Part shown: positions 1 to 42,591 of the stretch, piece by piece
How positions within the stretch are numbered: the stretch's first letter is position 1
How the letters are laid out: every line of letters begins with the position of its first letter
Source: Elusimicrobia bacterium RIFOXYA2_FULL_50_26
GTDB lineage: Bacteria > Elusimicrobiota > Endomicrobiia > Endomicrobiales > XYA2-FULL-47-53
Direction of reading: 5' to 3'
DNA: 42,591 bases
NCBI GenBank assembly: GCA_001800355.1
Contig: MGVF01000038.1
Location: 1 to 42,591 of the forward strand
The notes under the pieces: generated by a model
Told to the model about the DNA's origin: nothing
Databases searched by the model: none
What the model saw: the letters and a program-made list of their open reading frames with translations, nothing else
Position numbers and translations under genes: made by a program

Positions 1-2
1 TA

Positions 3-3000
3 TCCAATCCATTAATTGACAAGGCTGCGCTTGAGTTGGCAGTAACCGAAGCCGCGCGGCTCGCTTCAAAAATAAGAACGCTTCCCAACCAGTTGTTAAG
101 CGTCGAACTGGTGTATCAGTTGGTAAAAACCTTTTCAGTATGGGCTGGAAGAAATGATATGTTCGACAGTAACGGCTTAATATGGCGTATCGCAAGCAAT
201 ACGGGCGTGCAGGCCGTTATCGCTCAAAAAGAGAGCATATCACCCGAGGATCTCAGCCAGCTTTCCGACCATTTTCAGGAAATAATCAAAGGCCATGCCG
301 TGCGCCAGGACAGGTTAGCCGAAATCGCCAAAGGCAATGCTCTTATAAGCGCAATAGTAAATGTCCCGGGTGTGCGAGATTTTATAAAAGGCAGGGAAAG
401 CAATCCATATCCGCAGTACCAGGGTGGCGCGGTTGATGAAGCGATTCTTAATAAAGTTCTTGAATTGTACGATATTGGAAAGAATGTCATCGAAGCCGGA
501 ACGCTCAGAGATAACGTGTTCTTAATCAGGACTGACAAGGGTTCATTCGTTTTTAAAAAACCGCGCTATCGCAATAACGATGGCCTTGTTGGATATGAGG
601 CCTCTATTGTCGGCGCACTGGAAGGCGCAGGTATGCGGGCCAGCAGAATACTTCCCGCAAGATCCGGGAATTACACTTCTGAAATCGGGGGAGATAAATA
701 TGTGTTATATGAATATCTCCCGGGCAGAAGCCTTCATTGGGGCGAGGTTGACGGCGTTGATCTTGAGGCAAGTGCGGCAACACTTGCTAAAATTCACGAT
801 GTGCTTAAAGATTTTCATCCGGCTGGCCGGGAGTATCATCAAAATGAATTGCCGCCCGTTATCGGCATATTCAACATGAATGAACGCCTCGAAAAATTAG
901 AGAGATTGTTAATAGAGTTGCGGCGGCGCGGGCCGCCCTATTCAAATGTTGAGAAGCTTTGTTTTGACAACCTGCAAAATCTTCAACATAATATTGAAAC
1001 CATTCGCCGCAACATCACTCCCGCCGTGGTTGATCGCCTTCCGCAAACCATTATACACGGAGATTATCACCAGGATAATTTGGTATTTTATGCCAGAGGC
1101 CGCGCCAAACCCGCCGTCGTAGACTGGGAATATGCAAGAAAAGATGCCCGTGTGCGCGACCTGGCAAACGGTTGCATAACCGAAAGCCACACAGACGGCA
1201 CAAGCCTCGGCGCGGAAAAAATCCGTAAATTTATCGCCGCCTACCAGGCAAACACAAATACACCTCTTACGCCGGATGAATTATCAATACTGCCCGACAT
1301 ATACCGCCTCTGGTACCTGGAAATCATACTGCTGAACCTTGAAATGTATAATGACAATACGTTGTATCCCAACGCCCGAAGAGTCGTAACGGAACAGGTA
1401 GAAAATTTAAAACTCATTGATTCAATTGACTGGGGTAATATAGTGGAAGTCCCCGCCGCGTTAACCTTATCGCATACGTACACACTTGGTAGATTCATAT
1501 CAGGGAAAGTATTGAGATTCGCGCTTGGCAGTATTGGCTATCAGCCGGCGATAGTTACTGAGCAGAATGTTATGGATCGCTGGACGGAGCTTGTCGTGGC
1601 GCCGTTTATTGCGGTGTGGGACATAGTTGTTCACACATTGAAACTGATTATTGCTGCCGCGACGGGCAGTCTCAAGCCCGATGGGGATTACTACCGCATC
1701 GCCGGAGCCGGCATAATCTGGACGGCAACCTGGCTTGCCTGGCAGCTCACCGGCGACATCCCTATAACATACCTCGCCAACGCCTCAACCCACGCCATCT
1801 ACAACCTCTTCTTCGGCGCCGGCACAAAAGCCAACGCACCGCTGACGGTAAAAAAGGATGCTCGTGGAGAAATTTCTGGTAAATCTGGCACTGCCCTGAA
1901 CCCGGGAAAGCCTGGCGCCGGAGCCGTGGATATTGATTACGTAGACGAAATAACTAAGGCATTTCCCGGCGATATAACTATGGGTTTTGAATTGTACTTC
2001 CTGGTTTCTGATCAGCTCAAATTATCGCGGGGGAGTACAGTTAGTCCCGAACAGGCCGATTCCGTCCTTAATGAAATTAAGAAGGTGCTGCCCCCACATT
2101 GGGAGTTAGTGCCCGGCAAGGGGGCGTCCAATGGCATGAGTTATGAAATTAAGACTTGGCGCGATGCAGGCATACCTTACCAGAATTTGCCTTCCGATTG
2201 GCGCAATATCATACGAGGCATCCAGGATATTCAGAAGGCATTGCCCGGCGGCTTTTATGTTATACATATGCATACCGGCCAAATATCCAAAACAAAGGAT
2301 GAACGGCTAAATGTAAACTATTTTGAGTTGGCACGCATAGTAAAAGTATACGAGGCTATGTGGCGTGCTTTAGCCGGGCGCGGATACAGCAGGGCATTAT
2401 ACGAAGGGCCTGCGCGTGCGCAACAAAGTTTTGATTATTCGCCGCGTGCATTAGCTTTGCGCGGCAAAGTTGAAACGTTAGCCGACTCTGCTGTTCTTGA
2501 TGTTGCAGATTCGCGGGACCATGTAAAGATGATTCATGTTTGTGACGAACACCCGGATTCAATAGAAGTCAAGATAGTGGATGGGTTGTTAAATGAGTCA
2601 AGACTCCTGGACATTGGCCTGTTAATTCAAAATATCTGGTGGATATTTTCGCTGACTGAATTTATGACTAAAAAACAGGTAAATTATGATGAACAAGAAG
2701 AAATGCCGTTAGTCCTCCTTGGAAATCCCGTAGTTGCAGGCCAAAAACCCGGCCAGGCGCAAATAGATGGATTTATTGAACTATTCTATGCGAATGATCC
2801 TGTCGGGCGGGCTTTAGCTTATAAGCAATTCTCGACGCTTGGTAATGAGCCGGCGGGCATGGAAGAAAACGAGATTATTGCGCGCGAGCGCAGGATGGAG
2901 CATCTTTATGAATTAAGAGGGCTCGGGGAAATCTATAGATTGCACAAATTCCATGGGGGGCGGGATAAAAATATTGAAAGCGATTTGTTGAACCCGCCGG

Positions 3001-5150
3001 TATTGCGTAAAATGGCTGGAGACTTGATCAAAGGCGCAGAATATTTTGGCGAATACCCTGCTGCGGATACGCGGCAAATGAAACGGATATTCACACAAAA
3101 ACTAAGAAATGCAATCGCGCTGGAATTTGAACGAATAAAAAATGAAAAGGCTTTTGCTCCCGTTAATGCCATTGTAGACGAGTTGATGGCCGCTTATTCC
3201 GGTAAGTATTCCGCGGACATTCCGCGGACGAAGTTGTTTGACGGCATTTGCGCCGTATTCGGGGTAGATTTTAAGTCGGAAAAGGAGCGGGATGCCCTTG
3301 TGCCGCAATTGCTTGAAAAGTTTTCCAGATTGCCACCGCAAGAGAGAAAAAATGTAAAAACAACAATTATAGAAACTCTTCCGCAAACAACATGGCACGC
3401 ATCGGCAGCACACAGGTTTATGCCGCTGGCGTTGGCGGCTGGCAAGGGGTTCCGCAGGCCAAATGCGAATAAACTTGATACTGTTCTGCTGGCTTGGCAC
3501 TATGTTAAATCATCCGGCCTTGCCGGAGTTGTTGATAAGTTCGGTGCGGCGGTGGTTGATGATAACGGGCGGGAATATATCAATATGTATATAGTGAAAG
3601 AAATGCCGGAATCCGGCGGGGATTGGGATTGGAAAAATTTTGGGATAAACGTAAATGGCAAAACAGTATGGGTGGCTGTAAAGGATGGTGCGCTGGTATT
3701 CTTCGTTGACGGTGTGGATGGCGGAGATGCCATACATGCTGTCAATGAGGCGATAACAAACAAAGGGAATATTGCAGGCGGCAGGAGGTTGACCCGTAGG
3801 TTGAGAAGGCTTCTAAAATCAGCGAATGTGGATTTGAAAGCCGCCGGTTTTAATACCGGCTTGATTGTTGATCATGCCGCTTCCGGTAAAGAGATGCATT
3901 ATGGCAAGGACGGCAGCATGGTAGTCTCCGGCGGCGTGTTTGAAGAAATGCCGGGCATGAGACTGCGGGATTCGATATCCGTAAAACTTGGCGAACTCAT
4001 GGCGGTGAGAAATTCCGAGAGTTTTGTGATGGGGCGTTCCAACAGTTTATATTTAGACATTGATCGTAATAGCGGCAAAGAGGCTGTCAAAAAGAAGTTG
4101 ATTGAAAATATACGTGTCTCCGACAAAACAATGGGCGCAATGATAATAATAGATGATTTTGTCATAAATATGCTTGGCGAGGATGCGATCGGCAAAATGT
4201 CCGAACTTGCAAGAAAGAATGGTGTTGAAATTTGCGTCAATTGCGGGCAAGCCGCGGCGGATGGCGACCGCTACATAGAGATGGGATTTATATACTCTGA
4301 AAATGCCGGTAATAAATTCCTCATTCACACCCTGGACGATAAAATAGAAGAGTCGGACATAATAAGCGGGTATGAAACCATGGAGCAGTTGCGGAGTATG
4401 TACGGCAAATCCGGAAATATCAACAAAACCCTCAAATCCAGCGAACTTGCGCGGCTGATGAAAGGCGGAGAGAGGGATATGCTGGAGTTAATCGGCATAA
4501 CCGAATTTTTCAGGACTATGATTCTGAGTATGCACAGCGCGGATGTGATAGACCGCGAATACGTCCGAAACGTGGCGCACTCGTTTGCAAGAAACAGCCT
4601 CGCTGTGTCCGAAGCTGACCTCGATATCCTTGTGCAAGCGGCTTGCAAGGGCAATGCTTTCATGGCCATTAAAGATAAAAAGATAGGCTGTGCAAACACG
4701 TATTTGGAAAAGATGAAGCTTGACCTTGAAAAAGCGGGAAGAACGGACGAGATACCGGCATTATCCGAAGAGTTTTCAAAAGCCGTGATTGAGCGTATGC
4801 TTGCGCTAAATAAGCTTAAGAATGTTGAGCTTGCCGATTTCACCCATGAAAAGATTCTCGGCCAAAAATTGCTGCTGCAACGAAAATTTGGAACCGCGAC
4901 GGAAGGGGCGACGATAACCGCCGAATCATTTACCGAACAATACGGCAATTATACGCCCGCCCGATTTTACGGCCGTCTTAACTTGAAGATAAAAGAGTTA
5001 TGCAGCCGGCCGGAAAATGACGCCGCGGCCATAAATGCGCTTATAGAGCTTATTCCAAGCCTTGCCGAACGAAAAATGAAGCAGGAAAATATAAAGAAGG
5101 AACAAATGTTTAACGCCGATTCGGTGGGTGATACATTGAAAGCGGCATAA
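3..5150 (+). CDS. Very large multidomain protein, 5'-partial (runs off left window edge): APH/choline-kinase-like phosphotransferase domain, hydrophobic/TM region, amidoligase-like region, long C-terminal part of unknown function
   Basis: Frame is open from nt 3 (codons before the track's TTG at 36 read SNPLIDKAALEL). APH-like motifs 'IIHGDYHQDNLVF' and 'AVVDWEYARKDARVRDLA'; hydrophobic stretch 'ELVVAPFIAVWDIVVHTLKLIIAAATG...GAGIIWTATWLAWQL'; amidoligase-like 'ITMGFELYFL...WELVPGKGASNGMSYEIKTW...YVIHMHTG...SIEVKIVDGLLNESRLLDIGLLIQNIW'. Confidence 0.85.
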   Translation, partial: SNPLIDKAALELAVTEAARLASKIRTLPNQLLSVELVYQLVKTFSVWAGRNDMFDSNGLIWRIASNTGVQAVIAQKESISPEDLSQLSDHFQEIIKGHAVRQDRLAEIAKGNALISAIVNVPGVRDFIKGRESNPYPQYQGGAVDEAILNKVLELYDIGKNVIEAGTLRDNVFLIRTDKGSFVFKKPRYRNNDGLVGYEASIVGALEGAGMRASRILPARSGNYTSEIGGDKYVLYEYLPGRSLHWGEVDGVDLEASAATLAKIHDVLKDFHPAGREYHQNELPPVIGIFNMNERLEKLERLLIELRRRGPPYSNVEKLCFDNLQNLQHNIETIRRNITPAVVDRLPQTIIHGDYHQDNLVFYARGRAKPAVVDWEYARKDARVRDLANGCITESHTDGTSLGAEKIRKFIAAYQANTNTPLTPDELSILPDIYRLWYLEIILLNLEMYNDNTLYPNARRVVTEQVENLKLIDSIDWGNIVEVPAALTLSHTYTLGRFISGKVLRFALGSIGYQPAIVTEQNVMDRWTELVVAPFIAVWDIVVHTLKLIIAAATGSLKPDGDYYRIAGAGIIWTATWLAWQLTGDIPITYLANASTHAIYNLFFGAGTKANAPLTVKKDARGEISGKSGTALNPGKPGAGAVDIDYVDEITKAFPGDITMGFELYFLVSDQLKLSRGSTVSPEQADSVLNEIKKVLPPHWELVPGKGASNGMSYEIKTWRDAGIPYQNLPSDWRNIIRGIQDIQKALPGGFYVIHMHTGQISKTKDERLNVNYFELARIVKVYEAMWRALAGRGYSRALYEGPARAQQSFDYSPRALALRGKVETLADSAVLDVADSRDHVKMIHVCDEHPDSIEVKIVDGLLNESRLLDIGLLIQNIWWIFSLTEFMTKKQVNYDEQEEMPLVLLGNPVVAGQKPGQAQIDGFIELFYANDPVGRALAYKQFSTLGNEPAGMEENEIIARERRMEHLYELRGLGEIYRLHKFHGGRDKNIESDLLNPPVLRKMAGDLIKGAEYFGEYPAADTRQMKRIFTQKLRNAIALEFERIKNEKAFAPVNAIVDELMAAYSGKYSADIPRTKLFDGICAVFGVDFKSEKERDALVPQLLEKFSRLPPQERKNVKTTIIETLPQTTWHASAAHRFMPLALAAGKGFRRPNANKLDTVLLAWHYVKSSGLAGVVDKFGAAVVDDNGREYINMYIVKEMPESGGDWDWKNFGINVNGKTVWVAVKDGALVFFVDGVDGGDAIHAVNEAITNKGNIAGGRRLTRRLRRLLKSANVDLKAAGFNTGLIVDHAASGKEMHYGKDGSMVVSGGVFEEMPGMRLRDSISVKLGELMAVRNSESFVMGRSNSLYLDIDRNSGKEAVKKKLIENIRVSDKTMGAMIIIDDFVINMLGEDAIGKMSELARKNGVEICVNCGQAAADGDRYIEMGFIYSENAGNKFLIHTLDDKIEESDIISGYETMEQLRSMYGKSGNINKTLKSSELARLMKGGERDMLELIGITEFFRTMILSMHSADVIDREYVRNVAHSFARNSLAVSEADLDILVQAACKGNAFMAIKDKKIGCANTYLEKMKLDLEKAGRTDEIPALSEEFSKAVIERMLALNKLKNVELADFTHEKILGQKLLLQRKFGTATEGATITAESFTEQYGNYTPARFYGRLNLKIKELCSRPENDAAAINALIELIPSLAERKMKQENIKKEQMFNADSVGDTLKAA

Positions 5151-5173
5151 TCCCGGATTCGATATTGCATAGC

Positions 5174-5210
5174 ATTTTAAGCTGATTTTGTGATTTATTT
5201 TGCTTAAAAT
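5174..5210. promoter_or_regulatory. Inverted repeat ATTTTAAGC-N19-GCTTAAAAT just upstream of a predicted promoter (candidate operator or weak terminator)
   Basis: Perfect 9-bp arms at 5174-5182 and 5202-5210 in the AT-rich gap between two genes. Confidence 0.35.
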
Positions 5211-5216
5211 ATAGCA

Positions 5217-5245
5217 TTGACAACAATAAATTTATCTGCTATATA
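5217..5245 (+). promoter_or_regulatory. Sigma70-like promoter
   Basis: TTGACA (5217-5222), 17-bp spacer, TATATA (5240-5245), upstream of the 11-gene cluster. Confidence 0.5.
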
Positions 5246-5272
5246 TAGTATACCTTTACGAAAGCATAACCA

Positions 5273-5405
5273 GTGTCTTTTTAGCGTTTAGAAGTTGTCG
5301 TCGTCATTGCGAGCCCAAAGGGCGCGGCAATCTCGCCTTTCATCAGGAGCAACGTCTAGATTGCTTCGCTGCGTTCTCAATGACCTCAAACTGCTAAATA
5401 GACAC
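5273..5405 (+). mobile_element. MITE-like palindromic element, family A copy 1
   Basis: Terminal inverted repeats GTGTCTTTTTAGCGTTT / AAACTGCTAAATAGACAC; internal TCATTGCGAGCCCAAAGGGCGCGGCAATCTCG palindrome; flanked by CATAACCA / CATGACCA (7/8 TSD). Confidence 0.75.
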
Positions 5406-5563
5406 CATGACCACATAATGAAACATAAGCTCCGTTCATTTATCCCAATCAGATGCAGTTCCGTAAATCGGAGGCGGGCTGAAATACAGGGATAAAGCGA
5501 TGGGGTTTTTCTTTTCGTTCGCCGACGTTCGTTGTATAAATTTCCAGGGAGAAAATAACTGCG

Positions 5564-8500
5564 ATGTCAGAGAAAAAACCTAAAGAACAGATAATCTTCA
5601 ACGACCAGTACCTGGTTATCAAAAAAATAGGCCAGGGCGGTTTCGGCATTGTATGGGAAGCGTTCGATTTTAGCCTGAAGAATTTCGTGGTAATCAAGGA
5701 GTTGCTTGAAGATTTTGCCGAAACCAGATTTATAGAGATGTTTTACAAGGAAGCGCTGATCGCAAAGAACCTGATTCACGACAATATCGTGCGCGTCCAG
5801 CATTTCTGGAAGGGTGATAACGGGTCGTACTATATCGTAATGGATTACGTAGTGGGGCGCGACCTGGGACACCTGCTTAAAAAATGCGCCGAAAAACAAA
5901 TGAAATTGCCGTGGGAGCTGTCGGTTTTCATATGCGGTTCCATGCTAAAAGCGCTTGATTACGCCAATCGCCTTGCCAAGGACGTTACAACAGGCAAGCC
6001 CTACGGCATAGTTTACAGGGATGCTTCGCCCGGCAACGTAATGATATTTTTTGACGGCAACGTGAAGCTGAGCGATTTCGGCATTGCAAAGACAGCCGAG
6101 GAACTGGGACGCAAGAGCAAGCAACGTATAATAACCGGCAAGTATGCCTACATGTCGCCGGAACAGATTCACGGCGATTCCGACATTGATCACCGTTCGG
6201 ATATATATTCGGTCGGCATCGTGCTTTATGAGATGCTTTCCAATTTGCAGCTCTACAAGGGAACTTCGGACGCCATACACAAGCAGGTTACGGAAGGAAA
6301 AATAGATCTAAAGCCGCTTGAGGACATGCAGGTGCCGCATGAACTTATAGAGATCGCGCTTAAAGCCTTGGAAAAGGACAGGGAGAAACGTTACCAGACG
6401 GCCCTTGAAATGTTCCGCGATCTGCGCAGGCTGCTTAAATTCAAGGAAACAGAAGAGCTTTCCGCGGAACTTGCGGCATTTACAAGCAAGGTAATGGCCG
6501 AAGAGCTGGAAGGCGAAGATACGTTGCTTGACTGGGTACGCCAGATAAATCTTCAGGATGTCAAAAGCGATAAGGATGTAAAAAGGATTTACTGCAGGGA
6601 TTTTATCATGGGCGATCAGTCCGCCCCGGAACAACCGGCGCAGCCGCCGGTTACTTCTGGCGATGCGGAAGCGCCTAAGGATACTGTGTCGCTTGAGGTA
6701 AAGAGCAGTGATCCCGCTCCGGCGGCGCCGCCGGTAAAGGTACGTGTTCCCGAGCGGAAAAAAGCGCCGGCCCCGGCAGCGGTAGCGGAGCATAAGGTGG
6801 AAGAGCGCGGCAAAACGGTATTCGAAGAAGTAGGCGACTGGCTGGCAAAAAAGTTCAAGGTTTACAAAAAGCGGATGTTGCGCATTTCTATAGCTGTTGC
6901 GATTGCCGCCGTATTGTTTATGGCCGCCGATACGTTCATGCAGATTACGCCGCTGGGTAAAAATATTTACGCGCACCTTTACCCGCCCGACGTCGTTATA
7001 ACAACCGTGCCGGGTGGCGCCCGTGTTTCGTTGCAGACACGGGATGGCAAGTATATATTGTCAAATGCGGATTCCGTTTACCCTGTAGAATTAAGAAAGG
7101 TCATACCGCAAAGTTATGTGCTTACAGCTGAAAAGGAAGGCTATAAGCCTTTCGAGCGTGTCATAAAGATAGAAGAAAAAGGCGCCGGTTCCAAAACCGC
7201 GCAGCGCATAAATATTGTTTTTGAATTTGTTCTTAATATCAATTCAGATCCTTCCGGCGCGGATGTGTTTATTGACGGCAATAAGTTCGGCGTTACTCCA
7301 TGGAAAGGAGATTTAGTCGCGGGTGAACACACGGTAAAACTCATGTTGTCCGGTTATGAGAATCTCGGTTCAGAGGCAAAGGAATCTCACGAGGGCCAGT
7401 GCAGCCTTGATTTCACCCGTGCCACGGATAGTGAAATATTTTCAGGCATTGATAAAGTTTACTGGAAGTACGACATAACAAGCGAAAGCGGTGTCAAAAC
7501 ATTTAATCTTGCCGGCGCGCTTTTTAAACGTTACAACATCACTTCCTCGCCCAACGGGGCGTCGGTGTACGTAAATGACGAGCCGCAGCGGCGCGCCATG
7601 ACTCCCGCCGTAATTCCATTTAAAAACGGGGAATATTCGCTGCGCCTTACCGACGCTAACGGGAGATACGAAGAAACGAGAAGAACGCTGAAGGTTGACA
7701 AGGAATCCGACAACAAGGTTTTTGTCGTAATGAATCGGTGGCTTAAGGTAAAAGTCGGCATAAAGGATGAGCCTGGAAAGCCTGTCGGCGCCACGGTCAA
7801 GATAACCGGAACAGGCAATTCGTTTTCGGCCGAGAAGAAAATAACCAGTGATAAACCGGTGAGGTTTGCGTTGCCGCGGGGCAAATTCAAAATAGTTTTC
7901 GATGCGGGCAAGGAATATAAATTATTGACTTTTAAGAACTTTGAAATCGGCGAAACCGGCGAACTTGCCGGCCACATGGAATACAGCGATACAACGTTAA
8001 AAGTTATAGTGAAGGAAACGGCCACGCAAAAGCCTATAGGCGATGCCTACCTGTGGATGCGCGGTCAGATAGCAGGCAAAACAGACAGCAGCGGCTTCTG
8101 GGAAAATACTGTAATTTGTGGTACCGGGACCATACGCATAGTTGCCAAGGGTTACGCCGAGAAGACTCTTGATTATAATGTTATACCGGGCGCAAAGGAA
8201 GATAACTCACTTCTTGTTTCCCTTGATCCGGAACTCCCGGCGGCTTTGCCCAGGCCGTCATCGCCTGTGTCGTCAGGAAACGCTAATAATAAGCGCGATG
8301 AGGTTGTGGTGCCCGGTCGTGCCGGCGGCTCGATCAGATACATTGAAAACCCTGTAACGAATAAGCCCGTGATAAGCGATACTAACCCGGACAGGAGCCG
8401 CGTTGTAATTATCTGTCCGAATTGTAAAAAAGAATACCCTGCAGGTTCCAGGAAACTACGGTTTTGCATTAATTGCGGCAAACCTCTTAAATGGGAATGA
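5564..8500 (+). CDS. Transmembrane Ser/Thr protein kinase with extracytoplasmic PEGA-type repeats and C-terminal Cys4 zinc ribbon
   Basis: GQGGFGIVWEA (P-loop), VVIKELL (Lys), GIVYRDASPGNVMI (catalytic loop), LSDFGIAK (DFG), YMSPEQ; TM 'MLRISIAVAIAAVLFMAA'; PEGA-like 'VVITTVPGGARVSLQTRDG' and 'LNINSDPSGADVFIDGNKFGVTPWKGDLVAGEHTVKL'; 'CPNCKKEY...RFCINCGKPL'. Confidence 0.93.
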   Translation: MSEKKPKEQIIFNDQYLVIKKIGQGGFGIVWEAFDFSLKNFVVIKELLEDFAETRFIEMFYKEALIAKNLIHDNIVRVQHFWKGDNGSYYIVMDYVVGRDLGHLLKKCAEKQMKLPWELSVFICGSMLKALDYANRLAKDVTTGKPYGIVYRDASPGNVMIFFDGNVKLSDFGIAKTAEELGRKSKQRIITGKYAYMSPEQIHGDSDIDHRSDIYSVGIVLYEMLSNLQLYKGTSDAIHKQVTEGKIDLKPLEDMQVPHELIEIALKALEKDREKRYQTALEMFRDLRRLLKFKETEELSAELAAFTSKVMAEELEGEDTLLDWVRQINLQDVKSDKDVKRIYCRDFIMGDQSAPEQPAQPPVTSGDAEAPKDTVSLEVKSSDPAPAAPPVKVRVPERKKAPAPAAVAEHKVEERGKTVFEEVGDWLAKKFKVYKKRMLRISIAVAIAAVLFMAADTFMQITPLGKNIYAHLYPPDVVITTVPGGARVSLQTRDGKYILSNADSVYPVELRKVIPQSYVLTAEKEGYKPFERVIKIEEKGAGSKTAQRINIVFEFVLNINSDPSGADVFIDGNKFGVTPWKGDLVAGEHTVKLMLSGYENLGSEAKESHEGQCSLDFTRATDSEIFSGIDKVYWKYDITSESGVKTFNLAGALFKRYNITSSPNGASVYVNDEPQRRAMTPAVIPFKNGEYSLRLTDANGRYEETRRTLKVDKESDNKVFVVMNRWLKVKVGIKDEPGKPVGATVKITGTGNSFSAEKKITSDKPVRFALPRGKFKIVFDAGKEYKLLTFKNFEIGETGELAGHMEYSDTTLKVIVKETATQKPIGDAYLWMRGQIAGKTDSSGFWENTVICGTGTIRIVAKGYAEKTLDYNVIPGAKEDNSLLVSLDPELPAALPRPSSPVSSGNANNKRDEVVVPGRAGGSIRYIENPVTNKPVISDTNPDRSRVVIICPNCKKEYPAGSRKLRFCINCGKPLKWE

Positions 8501-8533
8501 TGCCGGTATTTTTCCAAGAAAAGGAACGTTCCT

Positions 8534-9739
8534 GTGAAAATGAACTCCATGGAAAATCTCTCAAAAATAGCAACGCTCCTGATAACCGTGATCATGATTC
8601 TAGTCCATGCTCAACAGTTACCCGCCGCATTTTCAAACACAATAACCTTCCAGGGTAAACTTACCGACGACTCAGGCAACGCCTTAAGCGGTAATTACGA
8701 TTTCACTTTCAAGATTTATTCCATTGTTACGGAAGGAACTTTGCTCTGGGAAGAGGATCACGATTCAATCGTGGTTGCAAACGGGCTTTATTCCGTGCTG
8801 CTGGGTGAGAATACGCCCCTGGGACTTGATTTTAACGCGGATTACTGGCTTGAAATAAATGTAAGTCCCGCGGGCGAAAATTCATTTGAAAGGTTATTGC
8901 CAAGGCACCGTTTGGCGATGGCTCCCTACTCCGCCAACTCAGCCCGGCTTGGCGGCCTGGGTTCGGACAGTTTTGTTAATTCCACAAATCCCTACTGGCT
9001 TGTTCTTACCACCGGCGGCGTTACCTCGCTTCATACCCACGATGCCGGTTCCGTAATAAATCATCTTGACAGCGGCGAATACTACAATGATGTAAAAGTA
9101 TCCAGCGCAATCTGTTCAGACAGGCTTTCCGGGTTCGCTTACAGCCATTTTGTTACCACTTCCACGACACAGGTAATAAACGGGGCCAAGACGTTTACAG
9201 GCAATATGAACGCGGCCGAAAATTTGAACATTGGCGGGCCGGGATACTCGGTTAATTTTTCCAGCAACGTTTCGGTAGGTGATTTGTTGCAAGCCGAGAC
9301 GGCAACTATAAACGAATTAAGCGTTAATTCCCTCAAAAAAGCGCCGGGCGTGGTTGTCCTTCTGTACTGTGATGAAACACAGGGTGTGGACGTCAATGAT
9401 ACAACATCCGAGACAAACAGCAAGGCGTACCTGCTTGCGGCCAATAACTATTCAAGGATTATAGTTGAAAGTGAAGTTTACACGTATAATCTGCGTAACG
9501 CCAATGATATTCCTGAAATAACAGTGTCGCTTCTGATTGGTTTTAATGAGAAGACTTTCACGTTTCGCAATATAGGCACAACCGATACGAACTCCGGGAG
9601 TAAGGTCAATAGTACGCTGAAATTCAGCGCAGTACAAAATAATGCGGCATGGATAGTGGTAAGCATTGACCCGGATACGGCGGATAACGATATCGGGGGG
9701 CGGGCATTAAGCTTAAGGGTGTACGGCGTATTACCCTGA
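8534..9739 (+). CDS. Secreted surface protein, 'QGKLTD' N-terminal domain family (paralog of next gene)
   Basis: N-terminal signal-like segment; 'ITFQGKLTDDSGNALSGNYDFTFKIY...NGLYSVLLG...YWLEINVSPAGENSFERLLPRHRLAMAPYSANSA'. Confidence 0.75.
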   Translation: MKMNSMENLSKIATLLITVIMILVHAQQLPAAFSNTITFQGKLTDDSGNALSGNYDFTFKIYSIVTEGTLLWEEDHDSIVVANGLYSVLLGENTPLGLDFNADYWLEINVSPAGENSFERLLPRHRLAMAPYSANSARLGGLGSDSFVNSTNPYWLVLTTGGVTSLHTHDAGSVINHLDSGEYYNDVKVSSAICSDRLSGFAYSHFVTTSTTQVINGAKTFTGNMNAAENLNIGGPGYSVNFSSNVSVGDLLQAETATINELSVNSLKKAPGVVVLLYCDETQGVDVNDTTSETNSKAYLLAANNYSRIIVESEVYTYNLRNANDIPEITVSLLIGFNEKTFTFRNIGTTDTNSGSKVNSTLKFSAVQNNAAWIVVSIDPDTADNDIGGRALSLRVYGVLP

Positions 9740-9759
9740 TTTTTAGAGGATTCAATAAA

Positions 9760-10380
9760 ATGCGATTTATAAATAGTGGTTTTTTTGTTTTGTTTTTGAT
9801 CCTGTCGGTGTTAACGGCAGATATTTCAGGCGCGTTGCCCGGTGTTATCAGTTTCCAGGGGAAACTGACCGATGCCGACAATAACAGTGTCAACGGTTCA
9901 TATGATTTTAAATTCACATTGTACGATAATGCCACGTCAGATTCCGAAGTGTATAAGATCTGGACCGAGACGCAGTATGGAATAGCCGTTTCAAACGGGT
10001 TGTACAGCGTCGAGTTAGGCAGAGCCAACCCGGAACTTTCGGCAATAACATTCAACGCGCCTTACTGGCTCCAGGTAGAGGTTTCACCTGCCGGTTTGGG
10101 AAGTTACGAAACGTTTTCCCCGCGTCACCGGCTTACCGAGGCTCCCTACGCATTTAGAAGCGAATACGCCAACAATCTTGCTGCTTCAAGCGTCGTTATA
10201 AGCACTATAACCGCATCCAGCATTTCCGTTTCCAATACTTTTAAAATGCCCGTAGTAACCAATTTGCCGGCAACTCCGTCTTCCATAGGCATGTTATATT
10301 ACAGGACGTCAGACAACACTGTACACGTTTCAACTGGTACTGCGTTTAATGCCTGGCGGCAGCTTAACTGGCAGCCGTAA
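9760..10380 (+). CDS. Secreted surface protein, 'QGKLTD' N-terminal domain family (short paralog)
   Basis: Signal peptide 'GFFVLFLILSVLTADISGALP'; 'ISFQGKLTDADNNSVNGSYDFKFTLYD...NGLYSVELG...PYWLQVEVSPAGLGSYETFSPRHRLTEAPYAFRS'. Confidence 0.75.
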   Translation: MRFINSGFFVLFLILSVLTADISGALPGVISFQGKLTDADNNSVNGSYDFKFTLYDNATSDSEVYKIWTETQYGIAVSNGLYSVELGRANPELSAITFNAPYWLQVEVSPAGLGSYETFSPRHRLTEAPYAFRSEYANNLAASSVVISTITASSISVSNTFKMPVVTNLPATPSSIGMLYYRTSDNTVHVSTGTAFNAWRQLNWQP

Positions 10381-10386
10381 TATAAA

Positions 10387-11613
10387 ATGAATTTATTAAA
10401 AAAGTGCGTATTATTTTTCCTTCTTACGGTCGCCGTCCCCGATGGTTGGGCGAACCTGTCCACGGGTACGAGTGTTTCTTCTTTTGATGTTTACAGTTGC
10501 GGGTTTAGCACAGCGTCTTCATCTTCTTACAGAAACTTCGGATTGGTCGGCCAGGCCGCCTGCGGAGCTTCCGCGAGTGCGAGTTATAAGAATTACGCGG
10601 GTTTTGTCCCTGCTTTCGTGCTTATACTGGACGTGGTTATATCGTTCATTGACGAGTCGCCCTCTTCCGGCGAATGGCAGCAAACCACCAATGTAACCTG
10701 CCATATAACGGTGGAGACATTAGAGGGTAATCCCGTTTCAGGAGTAAAATACCGCATTGCAAGCGAAGGCGCGGACGAAGCCGTATTTTCACCGTGGCGG
10801 AGCGATGCCGTTATCGAAACAACCTACAGCGGCAGCGAGGTGCGCTTCCAGGCGGCAATTCCAGGCGCGGCGCTGGACTCGTTTGCCGAGGGACAGGACA
10901 ATTTTATACAATGGCGCGCAAAAAATTCCGGCGGCGTGGAAGCGTTTTCCGGTAAATATCGCGTGCGCGTCATGGCAAACGATGCTCCTGAAATTGCCAT
11001 ACTGCAACCCGATGAGAAAAGCGGCGTCGCTTCCGACAGGCTTTTTGTTGAGGCGCAGTTGACGGATGCATGCTGGGGCATAGACGAGAATTCCGTTGAG
11101 CTTAAGCTGGATGATGCCAATAACTCTAATATCGCTCTTGTTACATCAGCCGCAAACCCGGGAATATATTCGGCGCCTTCCGGTAAGGTTTCCTATACTT
11201 ATGCCGGTGCGCCTCTTGCGCCGGGGGCTACTTATAAACTGACCGTTTCGGCAACTGACAAAAACGGCAAAAATAGCTCTTCGGTTCTTTCGTTTAAGTT
11301 GTTAGGGGGGGCGATCCCGGATATTGTGCCTTACCCTTCGCCGTTTGATCCAAAGAAGGAGAGCGTGGCCATACGTTATGTGTTGCGCAAGGATTCAGGA
11401 GTAAGCATTAACGTATACGATATGTCGGGCCGGCTTGTTAAAGAGGTCATTGATAACGAACCACGGAAGGCTGGAACGTGTGAGGATACGTGGACGGGAC
11501 GGAATTATGCCGGCGAAGGCCTGGCAAACGGCGTTTATTTCTGCGAGGTCGTGGCAACGGATGATGAAGGAGAACACCGCCGCTATTCTTCGCTGGCTAT
11601 TTTCGGAAAATAA
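10387..11613 (+). CDS. Secreted protein with C-terminal FlgD Ig-like domain
   Basis: Signal peptide; C-terminus 'PYPSPFDPKKESVAIRYVLRKDSGVSINVYDMSGRLVKEVIDNEPRKAGTCEDTWTGRNYAGEGLANGVYFCEVVA'. Confidence 0.8.
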   Translation: MNLLKKCVLFFLLTVAVPDGWANLSTGTSVSSFDVYSCGFSTASSSSYRNFGLVGQAACGASASASYKNYAGFVPAFVLILDVVISFIDESPSSGEWQQTTNVTCHITVETLEGNPVSGVKYRIASEGADEAVFSPWRSDAVIETTYSGSEVRFQAAIPGAALDSFAEGQDNFIQWRAKNSGGVEAFSGKYRVRVMANDAPEIAILQPDEKSGVASDRLFVEAQLTDACWGIDENSVELKLDDANNSNIALVTSAANPGIYSAPSGKVSYTYAGAPLAPGATYKLTVSATDKNGKNSSSVLSFKLLGGAIPDIVPYPSPFDPKKESVAIRYVLRKDSGVSINVYDMSGRLVKEVIDNEPRKAGTCEDTWTGRNYAGEGLANGVYFCEVVATDDEGEHRRYSSLAIFGK

Positions 11614-11614
11614 C

Positions 11615-12664
11615 ATGCGCCATCTTATTATACCCGGCCTAATCAGCCTGCTTATGGTGTTGTGGTGTTGCCCTGCGTATGCCGAGGCAAACCCCGCCGC
11701 CTTTCTAAATACCGGCGTCGGTGTGCGCGCCATGGGCATGGGCGGCGCCTATACCTCGATAAGCGATGATCCATCGGCAATGTATTGGAACCCTGCCGGT
11801 GTGGCAAAAATTCAGCGGCTTGGCATAACTGTCATGGGGCAATCAATGGGCGCGGCGCGTTGGGATACGCTTTCCGATGTTACGCCGGTATACCAGTTTG
11901 TAGGTATTATTTTACCATTGCAGTCATTGAACTTTATTAATATACTTGGTGATGATAACGCGGTGGGTATCGGGTATATAAGTAATGCCCTTGGCGGGGT
12001 CCCGTATACTTTTCTGGACGATTCGGGTGTTATCGTGCGTGAAGAATTTGATGACAGGGAGTGTGCGTGGTTTTTATCGTACGGCTTTTCGCTTTTGGGT
12101 ATGGATTCGTTGTTGCTCGGCGGTACTTTAAAGTACATAACGCAGGAGTTTACGCGCATAGAAGGAGCCAGTGCCAGCGGTTATGATTTTGATGCAGGGA
12201 TGATTTATTCCCTGGACGAAGGCTTTAACGTGGGTGTTCTACTTCAGCGCGGGGCCGAGCTTCAATGGGCTAACGGCCACACGGATGCCGGGCCGTTTAC
12301 TACAAAATTAGGGGTTTCCAAAAAGTTTGTCTTACCCGAAAGCTTCTCCGTGCTTGGAAGCGCGGATATTGTCCAGCGGCAGACAACGCCCCTTTTTTCA
12401 CATTTTGGCGCGGAGCTTGGGTATGAGCAGGAGCATGGCGGGGAAATATTCAGCATGGAAGGTATTTTTCTTCGACTGGGGCTCGACGGCGTGGCGCTCG
12501 AAGACAGGTATGAATACCGTGATAAAATAAATAACAACGTCAATTTTACGGCCGGTATCGGCGTAAAGTTTTCGTACAGGAAATTCGGCATTCAACTTGA
12601 TTATGCCATGGGTTCATACCGTTTAGGAGACAAAAACAGGTTTTCGTTGAATATATATTTATAA
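11615..12664 (+). CDS. PorV/PorQ (UPF0164)-like outer-membrane beta-barrel protein
   Basis: Track start 11435 corrected to ATG 11615, which starts a signal peptide 1 bp after the upstream stop; 'AAFLNTGVGVRAMGMGGAYTSISDDPSAMYWNPAGVA' is the family N-terminal motif. Confidence 0.82.
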   Translation: MRHLIIPGLISLLMVLWCCPAYAEANPAAFLNTGVGVRAMGMGGAYTSISDDPSAMYWNPAGVAKIQRLGITVMGQSMGAARWDTLSDVTPVYQFVGIILPLQSLNFINILGDDNAVGIGYISNALGGVPYTFLDDSGVIVREEFDDRECAWFLSYGFSLLGMDSLLLGGTLKYITQEFTRIEGASASGYDFDAGMIYSLDEGFNVGVLLQRGAELQWANGHTDAGPFTTKLGVSKKFVLPESFSVLGSADIVQRQTTPLFSHFGAELGYEQEHGGEIFSMEGIFLRLGLDGVALEDRYEYRDKINNNVNFTAGIGVKFSYRKFGIQLDYAMGSYRLGDKNRFSLNIYL

Positions 12665-12676
12665 AGGATTGCAATC

Positions 12677-13666
12677 ATGAAAAAACATTGCCGTTACATT
12701 ACGCTGATCGTGAGTGTTGTGTTTTTCGCAGGGGCAGCCGCCAGGTGTTTTGCAGACAAGAAAGATGTTACCGACCCCGTGTTGAAGGAAATAATTTCAT
12801 CCTTCGGCGACCGGATGCCGAAATTTATTGACAAGCACGGTGCCGACATTTTTGTTGTTGACGGCACGGTAACGCGCGGCGCTTTAATGCAGGTGTTCTA
12901 TGAGTATGATAAATCGCTTAAAATCCCCAGGAAAGAAGCCGTTTCCAGGCAGGAATTAGACGAGATTAAAAGAAAATTGGCCATCCTGGAAAAGAATATC
13001 ATGGCGCCTCCTCCTTCGCTGGCGAAAAACGATATGATGCAATTAATAAACGAACTAATGCCGAATATGCCTGCGCTTCTGGATAACAGCCTTATGAATT
13101 CCAAGGTATTCGCCAGCCTCAGGGACCAGGTGCATTCCGCGAATTCCGCCGGAACAGCCACCTCCGCCGGCACTGTTGACACCCGCGAAATTGATGAGCT
13201 TGGCAACAGGATCGCGCTGCTTGAAAAAAAGTTGTTGAATGCGCCGGTTGCGGCTAAACACAACGCTTCATCTGATGATACCGCACGCTTACAACAGGCG
13301 GTTGCCGGCATGGACCAGAGGTTGAAAAAACTGGAGGGAAGGCCACAGGCAACGGCCAGCGGTGTTTCCGGGACGGATATAAATAAAATCATAGGGGAGT
13401 TGCGTCCGGAAATAGATGATATAGTGAACGAAAGCGTAAAGGATTCAAATGCGGATTCCAAAAGTTCCTCAAGAGAGATGCTGAAAAATATTGCAAAAAC
13501 GCGCAGCGATATCGCCAAAATCAACCGGCGGCTTGAAACGATTGAAACAAAATCCGGCGCCCAGGCCAGAAAGAACGGCGGAACAAGCTTGTCTTCGGCG
13601 GGATCTACATTGACCAAGGTAACACTGGGTCTTAGCATGGTCGCCGCGTTTTTTATCGCCCGGTAG
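12677..13666 (+). CDS. Envelope coiled-coil protein with signal peptide and C-terminal hydrophobic anchor
   Basis: N-terminal 'YITLIVSVVFFAGAAARCFA'; heptad-rich segments; C-terminal 'LTKVTLGLSMVAAFFIAR'. Confidence 0.65.
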   Translation: MKKHCRYITLIVSVVFFAGAAARCFADKKDVTDPVLKEIISSFGDRMPKFIDKHGADIFVVDGTVTRGALMQVFYEYDKSLKIPRKEAVSRQELDEIKRKLAILEKNIMAPPPSLAKNDMMQLINELMPNMPALLDNSLMNSKVFASLRDQVHSANSAGTATSAGTVDTREIDELGNRIALLEKKLLNAPVAAKHNASSDDTARLQQAVAGMDQRLKKLEGRPQATASGVSGTDINKIIGELRPEIDDIVNESVKDSNADSKSSSREMLKNIAKTRSDIAKINRRLETIETKSGAQARKNGGTSLSSAGSTLTKVTLGLSMVAAFFIAR

Positions 13667-13694
13667 AAGCGACTAACCAACAGGAGAATTTGGT

Positions 13695-15956
13695 ATGCCA
13701 AAAGTTATACTGGAGAAAAAAGCGGAAGTTATGGCCGAATTCAATTTTTCCCGGAAGAAAGCCATCACCGTGGGAAGCGGCAAGGAAAACGACATAGTAA
13801 TAAAGGACAAAAGCGTTTCCGAACACCATTGCACTATTTCATATAAAGACGGCAAATATGAGCTAAAAGATAATAATACACTTTCCGGCACGCAGGTGGA
13901 TGGGCGTTCCGTAACTATTTATGAACTTCGCATGGGAAATCGGATAACGGTCGGGGGACATTCTGTTGTATTCAGGTCTATTCAATCGCGCAGGGCAAAA
14001 GCAGTCGCCCCAAAAGAAACCGACGATGATTCATTTTCCGGTGGCCCGGGCGAGGACAAGATGCTATTTCTTCTCGGCATATACGGAAAATTTGAAGGTA
14101 AGAAATACGAGATAAAAAACGGCGAGACCTTTATAGGGAGGGAAGAAGTAACCCCCAGGGGAATACCTAACGACATCGTCCTTACTGATGATATGACTGT
14201 TTCCAAGGGACACGCCAGGATAACGCGCGCCGGTGACAAGTGCATATTGACCGATACGGGAAGCACCGGTGGCGTAGGCATAAACGGCGCAAAGGTAGGC
14301 CAGCTGAATGACGTCGAGATTAAGCCCGGCGACGAGATAGCGATAGGAAGAACTATTTTTCGTTTTACAGGCGGCGATCCCGATTATTCAGCGCCTAAGC
14401 GTTACGGTGCGGCGTTTATGAAAATCCGCAGGGTTCTAAACGCAACGGTTATTTTGGCCGTGGTGCTGTCTTCCTTATTCTACCTGTTTAAAGGTTTCAA
14501 CGGTATTTCAATCATAAATAGTTCGCCGGAGAGGATTGTTATCCGTTTCGACGAGTCATGGCAGGCAAAGGGTAACACGTCTCATCCCGCGCCGGAAGTT
14601 TATGACATAACTTCTTCTCCCGCTCTTGGCGACATAAACAAAGATGGTGTCAATGATATAGTTTTCGTCAATGCGGCCGGCCAGTTATCCGCATATAACG
14701 GCAAAACGGGTACTACCCTCTGGAGTCCGGTGGAAGTGCAGGCGCCCGGGAAGGCCTCGCCCGTGCTTGCCGACATGAATAATGACGGTGTAACGGACGT
14801 AGTCGTGCTTTCCGGGACATCCATGATTTATGTTATAGACGGCCAGGCCGGGGTAGTAATACACAAGGATATGCTTGGCGGCACGATCAGCGATATGTCG
14901 CCCGCGGTGGCGGACATAAACCTCGACGGCAGGCGCGACATCGTGGCTTGCTCCGAAGAAGGAACGGTGTATTTTATTTATTCGCCGGGTTTTGAGCTGG
15001 CTGCGGAAAAGTTACTGGAAACCGTGGAGGGCCCGGTATATGCGTCGCCGGTTATTATAGCCACAAGAAAAATTTCTCCCCTGGTCGTGATAAGTTCATA
15101 TAACAGCAAGCTGTTCTTGTTCAGCGGCAGTTCGCGCGATAAGAAAACGATAGATCTGGTGGAAAGAACAGGCAAGGCGCACCTGATACAATCTTCACCC
15201 GGGTCGGGAGACTTGAACGGGGACGGTATACCGGAATTAATCGTGCAATCGAGCATACCGCAGTATATATCGGCGGTGGACATATCCGGTTTTGAAGTGA
15301 AATGGACTTATTTTGTGGATCCTGTGCCGCCTGCCGAGTTAAAACATAATTCGACGCCGCTTGTTTTTGACATGGACCGCGATGGCGGCGGCGATGTCCT
15401 GGCGCTTTCAGGCAATGGAACTGTATACGGCTTGAAAGGTAAAACGGGTTATCCCGCGGGCGAGTTGTTGTGGAAGTATACCTTTCCTTCGGCGAACAGG
15501 ATTATCTCATCTCCTGCGCTATTTGATTTTAATAAAGATGGCATGCAGGATGCCGTGTTCGGGGGAGAGGACGGAACTATCCATATCTTTGACGGTTTCG
15601 CGGGCAAACGTGAAACCGGCAGGATACTCGCCGCCGTTAAGGCAAGCAATGCTGCAATAACCTCATCCGTCGCCCTGGGTGATGCTGATGGGGACGGCAT
15701 GATGGAGGTGGTATATGGCGATATTGCCGATTCCTTGCAAGTGCTGCGCACGAACGCGAAGGTATTTAAAGCCAGGGTATATTGGCCCATGTTCCTCGGG
15801 GACGCGGCGCATGCCAGTTCTGGCAGCCCGGATCAGGCTGGCCCGTACATTATAATGGTAATGTCTTCGCTAGTGGCGTTGATCATCCTGGCATTGGTTG
15901 AAATAATGCTGAAGAAACGGCAACTGACTAAGAGGCCGCGCGTAGTTTATATTTAA
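13695..15956 (+). CDS. Tandem FHA domains - TM - FG-GAP/VCBS-type beta-propeller - TM protein
   Basis: FHA1 'ITVGSGKENDIVIKDKSVSEHHCTI', FHA2 'ETFIGREEVTPRGIPNDIVLTDDMTVSKGHARI', TM 'ATVILAVVLSSLFYLF', repeats such as 'SPALGDINKDGVNDIVFVN' and 'SPVLADMNNDGVTDVVVLS', C-terminal TM 'YIIMVMSSLVALIILALVEIML'. Confidence 0.9.
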   Translation: MPKVILEKKAEVMAEFNFSRKKAITVGSGKENDIVIKDKSVSEHHCTISYKDGKYELKDNNTLSGTQVDGRSVTIYELRMGNRITVGGHSVVFRSIQSRRAKAVAPKETDDDSFSGGPGEDKMLFLLGIYGKFEGKKYEIKNGETFIGREEVTPRGIPNDIVLTDDMTVSKGHARITRAGDKCILTDTGSTGGVGINGAKVGQLNDVEIKPGDEIAIGRTIFRFTGGDPDYSAPKRYGAAFMKIRRVLNATVILAVVLSSLFYLFKGFNGISIINSSPERIVIRFDESWQAKGNTSHPAPEVYDITSSPALGDINKDGVNDIVFVNAAGQLSAYNGKTGTTLWSPVEVQAPGKASPVLADMNNDGVTDVVVLSGTSMIYVIDGQAGVVIHKDMLGGTISDMSPAVADINLDGRRDIVACSEEGTVYFIYSPGFELAAEKLLETVEGPVYASPVIIATRKISPLVVISSYNSKLFLFSGSSRDKKTIDLVERTGKAHLIQSSPGSGDLNGDGIPELIVQSSIPQYISAVDISGFEVKWTYFVDPVPPAELKHNSTPLVFDMDRDGGGDVLALSGNGTVYGLKGKTGYPAGELLWKYTFPSANRIISSPALFDFNKDGMQDAVFGGEDGTIHIFDGFAGKRETGRILAAVKASNAAITSSVALGDADGDGMMEVVYGDIADSLQVLRTNAKVFKARVYWPMFLGDAAHASSGSPDQAGPYIIMVMSSLVALIILALVEIMLKKRQLTKRPRVVYI

Positions 15957-15983
15957 TTTTTCAAGTTGTTCAGGAGGAGAAGT

Positions 15984-17438
15984 GTGAAGGTTACGTATTT
16001 TGCAAAAACGGACGCCGGTAAAGTGCGAAGGGAAAACCAGGACAGCTATGCAATCCTGGAATCGGAAAATCTTTTCGCGGTTTACGACGGCATGGGCGGC
16101 GGGGCGGCGGGAGATTTTGCCAGCCGGTGCGCAGCCGATATTGTAATGGCGTCTTTATGCTCCCTTAAGAAAAAGGACGTGGCGGCTGTCGCCGGTGGTG
16201 GTTCTCCGGAGATCGGAGAGGACGCACAGCGCATTATCTCGGCGGTTCGCATGGCAAACCATGTTCTTTTTAAATTTTCTGAAGCATATACGCGCCTGGC
16301 GGGCATGGGGACTACGGCTGCAATTATAAAATACGATGCTGCTAACAGTGTTATGCACATATTTCATGTCGGAGACAGCCGTGTTTATCGTCTTCGCGGT
16401 GATGCTCTTGAGCTTCTAACCAAGGATCATTCCAAGGTTACCGAGCTTGTTGAGCAGGGCAAGATGCGGGAAGATGAAATAAATATGGTCGAAATACAGA
16501 GTATGATAACACGCGCCCTGGGCATTCAGCATACTGTTAAAATAGATTATCGCATGGAGTATATGAAACCGGGAGATCTGGTTTTGCTTTGCTCCGACGG
16601 CCTTTCCAGCGAAATTGATGATGCCGCCATAAGTAGAATAATGCTGGGCAACGGCGGAGACATCAGAAAGATTACGGAGCAACTGATAAACTCGGCGAAT
16701 GCCGCGGGCGGGAAAGATAATGATACCGTCATAACTCTGAAATTCAATGCAAGCCACGCATTTTTACCTTCCAGTAAGCCAGCCGGCTCCGGTTTCGGCG
16801 CCGTAATGACCGTGTCCGGTGAAACGCCACCGCAGCTTGCGGCGGAGCGGCACCTGGCAAATAGCATTATCGAAGCAGCCAGGATAAAGATACCGGTGTC
16901 AGCCATGGAAAAGAGTATATTCACCAATCCGCTCTATCTTGGCGCGGCCATAACTTTGCTTGTGATAGGTATTGCCGGCTCAGTAGCGCATTTTTCCATT
17001 AGCAAACCGGAAAGGGAGCTTACGGATCTGACGGGTAAAATTGCGGGGCTTCGCCTGGAAGTGCGGGCGCCGTCCGCAGACCAGATAGCGTTGTTTAAAA
17101 AAGCGGACGACAGGATTCAGAAAATGCAGCTATTGCAGGATTGGCACCTTGATACCGTTAATACGACCGTGCCTGTGAAGGGCGCCGAGCTGCGCATAAT
17201 GAAAAACGGCGTGGAAAAATTCAGCGCGGTTACTGCCGGCGTTCCGATTGATGTAAATCTTGACGGTGGCAATTACATTGTGGGGATAAAATATAAAAAC
17301 CACCGCATAATAAATCATAATCTTAACTTAAAAGAAACTATTCGCGTTCCGGTTGAGAAATCAGAGAATCTTCAACCGGTTACGATACTTTTGGTGCCGG
17401 ATAACATTATGTCAGCGCCCGATACCGGCAGGGAATAA
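15984..17438 (+). CDS. PP2C-family Ser/Thr phosphatase with C-terminal TM and PEGA-like domain
   Basis: 'AKTDAGKVRRENQDSYAI', 'AVYDGMGGGAAGDFAS', 'HVGDSRVYRLRG', 'LTKDHSKV', 'LLCSDGLSSEI', 'GGKDNDTVI'; TM 'LGAAITLLVIGIAGSVAHF'. Start moved from 15966 to GTG 15984, preceded by AGGAGGAG. Confidence 0.92.
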   Translation: MKVTYFAKTDAGKVRRENQDSYAILESENLFAVYDGMGGGAAGDFASRCAADIVMASLCSLKKKDVAAVAGGGSPEIGEDAQRIISAVRMANHVLFKFSEAYTRLAGMGTTAAIIKYDAANSVMHIFHVGDSRVYRLRGDALELLTKDHSKVTELVEQGKMREDEINMVEIQSMITRALGIQHTVKIDYRMEYMKPGDLVLLCSDGLSSEIDDAAISRIMLGNGGDIRKITEQLINSANAAGGKDNDTVITLKFNASHAFLPSSKPAGSGFGAVMTVSGETPPQLAAERHLANSIIEAARIKIPVSAMEKSIFTNPLYLGAAITLLVIGIAGSVAHFSISKPERELTDLTGKIAGLRLEVRAPSADQIALFKKADDRIQKMQLLQDWHLDTVNTTVPVKGAELRIMKNGVEKFSAVTAGVPIDVNLDGGNYIVGIKYKNHRIINHNLNLKETIRVPVEKSENLQPVTILLVPDNIMSAPDTGRE

Positions 17439-17448
17439 GGAGGAGCAG

Positions 17449-18204
17449 GTGCCGGGAAAAAATAAAAAGATATTTATTGTAGAGGATAACAAGCCGTTTC
17501 TTGAAACCTTGAGCGATTTCCTTGTTTCCAAAGGATACGATGTGGAAAGTTTGGCGATCGGAAAGGGCGCTGCCGAGAAGATAAAGGCAACCGGTGCCGA
17601 CCTCGTGATGCTCGACATTGTGCTGCCGGATACGGACGGATTTCAGATATGCAGGGATATTAAAAGCGATCCGGTAACAGCGGCGGTCCCCATAATGCTC
17701 ATGACAGGTAATGAAACCATAGACATAGACAAGGGTTTTGCCCTCGGCGCAGACGAATGCATCTACAAGCCATTCAACCTGGAAGACGTTGCCTTGCGCA
17801 TTGCAAGGCTGCTGACGAGAAAGCAGAAGATATTCATCGTTGATGACGACCGCAAAATCGGTGATATGCTTACATTGATGCTTACAGAACAGAAATATGA
17901 CGTGGTTGTGTTTTACGAGGGGAAGGGCGTTGTGGAAACTGCTAAAAAGGAGCGTCCGGATCTTTTACTGCTGGACATAAATCTCGGTTTGCCGCCAGGG
18001 GGGATAGATATATGCGGGGAGTTGAAGGCTGATGCCCTGACCAGGACGATACCCATAATAATGTTTACCGCCAACGACGACGTGGAATCGGTGGAACGCA
18101 GTTTCGCATGTGGCGCCGATGATTATATATTCAAACCGTTCAAGGTGCCGGAACTGCTGCTCAAGGTAAGAAAGTACCTTACATATGTTAAGAACACGCA
18201 ATGA
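17449..18204 (+). CDS. Double receiver-domain response regulator without output domain
   Basis: Two REC domains: 'IFIVEDNKPF...LVMLDIVLPDTDG...IYKPFN' and 'IFIVDDDRKI...LLLLDINLGLPPGG...IFKPFK'. Start moved from 17353 to GTG 17449 after AAGGAGGAG. Confidence 0.9.
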   Translation: MPGKNKKIFIVEDNKPFLETLSDFLVSKGYDVESLAIGKGAAEKIKATGADLVMLDIVLPDTDGFQICRDIKSDPVTAAVPIMLMTGNETIDIDKGFALGADECIYKPFNLEDVALRIARLLTRKQKIFIVDDDRKIGDMLTLMLTEQKYDVVVFYEGKGVVETAKKERPDLLLLDINLGLPPGGIDICGELKADALTRTIPIIMFTANDDVESVERSFACGADDYIFKPFKVPELLLKVRKYLTYVKNTQ

Positions 18205-18229
18205 TACGGTTCAAGCCGGAGGATAAATA

Positions 18230-20365
18230 ATGAATTTTGGCAGGAAACTGGTGCTTAGCTCGGCTGTTATAGCTTTTATTTTAGGACACCATGCAGCGCG
18301 TCCCTGCTATGCTTCTAATGTTACGGCCGCAGATTCGCTGCGTTTTGTGCCTGACCCACAGTCTGCCGCGATGGGGGAAAGCATTGTTTCTTTTTCAGGA
18401 TCGCCGGCCGTGATGATTGTCAACCCCGCAGCCATGGTTTATATTTACCAGCCTAAACTGTGTTTAAGCGACCTTATGTTGTGGGAAGGCTTGCGGTATA
18501 ATTTTGCCGGTTTCACCGTGCCCACCGGCATGGGAACCCTGGGTTGTTCGCTGTCGTACCTTTCATACGGAAAGATTCAGGGTTATGGTTATGACGGCGC
18601 TGAATACGACTTGCCTTCCACCTACGATGTGGCGGCTACCTTTGGTTATGCGCTGCCTCTGAAAGTTGACCTGCCGTTGCGCCGGGAGTACGGCAGCGTG
18701 GGCATTAACGTAAAATTTATCGTTAACAAACTGGCAAATTATTCCACGGAAGGCGTGGCATTTGATTTCGGAGGTATTTTCAAGGTGCCGTTCGTGGACG
18801 GATTAAATGCCGCGGTTGTTTATCGTAACGCGGGAACCTCGCTTAAATATACGAAAGATGCCAATGCATTGCCGGACCAGGCGCGGTTCGGTATCCGCTA
18901 TAACAGGCCGGCTTGGCGCAATCTTGCGCTGGTGGCCGATTTTAGCCAGGATATAAACAGCGCCATGCAGGTGTTTTCGGCCGGGGCCAGCATAATGCCT
19001 TTGTACGCCATTACGTTGCGCGGCGGGTGGATCGATGCGGAGAACTCCATCACATCAGGGGTTCGCTGGGGTATCGGTATGGATTTTGATATTTTCTCTT
19101 TAAACTATGCGATGTCGTCATTTAAAGATTTTACAATGTCCCACCAGGTTGGCGTAGATATTCCGCTGGGCAGCATTGCGCAGCCCAGGGCGGCCTACGA
19201 TCGTTACCTCGACGTTTATTTTCAGCGCGCAAAGGATAAATACGATGAGCGTGATTACATAGCGGCACGCCAGCAGATAGAGGAAATACTTTCAGTTTAT
19301 CCGGGACACAAGCAGTCCATCGCCTATCTTGAAAAGATAAGCGTGCAACTTGATAAAATAGACCAGCGGAAAAACTCCAAAATAGAGAAGCTATTGCGGG
19401 AATCGGAAAATGCCGTAATGCGAAACGATATAGAATACGCCAGGAAAAGTTTTAACAGAATTTTAAGAATAGATCCCGATAATGGCGCAGCGCTTGACGG
19501 GCTAAATAAAATCGAAAAAGTTACGGGCGAGGTGCGCGAACAGGATATGAAACAGTGGAAACAGGCGCTTCAATATTTGCATCAGGGCGAATACGTCATG
19601 GCCAAGCTGAATTTCGAGCAAATATACGCGGCTGATACTTCGCGTGACGACGCAAAGCGCATGGTGTTCGAAGCCGAGCAGCGCATAATAGAGATGAGCG
19701 CGGGCGAGATAAACAGGTTTTACAAGCGCGGCACCGCATTATTTAAGAAAGGAAAGTACAGCCAGGCTGTTCCATATTTTGAGGCCGTTACTGTCGCCAA
19801 CCCCAGTTTTATTGATGGGCAAAACTACCTTCTGAAATCCCGGCAGCGTATACGGGAAATAGAGCTGGGTGTTGAGAACAGGGAAACCAACCGTAAGCGC
19901 GAGACTGCCGAAAACGAAATAGCATCGGCTTTCAGCAACGCTTTAAGGCTTTATGACGGCGGCAATAATTATGAGGCGCTGGACGCATTCATGAAATGCC
20001 AGGAGATGGCGCTGCGCCATGATTTCAAGGAATACCTGGATCGCGTCAACAATTTTATCGCAACCATCCGCGCCAACATAGCCGAGCAGTACCTGCGCGC
20101 CGGCAAGAGCCTGGTTGACAGAAACGATGTCGAGAGCGGGCTTGAGGAGTACCGCAAGGGATTGATGTATGATCCCGGCAACGCGCAGGTGAAAGCCGAG
20201 TTTGATATTATTTCACGTTTGCTGACCAAACAATATTACGAGAAGGGAGCGGCGCTCTTTAAAAGCGGCGATGCCGTCGCGGCCAGGCAGATGTTCGAAA
20301 AATCGCTTTTTTATAATCCGGATAATGAAGAGGCGCGAAATGCCCTGGGAAAAATTTCGCGCTAA
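18230..20365 (+). CDS. PorV/UPF0164-like beta-barrel fused to C-terminal TPR-type repeats
   Basis: 'DSLRFVPDPQSAAMGESIVSFSGSPAVMIVNPAAMVY' barrel N-terminus; TPR-like 'AVMRNDIEYARKSFNRILRIDPDNGAALDGL', 'GTALFKKGKYSQAVPYFEAVTVANPSFIDG', 'GAALFKSGDAVAARQMFEKSLFYNPDNEEARNAL'. Confidence 0.85.
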   Translation: MNFGRKLVLSSAVIAFILGHHAARPCYASNVTAADSLRFVPDPQSAAMGESIVSFSGSPAVMIVNPAAMVYIYQPKLCLSDLMLWEGLRYNFAGFTVPTGMGTLGCSLSYLSYGKIQGYGYDGAEYDLPSTYDVAATFGYALPLKVDLPLRREYGSVGINVKFIVNKLANYSTEGVAFDFGGIFKVPFVDGLNAAVVYRNAGTSLKYTKDANALPDQARFGIRYNRPAWRNLALVADFSQDINSAMQVFSAGASIMPLYAITLRGGWIDAENSITSGVRWGIGMDFDIFSLNYAMSSFKDFTMSHQVGVDIPLGSIAQPRAAYDRYLDVYFQRAKDKYDERDYIAARQQIEEILSVYPGHKQSIAYLEKISVQLDKIDQRKNSKIEKLLRESENAVMRNDIEYARKSFNRILRIDPDNGAALDGLNKIEKVTGEVREQDMKQWKQALQYLHQGEYVMAKLNFEQIYAADTSRDDAKRMVFEAEQRIIEMSAGEINRFYKRGTALFKKGKYSQAVPYFEAVTVANPSFIDGQNYLLKSRQRIREIELGVENRETNRKRETAENEIASAFSNALRLYDGGNNYEALDAFMKCQEMALRHDFKEYLDRVNNFIATIRANIAEQYLRAGKSLVDRNDVESGLEEYRKGLMYDPGNAQVKAEFDIISRLLTKQYYEKGAALFKSGDAVAARQMFEKSLFYNPDNEEARNALGKISR

Positions 20366-20376
20366 CGGGAGATCGT

Positions 20377-20751
20377 ATGCGTTATAAAATTATAATCGCA
20401 AGGGCGTTGACGGCTCTGGCCGTAATGGGAAACATGGGTTTTGTGTCCGCGGATATAAAGGCTTATCCCGTCCCCTGGGTGCCTGAAGCGGGCAGGGAGG
20501 GTAAGATAGTATCGGGCAATTATACCGACGGCATAACATTTGCCGGCCTTCCATCGTCGGGTGATATATATATTTATAATATCAACGGCATGCTTGTCCG
20601 CCGCGTTACGTTTAGCGATCCTGTGGGTGGGCATCTGCGGCTTTACGGCGCAAATGACAGTAACGGCGGCTACATTTCAAGCGGCGTATACATATGGAAG
20701 GTCGTCGGTGACGGAATATCAAAAACAGGCAAATTGATAGTGGTGCGGTAA
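20377..20751 (+). CDS. Small secreted stand-alone FlgD-Ig-like protein
   Basis: Signal-like N-terminus then 'YPVPWVPEAGREGKIVSGNYTDGITFAGLPSSGDIYIYNINGMLVRRVTFSDPVGGHLRLYGANDSNGGYISSGVYIWKVVGDGISKTGKLIVVR'. Confidence 0.72.
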   Translation: MRYKIIIARALTALAVMGNMGFVSADIKAYPVPWVPEAGREGKIVSGNYTDGITFAGLPSSGDIYIYNINGMLVRRVTFSDPVGGHLRLYGANDSNGGYISSGVYIWKVVGDGISKTGKLIVVR

Positions 20752-20914
20752 TTACAGCCGAAAATCTGTTGCCTTATAATCGTCCGGCTTTATGACACAG
20801 TCGTCTGGTCGGGCAATGACAAACCTCACTGTAAACCTGCTGAAAAACTCTCCCCTGTCGATTTATTTAATGTTGCTTTTTTCCCAAAATATACGTACAA
20901 TTAGTGAACAACTT

Positions 20915-21350
20915 ATGTTACGCAGCGTGTCATTGCGAGGAGCCTTGGCGACGAAGCAATCCCGTCGTTTTGATACGAAACAGCAAGATTGCTTCGCTTA
21001 CAGGCTGTGTCGCAATTACATTTTGCGTCAAAAATTCTTCTTGCCGTCATTCCGGCGAAAGTCGGAATCTAGATTTTCCGTCGAGGCTGGATGCCGGATT
21101 AACAGACTGTATCATAATTACGTTTTATAGTCAAAAGTTCCTGTTTTCGTCACTCCGGCGAAAGCCGGAGTCCAGATCTTCCGTCGAGACTGGATACCGG
21201 ATTAAGGCATTCCGGTATGACGGACGGAGCAAAATGTAATTACGACACAGCCTGTAAAGCTCTCCGGCATGACGGGTACGGCTAAAAGGCAATTATGACA
21301 CAGTCTGTTAGCTCGCAATGACGGCAACCTTGGCATTTCTTGCGTAACAT
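20915..21350. repeat. Composite nested palindromic repeat island (two repeat families)
   Basis: Outer ATGTTACGC / GCGTAACAT; then GTCATTGCGAGG / CTCGCAATGAC; then a 27-bp inverted repeat 21000-21026 vs 21229-21255 (26/27); inner direct repeats 21046-21102 and 21149-21205 (GTCAyTCCGGCGAAAGyCGGA...GGATTAA). Confidence 0.8.
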
Positions 21351-21363
21351 CAGCGAATAATAT

Positions 21364-22653
21364 ATGACAGATTTTCTCCAGGATAATTTCATTTTCATGT
21401 CGCAGATTGCCGGCTCGCCCGTCATAGATTTTAACAGCAATGAAAAAATCGGGTACGTTTCCGACGTGGCGGCGATGTTGCGCGATATGTATCCGCGCGT
21501 AAGCGGGCTTATCGTTCGCAAAAAAATGGCGCTGACCGTGTTTTATGTTCCATGGAAAAACGTCAGGAAAATTATGGCGGACAAGGCAATAATGATTGAG
21601 TACGATCCCGCCTCTGCCGCCGTTCCTTCGGAAAACGAGATAAAGTTGAAGGAGACTTTCTGGGATAAACAGGTTGTTGACGTGTCCGGCTCAAAGGTGG
21701 TGCGTGTCAACGACCTGCACTTTTTGAGGGAGGGTCCGAATTTCTGGCTGGTGCACATGGACATCGGTTTCAAGGGGCTTTTGCGCAGGCTCGGATGGCT
21801 GCGCCAGGCGGAACGCATTTTCCGCTGGCTGTTTTCCTTCGAATTAAAGGAACGCCTGATTTCCTGGAAATACATCCAGCCTATCTCGTCCGCCGGCGCC
21901 GGCGAGTCGTTGTTGCTCAAAGTGCCGCAGACGAAACTTTCCGAGCTTCACCCGGCAGATCTGGCGGAGATACTCGTTGACCTGGGAACCGACGAAAGGG
22001 TGGGTATTCTTAAATCTCTGGACACAGCTTCCGCGGCGCGGGCATTCAAGGAGCTCCCGCTTAAGGTGCGCATCCAGGCCGCCGAATCGTTCTCGAATGC
22101 GCAAATGTCCGGCATCATCAACGAGATGCCGGTTGACGAGGCCGTGGACTTGATAGGCAATTTTTCCCGCAAGCGCGCCAATGCCCTGTTTTTACTGATG
22201 CCCCAGGAGCGCGCGACGCAGATGAAAAAACTGTTAAGTTACTCCGAGCGGAGCGCCGGCAGCGTGATGAACACCGAGTATATCTCGGTGAAATCGTCCT
22301 CAAGCGTTAACGTTGTATGGGACCGCATACGTTCCGAAATTAAAAAGAAGGAATCAATATACTACATCTACGTGCTTGATGAAAACGACGCGCTGGTCGG
22401 CGTCGTAACCCTGCGCCAGTTGCTTACCGCGCCGCATGAAAAACTGGTGTCGGAAGTTATGCGCAAGCGCGTGTCCAAGGTGCGGGTTGACACCGACATA
22501 AAAGACGCAGCCCAGTTGTTCCTTAAATATGATTTTACCGTCATACCCGTCGTGGACAAGCAGAACAAGTTGCTCGGTACTATTACCATGAAGGACGCAT
22601 TCGAATCGGTCTATCCCGTCATAAGAGAAGAAGTCGAAGAGGCCACCAGTTGA
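21364..22653 (+). CDS. PRC-barrel-like / MgtE N-terminal domain / CBS pair protein lacking the MgtE membrane channel
   Basis: 'SPVIDFNSNEKIGYVSDVAAML'; MgtE_N 'LSELHPADLAEILVDLGTDERVGILKSLD...AARAFKELPLKVRIQAAESFSNAQMSGIINEMPVDEAVDLIG'; CBS 'YSERSAGSVMNTEYISVK...VLDENDALVGVVTLRQLL...VSEVMRKRVSKVRVDTDIKDAAQLFLKYDFTVIPVVDKQNKLLGTITMKDAF'; no multi-TM region. Confidence 0.85.
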   Translation: MTDFLQDNFIFMSQIAGSPVIDFNSNEKIGYVSDVAAMLRDMYPRVSGLIVRKKMALTVFYVPWKNVRKIMADKAIMIEYDPASAAVPSENEIKLKETFWDKQVVDVSGSKVVRVNDLHFLREGPNFWLVHMDIGFKGLLRRLGWLRQAERIFRWLFSFELKERLISWKYIQPISSAGAGESLLLKVPQTKLSELHPADLAEILVDLGTDERVGILKSLDTASAARAFKELPLKVRIQAAESFSNAQMSGIINEMPVDEAVDLIGNFSRKRANALFLLMPQERATQMKKLLSYSERSAGSVMNTEYISVKSSSSVNVVWDRIRSEIKKKESIYYIYVLDENDALVGVVTLRQLLTAPHEKLVSEVMRKRVSKVRVDTDIKDAAQLFLKYDFTVIPVVDKQNKLLGTITMKDAFESVYPVIREEVEEATS

Positions 22654-23903
22654 ACATTTTGCAACGTTTAAAAGAAAATCCCGCCCTTCGGAATATACTT
22701 GTATTCGTCAGCATACTCGGCCCGGGAATTATTACCGGAAGCGTTGATAACGATGCCGGCGGCATTACAACATATTCCGTGGCCGGCGCGCTCTACGGTT
22801 ACGGGCTTTTATGGACGCTTATCCCGTCGTTCATCGTGCTTGTGGTGGTGCAGGAAATGAATGCGCGCATGGGTATCGTTACCGGCAAAGGCCTGGCCGA
22901 CCTCATCCGCGAGAATTTCGGCGTCAGGATAACGTTTTACGTTTTCATGGGATTATTTATCGCCGATATCGGAAATACCGCCACGGAATTCGCCGGCGTA
23001 GCAGGCAGCATGATGGTTTTCGGAATCAGTAAATACATCGCCGTTCCGATTACCGCCATCGGCGTGTGGATGCTGGTTGTAAAAGGAACTTACAAAACCG
23101 CCGAACGCGTTTTTTTGATTTTCAGCATGTTCCTTTTGTCGTACGTGGTTTCGGCGGTTATGGCTAAGCCGGAATGGGGCAAGATAGGCACGGCCATAAT
23201 CCAGCCGCATCTTGAGATGGATACAGCATACTTGAGCATGGTCATCGGCATCGTCGGCACCACCATTGCGCCCTGGATGCAGTTTTATATGCAGTCCGCG
23301 GTTATCGAGAAGCGCATTAAAATCGAGGACTACAAATACACGCTGTGGGACGTTATCATAGGCTGCGTCGCCACGGTTGTCGTGGCGTTTTTTATCATAG
23401 TTGCCTGCGCCGCGACGCTTCACAAGAACGGTATCGTCATAACGGAGGCCAAGGACGCCGCCATGGCGCTGGGGCCGCTTGCCGGCGCTTTTTCGTCGCA
23501 CGTGTTCGCTTTCGGATTATTCGTCGCCTCCGTATTTTCCGCGGCCATACTGCCGCTTGCGAGCGCTTTCTATATCAGCGAAGCCTTCGGTTTCGAGGCC
23601 GGCATCAACAAGAAGTTCAGCGAGGCGCCCCAGTTTTACACACTGTTTACGCTTAGCATTTTGATAGGCGCGGGCATTATTCTCATACCCGGCGCTCCGC
23701 TGATACCAATTACGATCTGGTCGCAGGTGCTAAACGGCATTTTCCTGCCGGTTGTGCTTGTTTCCATGATTATTATGGTCAACAACCCGAAGATCATGGG
23801 TAAATACACAAATACCCGCCTGCAAAATTTAATCGGCTGGTCCACCATAATTATACTCATCGTGCTCACCGCGCTCCTTCTTGTCGCCCCGCTGCTAAAA
23901 TAA
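22650..23903 (+). CDS. NRAMP-family divalent metal transporter
   Basis: 'LGPGIITGSVDNDAGGITTYSVAGALYGYGLLWTLIPSFIVLVVVQEMNARMGIVTGKGLADLIREN', many TM segments, 'IVGTTIAPWMQFYMQSAVIEKRI'; TTG start overlaps the upstream TGA. Confidence 0.88.
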   Translation: MNILQRLKENPALRNILVFVSILGPGIITGSVDNDAGGITTYSVAGALYGYGLLWTLIPSFIVLVVVQEMNARMGIVTGKGLADLIRENFGVRITFYVFMGLFIADIGNTATEFAGVAGSMMVFGISKYIAVPITAIGVWMLVVKGTYKTAERVFLIFSMFLLSYVVSAVMAKPEWGKIGTAIIQPHLEMDTAYLSMVIGIVGTTIAPWMQFYMQSAVIEKRIKIEDYKYTLWDVIIGCVATVVVAFFIIVACAATLHKNGIVITEAKDAAMALGPLAGAFSSHVFAFGLFVASVFSAAILPLASAFYISEAFGFEAGINKKFSEAPQFYTLFTLSILIGAGIILIPGAPLIPITIWSQVLNGIFLPVVLVSMIIMVNNPKIMGKYTNTRLQNLIGWSTIIILIVLTALLLVAPLLK

Positions 23904-23904
23904 C

Positions 23905-24039
23905 ATGTCTCTTTAGCAGTTTGAGGTCATTGCGAGCGAGAGCGAAGCAATCTCGACGTTGCTTCTGATGAAAATTGAGATTGCCGCGCTCTTTGGGCTC
24001 GCAATGACGACGACAATCTTGAAAATGCTAAAGAGACAC
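23905..24039 (-). mobile_element. MITE-like palindromic element, family A copy 2 (inverted relative to copies 1 and 3)
   Basis: TIRs TGTCTCTTTAGCAGTTT / AAAATGCTAAAGAGACA; perfect 8-bp direct repeat AAAATAAC at 23897-23904 and 24040-24047. Confidence 0.8.
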
Positions 24040-24050
24040 AAAATAACATT

Positions 24051-25025
24051 ATGGAAGCATGGGAATCATTTAAGAAAACCGTTGCAGGAAATAAGCTCAT
24101 CGAGCCGGGCGCCGGAGTCCTGGCTGCCGTTTCAGGCGGGCCGGATTCCATGTGCATGCTTCACATGCTCTGGCGGTTGAAAAAAACCGTGCCGTTCGAT
24201 TTGTATTGCGTCTCGATAGATCACGGCTTGCGCAACGTGGCGAAAAAAGAGGTTGCCGCCGTATCGCGCTGGTGTCAATCGCATGGCATAGCGTCCTTTG
24301 TGCGCCGTATCCCTGTTGCGTCGTATGCGCGGGAAAATAAGCTGTCCGTCGAAACTGCGGGGCGTATGCTTCGCTATGAAATTTTCAAAAGTGTCGCAAT
24401 GGAAACCGGTTGCGGCTCCGTTGCAACCGGACATACCGCAAACGATACCGCGGAAACCGCGCTTATGTGGATTATCCGCGGTGCCGGCACGGAAGGTCTT
24501 TCCGGCATTCCCATGGCCAGGCCGTTAACCGGCGACATAAATGTAATCCGCCCGCTGCATTCGATAACACGCGAAGAGATAATGCGTTATCTGCGGCGCC
24601 AGGGCATGCCCTATTTTACAGATGTTTCGAATAAGGCGATGGATTATACGCGTAACAGGATAAGGAGCAGACTGTTGCCGCTGCTTAAAACATTTAATCC
24701 CCGCATCGTGGAACATCTTTATAATTTAACGCAAATAATATCGCGCGAAAATGAATATTTGCAATCGGTTGTCTCCCGTGAAATAAGCAAATCGGCGCAT
24801 GTCGGCGGCTCTAGAATCACGCTTGCTTTAAAGCGTTTTATTGGATATAATAAGGTAATTCAAGCGCGTATTTTAAAAAATATCCTGCCCGAAAAACTTT
24901 CGTCATCGCAGATAGAACGGTTGCTTGACTGGGTCTCTTTATCCGACGAAAGAAAAATGATCTTTTCCCGCCGATGGAGCATAAATAAAAACCGGCATTC
25001 GCTCACATTCAGGAAGACGAAATAA
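24051..25025 (+). CDS. tilS: tRNA(Ile)-lysidine synthase
   Basis: PP-loop 'LAAVSGGPDSMCMLHML', 'SIDHGLR', 'TGHTANDTAETALMWIIRGAGTEGLSGIP', 'RPLHSITREEIMRYL', 'YTRNRIRSRLLPLL'. Confidence 0.9.
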   Translation: MEAWESFKKTVAGNKLIEPGAGVLAAVSGGPDSMCMLHMLWRLKKTVPFDLYCVSIDHGLRNVAKKEVAAVSRWCQSHGIASFVRRIPVASYARENKLSVETAGRMLRYEIFKSVAMETGCGSVATGHTANDTAETALMWIIRGAGTEGLSGIPMARPLTGDINVIRPLHSITREEIMRYLRRQGMPYFTDVSNKAMDYTRNRIRSRLLPLLKTFNPRIVEHLYNLTQIISRENEYLQSVVSREISKSAHVGGSRITLALKRFIGYNKVIQARILKNILPEKLSSSQIERLLDWVSLSDERKMIFSRRWSINKNRHSLTFRKTK

Positions 25026-25041
25026 AAAGGTGGGTTCTTTA

Positions 25042-25587
25042 ATGGAAAAAGACATTGACAGGGTTCTGTTAAGTTCAGAACAGATCAATGAACGCGTGGC
25101 GGAGCTGGCCAGGGAAATCTCAGCCTGGTACGGTGAAAATGAAGTTGTTATTATCCCGGTATTGGAGGGCGGGGCGATGTTTTCAAAGGCATTATCGCAG
25201 TTGGTCAATATGCCCCATGCCATCTGCCCGATAAAGCTTTCGTCTTACCAGGGAGCAAGGTCAACAAAAACGGTCAAGCTGCTGGAAGAGCTTTCCATAA
25301 GCCTGGCCGGCAGGGACGTGTTGATCGTCGAAGATATTGTTGACACGGGTTACACCCTGAATTTTTTACAGTCGTATCTCCGTTCCCGCGGCGTGGCTTC
25401 GCTGCGAACATGCGTGCTGCTGGACAAGGTATCCGCGCGGGAGGTTCACGTGGATATTAATTACACGGGTTTTATAATACCGGACGAGTTCGTGGTAGGT
25501 TTCGGGCTTGACTACCGCCAGCGTTACCGCGAACTGCCGTTTGTAGGAATACTGAAGCGCGAAATATATGATTCAAGGAGTACTTAG
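25042..25587 (+). CDS. hpt: Hypoxanthine phosphoribosyltransferase
   Basis: 'VVIIPVLEGGAMFSKAL', PRPP motif 'VLIVEDIVDTGYTLNFL', 'IPDEFVVGFGLDYRQRYRELPFVGIL'. ATG 25042 preferred over the track's GTG 25030. Confidence 0.9.
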   Translation: MEKDIDRVLLSSEQINERVAELAREISAWYGENEVVIIPVLEGGAMFSKALSQLVNMPHAICPIKLSSYQGARSTKTVKLLEELSISLAGRDVLIVEDIVDTGYTLNFLQSYLRSRGVASLRTCVLLDKVSAREVHVDINYTGFIIPDEFVVGFGLDYRQRYRELPFVGILKREIYDSRST

Positions 25588-25589
25588 GC

Positions 25590-27446
25590 ATGAAGAATAA
25601 AAATATATGGGGTATCGTCGTGTGGGCGGCCGTGTTCATGCTGCTGTGGTATTTTATGCAGTCTGTGCGGCAGATCGGCGGGGAACAGGAACTGCCGTAT
25701 TCCGAGTTTAAACAGCACCTTCGCGCGGGCGAGATTATTAAAGTAACCGTGGCGCCCGAGATGATTCACGGCCAGTACCGCGGCCCTGACGGCAAAGCCA
25801 TCCAGTTTAAGACGGTACCTTTGCAGGATCCGAAACTTGTCGAAGAGCTGGAACAATACAAAGTATCCCAGTTTTCAGGCCATCTCGAGCGCGGGTGGCT
25901 GATGCCCCTTCTTCTAAACTGGGGGCCGATGATTCTCCTTATCGTGTTCTGGTTGTGGATGCTCAAAGGGATGCAGACCGGCGGCAAGCAGGTAATGTCG
26001 TTCGGAAGAAGCAAGGCCAAGCTGCAACCGGTAAAGAAGACGCGCATTACATTTTCCGACGTAGCCGGTTGCGAGGAAGCCAAGGAAGAATTGCAGGAGA
26101 TAGTTGAATTTTTGAAAGATCCGGCCAAATTCCAGAAACTGGGCGGCAAGATCCCGAAGGGTGTGCTGGTTTACGGCTCCCCCGGGACAGGCAAAACATT
26201 GCTTGCCAAGGCCGTCGCCGGAGAGGCCGGCGTCCCGTTCTTTTCTTCGAGCGGTTCGGAATTCGTGGAAATGTTTGTCGGCGTCGGCGCTTCGCGCGTA
26301 CGCGACTTGTTCGAGCAGGGCAGGCGCAGCGCGCCGTGCCTGTTGTTCATAGACGAGATTGACGCCGTTGGCAGGCACCGTTTCGCCGGAATAGGCGGCG
26401 GGCATGACGAGCGTGAGCAGACTTTAAACCAGCTTCTTGTCGAGATGGACGGCTTCGACACAAAAGAAGGCGTTATATTGATAGCCGCCACGAACCGCCC
26501 CGACGTGCTTGACCCCGCTCTTTTGCGCCCCGGCCGTTTTGACCGCCACATATCCGTCCCAACTCCCGACTTAAAGGGGCGTGAGGAAATATTAAGAGTT
26601 CATGCCCGCGGCATAAAGCTGGCGCAGTCGGTTGACCTGCGTATAATCGCGCGCCGCACGCCCGGTTTTGTGGGTGCGGACATAGCCAATCTTGTAAACG
26701 AGGCGGCGCTTCTTGCGGCGCGCAAAACCAGGGAGGCCGTGATTATGGATGACCTGGAAGAAGCCATAGACCGCGTAATCGCGGGACCGCAGAGAAAATC
26801 GCGCATGATTTCCGATCGTGAAAAAAAGATAATAGCCTACCACGAGGCAGGCCATACGCTTGTGGCGCGGTTTACCCCGGATACGGATCCGGTGCACAAG
26901 GTTTCCATTATACCGCGCGGGCCGGCGCTGGGGTATACTCTTCAATTGCCCATGGAAGACCGGTACCTTACCACCCGGCAGGAGATACTGGCGCGGCTTG
27001 ACGTTCTTCTCGGCGGCCGCGTCGCCGAGGAAATGGTGTTTAACGAGATAACCACCGGTTCGCAGAATGATTTATCGAAGGCCACCATGATGGCGCAGAA
27101 GATGGTTGTTGAGCTTGGCATGAGCGACCGCATAGGCCCGCTGTCTTTGCGCCGTCCCGAGGAAGAGGTTTTCCTGGGGCGCGACATTACGCGCGAGCCG
27201 CGCTATTCCGACAAGACATCCGAGATTATAGACGAAGAAGTCAAGCGCATCGTCGAAGAGGCCAGGGCGAGGGCGCACGGCCTTTTGGGCGAGCACATGA
27301 ACAAGCTAAAGGCGCTTGCCGAGAGGTTGTTCGAAAAGGAAATGCTGGACGCCGAAGAGGTTGACGCCCTGTTGAAAATAACTCCTCCCAACGGCGCGCC
27401 GCATTCGCCGGACGGAGCCGCTGATTCTTCTCAAGCTCATGGATAA
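25590..27446 (+). CDS. ftsH: ATP-dependent zinc metalloprotease FtsH
   Basis: Walker A '[23 protein letters not shown]', '[13 protein letters not shown]', '[11 protein letters not shown]', SRH '[20 protein letters not shown]', zinc motif '[10 protein letters not shown]'. Confidence 0.97.
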
Positions 27447-27996
27447 GAAAAAACTGGAAAAAGCCGTGCGCCTTATGCTGGAAGCGATGGGGGAAAATCC
27501 CGCGCGCGAGGGGCTGTGCGCCACGCCGCGCCGGGTTGCGGATTTTTACGAGGAACAGCTTTCAGGCCATAATGTAAATCCCGAGGACATCCTGAAGGTA
27601 TATTACGAAAAAGAGGACCACGAGGAGATTGTGCTTGTAAAGGACATTCCTCTCTTCTCGCTATGCGAGCATCACCTTCTGCCGTTTTTCGGCAAGGCGC
27701 ATGTCGCTTACATACCGAAAAGCGACCGTATCCTCGGCATTTCAAAACTTGTGCGTGTCGTCGAACTTTTCTCGCACCGGCTCCAGTTGCAGGAGCGGCT
27801 TACAAAGCAGGTTGCCGACACGATTATGTCCGTCGCAAAACCGCACGGCGCCATGGTTGTGGTTGAATGCGAGCATCTCTGCATGACCATGCGTGGCGTT
27901 AAAAAGCAGGGCGCGAAAATGGTAACCTCGGCCATGCGCGGCATATTCCTGCGCGACGCCCGCACCCGCGCCGAAGCAATGTCATTAATAAAATAA
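27439..27996 (+). CDS. folE: GTP cyclohydrolase I
   Basis: '[52 protein letters not shown]', '[31 protein letters not shown]'; overlaps ftsH by 8 nt. Confidence 0.96.
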
Positions 27997-28022
27997 TGTT
28001 ACGCGTGTCTTTACATACACAT

Positions 28023-28157
28023 CCCCCTCACCCTACCCTCTCCCCGTCGGGGAGAGGATACAAAAGCCGCCGGTTTGCCTCTCCCCCCCGGCGAGAGGAT
28101 TAAGGTGTAAAGTTATTCTTTCCTCTCCCCGACGGGGAGAGGATTAAGGTGAGGGGG
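28023..28157. repeat. Palindromic repeat family B, copy 1
   Basis: Bounded by CCCCCTCACC ... GGTGAGGGGG with internal CCTCTCCCCGwCGGGGAGAGG hairpins. Confidence 0.8.
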
Positions 28158-28183
28158 AATTAACATATTTTAATCTGACAAAT

Positions 28184-29410
28184 ATGGCGTGCCCCGCAAA
28201 AAATTTTATGAACGTTCGTGTTGCGCAGGTTTCAACGGTTAAGGATGCCGCCCGTCTTATTTCCGCCACAGGCGCGGATCCGTGTTCGGTTGCGGCCATG
28301 GCGTCCAAAGCTGTTGCGCGCGCGGTGTACATCGAATCCATAGATAACCGCGCGGCAAATATTATAAAGCAGGAAATGCTTTCGCTGGGCGGGGAAGCCG
28401 CTGTAAGTAAAGACGTCAGCGTTTTCAAAAAGGCTGTTTCCGATGTCGCCGTTTTCGGTACTCTCCGGCAACTGGGGCTTCTGACTGATAAACTTTCACG
28501 CCAGCCATTCGGGCTTAAACTCACGGCGGCGGCTGTTGTCCGCACTCTTTGTAATTACGAATCCGTTAACTTTTCTTTTTGCTGCGGCAGCAGAAAACTT
28601 GCGATGGGAAGCCGGCCGCTTGTGATGGGCATACTCAATGTAACGCCCGATTCTTTTTCTGATGGCGGAAAGTTTGACGATCCAAAGCGCGCCGTTGAAC
28701 ATGCTTTCTCCATGCTTGAGCAGGGCGCGGATTTCATTGACGTGGGCGGCGAGTCAACGCGCCCGGGCGCCCGGCCTGTTTCCCCGAAAGAGGAAATACG
28801 GCGAATAGTGCCGGTTATCTCGGCCATAACGCGCCGCGCGAAAGCGCTTGTTTCCGTGGATACGTACAAGCCGGATGTGGCGCGCGCCGCGCTTGACGCC
28901 GGCGCATGCATAGTCAACGATATTACGGGGCTTCGCCATGGTAACGGAGCTATGGCGCGGGTAGTTAATCGTTACAAGGCCGGAACAATCATAATGCACA
29001 TGCAGGGCACGCCGCGCACGATGCAGAAATCGCCGCATTACCGCGATGTGGCCGGAGACATCATAAAATTCCTAAACGAACGGATTGCGTTTGCCGGACA
29101 AAACGGGATAGGCGCCGAACAAATACTGGTTGACCCCGGCATCGGCTTCGGTAAAACGCTGGAACACAATTGCGCGATACTCAGGCGGCTGGCGGAATTC
29201 AAGGTTACGGGCAGGCCGATAGTCGTCGGAGCTTCCAGAAAATCGTTCCTGGGCGCGATTCTTGCAGGCGCGCCGGCGGATAAGCGCCGTGACGGCAGCA
29301 TAGCAAGCGCGCTTGCAGCCTATGCAGGCGGCGCGTGCGTTTTGCGTGTCCACGACGTTAAAGAAACCGTCCAGGCGCTGGCCGTCGCCGCTGCAATCTA
29401 CGCACATTGA
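28184..29410 (+). CDS. folP: Dihydropteroate synthase (with N-terminal extension)
   Basis: 'VMGILNVTPDSFSDGGKF', 'GADFIDVGGESTRPGARPVS', 'VSVDTYKPDVARAALDAGACIVNDITGLRHG', 'IIMHMQGTPRTMQ', 'VDPGIGFGKTLEHN', 'GASRKSFLG'. Confidence 0.95.
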   Translation: MACPAKNFMNVRVAQVSTVKDAARLISATGADPCSVAAMASKAVARAVYIESIDNRAANIIKQEMLSLGGEAAVSKDVSVFKKAVSDVAVFGTLRQLGLLTDKLSRQPFGLKLTAAAVVRTLCNYESVNFSFCCGSRKLAMGSRPLVMGILNVTPDSFSDGGKFDDPKRAVEHAFSMLEQGADFIDVGGESTRPGARPVSPKEEIRRIVPVISAITRRAKALVSVDTYKPDVARAALDAGACIVNDITGLRHGNGAMARVVNRYKAGTIIMHMQGTPRTMQKSPHYRDVAGDIIKFLNERIAFAGQNGIGAEQILVDPGIGFGKTLEHNCAILRRLAEFKVTGRPIVVGASRKSFLGAILAGAPADKRRDGSIASALAAYAGGACVLRVHDVKETVQALAVAAAIYAH

Positions 29411-29441
29411 TAAACAGGTTTTCTAAACGGCCGTTATAATT

Positions 29442-30230
29442 ATGCAATTTATTTATTCACTCTGGTCTCATTACCTGGTTCATATCGTAGATATTTTTAT
29501 TGTATCGTATATCCTGTATCGTCTTATTCTTCTGGTAAAAGGAACGCGCGCGGTACAGATATTGCTTGGCATTTTAACCCTCGTGGCGCTCACCTTCCTG
29601 GCGCGCGAGGTTTTGCACCTGCGCACGTTAAGCTGGTTGCTTGAAAGATTCTGGCTGGCCGCGGTTATCATACTTGCGGTGGCGTTTCAGCCGGAGATAC
29701 GCTCCGCGCTTGCGCAACTGGGCAGCCACCGGTGGGGAAAAATACTTGTCCCGTCCGAGCTTGGATTCGTTGATGAAATAATAGAGGCGATTCGCCGGTT
29801 AAAGGAAGGCAAGATAGGCGCGCTTGTAGTGCTGGAGCAGGACACCGGCCTTCGCAGCCAGATAGAAACCGGCACCATCGTCAACGCCCAGGTTACCTGG
29901 GAGCTGCTGCTTTCAATATTTAATTCGCGTTCGCCGATACATGACGGCGCGGTCATAATCGAGAATGCCCGGCTTATCGCGGCCGGGTGCGTGCTGCCGT
30001 TAAGCCACGAGCAGGGCATATCCAAGGTGCTGGGTACGCGCCACCGCGCCGCGCTGGGCTTAAGTGAAATATCGGATGCCATTATAATCGTTGTTTCGGA
30101 GGAATCCGGCGCCGTAACACTGGCGCGTGAAGGCAGGCTTGAAACCGGCATTGATCCCGACGAATTGCGCCGCCGGCTTATGGATCTGTACCGCGAGCGC
30201 GGTGAAAACGCCATCCTGCGCCGGGTTTAG
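29442..30230 (+). CDS. cdaA: Diadenylate cyclase (c-di-AMP synthase)
   Basis: N-terminal TMs; 'GKIGALVVLEQDTGL', 'SPIHDGAVII' (DGA), 'LGTRHRAALGLSE' (RHR), 'VVSEESGAVTLAREG'. Confidence 0.95.
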   Translation: MQFIYSLWSHYLVHIVDIFIVSYILYRLILLVKGTRAVQILLGILTLVALTFLAREVLHLRTLSWLLERFWLAAVIILAVAFQPEIRSALAQLGSHRWGKILVPSELGFVDEIIEAIRRLKEGKIGALVVLEQDTGLRSQIETGTIVNAQVTWELLLSIFNSRSPIHDGAVIIENARLIAAGCVLPLSHEQGISKVLGTRHRAALGLSEISDAIIIVVSEESGAVTLAREGRLETGIDPDELRRRLMDLYRERGENAILRRV

Positions 30231-30252
30231 TTTTATTTGAAAAGGTTTTCAA

Positions 30253-30405
30253 ATGGAAAAAGAAAAAAGGGGAAGCATAGTCATAAATCACCAGCCGTTG
30301 TTAAAGCATTTAAATTTTTATAAAAATCTGAAGAATAACTGGCAGCAGAAGATCATCGCAGTGGCGCTTGCGCTTGCGTTATGGTTTTATTTGTACAAAC
30401 AATAA
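30253..30405 (+). CDS. 50-aa single-TM microprotein in the cdaR/ybbR position (MEKEKRGSIVINHQPLLKHLNFYKNLKNNWQQKIIAVALALALWFYLYKQ)
   Basis: ORF read by hand (below the track length cutoff): ATG 30253, TAA 30403-30405; 22-bp gap from cdaA, 4-bp gap to glmM; 'NNW..KIIAVALALALWFYLY' resembles the N-terminal TM of YbbR/CdaR proteins. Confidence 0.7.
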   Translation: MEKEKRGSIVINHQPLLKHLNFYKNLKNNWQQKIIAVALALALWFYLYKQ

Positions 30406-30409
30406 TCCT

Positions 30410-31756
30410 ATGAAATTATTCGGTACTGACGGAATACGGGGCGTTGCGGGCAGCTACCCCCTCGATGATGCCACTATACTTGCAATCGGCGCCGCCGCGG
30501 CGGAAGTGCTGAAAGAAATTTCCCCGGACAGGGCTGTTATTATAGGGCGCGACACGCGCCAGTCCGGGGAGCATATTTCCGGGTTGTTGGAACGCGCATT
30601 CTCTTCGCGCGGAATCGCCGTTTGGGATGTCGGCGTTATACCCACGCCGGGGATCTCTCACCTTGTCAAACAGCAGCCCGTGCTTGCGGGCGTAGTAATA
30701 TCCGCGTCTCATAATCCATACCAGGATAACGGCATAAAATTTTTCGGCCATGACGGCACAAAGCTGTCCGATGCCGTGGAAAGCCGCATAGAGGCGCTAA
30801 TTGCCCTGATGAAGGCCGGTAAAGATCAGCCTTTGGCAGAAGCGGCGGGGGCTGATAAACCGGGCTTGCTTACGGACGGGTATTCCGATTTTCTTGCCCG
30901 TTCATTTACCGGCGGCACCATGGATGGCATTCGCCTTGTGCTTGATTGCGCTAACGGCGCGACTTGCGTGCTTGCGCCGGAAGTTTTCCGTTCGCTGGGC
31001 GCGCACGTTACGCTTATCAATGCCAGCCCGGACGGCAAAAATATCAACCGCGATAGCGGCTCGCTGCATCCCGGCGCGTTATCGAAAGCAACCCTGGCCG
31101 CGCGCGCGCATTGCGGCATTGCATTCGACGGCGACGGCGACAGGGTTATGTTCGTGGACGAAAAAGGCGTTGTGCGCGACGGCGATTATTTTCTTGCTAT
31201 CGCGGCGCTGCATTTGCGCGGCAGGCAGCGGCTTGTAAACAACACGCTGGTAACGACGGTCATGGCAAACCTGGGGCTTATGCGTTCCATGGAGCGTTAC
31301 GGTGTTTCCGTTCATACCACGCCGGTCGGCGACCGCTATGTTTACGAGGCAATGGTTTCATCCGGTTCCGTGCTGGGGGGCGAGCAGTCCGGCCACGTGA
31401 TCTTTAAAGAGTACCATTCCACGGGCGACGGCATATTAAGCGCGCTGCAAATGATTTCCATAATGAAAGAATCCGGCAAGCCCCTCTCGGAGCTTGCTTC
31501 CGTGATGGAAAAATACCCGCAGGTGCTTATAAACGCGCGGGTAGGCAAAAAGATACCTCTGGAATCCCTGCCGGAAACAGGCCGTTCCATAAGCGAGGCT
31601 CAAGGCACGCTTGAGGGCGACGGCAGGGTGCTTGTGCGCTACTCCGGCACCGAAAACCTTTTGCGGGTAATGATCGAAGGCCGCGACGAAAAAGTGATTA
31701 CAAAAATGGCGCACGTAATTTCGGAAACCGCCCAAAAAGAAATCGGCCATTTGTGA
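30410..31756 (+). CDS. glmM: Phosphoglucosamine mutase
   Basis: 'MKLFGTDGIRGVAGSYPL', phosphoserine loop 'GVVISASHNPYQDNGIKFFG', 'GIAFDGDGDRVMFVDEKG', 'GGEQSGHVIF', 'VRYSGTENLLRVMIEG'. Start moved from 30368 to ATG 30410. Confidence 0.96.
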   Translation: MKLFGTDGIRGVAGSYPLDDATILAIGAAAAEVLKEISPDRAVIIGRDTRQSGEHISGLLERAFSSRGIAVWDVGVIPTPGISHLVKQQPVLAGVVISASHNPYQDNGIKFFGHDGTKLSDAVESRIEALIALMKAGKDQPLAEAAGADKPGLLTDGYSDFLARSFTGGTMDGIRLVLDCANGATCVLAPEVFRSLGAHVTLINASPDGKNINRDSGSLHPGALSKATLAARAHCGIAFDGDGDRVMFVDEKGVVRDGDYFLAIAALHLRGRQRLVNNTLVTTVMANLGLMRSMERYGVSVHTTPVGDRYVYEAMVSSGSVLGGEQSGHVIFKEYHSTGDGILSALQMISIMKESGKPLSELASVMEKYPQVLINARVGKKIPLESLPETGRSISEAQGTLEGDGRVLVRYSGTENLLRVMIEGRDEKVITKMAHVISETAQKEIGHL

Positions 31757-31767
31757 GAATTTATATA

Positions 31768-31828
31768 GGGTAGAGGGTTAAGATTATTCCTTCCTCTCCC
31801 CGACGGGGAGAGGATTGAGGTGAGGGGG
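31768..31828. repeat. Palindromic repeat family B, copy 2 (half element)
   Basis: TTCCTCTCCCCGACGGGGAGAGGATTGAGGTGAGGGGG. Confidence 0.75.
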
Positions 31829-31853
31829 TAACCCGACACGCGAGAACATATAT

Positions 31854-32606
31854 ATGGTTAAACTTGGTATAAACATTGATCATGTGGCCACGGTGCGCCA
31901 GGCGCGCGGCGGCCGGGAGCCGGACCCCGTAACCGCGGCGGCGATTTGCGAGCTTGCGGGCGCAGACGGGATTACCGTACACCTGCGCGAGGACCGGCGC
32001 CATATCCAGGACAGGGACGTCGAGTTGCTTCGCAAAACGGTAAAAACTAAATTGAATCTTGAGATGGCCGCGGCCGATGAAATAATAAAAATAGCGGTGC
32101 GCTTAAAACCGGACGACGTGTGCCTTGTGCCGGAGAAGCGGCGCGAGCTTACCACCGAGGGCGGGCTTGACGTTCACGGCCGGAAAGCGCAGTTGGCAAA
32201 AGTAGTGGCTACGCTCAAGAAAGCGGGCATTTGTGTCAGTCTTTTCATAGACCCCGTTGCGGGCCAGGTGCGCGCCGCGGCCGAAATTAATGCCGATTGC
32301 GTTGAGCTTCATACAGGCGCGTACGCGCATGAGTTCGACCGCCGCATGAGGCGGCCTGTAAAGAGTGGTTTCATTGAGCTTGAACGTATCAGGGAATCGG
32401 CGGCGATGGCGCTGGATCTGGGACTTACCGTCAACGCAGGCCACGGCCTTGATTATAGCAACGTGTACCCGGTGGCCGCCATCGGCGGGATGAATGAATT
32501 AAATATCGGTTTTTCAATAATTGCGCGCGCAATGTTTACAGGCCTGGAAGAGGCGGTGCGCGAGATGAAAGTTTTATTACCCCCTCACCCCACCCTCTCC
32601 CCATAG
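31854..32606 (+). CDS. pdxJ: Pyridoxine 5'-phosphate synthase, C-terminus encoded by a repeat
   Basis: '[26 protein letters not shown]', '[21 protein letters not shown]', '[31 protein letters not shown]', '[49 protein letters not shown]'; last 8 codons lie in repeat family B. Confidence 0.95.
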
Positions 32607-32752
32607 GGTAGAGGGCCAAGATTATTCTTTCCTCTCCCCACGGCGAGAGGATTGAGGTCTAAAGTTATTCCTTCCTCTCCCCACGGCGAGAGGATTGAGG
32701 TCTAAAGTTATTCCTTCCTCTCCCCGACGGGGAGAGGATTGAGGTGAGGGGG
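32580..32752. repeat. Palindromic repeat family B, copy 3, with a 43-bp tandem array
   Basis: Bounded by CCCCCTCACC and GGTGAGGGGG; CCTCTCCCC units start at 32631, 32674 and 32717 (period 43). Confidence 0.85.
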
Positions 32753-32802
32753 AGGACAGATATGAACGGAAAGTCAATGAATCATAAGGAAGGGGGAAAT
32801 TT

Positions 32803-34632
32803 ATGTGTGGAATTGTAGGTTATATCGGCTCTAAACCGGCCGGAGACATTATTATTGACGGGTTGCGCAGGCTTGAGTATCGCGGCTATGATTCCGCCGG
32901 CATCGCGGTATTGCAGGATCGCGCTATTGAGCTTCGTCGCAGTGTCGGGAAATTGAGCGCTCTTGTCAAGGCGCTTGAGAGTAACGCGGTGCGCGGCACC
33001 GTCGGGATTGGCCATACGCGGTGGGCGACTCACGGCAGGCCATGCGAAGAAAACGCCCATCCACATACGGACTGCACGGGAAAGATAGTGGTAGTTCATA
33101 ACGGGATTATAGAAAATTACCTGGAGCTTAAAAAACAATTACAGCAGTCCGGCCACGTATTTAAGTCGGAGACCGACACCGAGGTTATTGCGCATCTCGT
33201 GGAGGCGCGTTTCAATGGAGATCTCCTGCAGGCTGTGCAAGGCGCGCTTGCTCAGGTGCGAGGCGCATATGCCCTCGGTGTAATAGCCGCCGACGAGCCG
33301 GGGCGTATAATCGTGGCGCGCAGGGACGCGCCGCTTATAATCGGGCTTGGCGAAGGCGAGAATTTCCTTGCGTCCGACATACCCGCCCTTCTTCCTTACA
33401 CGCGGCGCATGGTGTTCCTGGAGGAGGGCGACCTTGCGGCCATCAGCGCCGATAAGGTGGTCATATATAACAGCGGCGGTGAAACCGTGGTGCGCAAGGA
33501 ACATTCCATAGCATGGGATGCGGTTCAGGCCGAAAAAGGCGGCTACAAGCATTTCATGTTAAAGGAAATATTCGAGCAGCCCCAGGCCATACAGGATACG
33601 TTCCGCGGCCGGCTCTCGCCGGAAGACGGCGCGATAAATCTTGACGGCGCCACCCTGCCCGCGGAAGCCGTGCGCCAGCTTTCAAAAATATATATAGTTG
33701 CCTGCGGCACGTCTTATCATGCCGGTCTGGTCGGTAAATTTTTGTTCGAAAATCTTGCGCGGATACCGGTGGAGGTGGACATAGCTTCGGAATTTCGTTA
33801 CCGTTCGCCTGTGCTCGACAAGAACGCCGTCGCTATCGTAATCTCCCAGTCCGGCGAAACGGCGGATACGCTGGCGGCGCTGCGCCTGTCAAAACAAGGC
33901 AAATGCCCTGTAATCGCGGTCTGCAATGCAATCGGTTCCACGGTGAGCCGCGAGGCGGATGCAACCTTGTATACGCGCTGCGGCCCGGAAATAGGCGTTG
34001 CCTCGACCAAGGCTTTCACCGGACAGTTAACCGCGCTATATCTTCTTGCTTTCGACTGGGCTGGCAAGCGCGGCACTCTTACCGGGGATACGCTGCTGCG
34101 GCTTATCCGCGAACTCTGGGAAGTTCCCGGCAAGGTGAGCGAAGCGCTAAAGTCCAGTGATACGATGCGTTCCCTGGCAAAAGAGTTTTCACAGGCCAGG
34201 GACTTTCTTTATCTCGGGCGCAATATAAATTATCCCGTTGCGCTGGAAGGCGCTCTTAAGCTGAAAGAAATATCTTACATACACGCCGAGGGGTATCCCG
34301 CGGGCGAGATGAAACACGGGCCTATCGCGTTGATAGACGAAGACATGCCGGTCATGGTGGTTGCGACGGCCGGCAAGGTTTACGAAAAGATCCTGGGCAA
34401 TATAGAAGAAGCACAGGCGCGCGGAGGCACTATTATCGCGGTTGCGACGGAAGGCGATGAAGCGATAAAAAGCAAAACGAGCCATCACGTGTTCGTGCCG
34501 CACGTGGACGAGCTTTTCTCGCCGATAATAAACGTTGTCCCGTTGCAATTATTTTCTTATCACATGGCCGTGCAGCGCGGTTGCGACGTTGACCAGCCGC
34601 GCAACCTGGCAAAATCGGTTACGGTCGAGTAA
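32803..34632 (+). CDS. glmS: Glutamine-fructose-6-phosphate aminotransferase (isomerizing)
   Basis: 'MCGIVGYIGSKPAGDIIIDGLRRLEYRGYDSAGIAV', 'GIGHTRWATHGRPCEENAHPH', SIS 'ACGTSYHAGLVGKF', C-terminus 'DVDQPRNLAKSVTVE'. Confidence 0.98.
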   Translation: MCGIVGYIGSKPAGDIIIDGLRRLEYRGYDSAGIAVLQDRAIELRRSVGKLSALVKALESNAVRGTVGIGHTRWATHGRPCEENAHPHTDCTGKIVVVHNGIIENYLELKKQLQQSGHVFKSETDTEVIAHLVEARFNGDLLQAVQGALAQVRGAYALGVIAADEPGRIIVARRDAPLIIGLGEGENFLASDIPALLPYTRRMVFLEEGDLAAISADKVVIYNSGGETVVRKEHSIAWDAVQAEKGGYKHFMLKEIFEQPQAIQDTFRGRLSPEDGAINLDGATLPAEAVRQLSKIYIVACGTSYHAGLVGKFLFENLARIPVEVDIASEFRYRSPVLDKNAVAIVISQSGETADTLAALRLSKQGKCPVIAVCNAIGSTVSREADATLYTRCGPEIGVASTKAFTGQLTALYLLAFDWAGKRGTLTGDTLLRLIRELWEVPGKVSEALKSSDTMRSLAKEFSQARDFLYLGRNINYPVALEGALKLKEISYIHAEGYPAGEMKHGPIALIDEDMPVMVVATAGKVYEKILGNIEEAQARGGTIIAVATEGDEAIKSKTSHHVFVPHVDELFSPIINVVPLQLFSYHMAVQRGCDVDQPRNLAKSVTVE

Positions 34633-34649
34633 AATTTAAAACATGTTTT

Positions 34650-34843
34650 CCTCTCCCCCGCGGCTTGCGATTATACATAAGTTCCTTCTCCCCGCCGGGG
34701 AGAAGGCCAGGATGAGGGGGAAGTCGTCGGAAACAGAACATTTGGTTCCCCCTCACCTTGATCCTCTCCCCGAAGGGGAGAGGAAACGAGTCACCGACGA
34801 TAATCTCAGACTTATGTATAATGACAAGCCCTGCGGGGAGAGA
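34650..34843. repeat. Long inverted-repeat element, family B-related
   Basis: Left arm 34650-34681 (CCTCTCCCCCGCGGCTTGCGATTATACATAAG) roughly complementary to right arm 34811-34843 (CTTATGTATAATGACAAGCCCTGCGGGGAGAG); internal CTTCTCCCCGCCGGGGAGAAG and CCTCTCCCCGAAGGGGAGAGG hairpins. Confidence 0.75.
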
Positions 34844-34877
34844 AAATTGCGGGTAATGTGCGGGGCAGGGTTTTAAT

Positions 34878-35207
34878 ATGAAAATTGGCGTTGACATTGT
34901 CGAAGTGGGACGTTTGAAAAAGCTTGCGAAAAACAGGCGGTTTCTCGCGAAGGTTTATACGCCGGAAGAAATCGCCTATTGCCGCGCCAGAAAAAATTGC
35001 GCACAGCATTTTGCGGTACGGTTTGCCGCCAAGGAAGCCGTCTGGAAAGCTCTCGGTAAAAACGGCACGGCCCTGAAGGACATAGGAGTCGTAAACATGC
35101 CGGGAGGCAAGCCGCAGATATTAATCCGGGGCCGGCGCCGGAAAGGCATTGACGTGTCGCTATCGCATACCGAAAACTACGCGGTAGCCGTTGCGCTGAT
35201 ATTATGA
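34878..35207 (+). CDS. acpS: Holo-[acyl-carrier-protein] synthase
   Basis: 'MKIGVDIVEVGRL', 'VYTPEEIAYC', 'FAVRFAAKEAVWKAL', 'VSLSHTENYAVAVAL'. Confidence 0.92.
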   Translation: MKIGVDIVEVGRLKKLAKNRRFLAKVYTPEEIAYCRARKNCAQHFAVRFAAKEAVWKALGKNGTALKDIGVVNMPGGKPQILIRGRRRKGIDVSLSHTENYAVAVALIL

Positions 35208-36127
35208 AAACCACACGACTGACTGGTGCGCATGTCCATTCATTGATACTGCCGCGCAGGAAAGATTCCAATAAAGGCGACTACGGGCGCGTGCTCATTA
35301 TTGCCGGTTCAAAAGGAATGACCGGGGCCGCGGTGTTATGCGCCGCAGGCGCGTTGCGTTCAGGGGCGGGGCTTGTAACAGTTGCAGTGCCTCAAAGCGT
35401 GCAGGCAGTGGTTGCCGCGCAGCTGCATCCCGAGGCGATGATACTCGGGCTTGCCGAAACGAAGAGCGGGATGATAAGCCCCGCGGCGCTTGCCGATATT
35501 TTCAGGTGTATAGACGAAAAACAAATAACCGCGGTTGTCGTGGGACCCGGTATAGGGTTGTACCGCGAGATGACCGGTTTGATCAAAGACATATTGCAGA
35601 ATATTACTCTGCCCGTGGTTCTGGATGCCGATGCGATAAATGCGTTCAGCCGCCTGCGCGAAAACCATGGGTTCGCCATCCCGGCGCTTAAAGGAACTGC
35701 CGCCCAGGTAATTGTTACGCCGCATCCCGGCGAGATGAGCCGGCTTACCGGTATCTCCGTTGATGTGATTCAAAGCGACCGCCCTGCCGTGGCGCGCAGG
35801 TTTGCCGTCGAAAACGGTATAGTGTGTGTTTTAAAAGGGTATCGCACGGTTGTTGCCGATGGCGGCAGAATATTGATTAACTCTACCGGGAATCCCGGCA
35901 TGGCCACCGGCGGCGCGGGCGACGTTCTTGCAGGCGTAATAGGCGGTTTGATCGCGCAGGTCAAGGAGCCGTGCCTGTTTAATGCCGCCGCTGCGGGGGT
36001 TTACGTCCACGGTCTGGCCGGAGATAAGGCGGCAAATTGCAGGGGGCAAAGAGGGCTTCTTGCGGGCGATATTGCAGAAAATCTTCCGTATGTGCTAAAA
36101 GAGGTTTCATCCCATGCGGCCAAATAG
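35204..36127 (+). CDS. nnrD: ADP-dependent (S)-NAD(P)H-hydrate dehydratase
   Basis: 'KGDYGRVLIIAGSKGMTGAAVLCAAGALRSGAGLVTVAVP', 'VVVGPGIG', 'VVLDADAINAF', 'VIVTPHPGEMSRLTG', 'GNPGMATGGAGDVLAGVIGGLIAQ'. Confidence 0.94.
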   Translation: MKTTRLTGAHVHSLILPRRKDSNKGDYGRVLIIAGSKGMTGAAVLCAAGALRSGAGLVTVAVPQSVQAVVAAQLHPEAMILGLAETKSGMISPAALADIFRCIDEKQITAVVVGPGIGLYREMTGLIKDILQNITLPVVLDADAINAFSRLRENHGFAIPALKGTAAQVIVTPHPGEMSRLTGISVDVIQSDRPAVARRFAVENGIVCVLKGYRTVVADGGRILINSTGNPGMATGGAGDVLAGVIGGLIAQVKEPCLFNAAAAGVYVHGLAGDKAANCRGQRGLLAGDIAENLPYVLKEVSSHAAK

Positions 36128-36128
36128 C

Positions 36129-38033
36129 ATGAATAAATTTTTTTTAATGCTTCCTATTTGTGTTATCTCGCCGGCTCTATCTTCCCTGGCGGCCGATGCG
36201 CCGCTTGTTCTGTTCTCAGACATGCCCGACGCTCCTGTCAGCGGCTGGGAGGCAAGCGCCACAAAAGGCGCGGCCGTTTCAATATGGGGAAGAAATTTTG
36301 GCTCGGCCAGAGGATCCTCGTATGTAACGGTGGGCGGCGTAGCTCTAATGAACGGCAGCGATTACGCTGAATGGGGGGCGACCGCGAACCCGGATGTCAG
36401 GCTCGGGATGCAAAGGATAACTTTCTTTCTTAATTCGTCGATGATAACGGGCGGCGCATACCCCAATACCTCTATCACGGTTACGGTTAATGGTGTGCCT
36501 TCCAATCAGTTAAAGTTCCATACAAGGGCGCTGGCTTCAAGCAAGATATATTTTTTCGATAATACCAATGGCAATGATTCATCGTACGATGGATTGTATT
36601 CCGCTGTTGCCGGGGCGGGCAACGGGCCTAAGAAGACCCCCGGCTGGTTTCGTGCAAATGCCGCGGCCGGCGATATTGCTTATTTCAGAGGAACAAGCGT
36701 TTATGAGACTGTCGACAACGACGGATTATACGCAAGGGCGCATATGCAGATGCGCGGCAACAGGTTCGAAAACGGGATCGAAGGGCGTTCCGTAAGCGTG
36801 GTATCATACCCGGGAGAAGTTGCCGAATGGTATGCCCCGAACACAGGTACTCCGGATGCGGCAGATAATTTTTCCAAGAACGTGGAAATGCAGTGGTCGG
36901 ATATAAGCTATTGGAATTTCTCAAAATTGAAATGGTATTTTTATGATTTCGGTTGGACCATGAGCATGGATTCAAGCGCGAATAACGTCAGGTTCGCCGG
37001 CATGGACGTTTCCAGTTACGGCGAATGGCAGGCGCAGGGCTGGAACATGTGCGCCGGCGGCGGCAACACCGGCACGGGCGGCAAAACGTCCGGCCATTTG
37101 TACTGGCTTGGCAACTGGGTGCATGATTTGGGTCCCGGGTCGGCTCCCAGCCATTACCGTCATTATCCGATTTATCTTAACGGTTACGGCATTACCGATT
37201 ACGTTTACTATGGCTACAACGAATTCGGCCCGTTGCCGAACACCATGATTGACGCTGAACACGGCGGCAGCAGGGCATTCGATATTTACGGGCATACCGC
37301 GGCCGATACCATAGACCACGTGTATATTTTCAATAATTACGCGCACCACATGACGAGGCAGCCCATGGCCATCGGTAACGGCGACGGTTCGCCGAATTTT
37401 CTAAGAAACGTTTATTTTTATAACAATATCATCGGGCCGCAAGACAGCGCCACGAACGAAAATACGATGTCCGTCGGCGCGGGAGTAACCGATCAAATGC
37501 TTGCCAACCTGAAATTTTACAATAATACGTTCGATTCCCGCGACGAGACGTGCGAGTTTATGTGGGACCAGTGCGATCCGGCGCTTGCGTTTAAAAATAA
37601 TATCGTCGTAGCCAATCTCTCGGGTTCTTCGGATCATTCCGTAACGCTTTATAACTTTTACGGCTGCCCTGCGGATACGGCAGTCAGGCTTGTTGGCAGC
37701 AACAATCTCTGGTACGGCAACTTGATTCACGACGGTATCCATGGCGGCAACCCGTGGAATGAAACGTCCACGCTGACTAATAATGATCCCCGTTTTGTAG
37801 TCGCGGCTCCGGAGAATGCCGCCGGTTACAGGTTGCAGGAAACAAGCCCGTGCAGGAATGCGGGCGTAGATTTGTCTTCTGAAATAGCCGAAGAATCAAT
37901 TGCAGGCGTCTACCGGGTCGGGGTTAACAGGGATTTCTACGGCGTACTGCGCGGAAGTCCGCCGCATATTGGCGCATTTGACGAGACTGACACGGTGGCT
38001 CCCACGGCGCCTGGCGGGGTAACGGTGCGTTAA
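36129..38033 (+). CDS. Secreted protein with IPT/TIG-like N-terminal domain and right-handed beta-helix-like region; ends in a truncated fibronectin-III-like start
   Basis: Signal peptide 'MNKFFLMLPICVISPALSSLAA'; 'VSIWGRNFGSARGSSYVTVGGV'; 'VYIFNNYAHHM', 'NVYFYNNIIGP', 'NLKFYNNTFDS', 'ALAFKNNIVVA'; C-terminus 'DTVAPTAPGGVTVR'. Confidence 0.75.
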   Translation: MNKFFLMLPICVISPALSSLAADAPLVLFSDMPDAPVSGWEASATKGAAVSIWGRNFGSARGSSYVTVGGVALMNGSDYAEWGATANPDVRLGMQRITFFLNSSMITGGAYPNTSITVTVNGVPSNQLKFHTRALASSKIYFFDNTNGNDSSYDGLYSAVAGAGNGPKKTPGWFRANAAAGDIAYFRGTSVYETVDNDGLYARAHMQMRGNRFENGIEGRSVSVVSYPGEVAEWYAPNTGTPDAADNFSKNVEMQWSDISYWNFSKLKWYFYDFGWTMSMDSSANNVRFAGMDVSSYGEWQAQGWNMCAGGGNTGTGGKTSGHLYWLGNWVHDLGPGSAPSHYRHYPIYLNGYGITDYVYYGYNEFGPLPNTMIDAEHGGSRAFDIYGHTAADTIDHVYIFNNYAHHMTRQPMAIGNGDGSPNFLRNVYFYNNIIGPQDSATNENTMSVGAGVTDQMLANLKFYNNTFDSRDETCEFMWDQCDPALAFKNNIVVANLSGSSDHSVTLYNFYGCPADTAVRLVGSNNLWYGNLIHDGIHGGNPWNETSTLTNNDPRFVVAAPENAAGYRLQETSPCRNAGVDLSSEIAEESIAGVYRVGVNRDFYGVLRGSPPHIGAFDETDTVAPTAPGGVTVR

Positions 38034-38036
38034 TTT

Positions 38037-39200
38037 ATGGATAAAAAAATGGAACTTAAACTTATTGAATTGCGGCGCGATATTCACCGGCATCCGGAGC
38101 TTGGCAACAAGGAGTTTCGTACCACGTCCGTGATTGAAAAGTTTCTCTCGCAGGCAGGGATCGTTACGCGTCGTCCGTCAAAAACCGGAGTGGTGGCGCT
38201 TATCTCAGGCACAAAAGAAGGTGCCGGTTCATCCCGTGTTATGGCATTACGCGCCGATATTGACGCATTGCCGATAGCTGAAAAAACAAACAAGCCTTAC
38301 AGCTCGCGCACGGCGGGCGTAATGCATGCCTGTGGCCATGACGCCAATACTGCCATGGTTGCCGGCGCGGCGCTCTTGCTGGCGCGCCGGAGAAATGAGT
38401 TTGCAGGCACGGTGAAATGTATTTTCCAGCCGAACGAGGAAGCGGCCGGCGGGGCGCTGGGCATGATTCGCGCGGGCGTGTTAAAGAATCCCGTGCCGGA
38501 CTGTATAGTGGGCATCCACGTAAATCCGTGGCTTAAAACCGGAACCCTCGGCGTAAAAGCCGGCGCGATGATGGCGGCGGTTGACCGTTTTACCATAAAG
38601 ATTGCCGGCGCGCGCAGCCACGGCGCTTATCCGCACCTGGGGAAAGATTCCATAGTGATCGCGGCGCAGGTTATACAATCGTTGCAGTCCGTGGTTGCCA
38701 GGCAGATTGACCCGGTTGATCCGGCGGTAGTTACCGTCGGGACCATACAGGGCGGGGAAGCGTTCAATGTTCTGGCCGGCAGTGTTACAATAACCGGAAC
38801 GGTGCGCGCGCTTAATAATAAAATGCGCCGCGACATCGAGCGCATAATGCGCCGGCACGTGGCGATGATTGTAAAGGCTTACGGCGCAGGTTACAGCTTC
38901 GAGTATGAGTCGCTGGGGCGCCCGCTTGAGAACTCGGCAAAAGTTCTTTCACTGTGCCGGCGCGCCGGCAGCGCAGCGCTGGGCAAAAAAAATATAGTGG
39001 AAATTGAAAAGCCGTCAATGGGCGGCGAGGATTTCTCGGAGTACCTCCGGTACGTGCCGGGGTGCTTCATATTCATGGGCGCGCGCCTTAGCGTGCCTCA
39101 TCCATGGCATAGTGAACTGTTCGACGTGGATGAACGCGCCCTCGCAAAAGGCGCCGCCGTTTTGGAAGAGATCGCCGTATCGTATTTACTCGGTAAATAG
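38037..39200 (+). CDS. M20-family amidohydrolase / peptidase
   Basis: 'IELRRDIHRHPELGNKEFRT', 'ALRADIDALPIAEKTNKPYSS', 'GVMHACGHDANTAMVAGAALLL', 'IFQPNEEAAGGALGMIRAGVL', 'GGEDFSEYLRYVPGCFIFMGA'. Confidence 0.94.
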   Translation: MDKKMELKLIELRRDIHRHPELGNKEFRTTSVIEKFLSQAGIVTRRPSKTGVVALISGTKEGAGSSRVMALRADIDALPIAEKTNKPYSSRTAGVMHACGHDANTAMVAGAALLLARRRNEFAGTVKCIFQPNEEAAGGALGMIRAGVLKNPVPDCIVGIHVNPWLKTGTLGVKAGAMMAAVDRFTIKIAGARSHGAYPHLGKDSIVIAAQVIQSLQSVVARQIDPVDPAVVTVGTIQGGEAFNVLAGSVTITGTVRALNNKMRRDIERIMRRHVAMIVKAYGAGYSFEYESLGRPLENSAKVLSLCRRAGSAALGKKNIVEIEKPSMGGEDFSEYLRYVPGCFIFMGARLSVPHPWHSELFDVDERALAKGAAVLEEIAVSYLLGK

Positions 39201-39208
39201 GAGGAATA

Positions 39209-39427
39209 ATGCTTGCTATTATTGTCGGCCTTGTGTTTATGGTTCTGGGGCTTCTCGGATTATTGGCCTGGTGGCCGGATTTTATCGCGGTATTCAAGGG
39301 GTTTGTGCCGATTATGATTATGATCGGCGGCTTGATAGCCGTGGTGGCCGGCGCGACCAGCGTGATGGATTCGATGGAACCAAAGGATGACAGCTCATCA
39401 AAACCGGAAGAAAAAAAGGAAGATTAA
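39209..39427 (+). CDS. Small two-TM membrane protein with acidic/lysine-rich tail
   Basis: AGGAGG RBS then 'MLAIIVGLVFMVLGLLGLLAWWPDFIAVFKGFVPIMIMIGGLIAVVAGATSVMDSMEPKDDSSSKPEEKKED'. Confidence 0.75.
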   Translation: MLAIIVGLVFMVLGLLGLLAWWPDFIAVFKGFVPIMIMIGGLIAVVAGATSVMDSMEPKDDSSSKPEEKKED

Positions 39428-39430
39428 CGC

Positions 39431-40456
39431 TTGGAAGTCCGGGATATAGGCGAATTTAATTTAGTCGAGCGGATACTTAAGGCGATTACACCGGCCGCCG
39501 GTGTCGGCGGGCGGTGCGTTGAAAGGCGCGCGCGCCTCGTCGTCGGCCCGGGGGACGACGCTTTTGCCGCGGAAGTGTCGCCAGGTTTTGCGATTGTCGG
39601 GACAAAGGATTTGCTGGTTGAGGATATACATTTCCGCCGCGATTGGGCAAGCCCTGAAGAGATAGGATATAAATCAATGGCGGTGAACGCAAGCGACCTT
39701 GCGGCAATGGGCGGGTGTGCGCCGTTATACGCCCTGGTAGGGCTTGCGCTTCCCGCCGGTACGGACGTGGATTTTGTAAAAAGGTTGTACCGTGGCATGA
39801 ACCGTTGCTGCAAGCGTTACTGTTTTTCGCTTGCCGGCGGCGATACGGTATCGTCGTTACGCGGGATAATCATCTCCGTTACCATGCTTGGCGCGGCGAA
39901 AAAAAAATATATTTTGACGCGTTCCGGCGCGCGTCCCGGCGACCTGGTGGCGGTAACCGGCACATTCGGCGATTCCGGCGCCGGTTTGCATCTTCTGCAA
40001 AAAGGCGGCAAGGGCGATTCCCCGGACGGACGCTATCTTATCCGCAAACATCTTTTACCGGAGCCGCGGTTTGCCGAAGCGGCGGCGCTGGCGCGTTCGG
40101 GGGCGGCAACGGCTCTGATAGATTCTTCAGACGGTCTTGCGGCGTCCGTCGGCTTTATCGCACAGGCAAGCGGCGCCGGCGCGCGCATTGACCTTGATAA
40201 AATACCTCTCTCGCGCGCATGGCGGCGGGTTGCAGCCGATGGAAAAATCGCCCCGTACCGCATGGCGCTTGCCGGCGGCGAGGATTACGAGCTGGTTTGC
40301 ACCGTGCGCGCCGGCAAGTTCGGCCTTTTAAAAAAACGCATACCTTCCCTTACCGCCGTAGGCGTTATCGCCGGCGAAAAAAAGATAGAGTACTTCCTCA
40401 ATGGCAAAAAACAAAATATCGCCACAAAAGGGTTCGAACACTTCGGGCGCGGTTAA
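39431..40456 (+). CDS. thiL: Thiamine-monophosphate kinase
   Basis: 'VVGPGDDAFAAEVSPGFAIVGTKDLLVEDIHFRRDWASPEEIGYKSMAVNASDLAAMGGCAPLYALVGLALP', 'LAGGDTVSS', 'VAVTGTFGDSGAGLHLL', 'ALIDSSDGLAASVGFIAQASGAGARIDLDKIPL', 'GGEDYELVCTV'. Confidence 0.94.
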   Translation: MEVRDIGEFNLVERILKAITPAAGVGGRCVERRARLVVGPGDDAFAAEVSPGFAIVGTKDLLVEDIHFRRDWASPEEIGYKSMAVNASDLAAMGGCAPLYALVGLALPAGTDVDFVKRLYRGMNRCCKRYCFSLAGGDTVSSLRGIIISVTMLGAAKKKYILTRSGARPGDLVAVTGTFGDSGAGLHLLQKGGKGDSPDGRYLIRKHLLPEPRFAEAAALARSGAATALIDSSDGLAASVGFIAQASGAGARIDLDKIPLSRAWRRVAADGKIAPYRMALAGGEDYELVCTVRAGKFGLLKKRIPSLTAVGVIAGEKKIEYFLNGKKQNIATKGFEHFGRG

Positions 40457-40871
40457 CCGGGGTATTGTTGTCTCCCGTTCCGCGGCGCAGACCCGCGCCC
40501 TTGGCAAAGCATTTGCCGGGCGGCTGAAAGCGGGCGATACCGTATTTATAGAAGGTGAAGTCGGCAGCGGCAAGACTACGCTTGTGCAGGGAATAGCCCG
40601 CGGCATGGGCGTCAGGGGCGCCGTGCGCAGTTCAAGTTTCATCCTTATTAACGAGTACCGCGCAAAAGAAAGCGTGCCATTGTTCCATGTTGATTTGTAC
40701 CGCCTGCACGGGGACGATATATCCATGCTCGGGCTTGACGATTACCGCTATGCGGCGGGCATTATGCTTATCGAGTGGCCGTGCCTTTTGCGCCGCGCCG
40801 GCCGCCGCCCATCCTGGGAAATACGCATGAAATGGAAAAGCGACAACGAGCGTGTCATTGAAATAAAATGA
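40401..40871 (+). CDS. tsaE: tRNA threonylcarbamoyladenosine biosynthesis ATPase TsaE
   Basis: 'GDTVFIEGEVGSGKTTLVQGIARGMGV', 'VRSSSFILINEY', 'LFHVDLYRL'; overlaps thiL by 56 nt. Confidence 0.92.
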   Translation: MAKNKISPQKGSNTSGAVNRGIVVSRSAAQTRALGKAFAGRLKAGDTVFIEGEVGSGKTTLVQGIARGMGVRGAVRSSSFILINEYRAKESVPLFHVDLYRLHGDDISMLGLDDYRYAAGIMLIEWPCLLRRAGRRPSWEIRMKWKSDNERVIEIK

Positions 40872-41521
40872 AAATATTGGCGATTGAAACTTCGGGGACG
40901 TGTTTTAGCGTGGCGCTGGCGGAAAGAGGCGCCGTTATCGCCGAAACGTTTTGGCATGGCGGGTTGGCACATTCTGAAAAACTGCTTCCCCATGTTGAAT
41001 GGCTGCTGGGGCAGGCGCAATGGCAGCCCGGCGATATAGAAAAAATTGCAGTTTCCACGGGGCCTGGAAGTTTTACGGGAATACGCGTGGGCATGGTATG
41101 TGCGCGCACAATGTCCCAGGCTCTCGGGCTTCCTTTGGCAGGTGTTTCGACCCTGGAAATATTGGCGGCCGGGGCCGCGTGCGCCGGCGCTCTGGTATAT
41201 CCTGCCATAGACGCATTGCGCAATGAAGTGTTTGTCATGTCCAAAAGCGGGAAAATCGGCATTATAAGCGTTGAACAGTTGTGCGCAAGGCTTAAAAAAA
41301 GCGCGCGCCCCGTCCTCGTGGCCGGGACCGCCGCCATCGCGTATCATGATTTGCTCAAAAAAGAGCTTTCGGGAAAGCTTGTCGCGCCCGCGCCGCTTGC
41401 GCATTTTCCGCGAGCCGGCGTGCTTGCGCTGCTTGCAGGCAGCCGAGCCGGCGCAAATTTCTCGTCTGTAACGCCTGTTTATATTAGAAAATCGTGGGCC
41501 GAAGAAAAAAGAAAAAAATAA
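40868..41521 (+). CDS. tsaB: tRNA threonylcarbamoyladenosine biosynthesis protein TsaB
   Basis: 'MKILAIETSGTCFSVALAERG', 'HSEKLLPHVEWLL', 'IAVSTGPGSFTGIRVGMVCARTMSQALGLPLAGVSTLEILA', 'YPAIDALRNEVFV'. Confidence 0.92.
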   Translation: MKILAIETSGTCFSVALAERGAVIAETFWHGGLAHSEKLLPHVEWLLGQAQWQPGDIEKIAVSTGPGSFTGIRVGMVCARTMSQALGLPLAGVSTLEILAAGAACAGALVYPAIDALRNEVFVMSKSGKIGIISVEQLCARLKKSARPVLVAGTAAIAYHDLLKKELSGKLVAPAPLAHFPRAGVLALLAGSRAGANFSSVTPVYIRKSWAEEKRKK

Positions 41522-41523
41522 AC

Positions 41524-41657
41524 CTGTTTCTTTAGCATTTTGAAGTTGTCGTCGTCATTGCGAGCCCAAAGGGCGCGGCAATCTCGCTTTTCATCAGAAG
41601 CAACTTCGAGATTGCTTCGCTTTCGCTCGCAATGACCTCAAAATGCTAAAGAGACAC
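41524..41657 (+). mobile_element. MITE-like palindromic element, family A copy 3
   Basis: TIRs TGTTTCTTTAGCATTTT / AAAATGCTAAAGAGACAC; perfect 8-bp direct repeat AAATAAAC at 41516-41523 and 41658-41665; core TCATTGCGAGC...GCTCGCAATGA. Confidence 0.8.
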
Positions 41658-41679
41658 AAATAAACTTACGGAGGCTGAC

Positions 41680-42468
41680 ATGGATTGGGGAATGAAGAAC
41701 CGTTTGTCTAAATTGATAGCAAAAGACGGCCATTGTTTTTTTATGCCGATTGACCATGGTTATTTCCAGGGGCCGACCAATTGCCTCGAAGAACCCGGCA
41801 AAACCATCGTTCCCCTGCTTAAATACTGCGATGCATTGTTCGCCACGCGCGGCGTTGTTCGTTCCTGCATAGACGCATCCGTTGATAAACCTGTTATCTT
41901 AAGGGTTTCCGGCGGCACGAGCATGGTTGGAAAAGATCTGGCGCACGAGGGCATCTCAACCTCTATCGAGGAGATTCTGCGCCTCAACGCGGCGGCCGTC
42001 GGCGTTTCCATTTTCGTAGGCAGCGACTACGAGCATGAGACGCTTATGAACCTCTCCGGCCTTGTCAACGAGTGCGAGCGCTACGGGATTCCAGTCATGG
42101 CCGTTACGGCCGTCGGAAAAGAGATCGGCAAAATGGAGCCGCGCTACCTTGCGCTTGCCTGCCGCATCGCGGCGGAGCTGGGGGCGCGTGTAGTTAAGAC
42201 CTATTGGTGCCAGAAGGATTTTGATAAGGTTGTGCGCGGCTGCCCCGTGCCGGTGGTTATGGCCGGCGGCCCTAAATGCGACACGGAAAAAGAGGTATTC
42301 GATTTTGTCTACGATGGTATGCAAAATGGCGCCATCGGCATAAATCTTGGCAGAAATATATGGCAGAATCCGCACCCCGTTGCCGTGGCCAAAGCCTTGT
42401 GGGCTATCGTACACGAAAAGAAATCATCCAAAGAAGCCTTTGAGATATTCAACGAGGCAAAAAAATAA
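41680..42468 (+). CDS. Class I (DhnA/LsrF-type) aldolase family protein
   Basis: 'CFFMPIDHGYFQGP', 'ILRVSGGTSM', 'AVGVSIFVGSDYEHETLMNL', 'ARVVKTYW' (likely Schiff-base Lys), 'PVVMAGGPKCDTEKEVFDFVYDGMQNGAIGINLGRNIWQNPHP'. Confidence 0.88.
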   Translation: MDWGMKNRLSKLIAKDGHCFFMPIDHGYFQGPTNCLEEPGKTIVPLLKYCDALFATRGVVRSCIDASVDKPVILRVSGGTSMVGKDLAHEGISTSIEEILRLNAAAVGVSIFVGSDYEHETLMNLSGLVNECERYGIPVMAVTAVGKEIGKMEPRYLALACRIAAELGARVVKTYWCQKDFDKVVRGCPVPVVMAGGPKCDTEKEVFDFVYDGMQNGAIGINLGRNIWQNPHPVAVAKALWAIVHEKKSSKEAFEIFNEAKK

Positions 42469-42591
42469 TGAATATGCGCGTGGCGGTATATTACAAGAAT
42501 AGCGATGTGCGCGTCGAGGAGCGCCCCAGGCCTGTGGCAGGGCGGGGTGAGATTCTTGTTAAGGTTATGGCAAGCGGAATATGCGGCAGCG
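42468..42591 (+). CDS. Zinc-dependent alcohol dehydrogenase family protein (3'-partial, runs off window)
   Basis: ATG 42468 overlaps the upstream TAA by 1 nt; 'MNMRVAVYYKNSDVRVEERPRPVAGRGEILVKVMASGICGS' is the GroES-like MDR N-terminus. Confidence 0.8.
   Translation, partial: MNMRVAVYYKNSDVRVEERPRPVAGRGEILVKVMASGICGS

What the first reader, a model, noticed from the sequence alone, without database searches (positions are those of the whole stretch)
5564..20751. Candidate new system: a threonine-phosphorylation circuit embedded in an outer-membrane/secretion gene cluster
Seen: eleven same-strand genes with gaps of at most 33 bp. Order: TM Ser/Thr kinase with PEGA repeats, two QGKLTD secreted proteins, FlgD-Ig protein, PorV/UPF0164-like barrel, coiled-coil anchor protein, double-FHA/TM/FG-GAP protein, PP2C phosphatase with TM and PEGA-like tail, double REC, PorV-like barrel + TPR, FlgD-Ig protein. 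Known: kinase/phosphatase/FHA trios (PpkA-PppA-Fha) control some type VI secretion systems, and PorV-like barrels and FlgD-like C-terminal domains occur with type IX secretion. Inference: this cluster joins a phospho-Thr switch, a receiver input, and barrel plus cargo-like proteins into one regulated envelope apparatus. No T6SS core or SprA/PorU-type T9SS core is in the window, so it is not simply one of these.
Basis: partly seen in the sequence, partly recalled or inferred. Interest (0 to 1): 0.85.

Follow-up and report, generated by a model that had tools for sequence, protein, structure and literature searches.

The report
Envelope-spanning threonine-phosphate signalling operon
In Elusimicrobiota bacteria, a conserved gene cluster links a protein kinase, its phosphatase and a phosphate-reading protein to outer-membrane barrels of the kind used in type IX secretion, and it almost never occurs without a second, separate barrel locus, so it looks like an undescribed two-locus system for sensing or controlling the cell surface.

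Summary
The window comes from an Elusimicrobiota MAG. Gene order kinase-QG-FlgD/CTD-PorV barrel-coiled coil-FHA-PP2C-REC-PorV/TPR barrel is kept at about 45% identity across several families of the order, with different flanking genes, and is vertically inherited. Kinase and PP2C catalytic residues and the second FHA pocket are invariant. One linker threonine (KIN T418, EExKGKTVFEEVGDW, beside the membrane) is invariant: the best candidate FHA ligand. Kinase, PP2C and FHA protein each have a periplasmic part; the FHA protein's is a BamB-like propeller. The last barrel is PorV-like with a TPR arm. QG, FLG and BAR1 are repeatedly missing while the core stays. An unlinked second PorV-TPR barrel locus (with mini-CTD protein and two-component genes in most families) co-occurs almost perfectly (38 of 39); the mini-CTD gene sits in the window cluster in this family. 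T6SS is excluded. The genome does encode a distant SprA, so 'no SprA' holds only for the window. Best reading: a trans-envelope pThr sensing arm attached to a T9SS-like surface system. No function was tested. New variant of a known kind.

The parts
5564..8500 (+). KIN: Ser/Thr kinase (11-292), variable linker, invariant juxtamembrane motif EExKGKTVFEEVGDW with T418, one TM (about 441-459), periplasmic PEGA repeats, C-terminal CxxC...CxxC zinc-ribbon-like tail
6803..6859 (+). Codons for KIN residues 414-432 (juxtamembrane motif with invariant T418); coordinates derived from the gene start
8534..9739 (+). QG1: secreted protein with QGKLTD N-domain, fibre/adhesin-like, strongly length-variable in relatives
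9760..10380 (+). QG2: second QGKLTD secreted protein
10387..11613 (+). FLG: secreted protein with C-terminal FlgD_ig domain of the kind found on T9SS cargo
11615..12664 (+). BAR1: PorV/PorQ-family outer-membrane barrel, signal peptide, directly downstream of the FLG CTD
12677..13666 (+). CC: signal peptide, conserved N-domain, coiled coil of very variable length, conserved hydrophobic C-terminus (LGLSMVAAFFIAR)
13695..15956 (+). FHA: FHA1 (Arg missing) + FHA2 (canonical) - TM - BamB-like propeller in the periplasm - TM - conserved basic cytosolic tail
15966..17438 (+). PP2C: Stp1-type phosphatase with all metal-binding residues, one TM, periplasmic tail (start TTG 15966 or GTG 15984)
17449..18204 (+). 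REC: two receiver domains, no output domain (one receiver in family f2)
18230..20365 (+). BTPR: PorV-fold barrel (about 40-315) followed by a long TPR arm
20377..20751 (+). mini-CTD: signal peptide + T9SS type A sorting domain only; in other families the same gene lies behind the second PorV-TPR barrel at an unlinked locus

Best explanation
The cluster encodes the phospho-threonine arm of a two-locus, envelope-spanning signalling system attached to a T9SS-like surface apparatus. Shown: the genes, conserved order, intact catalytic residues, topology by hydropathy, folds by prediction, and co-occurrence with the second locus. Inferred: (1) KIN's periplasmic PEGA region senses the state of the periplasm or outer membrane, most likely through the TPR arm of the PorV-like barrel BTPR and the CC coil. 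(2) Active KIN phosphorylates itself at T418 just inside the inner membrane. (3) FHA2 of the FHA protein docks on pT418, bringing the BamB-like propeller to KIN and the barrel's periplasmic arm and changing barrel function (surface display or export of QG/FLG-type cargo through BAR1 and SprA). (4) PP2C, also with a periplasmic tail, resets the switch. (5) REC connects this arm to a histidine kinase, for which the second locus (HK, REC-GGDEF, REC-wHTH, sigma factor, second PorV-TPR barrel and mini-CTD protein in G102) is the candidate; that locus resembles the PorA-PorY-PorX-SigP loop of Porphyromonas.
For: Order conserved in f1, f2, f4, f6 and, as an outlier, in one genome of another class; FHA and PP2C overlap by the same few bases in nearly every genome outside the window; FHA tree follows taxonomy. 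Catalytic residues invariant (KIN K45/E63/D153/N158/D171 20 of 20; PP2C D26/D41/G42/D211/D251/N252 28 of 28; FHA2 R149/S170/H173/N197 26 of 26). T418 is the only Ser/Thr conserved at 90% or more in KIN 293-440: motif conservation 0.82 against 0.33 for the linker and 0.77 for the kinase domain; no such residue in the PP2C linker. BTPR best PDB hits by E-value are chains from T9SS translocon structures, which I read as PorV (6h3i_F TM 0.65, 8gl6_F 0.62); FHA protein's best hit is BamB (TM 0.70-0.78). KIN with BTPR2 in 84 order genomes: 38 both, 1 KIN only, 2 BTPR2 only, 43 neither (Fisher p 2.5e-20; genomes of 1.2 Mb or more and 85% or more complete p 1.3e-7). Mini-CTD with KIN: 36 both, 43 neither. 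Mini-CTD lies behind BTPR2 in f2, f3, f4, f6 and f5 genomes but behind BTPR (this window) in f1. CTD directly upstream of a PorV gene in 43 of 91 cases, 0.34 expected; CTD and PorV counts rise and fall together (rho 0.98).
Against: No expression, phosphorylation or interaction data. Periplasmic contacts, pT418-FHA2 binding and the REC link are inferences. SprA association is weak once genome size is considered (p 0.035) and five cluster-bearing genomes show no SprA hit, so dependence on a T9SS-like translocon is not established. PorU-type C25 peptidase absent in 59 of 60; GldM not found, without a positive control. The cargo/shuttle part is dispensable in some genomes. Co-occurrence counts genomes, not independent losses; independence is clear only within genera g7 and g3. 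The operon is inferred from spacing only. In the window's own family the second locus lacks the histidine kinase and sigma-factor neighbours.
Confidence: 0.45

Rival explanations
1. Secretion switch: the pThr circuit directly gates export of the QG/FLG surface proteins by a T9SS-like pathway, as PpkA-PppA-Fha gates T6SS; the operon exists for its own cargo.
For: QG, FLG and BAR1 lie inside the operon in most genomes; FLG-BAR1 is a cargo/shuttle-type pair; a distant SprA is encoded in most genomes; cognate CTD-shuttle pairs are known in Flavobacterium, for type B CTDs with PorP/SprF-like shuttles (PMC12618676).
Against: QG-FLG-BAR1 is missing while the core stays in G070, G060 and a group of g3 genomes; five cluster-bearing genomes show no SprA hit; many CTD-PorV pairs in the same genomes have no pThr circuit.
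Confidence: 0.25
2. General envelope or cell-wall stress kinase of the PknB/StkP sort, with barrel and secreted-protein genes as passengers in a long operon.
For: Kinase and phosphatase are closest to PASTA-kinase and Stp1 models; in family f2 the cluster sits between scpAB and glgA-ftsX-envC-like genes; juxtamembrane phosphorylation is known for StkP (PMC12077195, title and abstract).
Against: No PASTA domains; the barrel BTPR is retained with the core, and an unlinked second barrel plus mini-CTD is co-lost with the kinase, which passengers would not predict; a separate kinase-PP2C-FHA trio with soluble PP2C and FHA already exists across the phylum.
Confidence: 0.2
3. Mainly structural: BamB-like propeller, TPR arm, coiled-coil rod and barrels form a trans-envelope scaffold or barrel-assembly accessory, with phosphorylation only tuning it.
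For: BamB fold of the propeller; TPR arm; CC architecture like the Thermotoga OmpA1 rod.
Against: BamB-like propellers are widespread and the match is fold-level only; CC shows no SLH hit in Pfam.
Confidence: 0.1

Closest known systems
PpkA-PppA-Fha threonine phosphorylation pathway of T6SS
   Same: Ser/Thr kinase, PP2C phosphatase and FHA protein encoded with envelope machinery; Fha is known to bind a pThr on an inner-membrane core protein (TssL T14; PMC3953482)
   Different: No T6SS in 84 genomes; here all three proteins have TM segments and periplasmic parts; partners are PorV-type barrels, not Tss proteins
Type IX secretion (PorV, SprA/Sov, CTD cargo) and its PorA-PorY-PorX-SigP control loop
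   Same: PorV-fold barrels, type A sorting domains, distant SprA in the genome; the second locus (G102) has HK, response regulators, sigma factor, PorV-like barrel and a small CTD protein, parallel to PorA-PorXY-SigP (PMC7712824)
   Different: No PorU-type peptidase in 59 of 60, GldM not found; control arm in the window uses Ser/Thr phosphorylation; barrels carry a TPR arm; sigma factor is RpoD/RpoS-like, not ECF; phylum outside Bacteroidota
PASTA kinase / Stp phosphatase (PknB, StkP) wall-signalling pairs
   Same: Kinase and PP2C domains match these models best; StkP has a phosphorylated juxtamembrane domain
   Different: PEGA instead of PASTA, TM phosphatase, FHA-propeller reader, outer-membrane partners
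Thermotoga OmpA1 (Omp-alpha) rod
   Same: Signal peptide, N-domain, long coiled coil, hydrophobic C-terminus (PMC3387000)
   Different: No SLH domain detected; protein length varies from 264 to 720 residues among homologues

Membership tests
T6SS threonine phosphorylation pathway | Linked to a T6SS core (TssB/C sheath) | tested here: not met
   VipB/TssC PF05943: 0 of 84 order genomes, E. coli control rings
T6SS threonine phosphorylation pathway | Kinase, PP2C and FHA encoded together with intact active sites | tested here: met
Type IX secretion system | SprA/Sov translocon | tested here: inconclusive
   Distant homologue: 166 bits, E 6.6e-49 in G037, three stretches, below the 200-bit cut-off; in own genome C110 and 56 of 60 phylum genomes; no hit in five cluster-bearing genomes
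Type IX secretion system | PorV-family barrel | tested here: met
   NF033709 over cut-off for both barrels; T9SS translocon chains best PDB match of BTPR
Type IX secretion system | CTD cargo with type A sorting domain | tested here: met
   mini-CTD over TIGR04183 cut-off; FLG FlgD_ig 56 bits but Por_Secre_tail sub-threshold
Type IX secretion system | PorU sortase (C25 peptidase) | tested here: not met
   1 of 60 genomes, not this one
Type IX secretion system | GldL/GldM motor | tested here: inconclusive
   GldM TIGR03517 0 of 31, but no control rang; GldL not tested
PorA-PorXY-SigP type control loop | Small CTD surface protein, HK, response regulator and sigma factor acting on T9SS genes | tested here: inconclusive
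   All four kinds of gene present at the second locus in family f6 (L100); HK and regulators also in G020; sigma factor not ECF; in f1 the locus lacks HK and sigma neighbours; regulation not testable
PASTA kinase | Extracytoplasmic PASTA repeats | tested here: not met
   PEGA instead; PknB_PASTA_kin model 207 against cut-off 450
Omp-alpha-type tether | SLH domain | tested here: not met
   No SLH among the listed Pfam matches of 12 members at E up to 1 (only the 25 commonest of 135 families are listed)

The most novel reading that the evidence does not exclude
A previously undescribed class of outer-membrane signalling: PorV-type barrels with TPR arms act as receptors or export gates read out in parallel by a phospho-threonine circuit (this window) and a histidine-kinase/sigma circuit (second locus), sharing a mini-CTD surface signal, in a phylum whose T9SS-like SprA/PorV/CTD pathway has not been described in the papers I could search.
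Probability: 0.3. Interest if true: 0.85.

Novelty: new variant of a known kind. Interest (0 to 1): 0.62.

Why it matters
If right, it joins two things known only apart: Ser/Thr-FHA control of secretion (T6SS) and PorV/CTD surface systems (T9SS), in a phylum with few cultured members. It gives a concrete, cheap test (does FHA2 bind pT418 of KIN?) and a gene set (KIN, FHA, PP2C, BTPR, BTPR2, mini-CTD) for asking how a signal crosses two membranes. The CTD-PorV pairing, with distant SprA homologues in most sampled genomes, also suggests a T9SS-like pathway outside Bacteroidota.

Tried and rejected
T6SS membership (VipB absent with a ringing control). CC as an SLH protein: SLH-like by eye (DGTVTRGxLxxxxYEYD) but no Pfam support, and PDB sequence hits only coiled coils. 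SprA against PDB sequences by phmmer: no hit. BAR1 against PDB sequences: nothing meaningful. Strict SprA dependence: not supported. PADLOC: only generic kinase, PP2C and receiver hits. Promoter/terminator scan: no more sites than shuffles beyond noise, so the operon boundary rests on gaps. Nucleotide-pattern genome scan for the FHA protein reached only one close relative and says nothing about absence elsewhere. Literature searches combining Elusimicrobi* with type IX secretion, SprA, FHA, PEGA or kinase found no description; the E. minutum genome paper is not held.
Full report
What is there. The window is the first 42,591 bases of contig C38 of a 2.0 Mb Elusimicrobiota MAG; its nearest named relative is Elusimicrobia bacterium RIFOXYA2_FULL_47_53. 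Between 5564 and 20751 lie eleven + strand genes with gaps of 1-33 bp, bounded by gaps of 413 and 612 bp.

Conservation. A search of 199 genomes of the phylum found full-length FHA-propeller homologues almost only in the same order, 42-60% identical in most, 38-39% in the most distant. Fetched loci show the order KIN-QG-FLG-BAR1-CC-FHA-PP2C-REC-BTPR in families f1, f6 and f2, a shorter version in f4, and the same order in one genome (G006) of another class. Flanks differ: scpAB on the left and galT, glgA, ftsX on the right in f2; a scpA-like gene on the left and galT on the right in f6; MgtE_N/Nramp on the right in f1. The FHA tree recovers f1 and f2 as single groups. In genus g3, whose genomes are mostly small, the cluster is shortened (KIN-FHA-PP2C-REC-BTPR) or broken (G118, G170, G084, G072; G064 has an interrupted FHA gene). 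QG-FLG-BAR1 is missing as a unit in G070, G060 and the G062/G031/G005/G052 group (the latter also without CC), so the core is KIN-FHA-PP2C-REC-BTPR, usually with CC.

Is it a working circuit? All catalytic residues checked in KIN and PP2C are invariant; FHA2 keeps R149, S170, H173 and N197 in 26 of 26, whereas FHA1 lacks the usual Arg (S, N or K). Hydropathy gives one TM in KIN, one in PP2C and two in FHA, so writer, eraser and reader each have a periplasmic part. The kinase linker is poorly conserved (0.33) except the segment beside the membrane, EExKGKTVFEEVGDW (0.82), where T418 is the only Ser/Thr kept at 90% or more in residues 293-440; the PP2C linker has none. This makes T418 the best candidate ligand for FHA2. 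That is inference; the precedents are Fha binding to pThr14 of TssL (PMC3953482) and phosphorylation of the StkP juxtamembrane domain (PMC12077195, title and abstract only).

Folds. The AlphaFold2 model of BTPR (mean pLDDT 83.5, pTM 0.50) gives as best PDB hits by E-value two chains of T9SS translocon structures, 8gl6_F and 6h3i_F, which I read as PorV; the TM-scores normalised to the target are 0.62 and 0.65. FadL-type barrels and TPR proteins follow. The FHA protein's model (pLDDT 82.7, pTM 0.64) has BamB as its best match, target TM 0.70-0.78 in the leading BamB entries. Both are fold-level resemblances; propellers of this kind are widespread.

The T9SS-like background. Distant SprA homologues occur in 56 of 60 sampled genomes of the phylum, below the curated cut-off but in collinear pieces of one frame of about 1,750 residues; the complete one in G037 scores 166 bits, E 6.6e-49. 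PorV_fam members number 29 in this genome and 35 in G037, FlgD_ig domains 17 and 21. Over the 14 genomes counted for both, the two numbers correlate (Spearman 0.98), and 43 of 91 CTDs lie within 1 kb upstream of a same-strand PorV gene, against 0.34 expected (the PorV list was truncated, so this is a lower bound). C25 peptidase is absent in 59 of 60; GldM was not found, but no control rang. So a T9SS-like pathway is likely, a complete T9SS is not shown. FLG-BAR1 is then an ordinary instance of a recurrent pair.

A second locus. Searching the order with BTPR showed a second, unlinked PorV-TPR barrel, BTPR2. I read presence lists for KIN, FHA, BTPR, BTPR2 and SprA off and typed them into; the assignment of BTPR against BTPR2 used position and score by eye. 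KIN and BTPR2: both in 38, KIN only in G152, BTPR2 only in G078 and G120, neither in 43 (p 2.5e-20; 1.3e-7 among the 47 larger, more complete genomes). SprA is retained in G001, G023, G080 and G100 (a fragment in G100), where both are missing, and the KIN-SprA association falls to p 0.035 in the filtered set. Fisher tests treat genomes as independent, which they are not.

I fetched BTPR2 loci from 20 genomes and, with the G000 and G037 loci, clustered all ORFs of 100 codons or more. I scanned by HMM only proteins of G102 (L100) and G020 (L107), plus the G000 locus: G102 has a HAMP histidine kinase, REC-GGDEF and REC-winged-helix regulators and a sigma-70-type factor (RpoD/RpoS-like, not ECF) upstream of BTPR2 and a mini-CTD protein downstream; G020 has the same kinase and regulators but no clustered sigma-factor ORF. 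In other genomes the same ORF clusters appear in the same places, but the regulator cluster was joined through its REC domain, so their exact domain make-up is not checked. The sigma-factor cluster was seen in 9 of the 22 loci and the mini-CTD cluster in 17. In G000 and G037 the BTPR2 locus lacks these neighbours apart from a single REC.

The mini-CTD profile search gave a clearly top-scoring class of hits (over about 117 bits; the next are at 102 or less) in 38 genomes, one each except G164, which has two such places. By comparison of coordinates it lies next to BTPR2 in those genomes where I matched both; in G124 it is on another contig. In f1 alone (this window and G037) it lies next to BTPR of the pThr cluster. 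Mini-CTD and KIN: both 36, KIN only 3, mini-CTD only 2. A gene that changes between two otherwise unlinked loci, both with a PorV-TPR barrel, is the best evidence that they belong to one system. The second locus in G102 parallels PorA-PorY-PorX-SigP of Porphyromonas (PMC7712824), where a CTD protein signals to a histidine kinase and an ECF sigma factor; the authors saw no direct PorA-PorY contact.

A third, simpler trio (CHASE2-TPR kinase, soluble PP2C, soluble double FHA) is found across the phylum, including this genome's C74; CHASE2 is assigned by eye, not by an HMM. It shows that pThr circuits are old here and that the window's version differs in having a membrane-bound phosphatase and reader and barrel partners.

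Verdict. The mechanism is a hypothesis with a sharp test. It works in some respects like the T6SS threonine phosphorylation pathway but is not a member of it (no T6SS). It uses T9SS-type parts without meeting all T9SS features tested. I rate it a new variant of a known kind, interest 0.62.

Noticed in passing
G000:C74 (L066:4532-8181); L065:5992-10075: Second trio: membrane kinase with N-terminal sensor (CHASE2-like by eye) and TPR, soluble PP2C, soluble double FHA, beside lysine/dap genes; phylum-wide. FHA linker and kinase carry EATIVM / EGTVIMEG-like Thr motifs.
   Followed up: partly
L088:7796-10436, L089:7413-10148, L097-L116: Unlinked second PorV-TPR barrel locus; in G102 with HK, REC-GGDEF, REC-wHTH, sigma factor and mini-CTD.
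   Followed up: partly
G000 and 9 other genomes: CTD gene directly upstream of a PorV-family gene in 43 of 91 cases, suggesting cargo-shuttle pairs genome-wide.
   Followed up: yes
G000:C110:8549-11554 (L084); L085:6173-11479: Distant SprA homologue in most Elusimicrobiota genomes sampled, also in families outside the order.
   Followed up: partly
G006:C83:8486-8974; G006:C55:15182-15640: Peptidase_C25 ORFs in the only sampled genome of 60 that has them; the same genome carries the pThr cluster outside the order, on a 10 kb contig.
   Followed up: no
window 5151-5563 and 20752-21363: Both flanks of the cluster hold repeat-like sequence (GTCATTGCGAG..., GTCATTCCGGCGAAAG...CCGGAATC); similar sequence seen by eye at the contig end of L093, where the cluster's assembly breaks.
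   Followed up: no
window 8414-8476 (KIN residues 951-971): CxxC...CxxC zinc-ribbon-like tail conserved on what hydropathy says is the periplasmic side, unusual for a zinc ribbon.
   Followed up: no
window 3-5150: Very long ORF (1,715 aa, open at the contig start) with an APH phosphotransferase domain.
   Followed up: no
L088:10990-15999: Large protein with Peptidase_C39 and a weak RHS-repeat match downstream of the second barrel in this genome.
   Followed up: no

Follow-up and report, generated by a model that had tools for sequence, protein, structure and literature searches.

The locus described here raises the question of what a protein with tandem FHA domains, two transmembrane helices and an FG-GAP-type propeller does among the genes for a Ser/Thr kinase and a PP2C phosphatase. 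Bacterial Ser/Thr kinases usually sense through extracellular domains of their own, and most FHA adaptors are found in the cytoplasm; a membrane-spanning adaptor with an outside propeller would represent a third element in kinase-phosphatase switches. The gene was found in a 42,591-nucleotide stretch of DNA (contig MGVF01000038.1, hereafter the window) from Elusimicrobia bacterium RIFOXYA2_FULL_50_26. Its architecture is new, assembled from known domains, conserved and undescribed, and the protein probably connects a kinase-phosphatase switch with some feature of the cell envelope. The host organisms have received little study, and in several relatives with small genomes the module is in decay.

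Architecture, topology and distribution

The ORF runs uninterrupted on the plus strand from an ATG at 13695 to a stop codon ending at 15956 and encodes 753 aa. Pfam analysis assigned FHA (PF00498) to two stretches at 2.8e-31, the better of which covered positions 1-67 of the 67-position model, and both domains were above the cut-off in a scan of the whole genome. Yop-YscD_cpl also matched (2.1e-25), with FHA scoring better; the FHA and FG-GAP scores exceeded their cut-offs by a wide margin. The two domains, FHA1 (aa 1-95, 13695..13979) and FHA2 (aa 123-226, 14061..14372), are followed by TM1 (aa 247-265, 14433..14489), a propeller (aa 305-703, 14607..15803) matched by FG-GAP_3 (PF13517) in four stretches at 1.3e-26, TM2 (aa 719-737, 15849..15905) and a basic C-terminal tail (aa 741-753, 15915..15953), all on the plus strand. 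TM1 was assigned from hydropathy, charge bias and a long modelled helix (residues 239-275), TM2 from hydropathy and the model, and the tail from ortholog alignment and charge; both hydrophobic segments were found again in all orthologs. Because positive net charge precedes TM1 (+5) and follows TM2 (+6), the FHA domains and the tail are predicted to lie inside and the propeller outside. The initial annotation of this DNA had proposed the same order of parts, with cytoplasmic FHA domains and an extracytoplasmic propeller. This architecture held up in the analysis, and the positive-inside charge and the two TM helices support the orientation as a prediction.

The propeller contained seven exact copies of the motif D-x-[ND]-x-D-G (aa 313, 360, 407, 506, 559, 611 and 663), compared with 0.03 expected from shuffles of the region. 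This excess, together with the near-full-length orthologs in 36 genomes, ruled out a chance origin of the features. The AlphaFold2 model, built from a 22-sequence alignment, had a mean pLDDT of 83 and a pTM of 0.64, with propeller blocks mostly at 84-93, and it placed eight strand groups starting at residues 310, 357, 404, 453, 503, 556, 608 and 660. The propeller was thus present in the model, and the earlier count of about seven repeats was right for the motif but one short of the number of blades, the fourth of which lacks D-x-[ND]-x-D-G. The top PDB fold match of the propeller in Foldseek was BamB, itself an eight-bladed propeller of the periplasm, with TM-scores of 0.70-0.77 by target length and approximately 14% identity.

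A search of genome contigs with the single protein identified the closest named ortholog in the MAG 'Elusimicrobia bacterium RIFOXYA2_FULL_47_53' (60% identity), as well as one match in a Chthoniobacteraceae MAG that was confined to the propeller. Matches were present in 35 of 60 relatives, most of them full length. Among 295 Elusimicrobiota genomes, 36 had a match covering at least 97% of the model, and all of these fell within the order of the source genome (families f1, f2, f5 and f6). The protein is therefore conserved in one order of Elusimicrobiota. A genome of another class (G063) carried the same gene set, with the FHA-propeller protein split over two overlapping ORFs; its gene cluster also includes an FHA-GAF-adenylate/guanylate cyclase (L070, G063:C76, 658-2265, minus strand). 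Broken copies were found in several genomes of 1.0-1.3 Mb (G026, G046, G031 and G170), and in small-genome relatives several cassette genes appeared broken together (L047, L048, L049 and L077). Our search of the open-access literature retrieved no paper on a protein combining FHA domains with an FG-GAP propeller, in line with the initial remark that the annotator knew of no characterised protein with this architecture, although a description may exist elsewhere.

The conserved gene neighbourhood

Every gene of the window was compared with 14 loci carrying an intact FHA-propeller ortholog. The PP2C gene (15966..17438, +) lay directly downstream of the FHA-propeller gene in all 14 neighbourhoods and the kinase gene (5564..8500, +) upstream in 11, the stretches of the remaining three (L037, L040 and L050) ending before its expected place. 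In the larger genomes the order of the genes between the kinase and the FHA-propeller protein was the same: a secreted protein with a C-terminal FlgD_ig/T9SS-like domain (10387..11613, +), a PorV-family outer membrane protein (listed as 11435..12664, +, with the true start probably downstream of 11613) and a predicted exported coiled-coil protein (12677..13666, +). The order was also kept after the PP2C gene, with a protein of two receiver domains and no output domain (17353..18204, +, probably starting after the listed TTG), followed by a PorV-family barrel fused to TPR repeats and predicted to be in the outer membrane (18230..20365, +). In two loci from smaller genomes (L044 and L045) the middle genes were absent and kinase-FHA-PP2C-receiver-PorV/TPR remained. 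These counts bear out the tie to the nearby kinase and phosphatase that had been proposed from the DNA of the window, and because the operon is conserved, the idea of a scaffold is strengthened. The other role suggested initially, transmission of a phospho-Thr state across the membrane, may or may not apply.

The partner kinase possesses the VIK, YRD, DFG and SPE motifs and one TM (aa 441-459) followed by PEGA domains. The phosphatase has the DGMGG, GDSR, SDG and DND motifs of the metal site, one TM (aa ~318-341) and an extracytoplasmic tail. Each of these two enzymes, like the FHA-propeller protein, thus combines one cytoplasmic signalling part with a TM. The source genome yielded only three matches each for FHA and Pkinase and two for Stp1-type PP2C, and all its FHA domains and Stp1-type PP2Cs sit in two kinase cassettes. 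Its third Ser/Thr kinase lies in a 1629-aa open frame (L096, G000:C5:10966-11727).

Several other features were observed. The C-terminus of the partner kinase (window 5564-8500) forms a four-Cys ribbon (CPNC...CINC), the Cys pairs of which are kept in most aligned orthologs; the predicted topology would put this ribbon outside the cytoplasm. Two adjacent exported proteins (window 8534-10380) weakly matched the N-terminal model of a mosaic adhesive trimer fibre, NF053851 (38 and 33 bits; cut-off 60). Overlapping ORFs at 20792-21239 of the window contain the repeated peptides SFRRKSESR, SLRRKPESR and HSGESRNLD, which suggests a dispersed repeat element. The PorV family had 26 matches in the source genome, which also holds a 1633-aa frame with three SprA matches below the threshold of that model (L090, L091; C110) and may encode a divergent T9SS-like system. 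The FHA-propeller protein matched the T9SS-named model NF052323 weakly, through its propeller (44 of 600 bits); its membership in a T9SS was rejected, as T9SS-type features occur only in the neighbours and SprA stays below its cut-off in the genome.

FHA domains, a candidate ligand and a soluble sister cassette

FHA domains that bind phosphothreonine keep the GR, SxxH and NG residues (PMC1262709). We scored these patterns over 29 aligned orthologs. In FHA1 the Arg of GR was replaced by Ser, Asn or Lys and the Asn of STNGT was absent in all 29 sequences, with Ser invariant and His nearly so; direct alignment with the FHA domain of Rv1747 likewise indicated the loss of both Arg and Asn. In FHA2 Arg149, Ser170, His173 and Ser190 were invariant, as was a downstream NG (N197 G198), but STNGT reads STGGV or similar, with Asn missing from every ortholog (Gly; Ser in L030). 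Conservation was also highest in FHA2, where mean pairwise identity reached 69% and 32 of 104 columns were invariant; the propeller (58%, 40 of 403) and FHA1 (55%, 7 of 95) followed. Both FHA folds are complete and both phosphate-binding sites incomplete, so that of the two complete FHA motifs noted initially the folds stood (Pfam) and the binding residues did not. The view of two phosphothreonine readers in tandem was not supported: FHA1 is ruled out as such a reader by the loss of Arg and Asn in 29 of 29 orthologs, and FHA2 lacks the canonical Asn. The initial annotation had itself named missing Arg/Ser/Asn residues as evidence against its reading; this argument applies to half of the pair, because FHA1 fails, retention of both Arg and Ser being confined to FHA2. 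As FHA2 is the most conserved part and FHA1 is without Arg and Asn, any phospho-binding would probably fall to FHA2, and it is plausible that FHA2 binds phosphate without the Asn. The simplest reading would be that FHA2 has a fixed, specific partner and that FHA1 is no phosphate reader.

A candidate for this partner lies in the kinase. The linker that joins the kinase domain to the TM spans roughly 100 to more than 200 residues and shows almost no conservation outside GKT[VI]FE[ED], which was present in all 13 aligned kinases. In the window this juxtamembrane motif reads GKTVFEE (6809..6829, +) and contains Thr418, the sole Ser/Thr in this linker that at least 85% of the 13 kinases share. We favour the Thr418 region as a putative conserved phosphothreonine docking site for FHA2, and its invariance yields a single-residue prediction. 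Alternatively, this membrane-abutting motif may be a helix conserved for a structural or dimerisation role.

Many other Elusimicrobiota have separate ORFs, most of them ~200-310 aa long, that matched the FHA1 half of the alignment. They belong to a second cassette found across the phylum, which consists of a CHASE2-kinase, a PP2C and a soluble tandem-FHA protein. The soluble tandem-FHA gene stood beside a kinase and a PP2C gene in all 17 loci examined, and all three kinases scanned, that of the source genome included, carried a CHASE2 sensor. FHA1 of the soluble proteins was canonical in 17 of 17 cases (G-R, Ser, His and S-T-N-G-T invariant), while the remaining half is FHA-like but degenerate (profile probability of 81% to FHA2 and 92% to FHA1). 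In direct profile comparison, FHA1 of both protein types aligned end to end from a common 'MPK.LLK' start (E 6e-25). Both cassettes are present in the source genome and in G001, and probably in G005. The FHA domain with phosphate-binding residues differs by cassette, being FHA2 in the membrane cassette and FHA1 in the soluble one.

Duplication followed by remodelling would explain this difference. However, the gene order is kinase-PP2C-FHA in the soluble cassette and kinase-FHA-PP2C in the membrane cassette, and the kinases and phosphatases share 31-39% identity between cassettes, a range that independent recruitment would fit too. We regard as doubtful, though worth stating, the fuller proposal that a kinase-PP2C-tandem-FHA cassette, once duplicated, was converted to a transmembrane module, in which kinase, phosphatase and FHA adaptor gained anchored extracytoplasmic parts (a propeller in the case of the adaptor) and phospho-reading moved from FHA1 to FHA2, yielding an undescribed envelope-tethered phospho-scaffold.

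Possible roles and relation to known systems

The role that we tentatively prefer is that of a scaffold anchored in the membrane, which would connect kinase and phosphatase with a partner in the envelope through the docking of FHA2 on phosphothreonine. The protein would reside in the inner membrane, both FHA domains facing the cytoplasm and the eight-bladed propeller the periplasm. Docking on a phosphothreonine of an operon partner, most likely Thr418 of the kinase, would be the task of FHA2, whereas FHA1 would serve as a spacer or as an interaction domain independent of phosphorylation. The propeller would hold the envelope partner, for which the PorV-TPR protein of the outer membrane and other exported products of the operon are possible candidates; kinase and PP2C would thereby be concentrated at the site of that partner, and phosphorylation would set how tightly they are held. 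Such a scaffold is consistent with the retention of kinase-FHA-PP2C even in reduced genomes, the joint breakage of several cassette genes and the confinement of the FHA domains and Stp1-type PP2Cs of the source genome to two kinase cassettes. The conservation of FHA2 and of GKT[VI]FE[ED] within an otherwise variable linker, the catalytic and metal-site motifs of the two enzymes and the cytoplasmic-part-plus-TM build of all three proteins point the same way. On the other side, the lack of the STNGT Asn leaves phospho-binding by FHA2 not assured, the GKT motif may have the structural role mentioned above, co-occurrence, though conserved, is no proof of contact, and a nearby PorV gene is weak evidence in a genome with so many PorV matches.

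It is unlikely that the signal instead runs from inside to outside, with the kinase phosphorylating the FHA-propeller protein or an FHA2 ligand and the effect passing through the membrane to the propeller, which would turn barrel assembly, surface protein export, adhesion or a similar envelope process on or off, as in Chlamydia CdsD or mycobacterial FhaA-MviN. The phosphorylation of both CdsD FHA domains by chlamydial PknD in vitro (PMC2765968) gives this model a precedent, and the BamB-like fold of the propeller and the PorV-family and T9SS-like exported proteins of the operon agree with it; that fold, however, is common to many propellers and the sequence identity is low, and the poor conservation of TM1 and TM2 (22% and 17% identity to the source protein) argues against a finely tuned signal-passing helix. 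We consider the opposite direction, an outside-in co-receptor whose propeller binds a periplasmic ligand and alters kinase or PP2C activity via the FHA region, quite unlikely. The extracellular propeller of M. tuberculosis PknD has been proposed to bind ligands (PMC3601408), and the kinase of the sister cassette bears a CHASE2 sensor, but here kinase and phosphatase have extracytoplasmic parts of their own, and many orthologs have an eroded blade Asp motif, with copy numbers ranging from 1 to 7, so that a Ca-dependent site is not uniformly kept. Finally, a phospho-independent structural protein, building an envelope assembly with both FHA folds as protein-protein modules like the cytoplasmic domains of YscD/MxiG/PrgH, accords with the residues missing from FHA1 and FHA2 and with the Yop-YscD_cpl match, but is very unlikely, given that FHA2 keeps Arg and SxxH without exception, that the gene lies between kinase and phosphatase and that FHA outscores Yop-YscD_cpl.

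The preferred scaffold has partial counterparts among known proteins. CdsD has periplasmic ring domains. It is a YscD ortholog of Chlamydia, a membrane protein with two FHA domains that are both substrates of a Ser/Thr kinase (PMC2765968), and the FHA-propeller protein resembles it in bearing two cytoplasmic FHA domains on a membrane protein tied to such a kinase and in matching Yop-YscD_cpl. Unlike CdsD, which is a ring protein of type III secretion, it has a propeller, a second TM and a cognate PP2C. No T3SS genes were present among the annotated neighbours at this locus; a YscD/MxiG/PrgH-like inner ring was rejected on this ground and because a propeller takes the place of ring domains in the predicted periplasmic part. 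M. tuberculosis PknD, in which a phospho-signalling domain is coupled to a propeller outside the cell (PMC3601408), shares with our protein a cytoplasmic signalling part, one TM and an outer β-propeller; PknD, however, is the kinase itself and six-bladed, whereas the protein described here is an FHA adaptor, eight-bladed and with a second TM. Neither CdsD nor PknD combines FHA domains with a propeller. Mycobacterium Rv1747 also carries a cytoplasmic FHA domain on a membrane protein and, among sequences of solved structure, matches FHA1 best (6cah, 2.5e-8), but it is an ABC transporter, and its FHA domain keeps the GR and NGT that FHA1 lacks.

The FHA adaptors of Actinobacteria (FhaA-MviN/FhaB (FipA) and GarA/OdhI) are likewise encoded or work with a kinase and a PP2C, and the best NCBIfam match of the FHA-propeller protein was an FhaB model below its cut-off (NF049868, 74 of 125 bits); those adaptors have a canonical phospho-pocket and neither the propeller nor the second TM found here. 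BamB shares the eight-bladed fold, but is an outer membrane lipoprotein without FHA domains. The CHASE2 cassette of Elusimicrobiota unites the same three functions in one cluster and has an FHA1 alignable over its whole length. It differs in that its FHA protein is soluble and of ~205-260 aa, with a canonical FHA1 and a degenerate second domain, and in that its kinase has CHASE2 and its phosphatase no tail. This soluble sister cassette provides an internal comparison, with the phospho-pocket in the other FHA domain.
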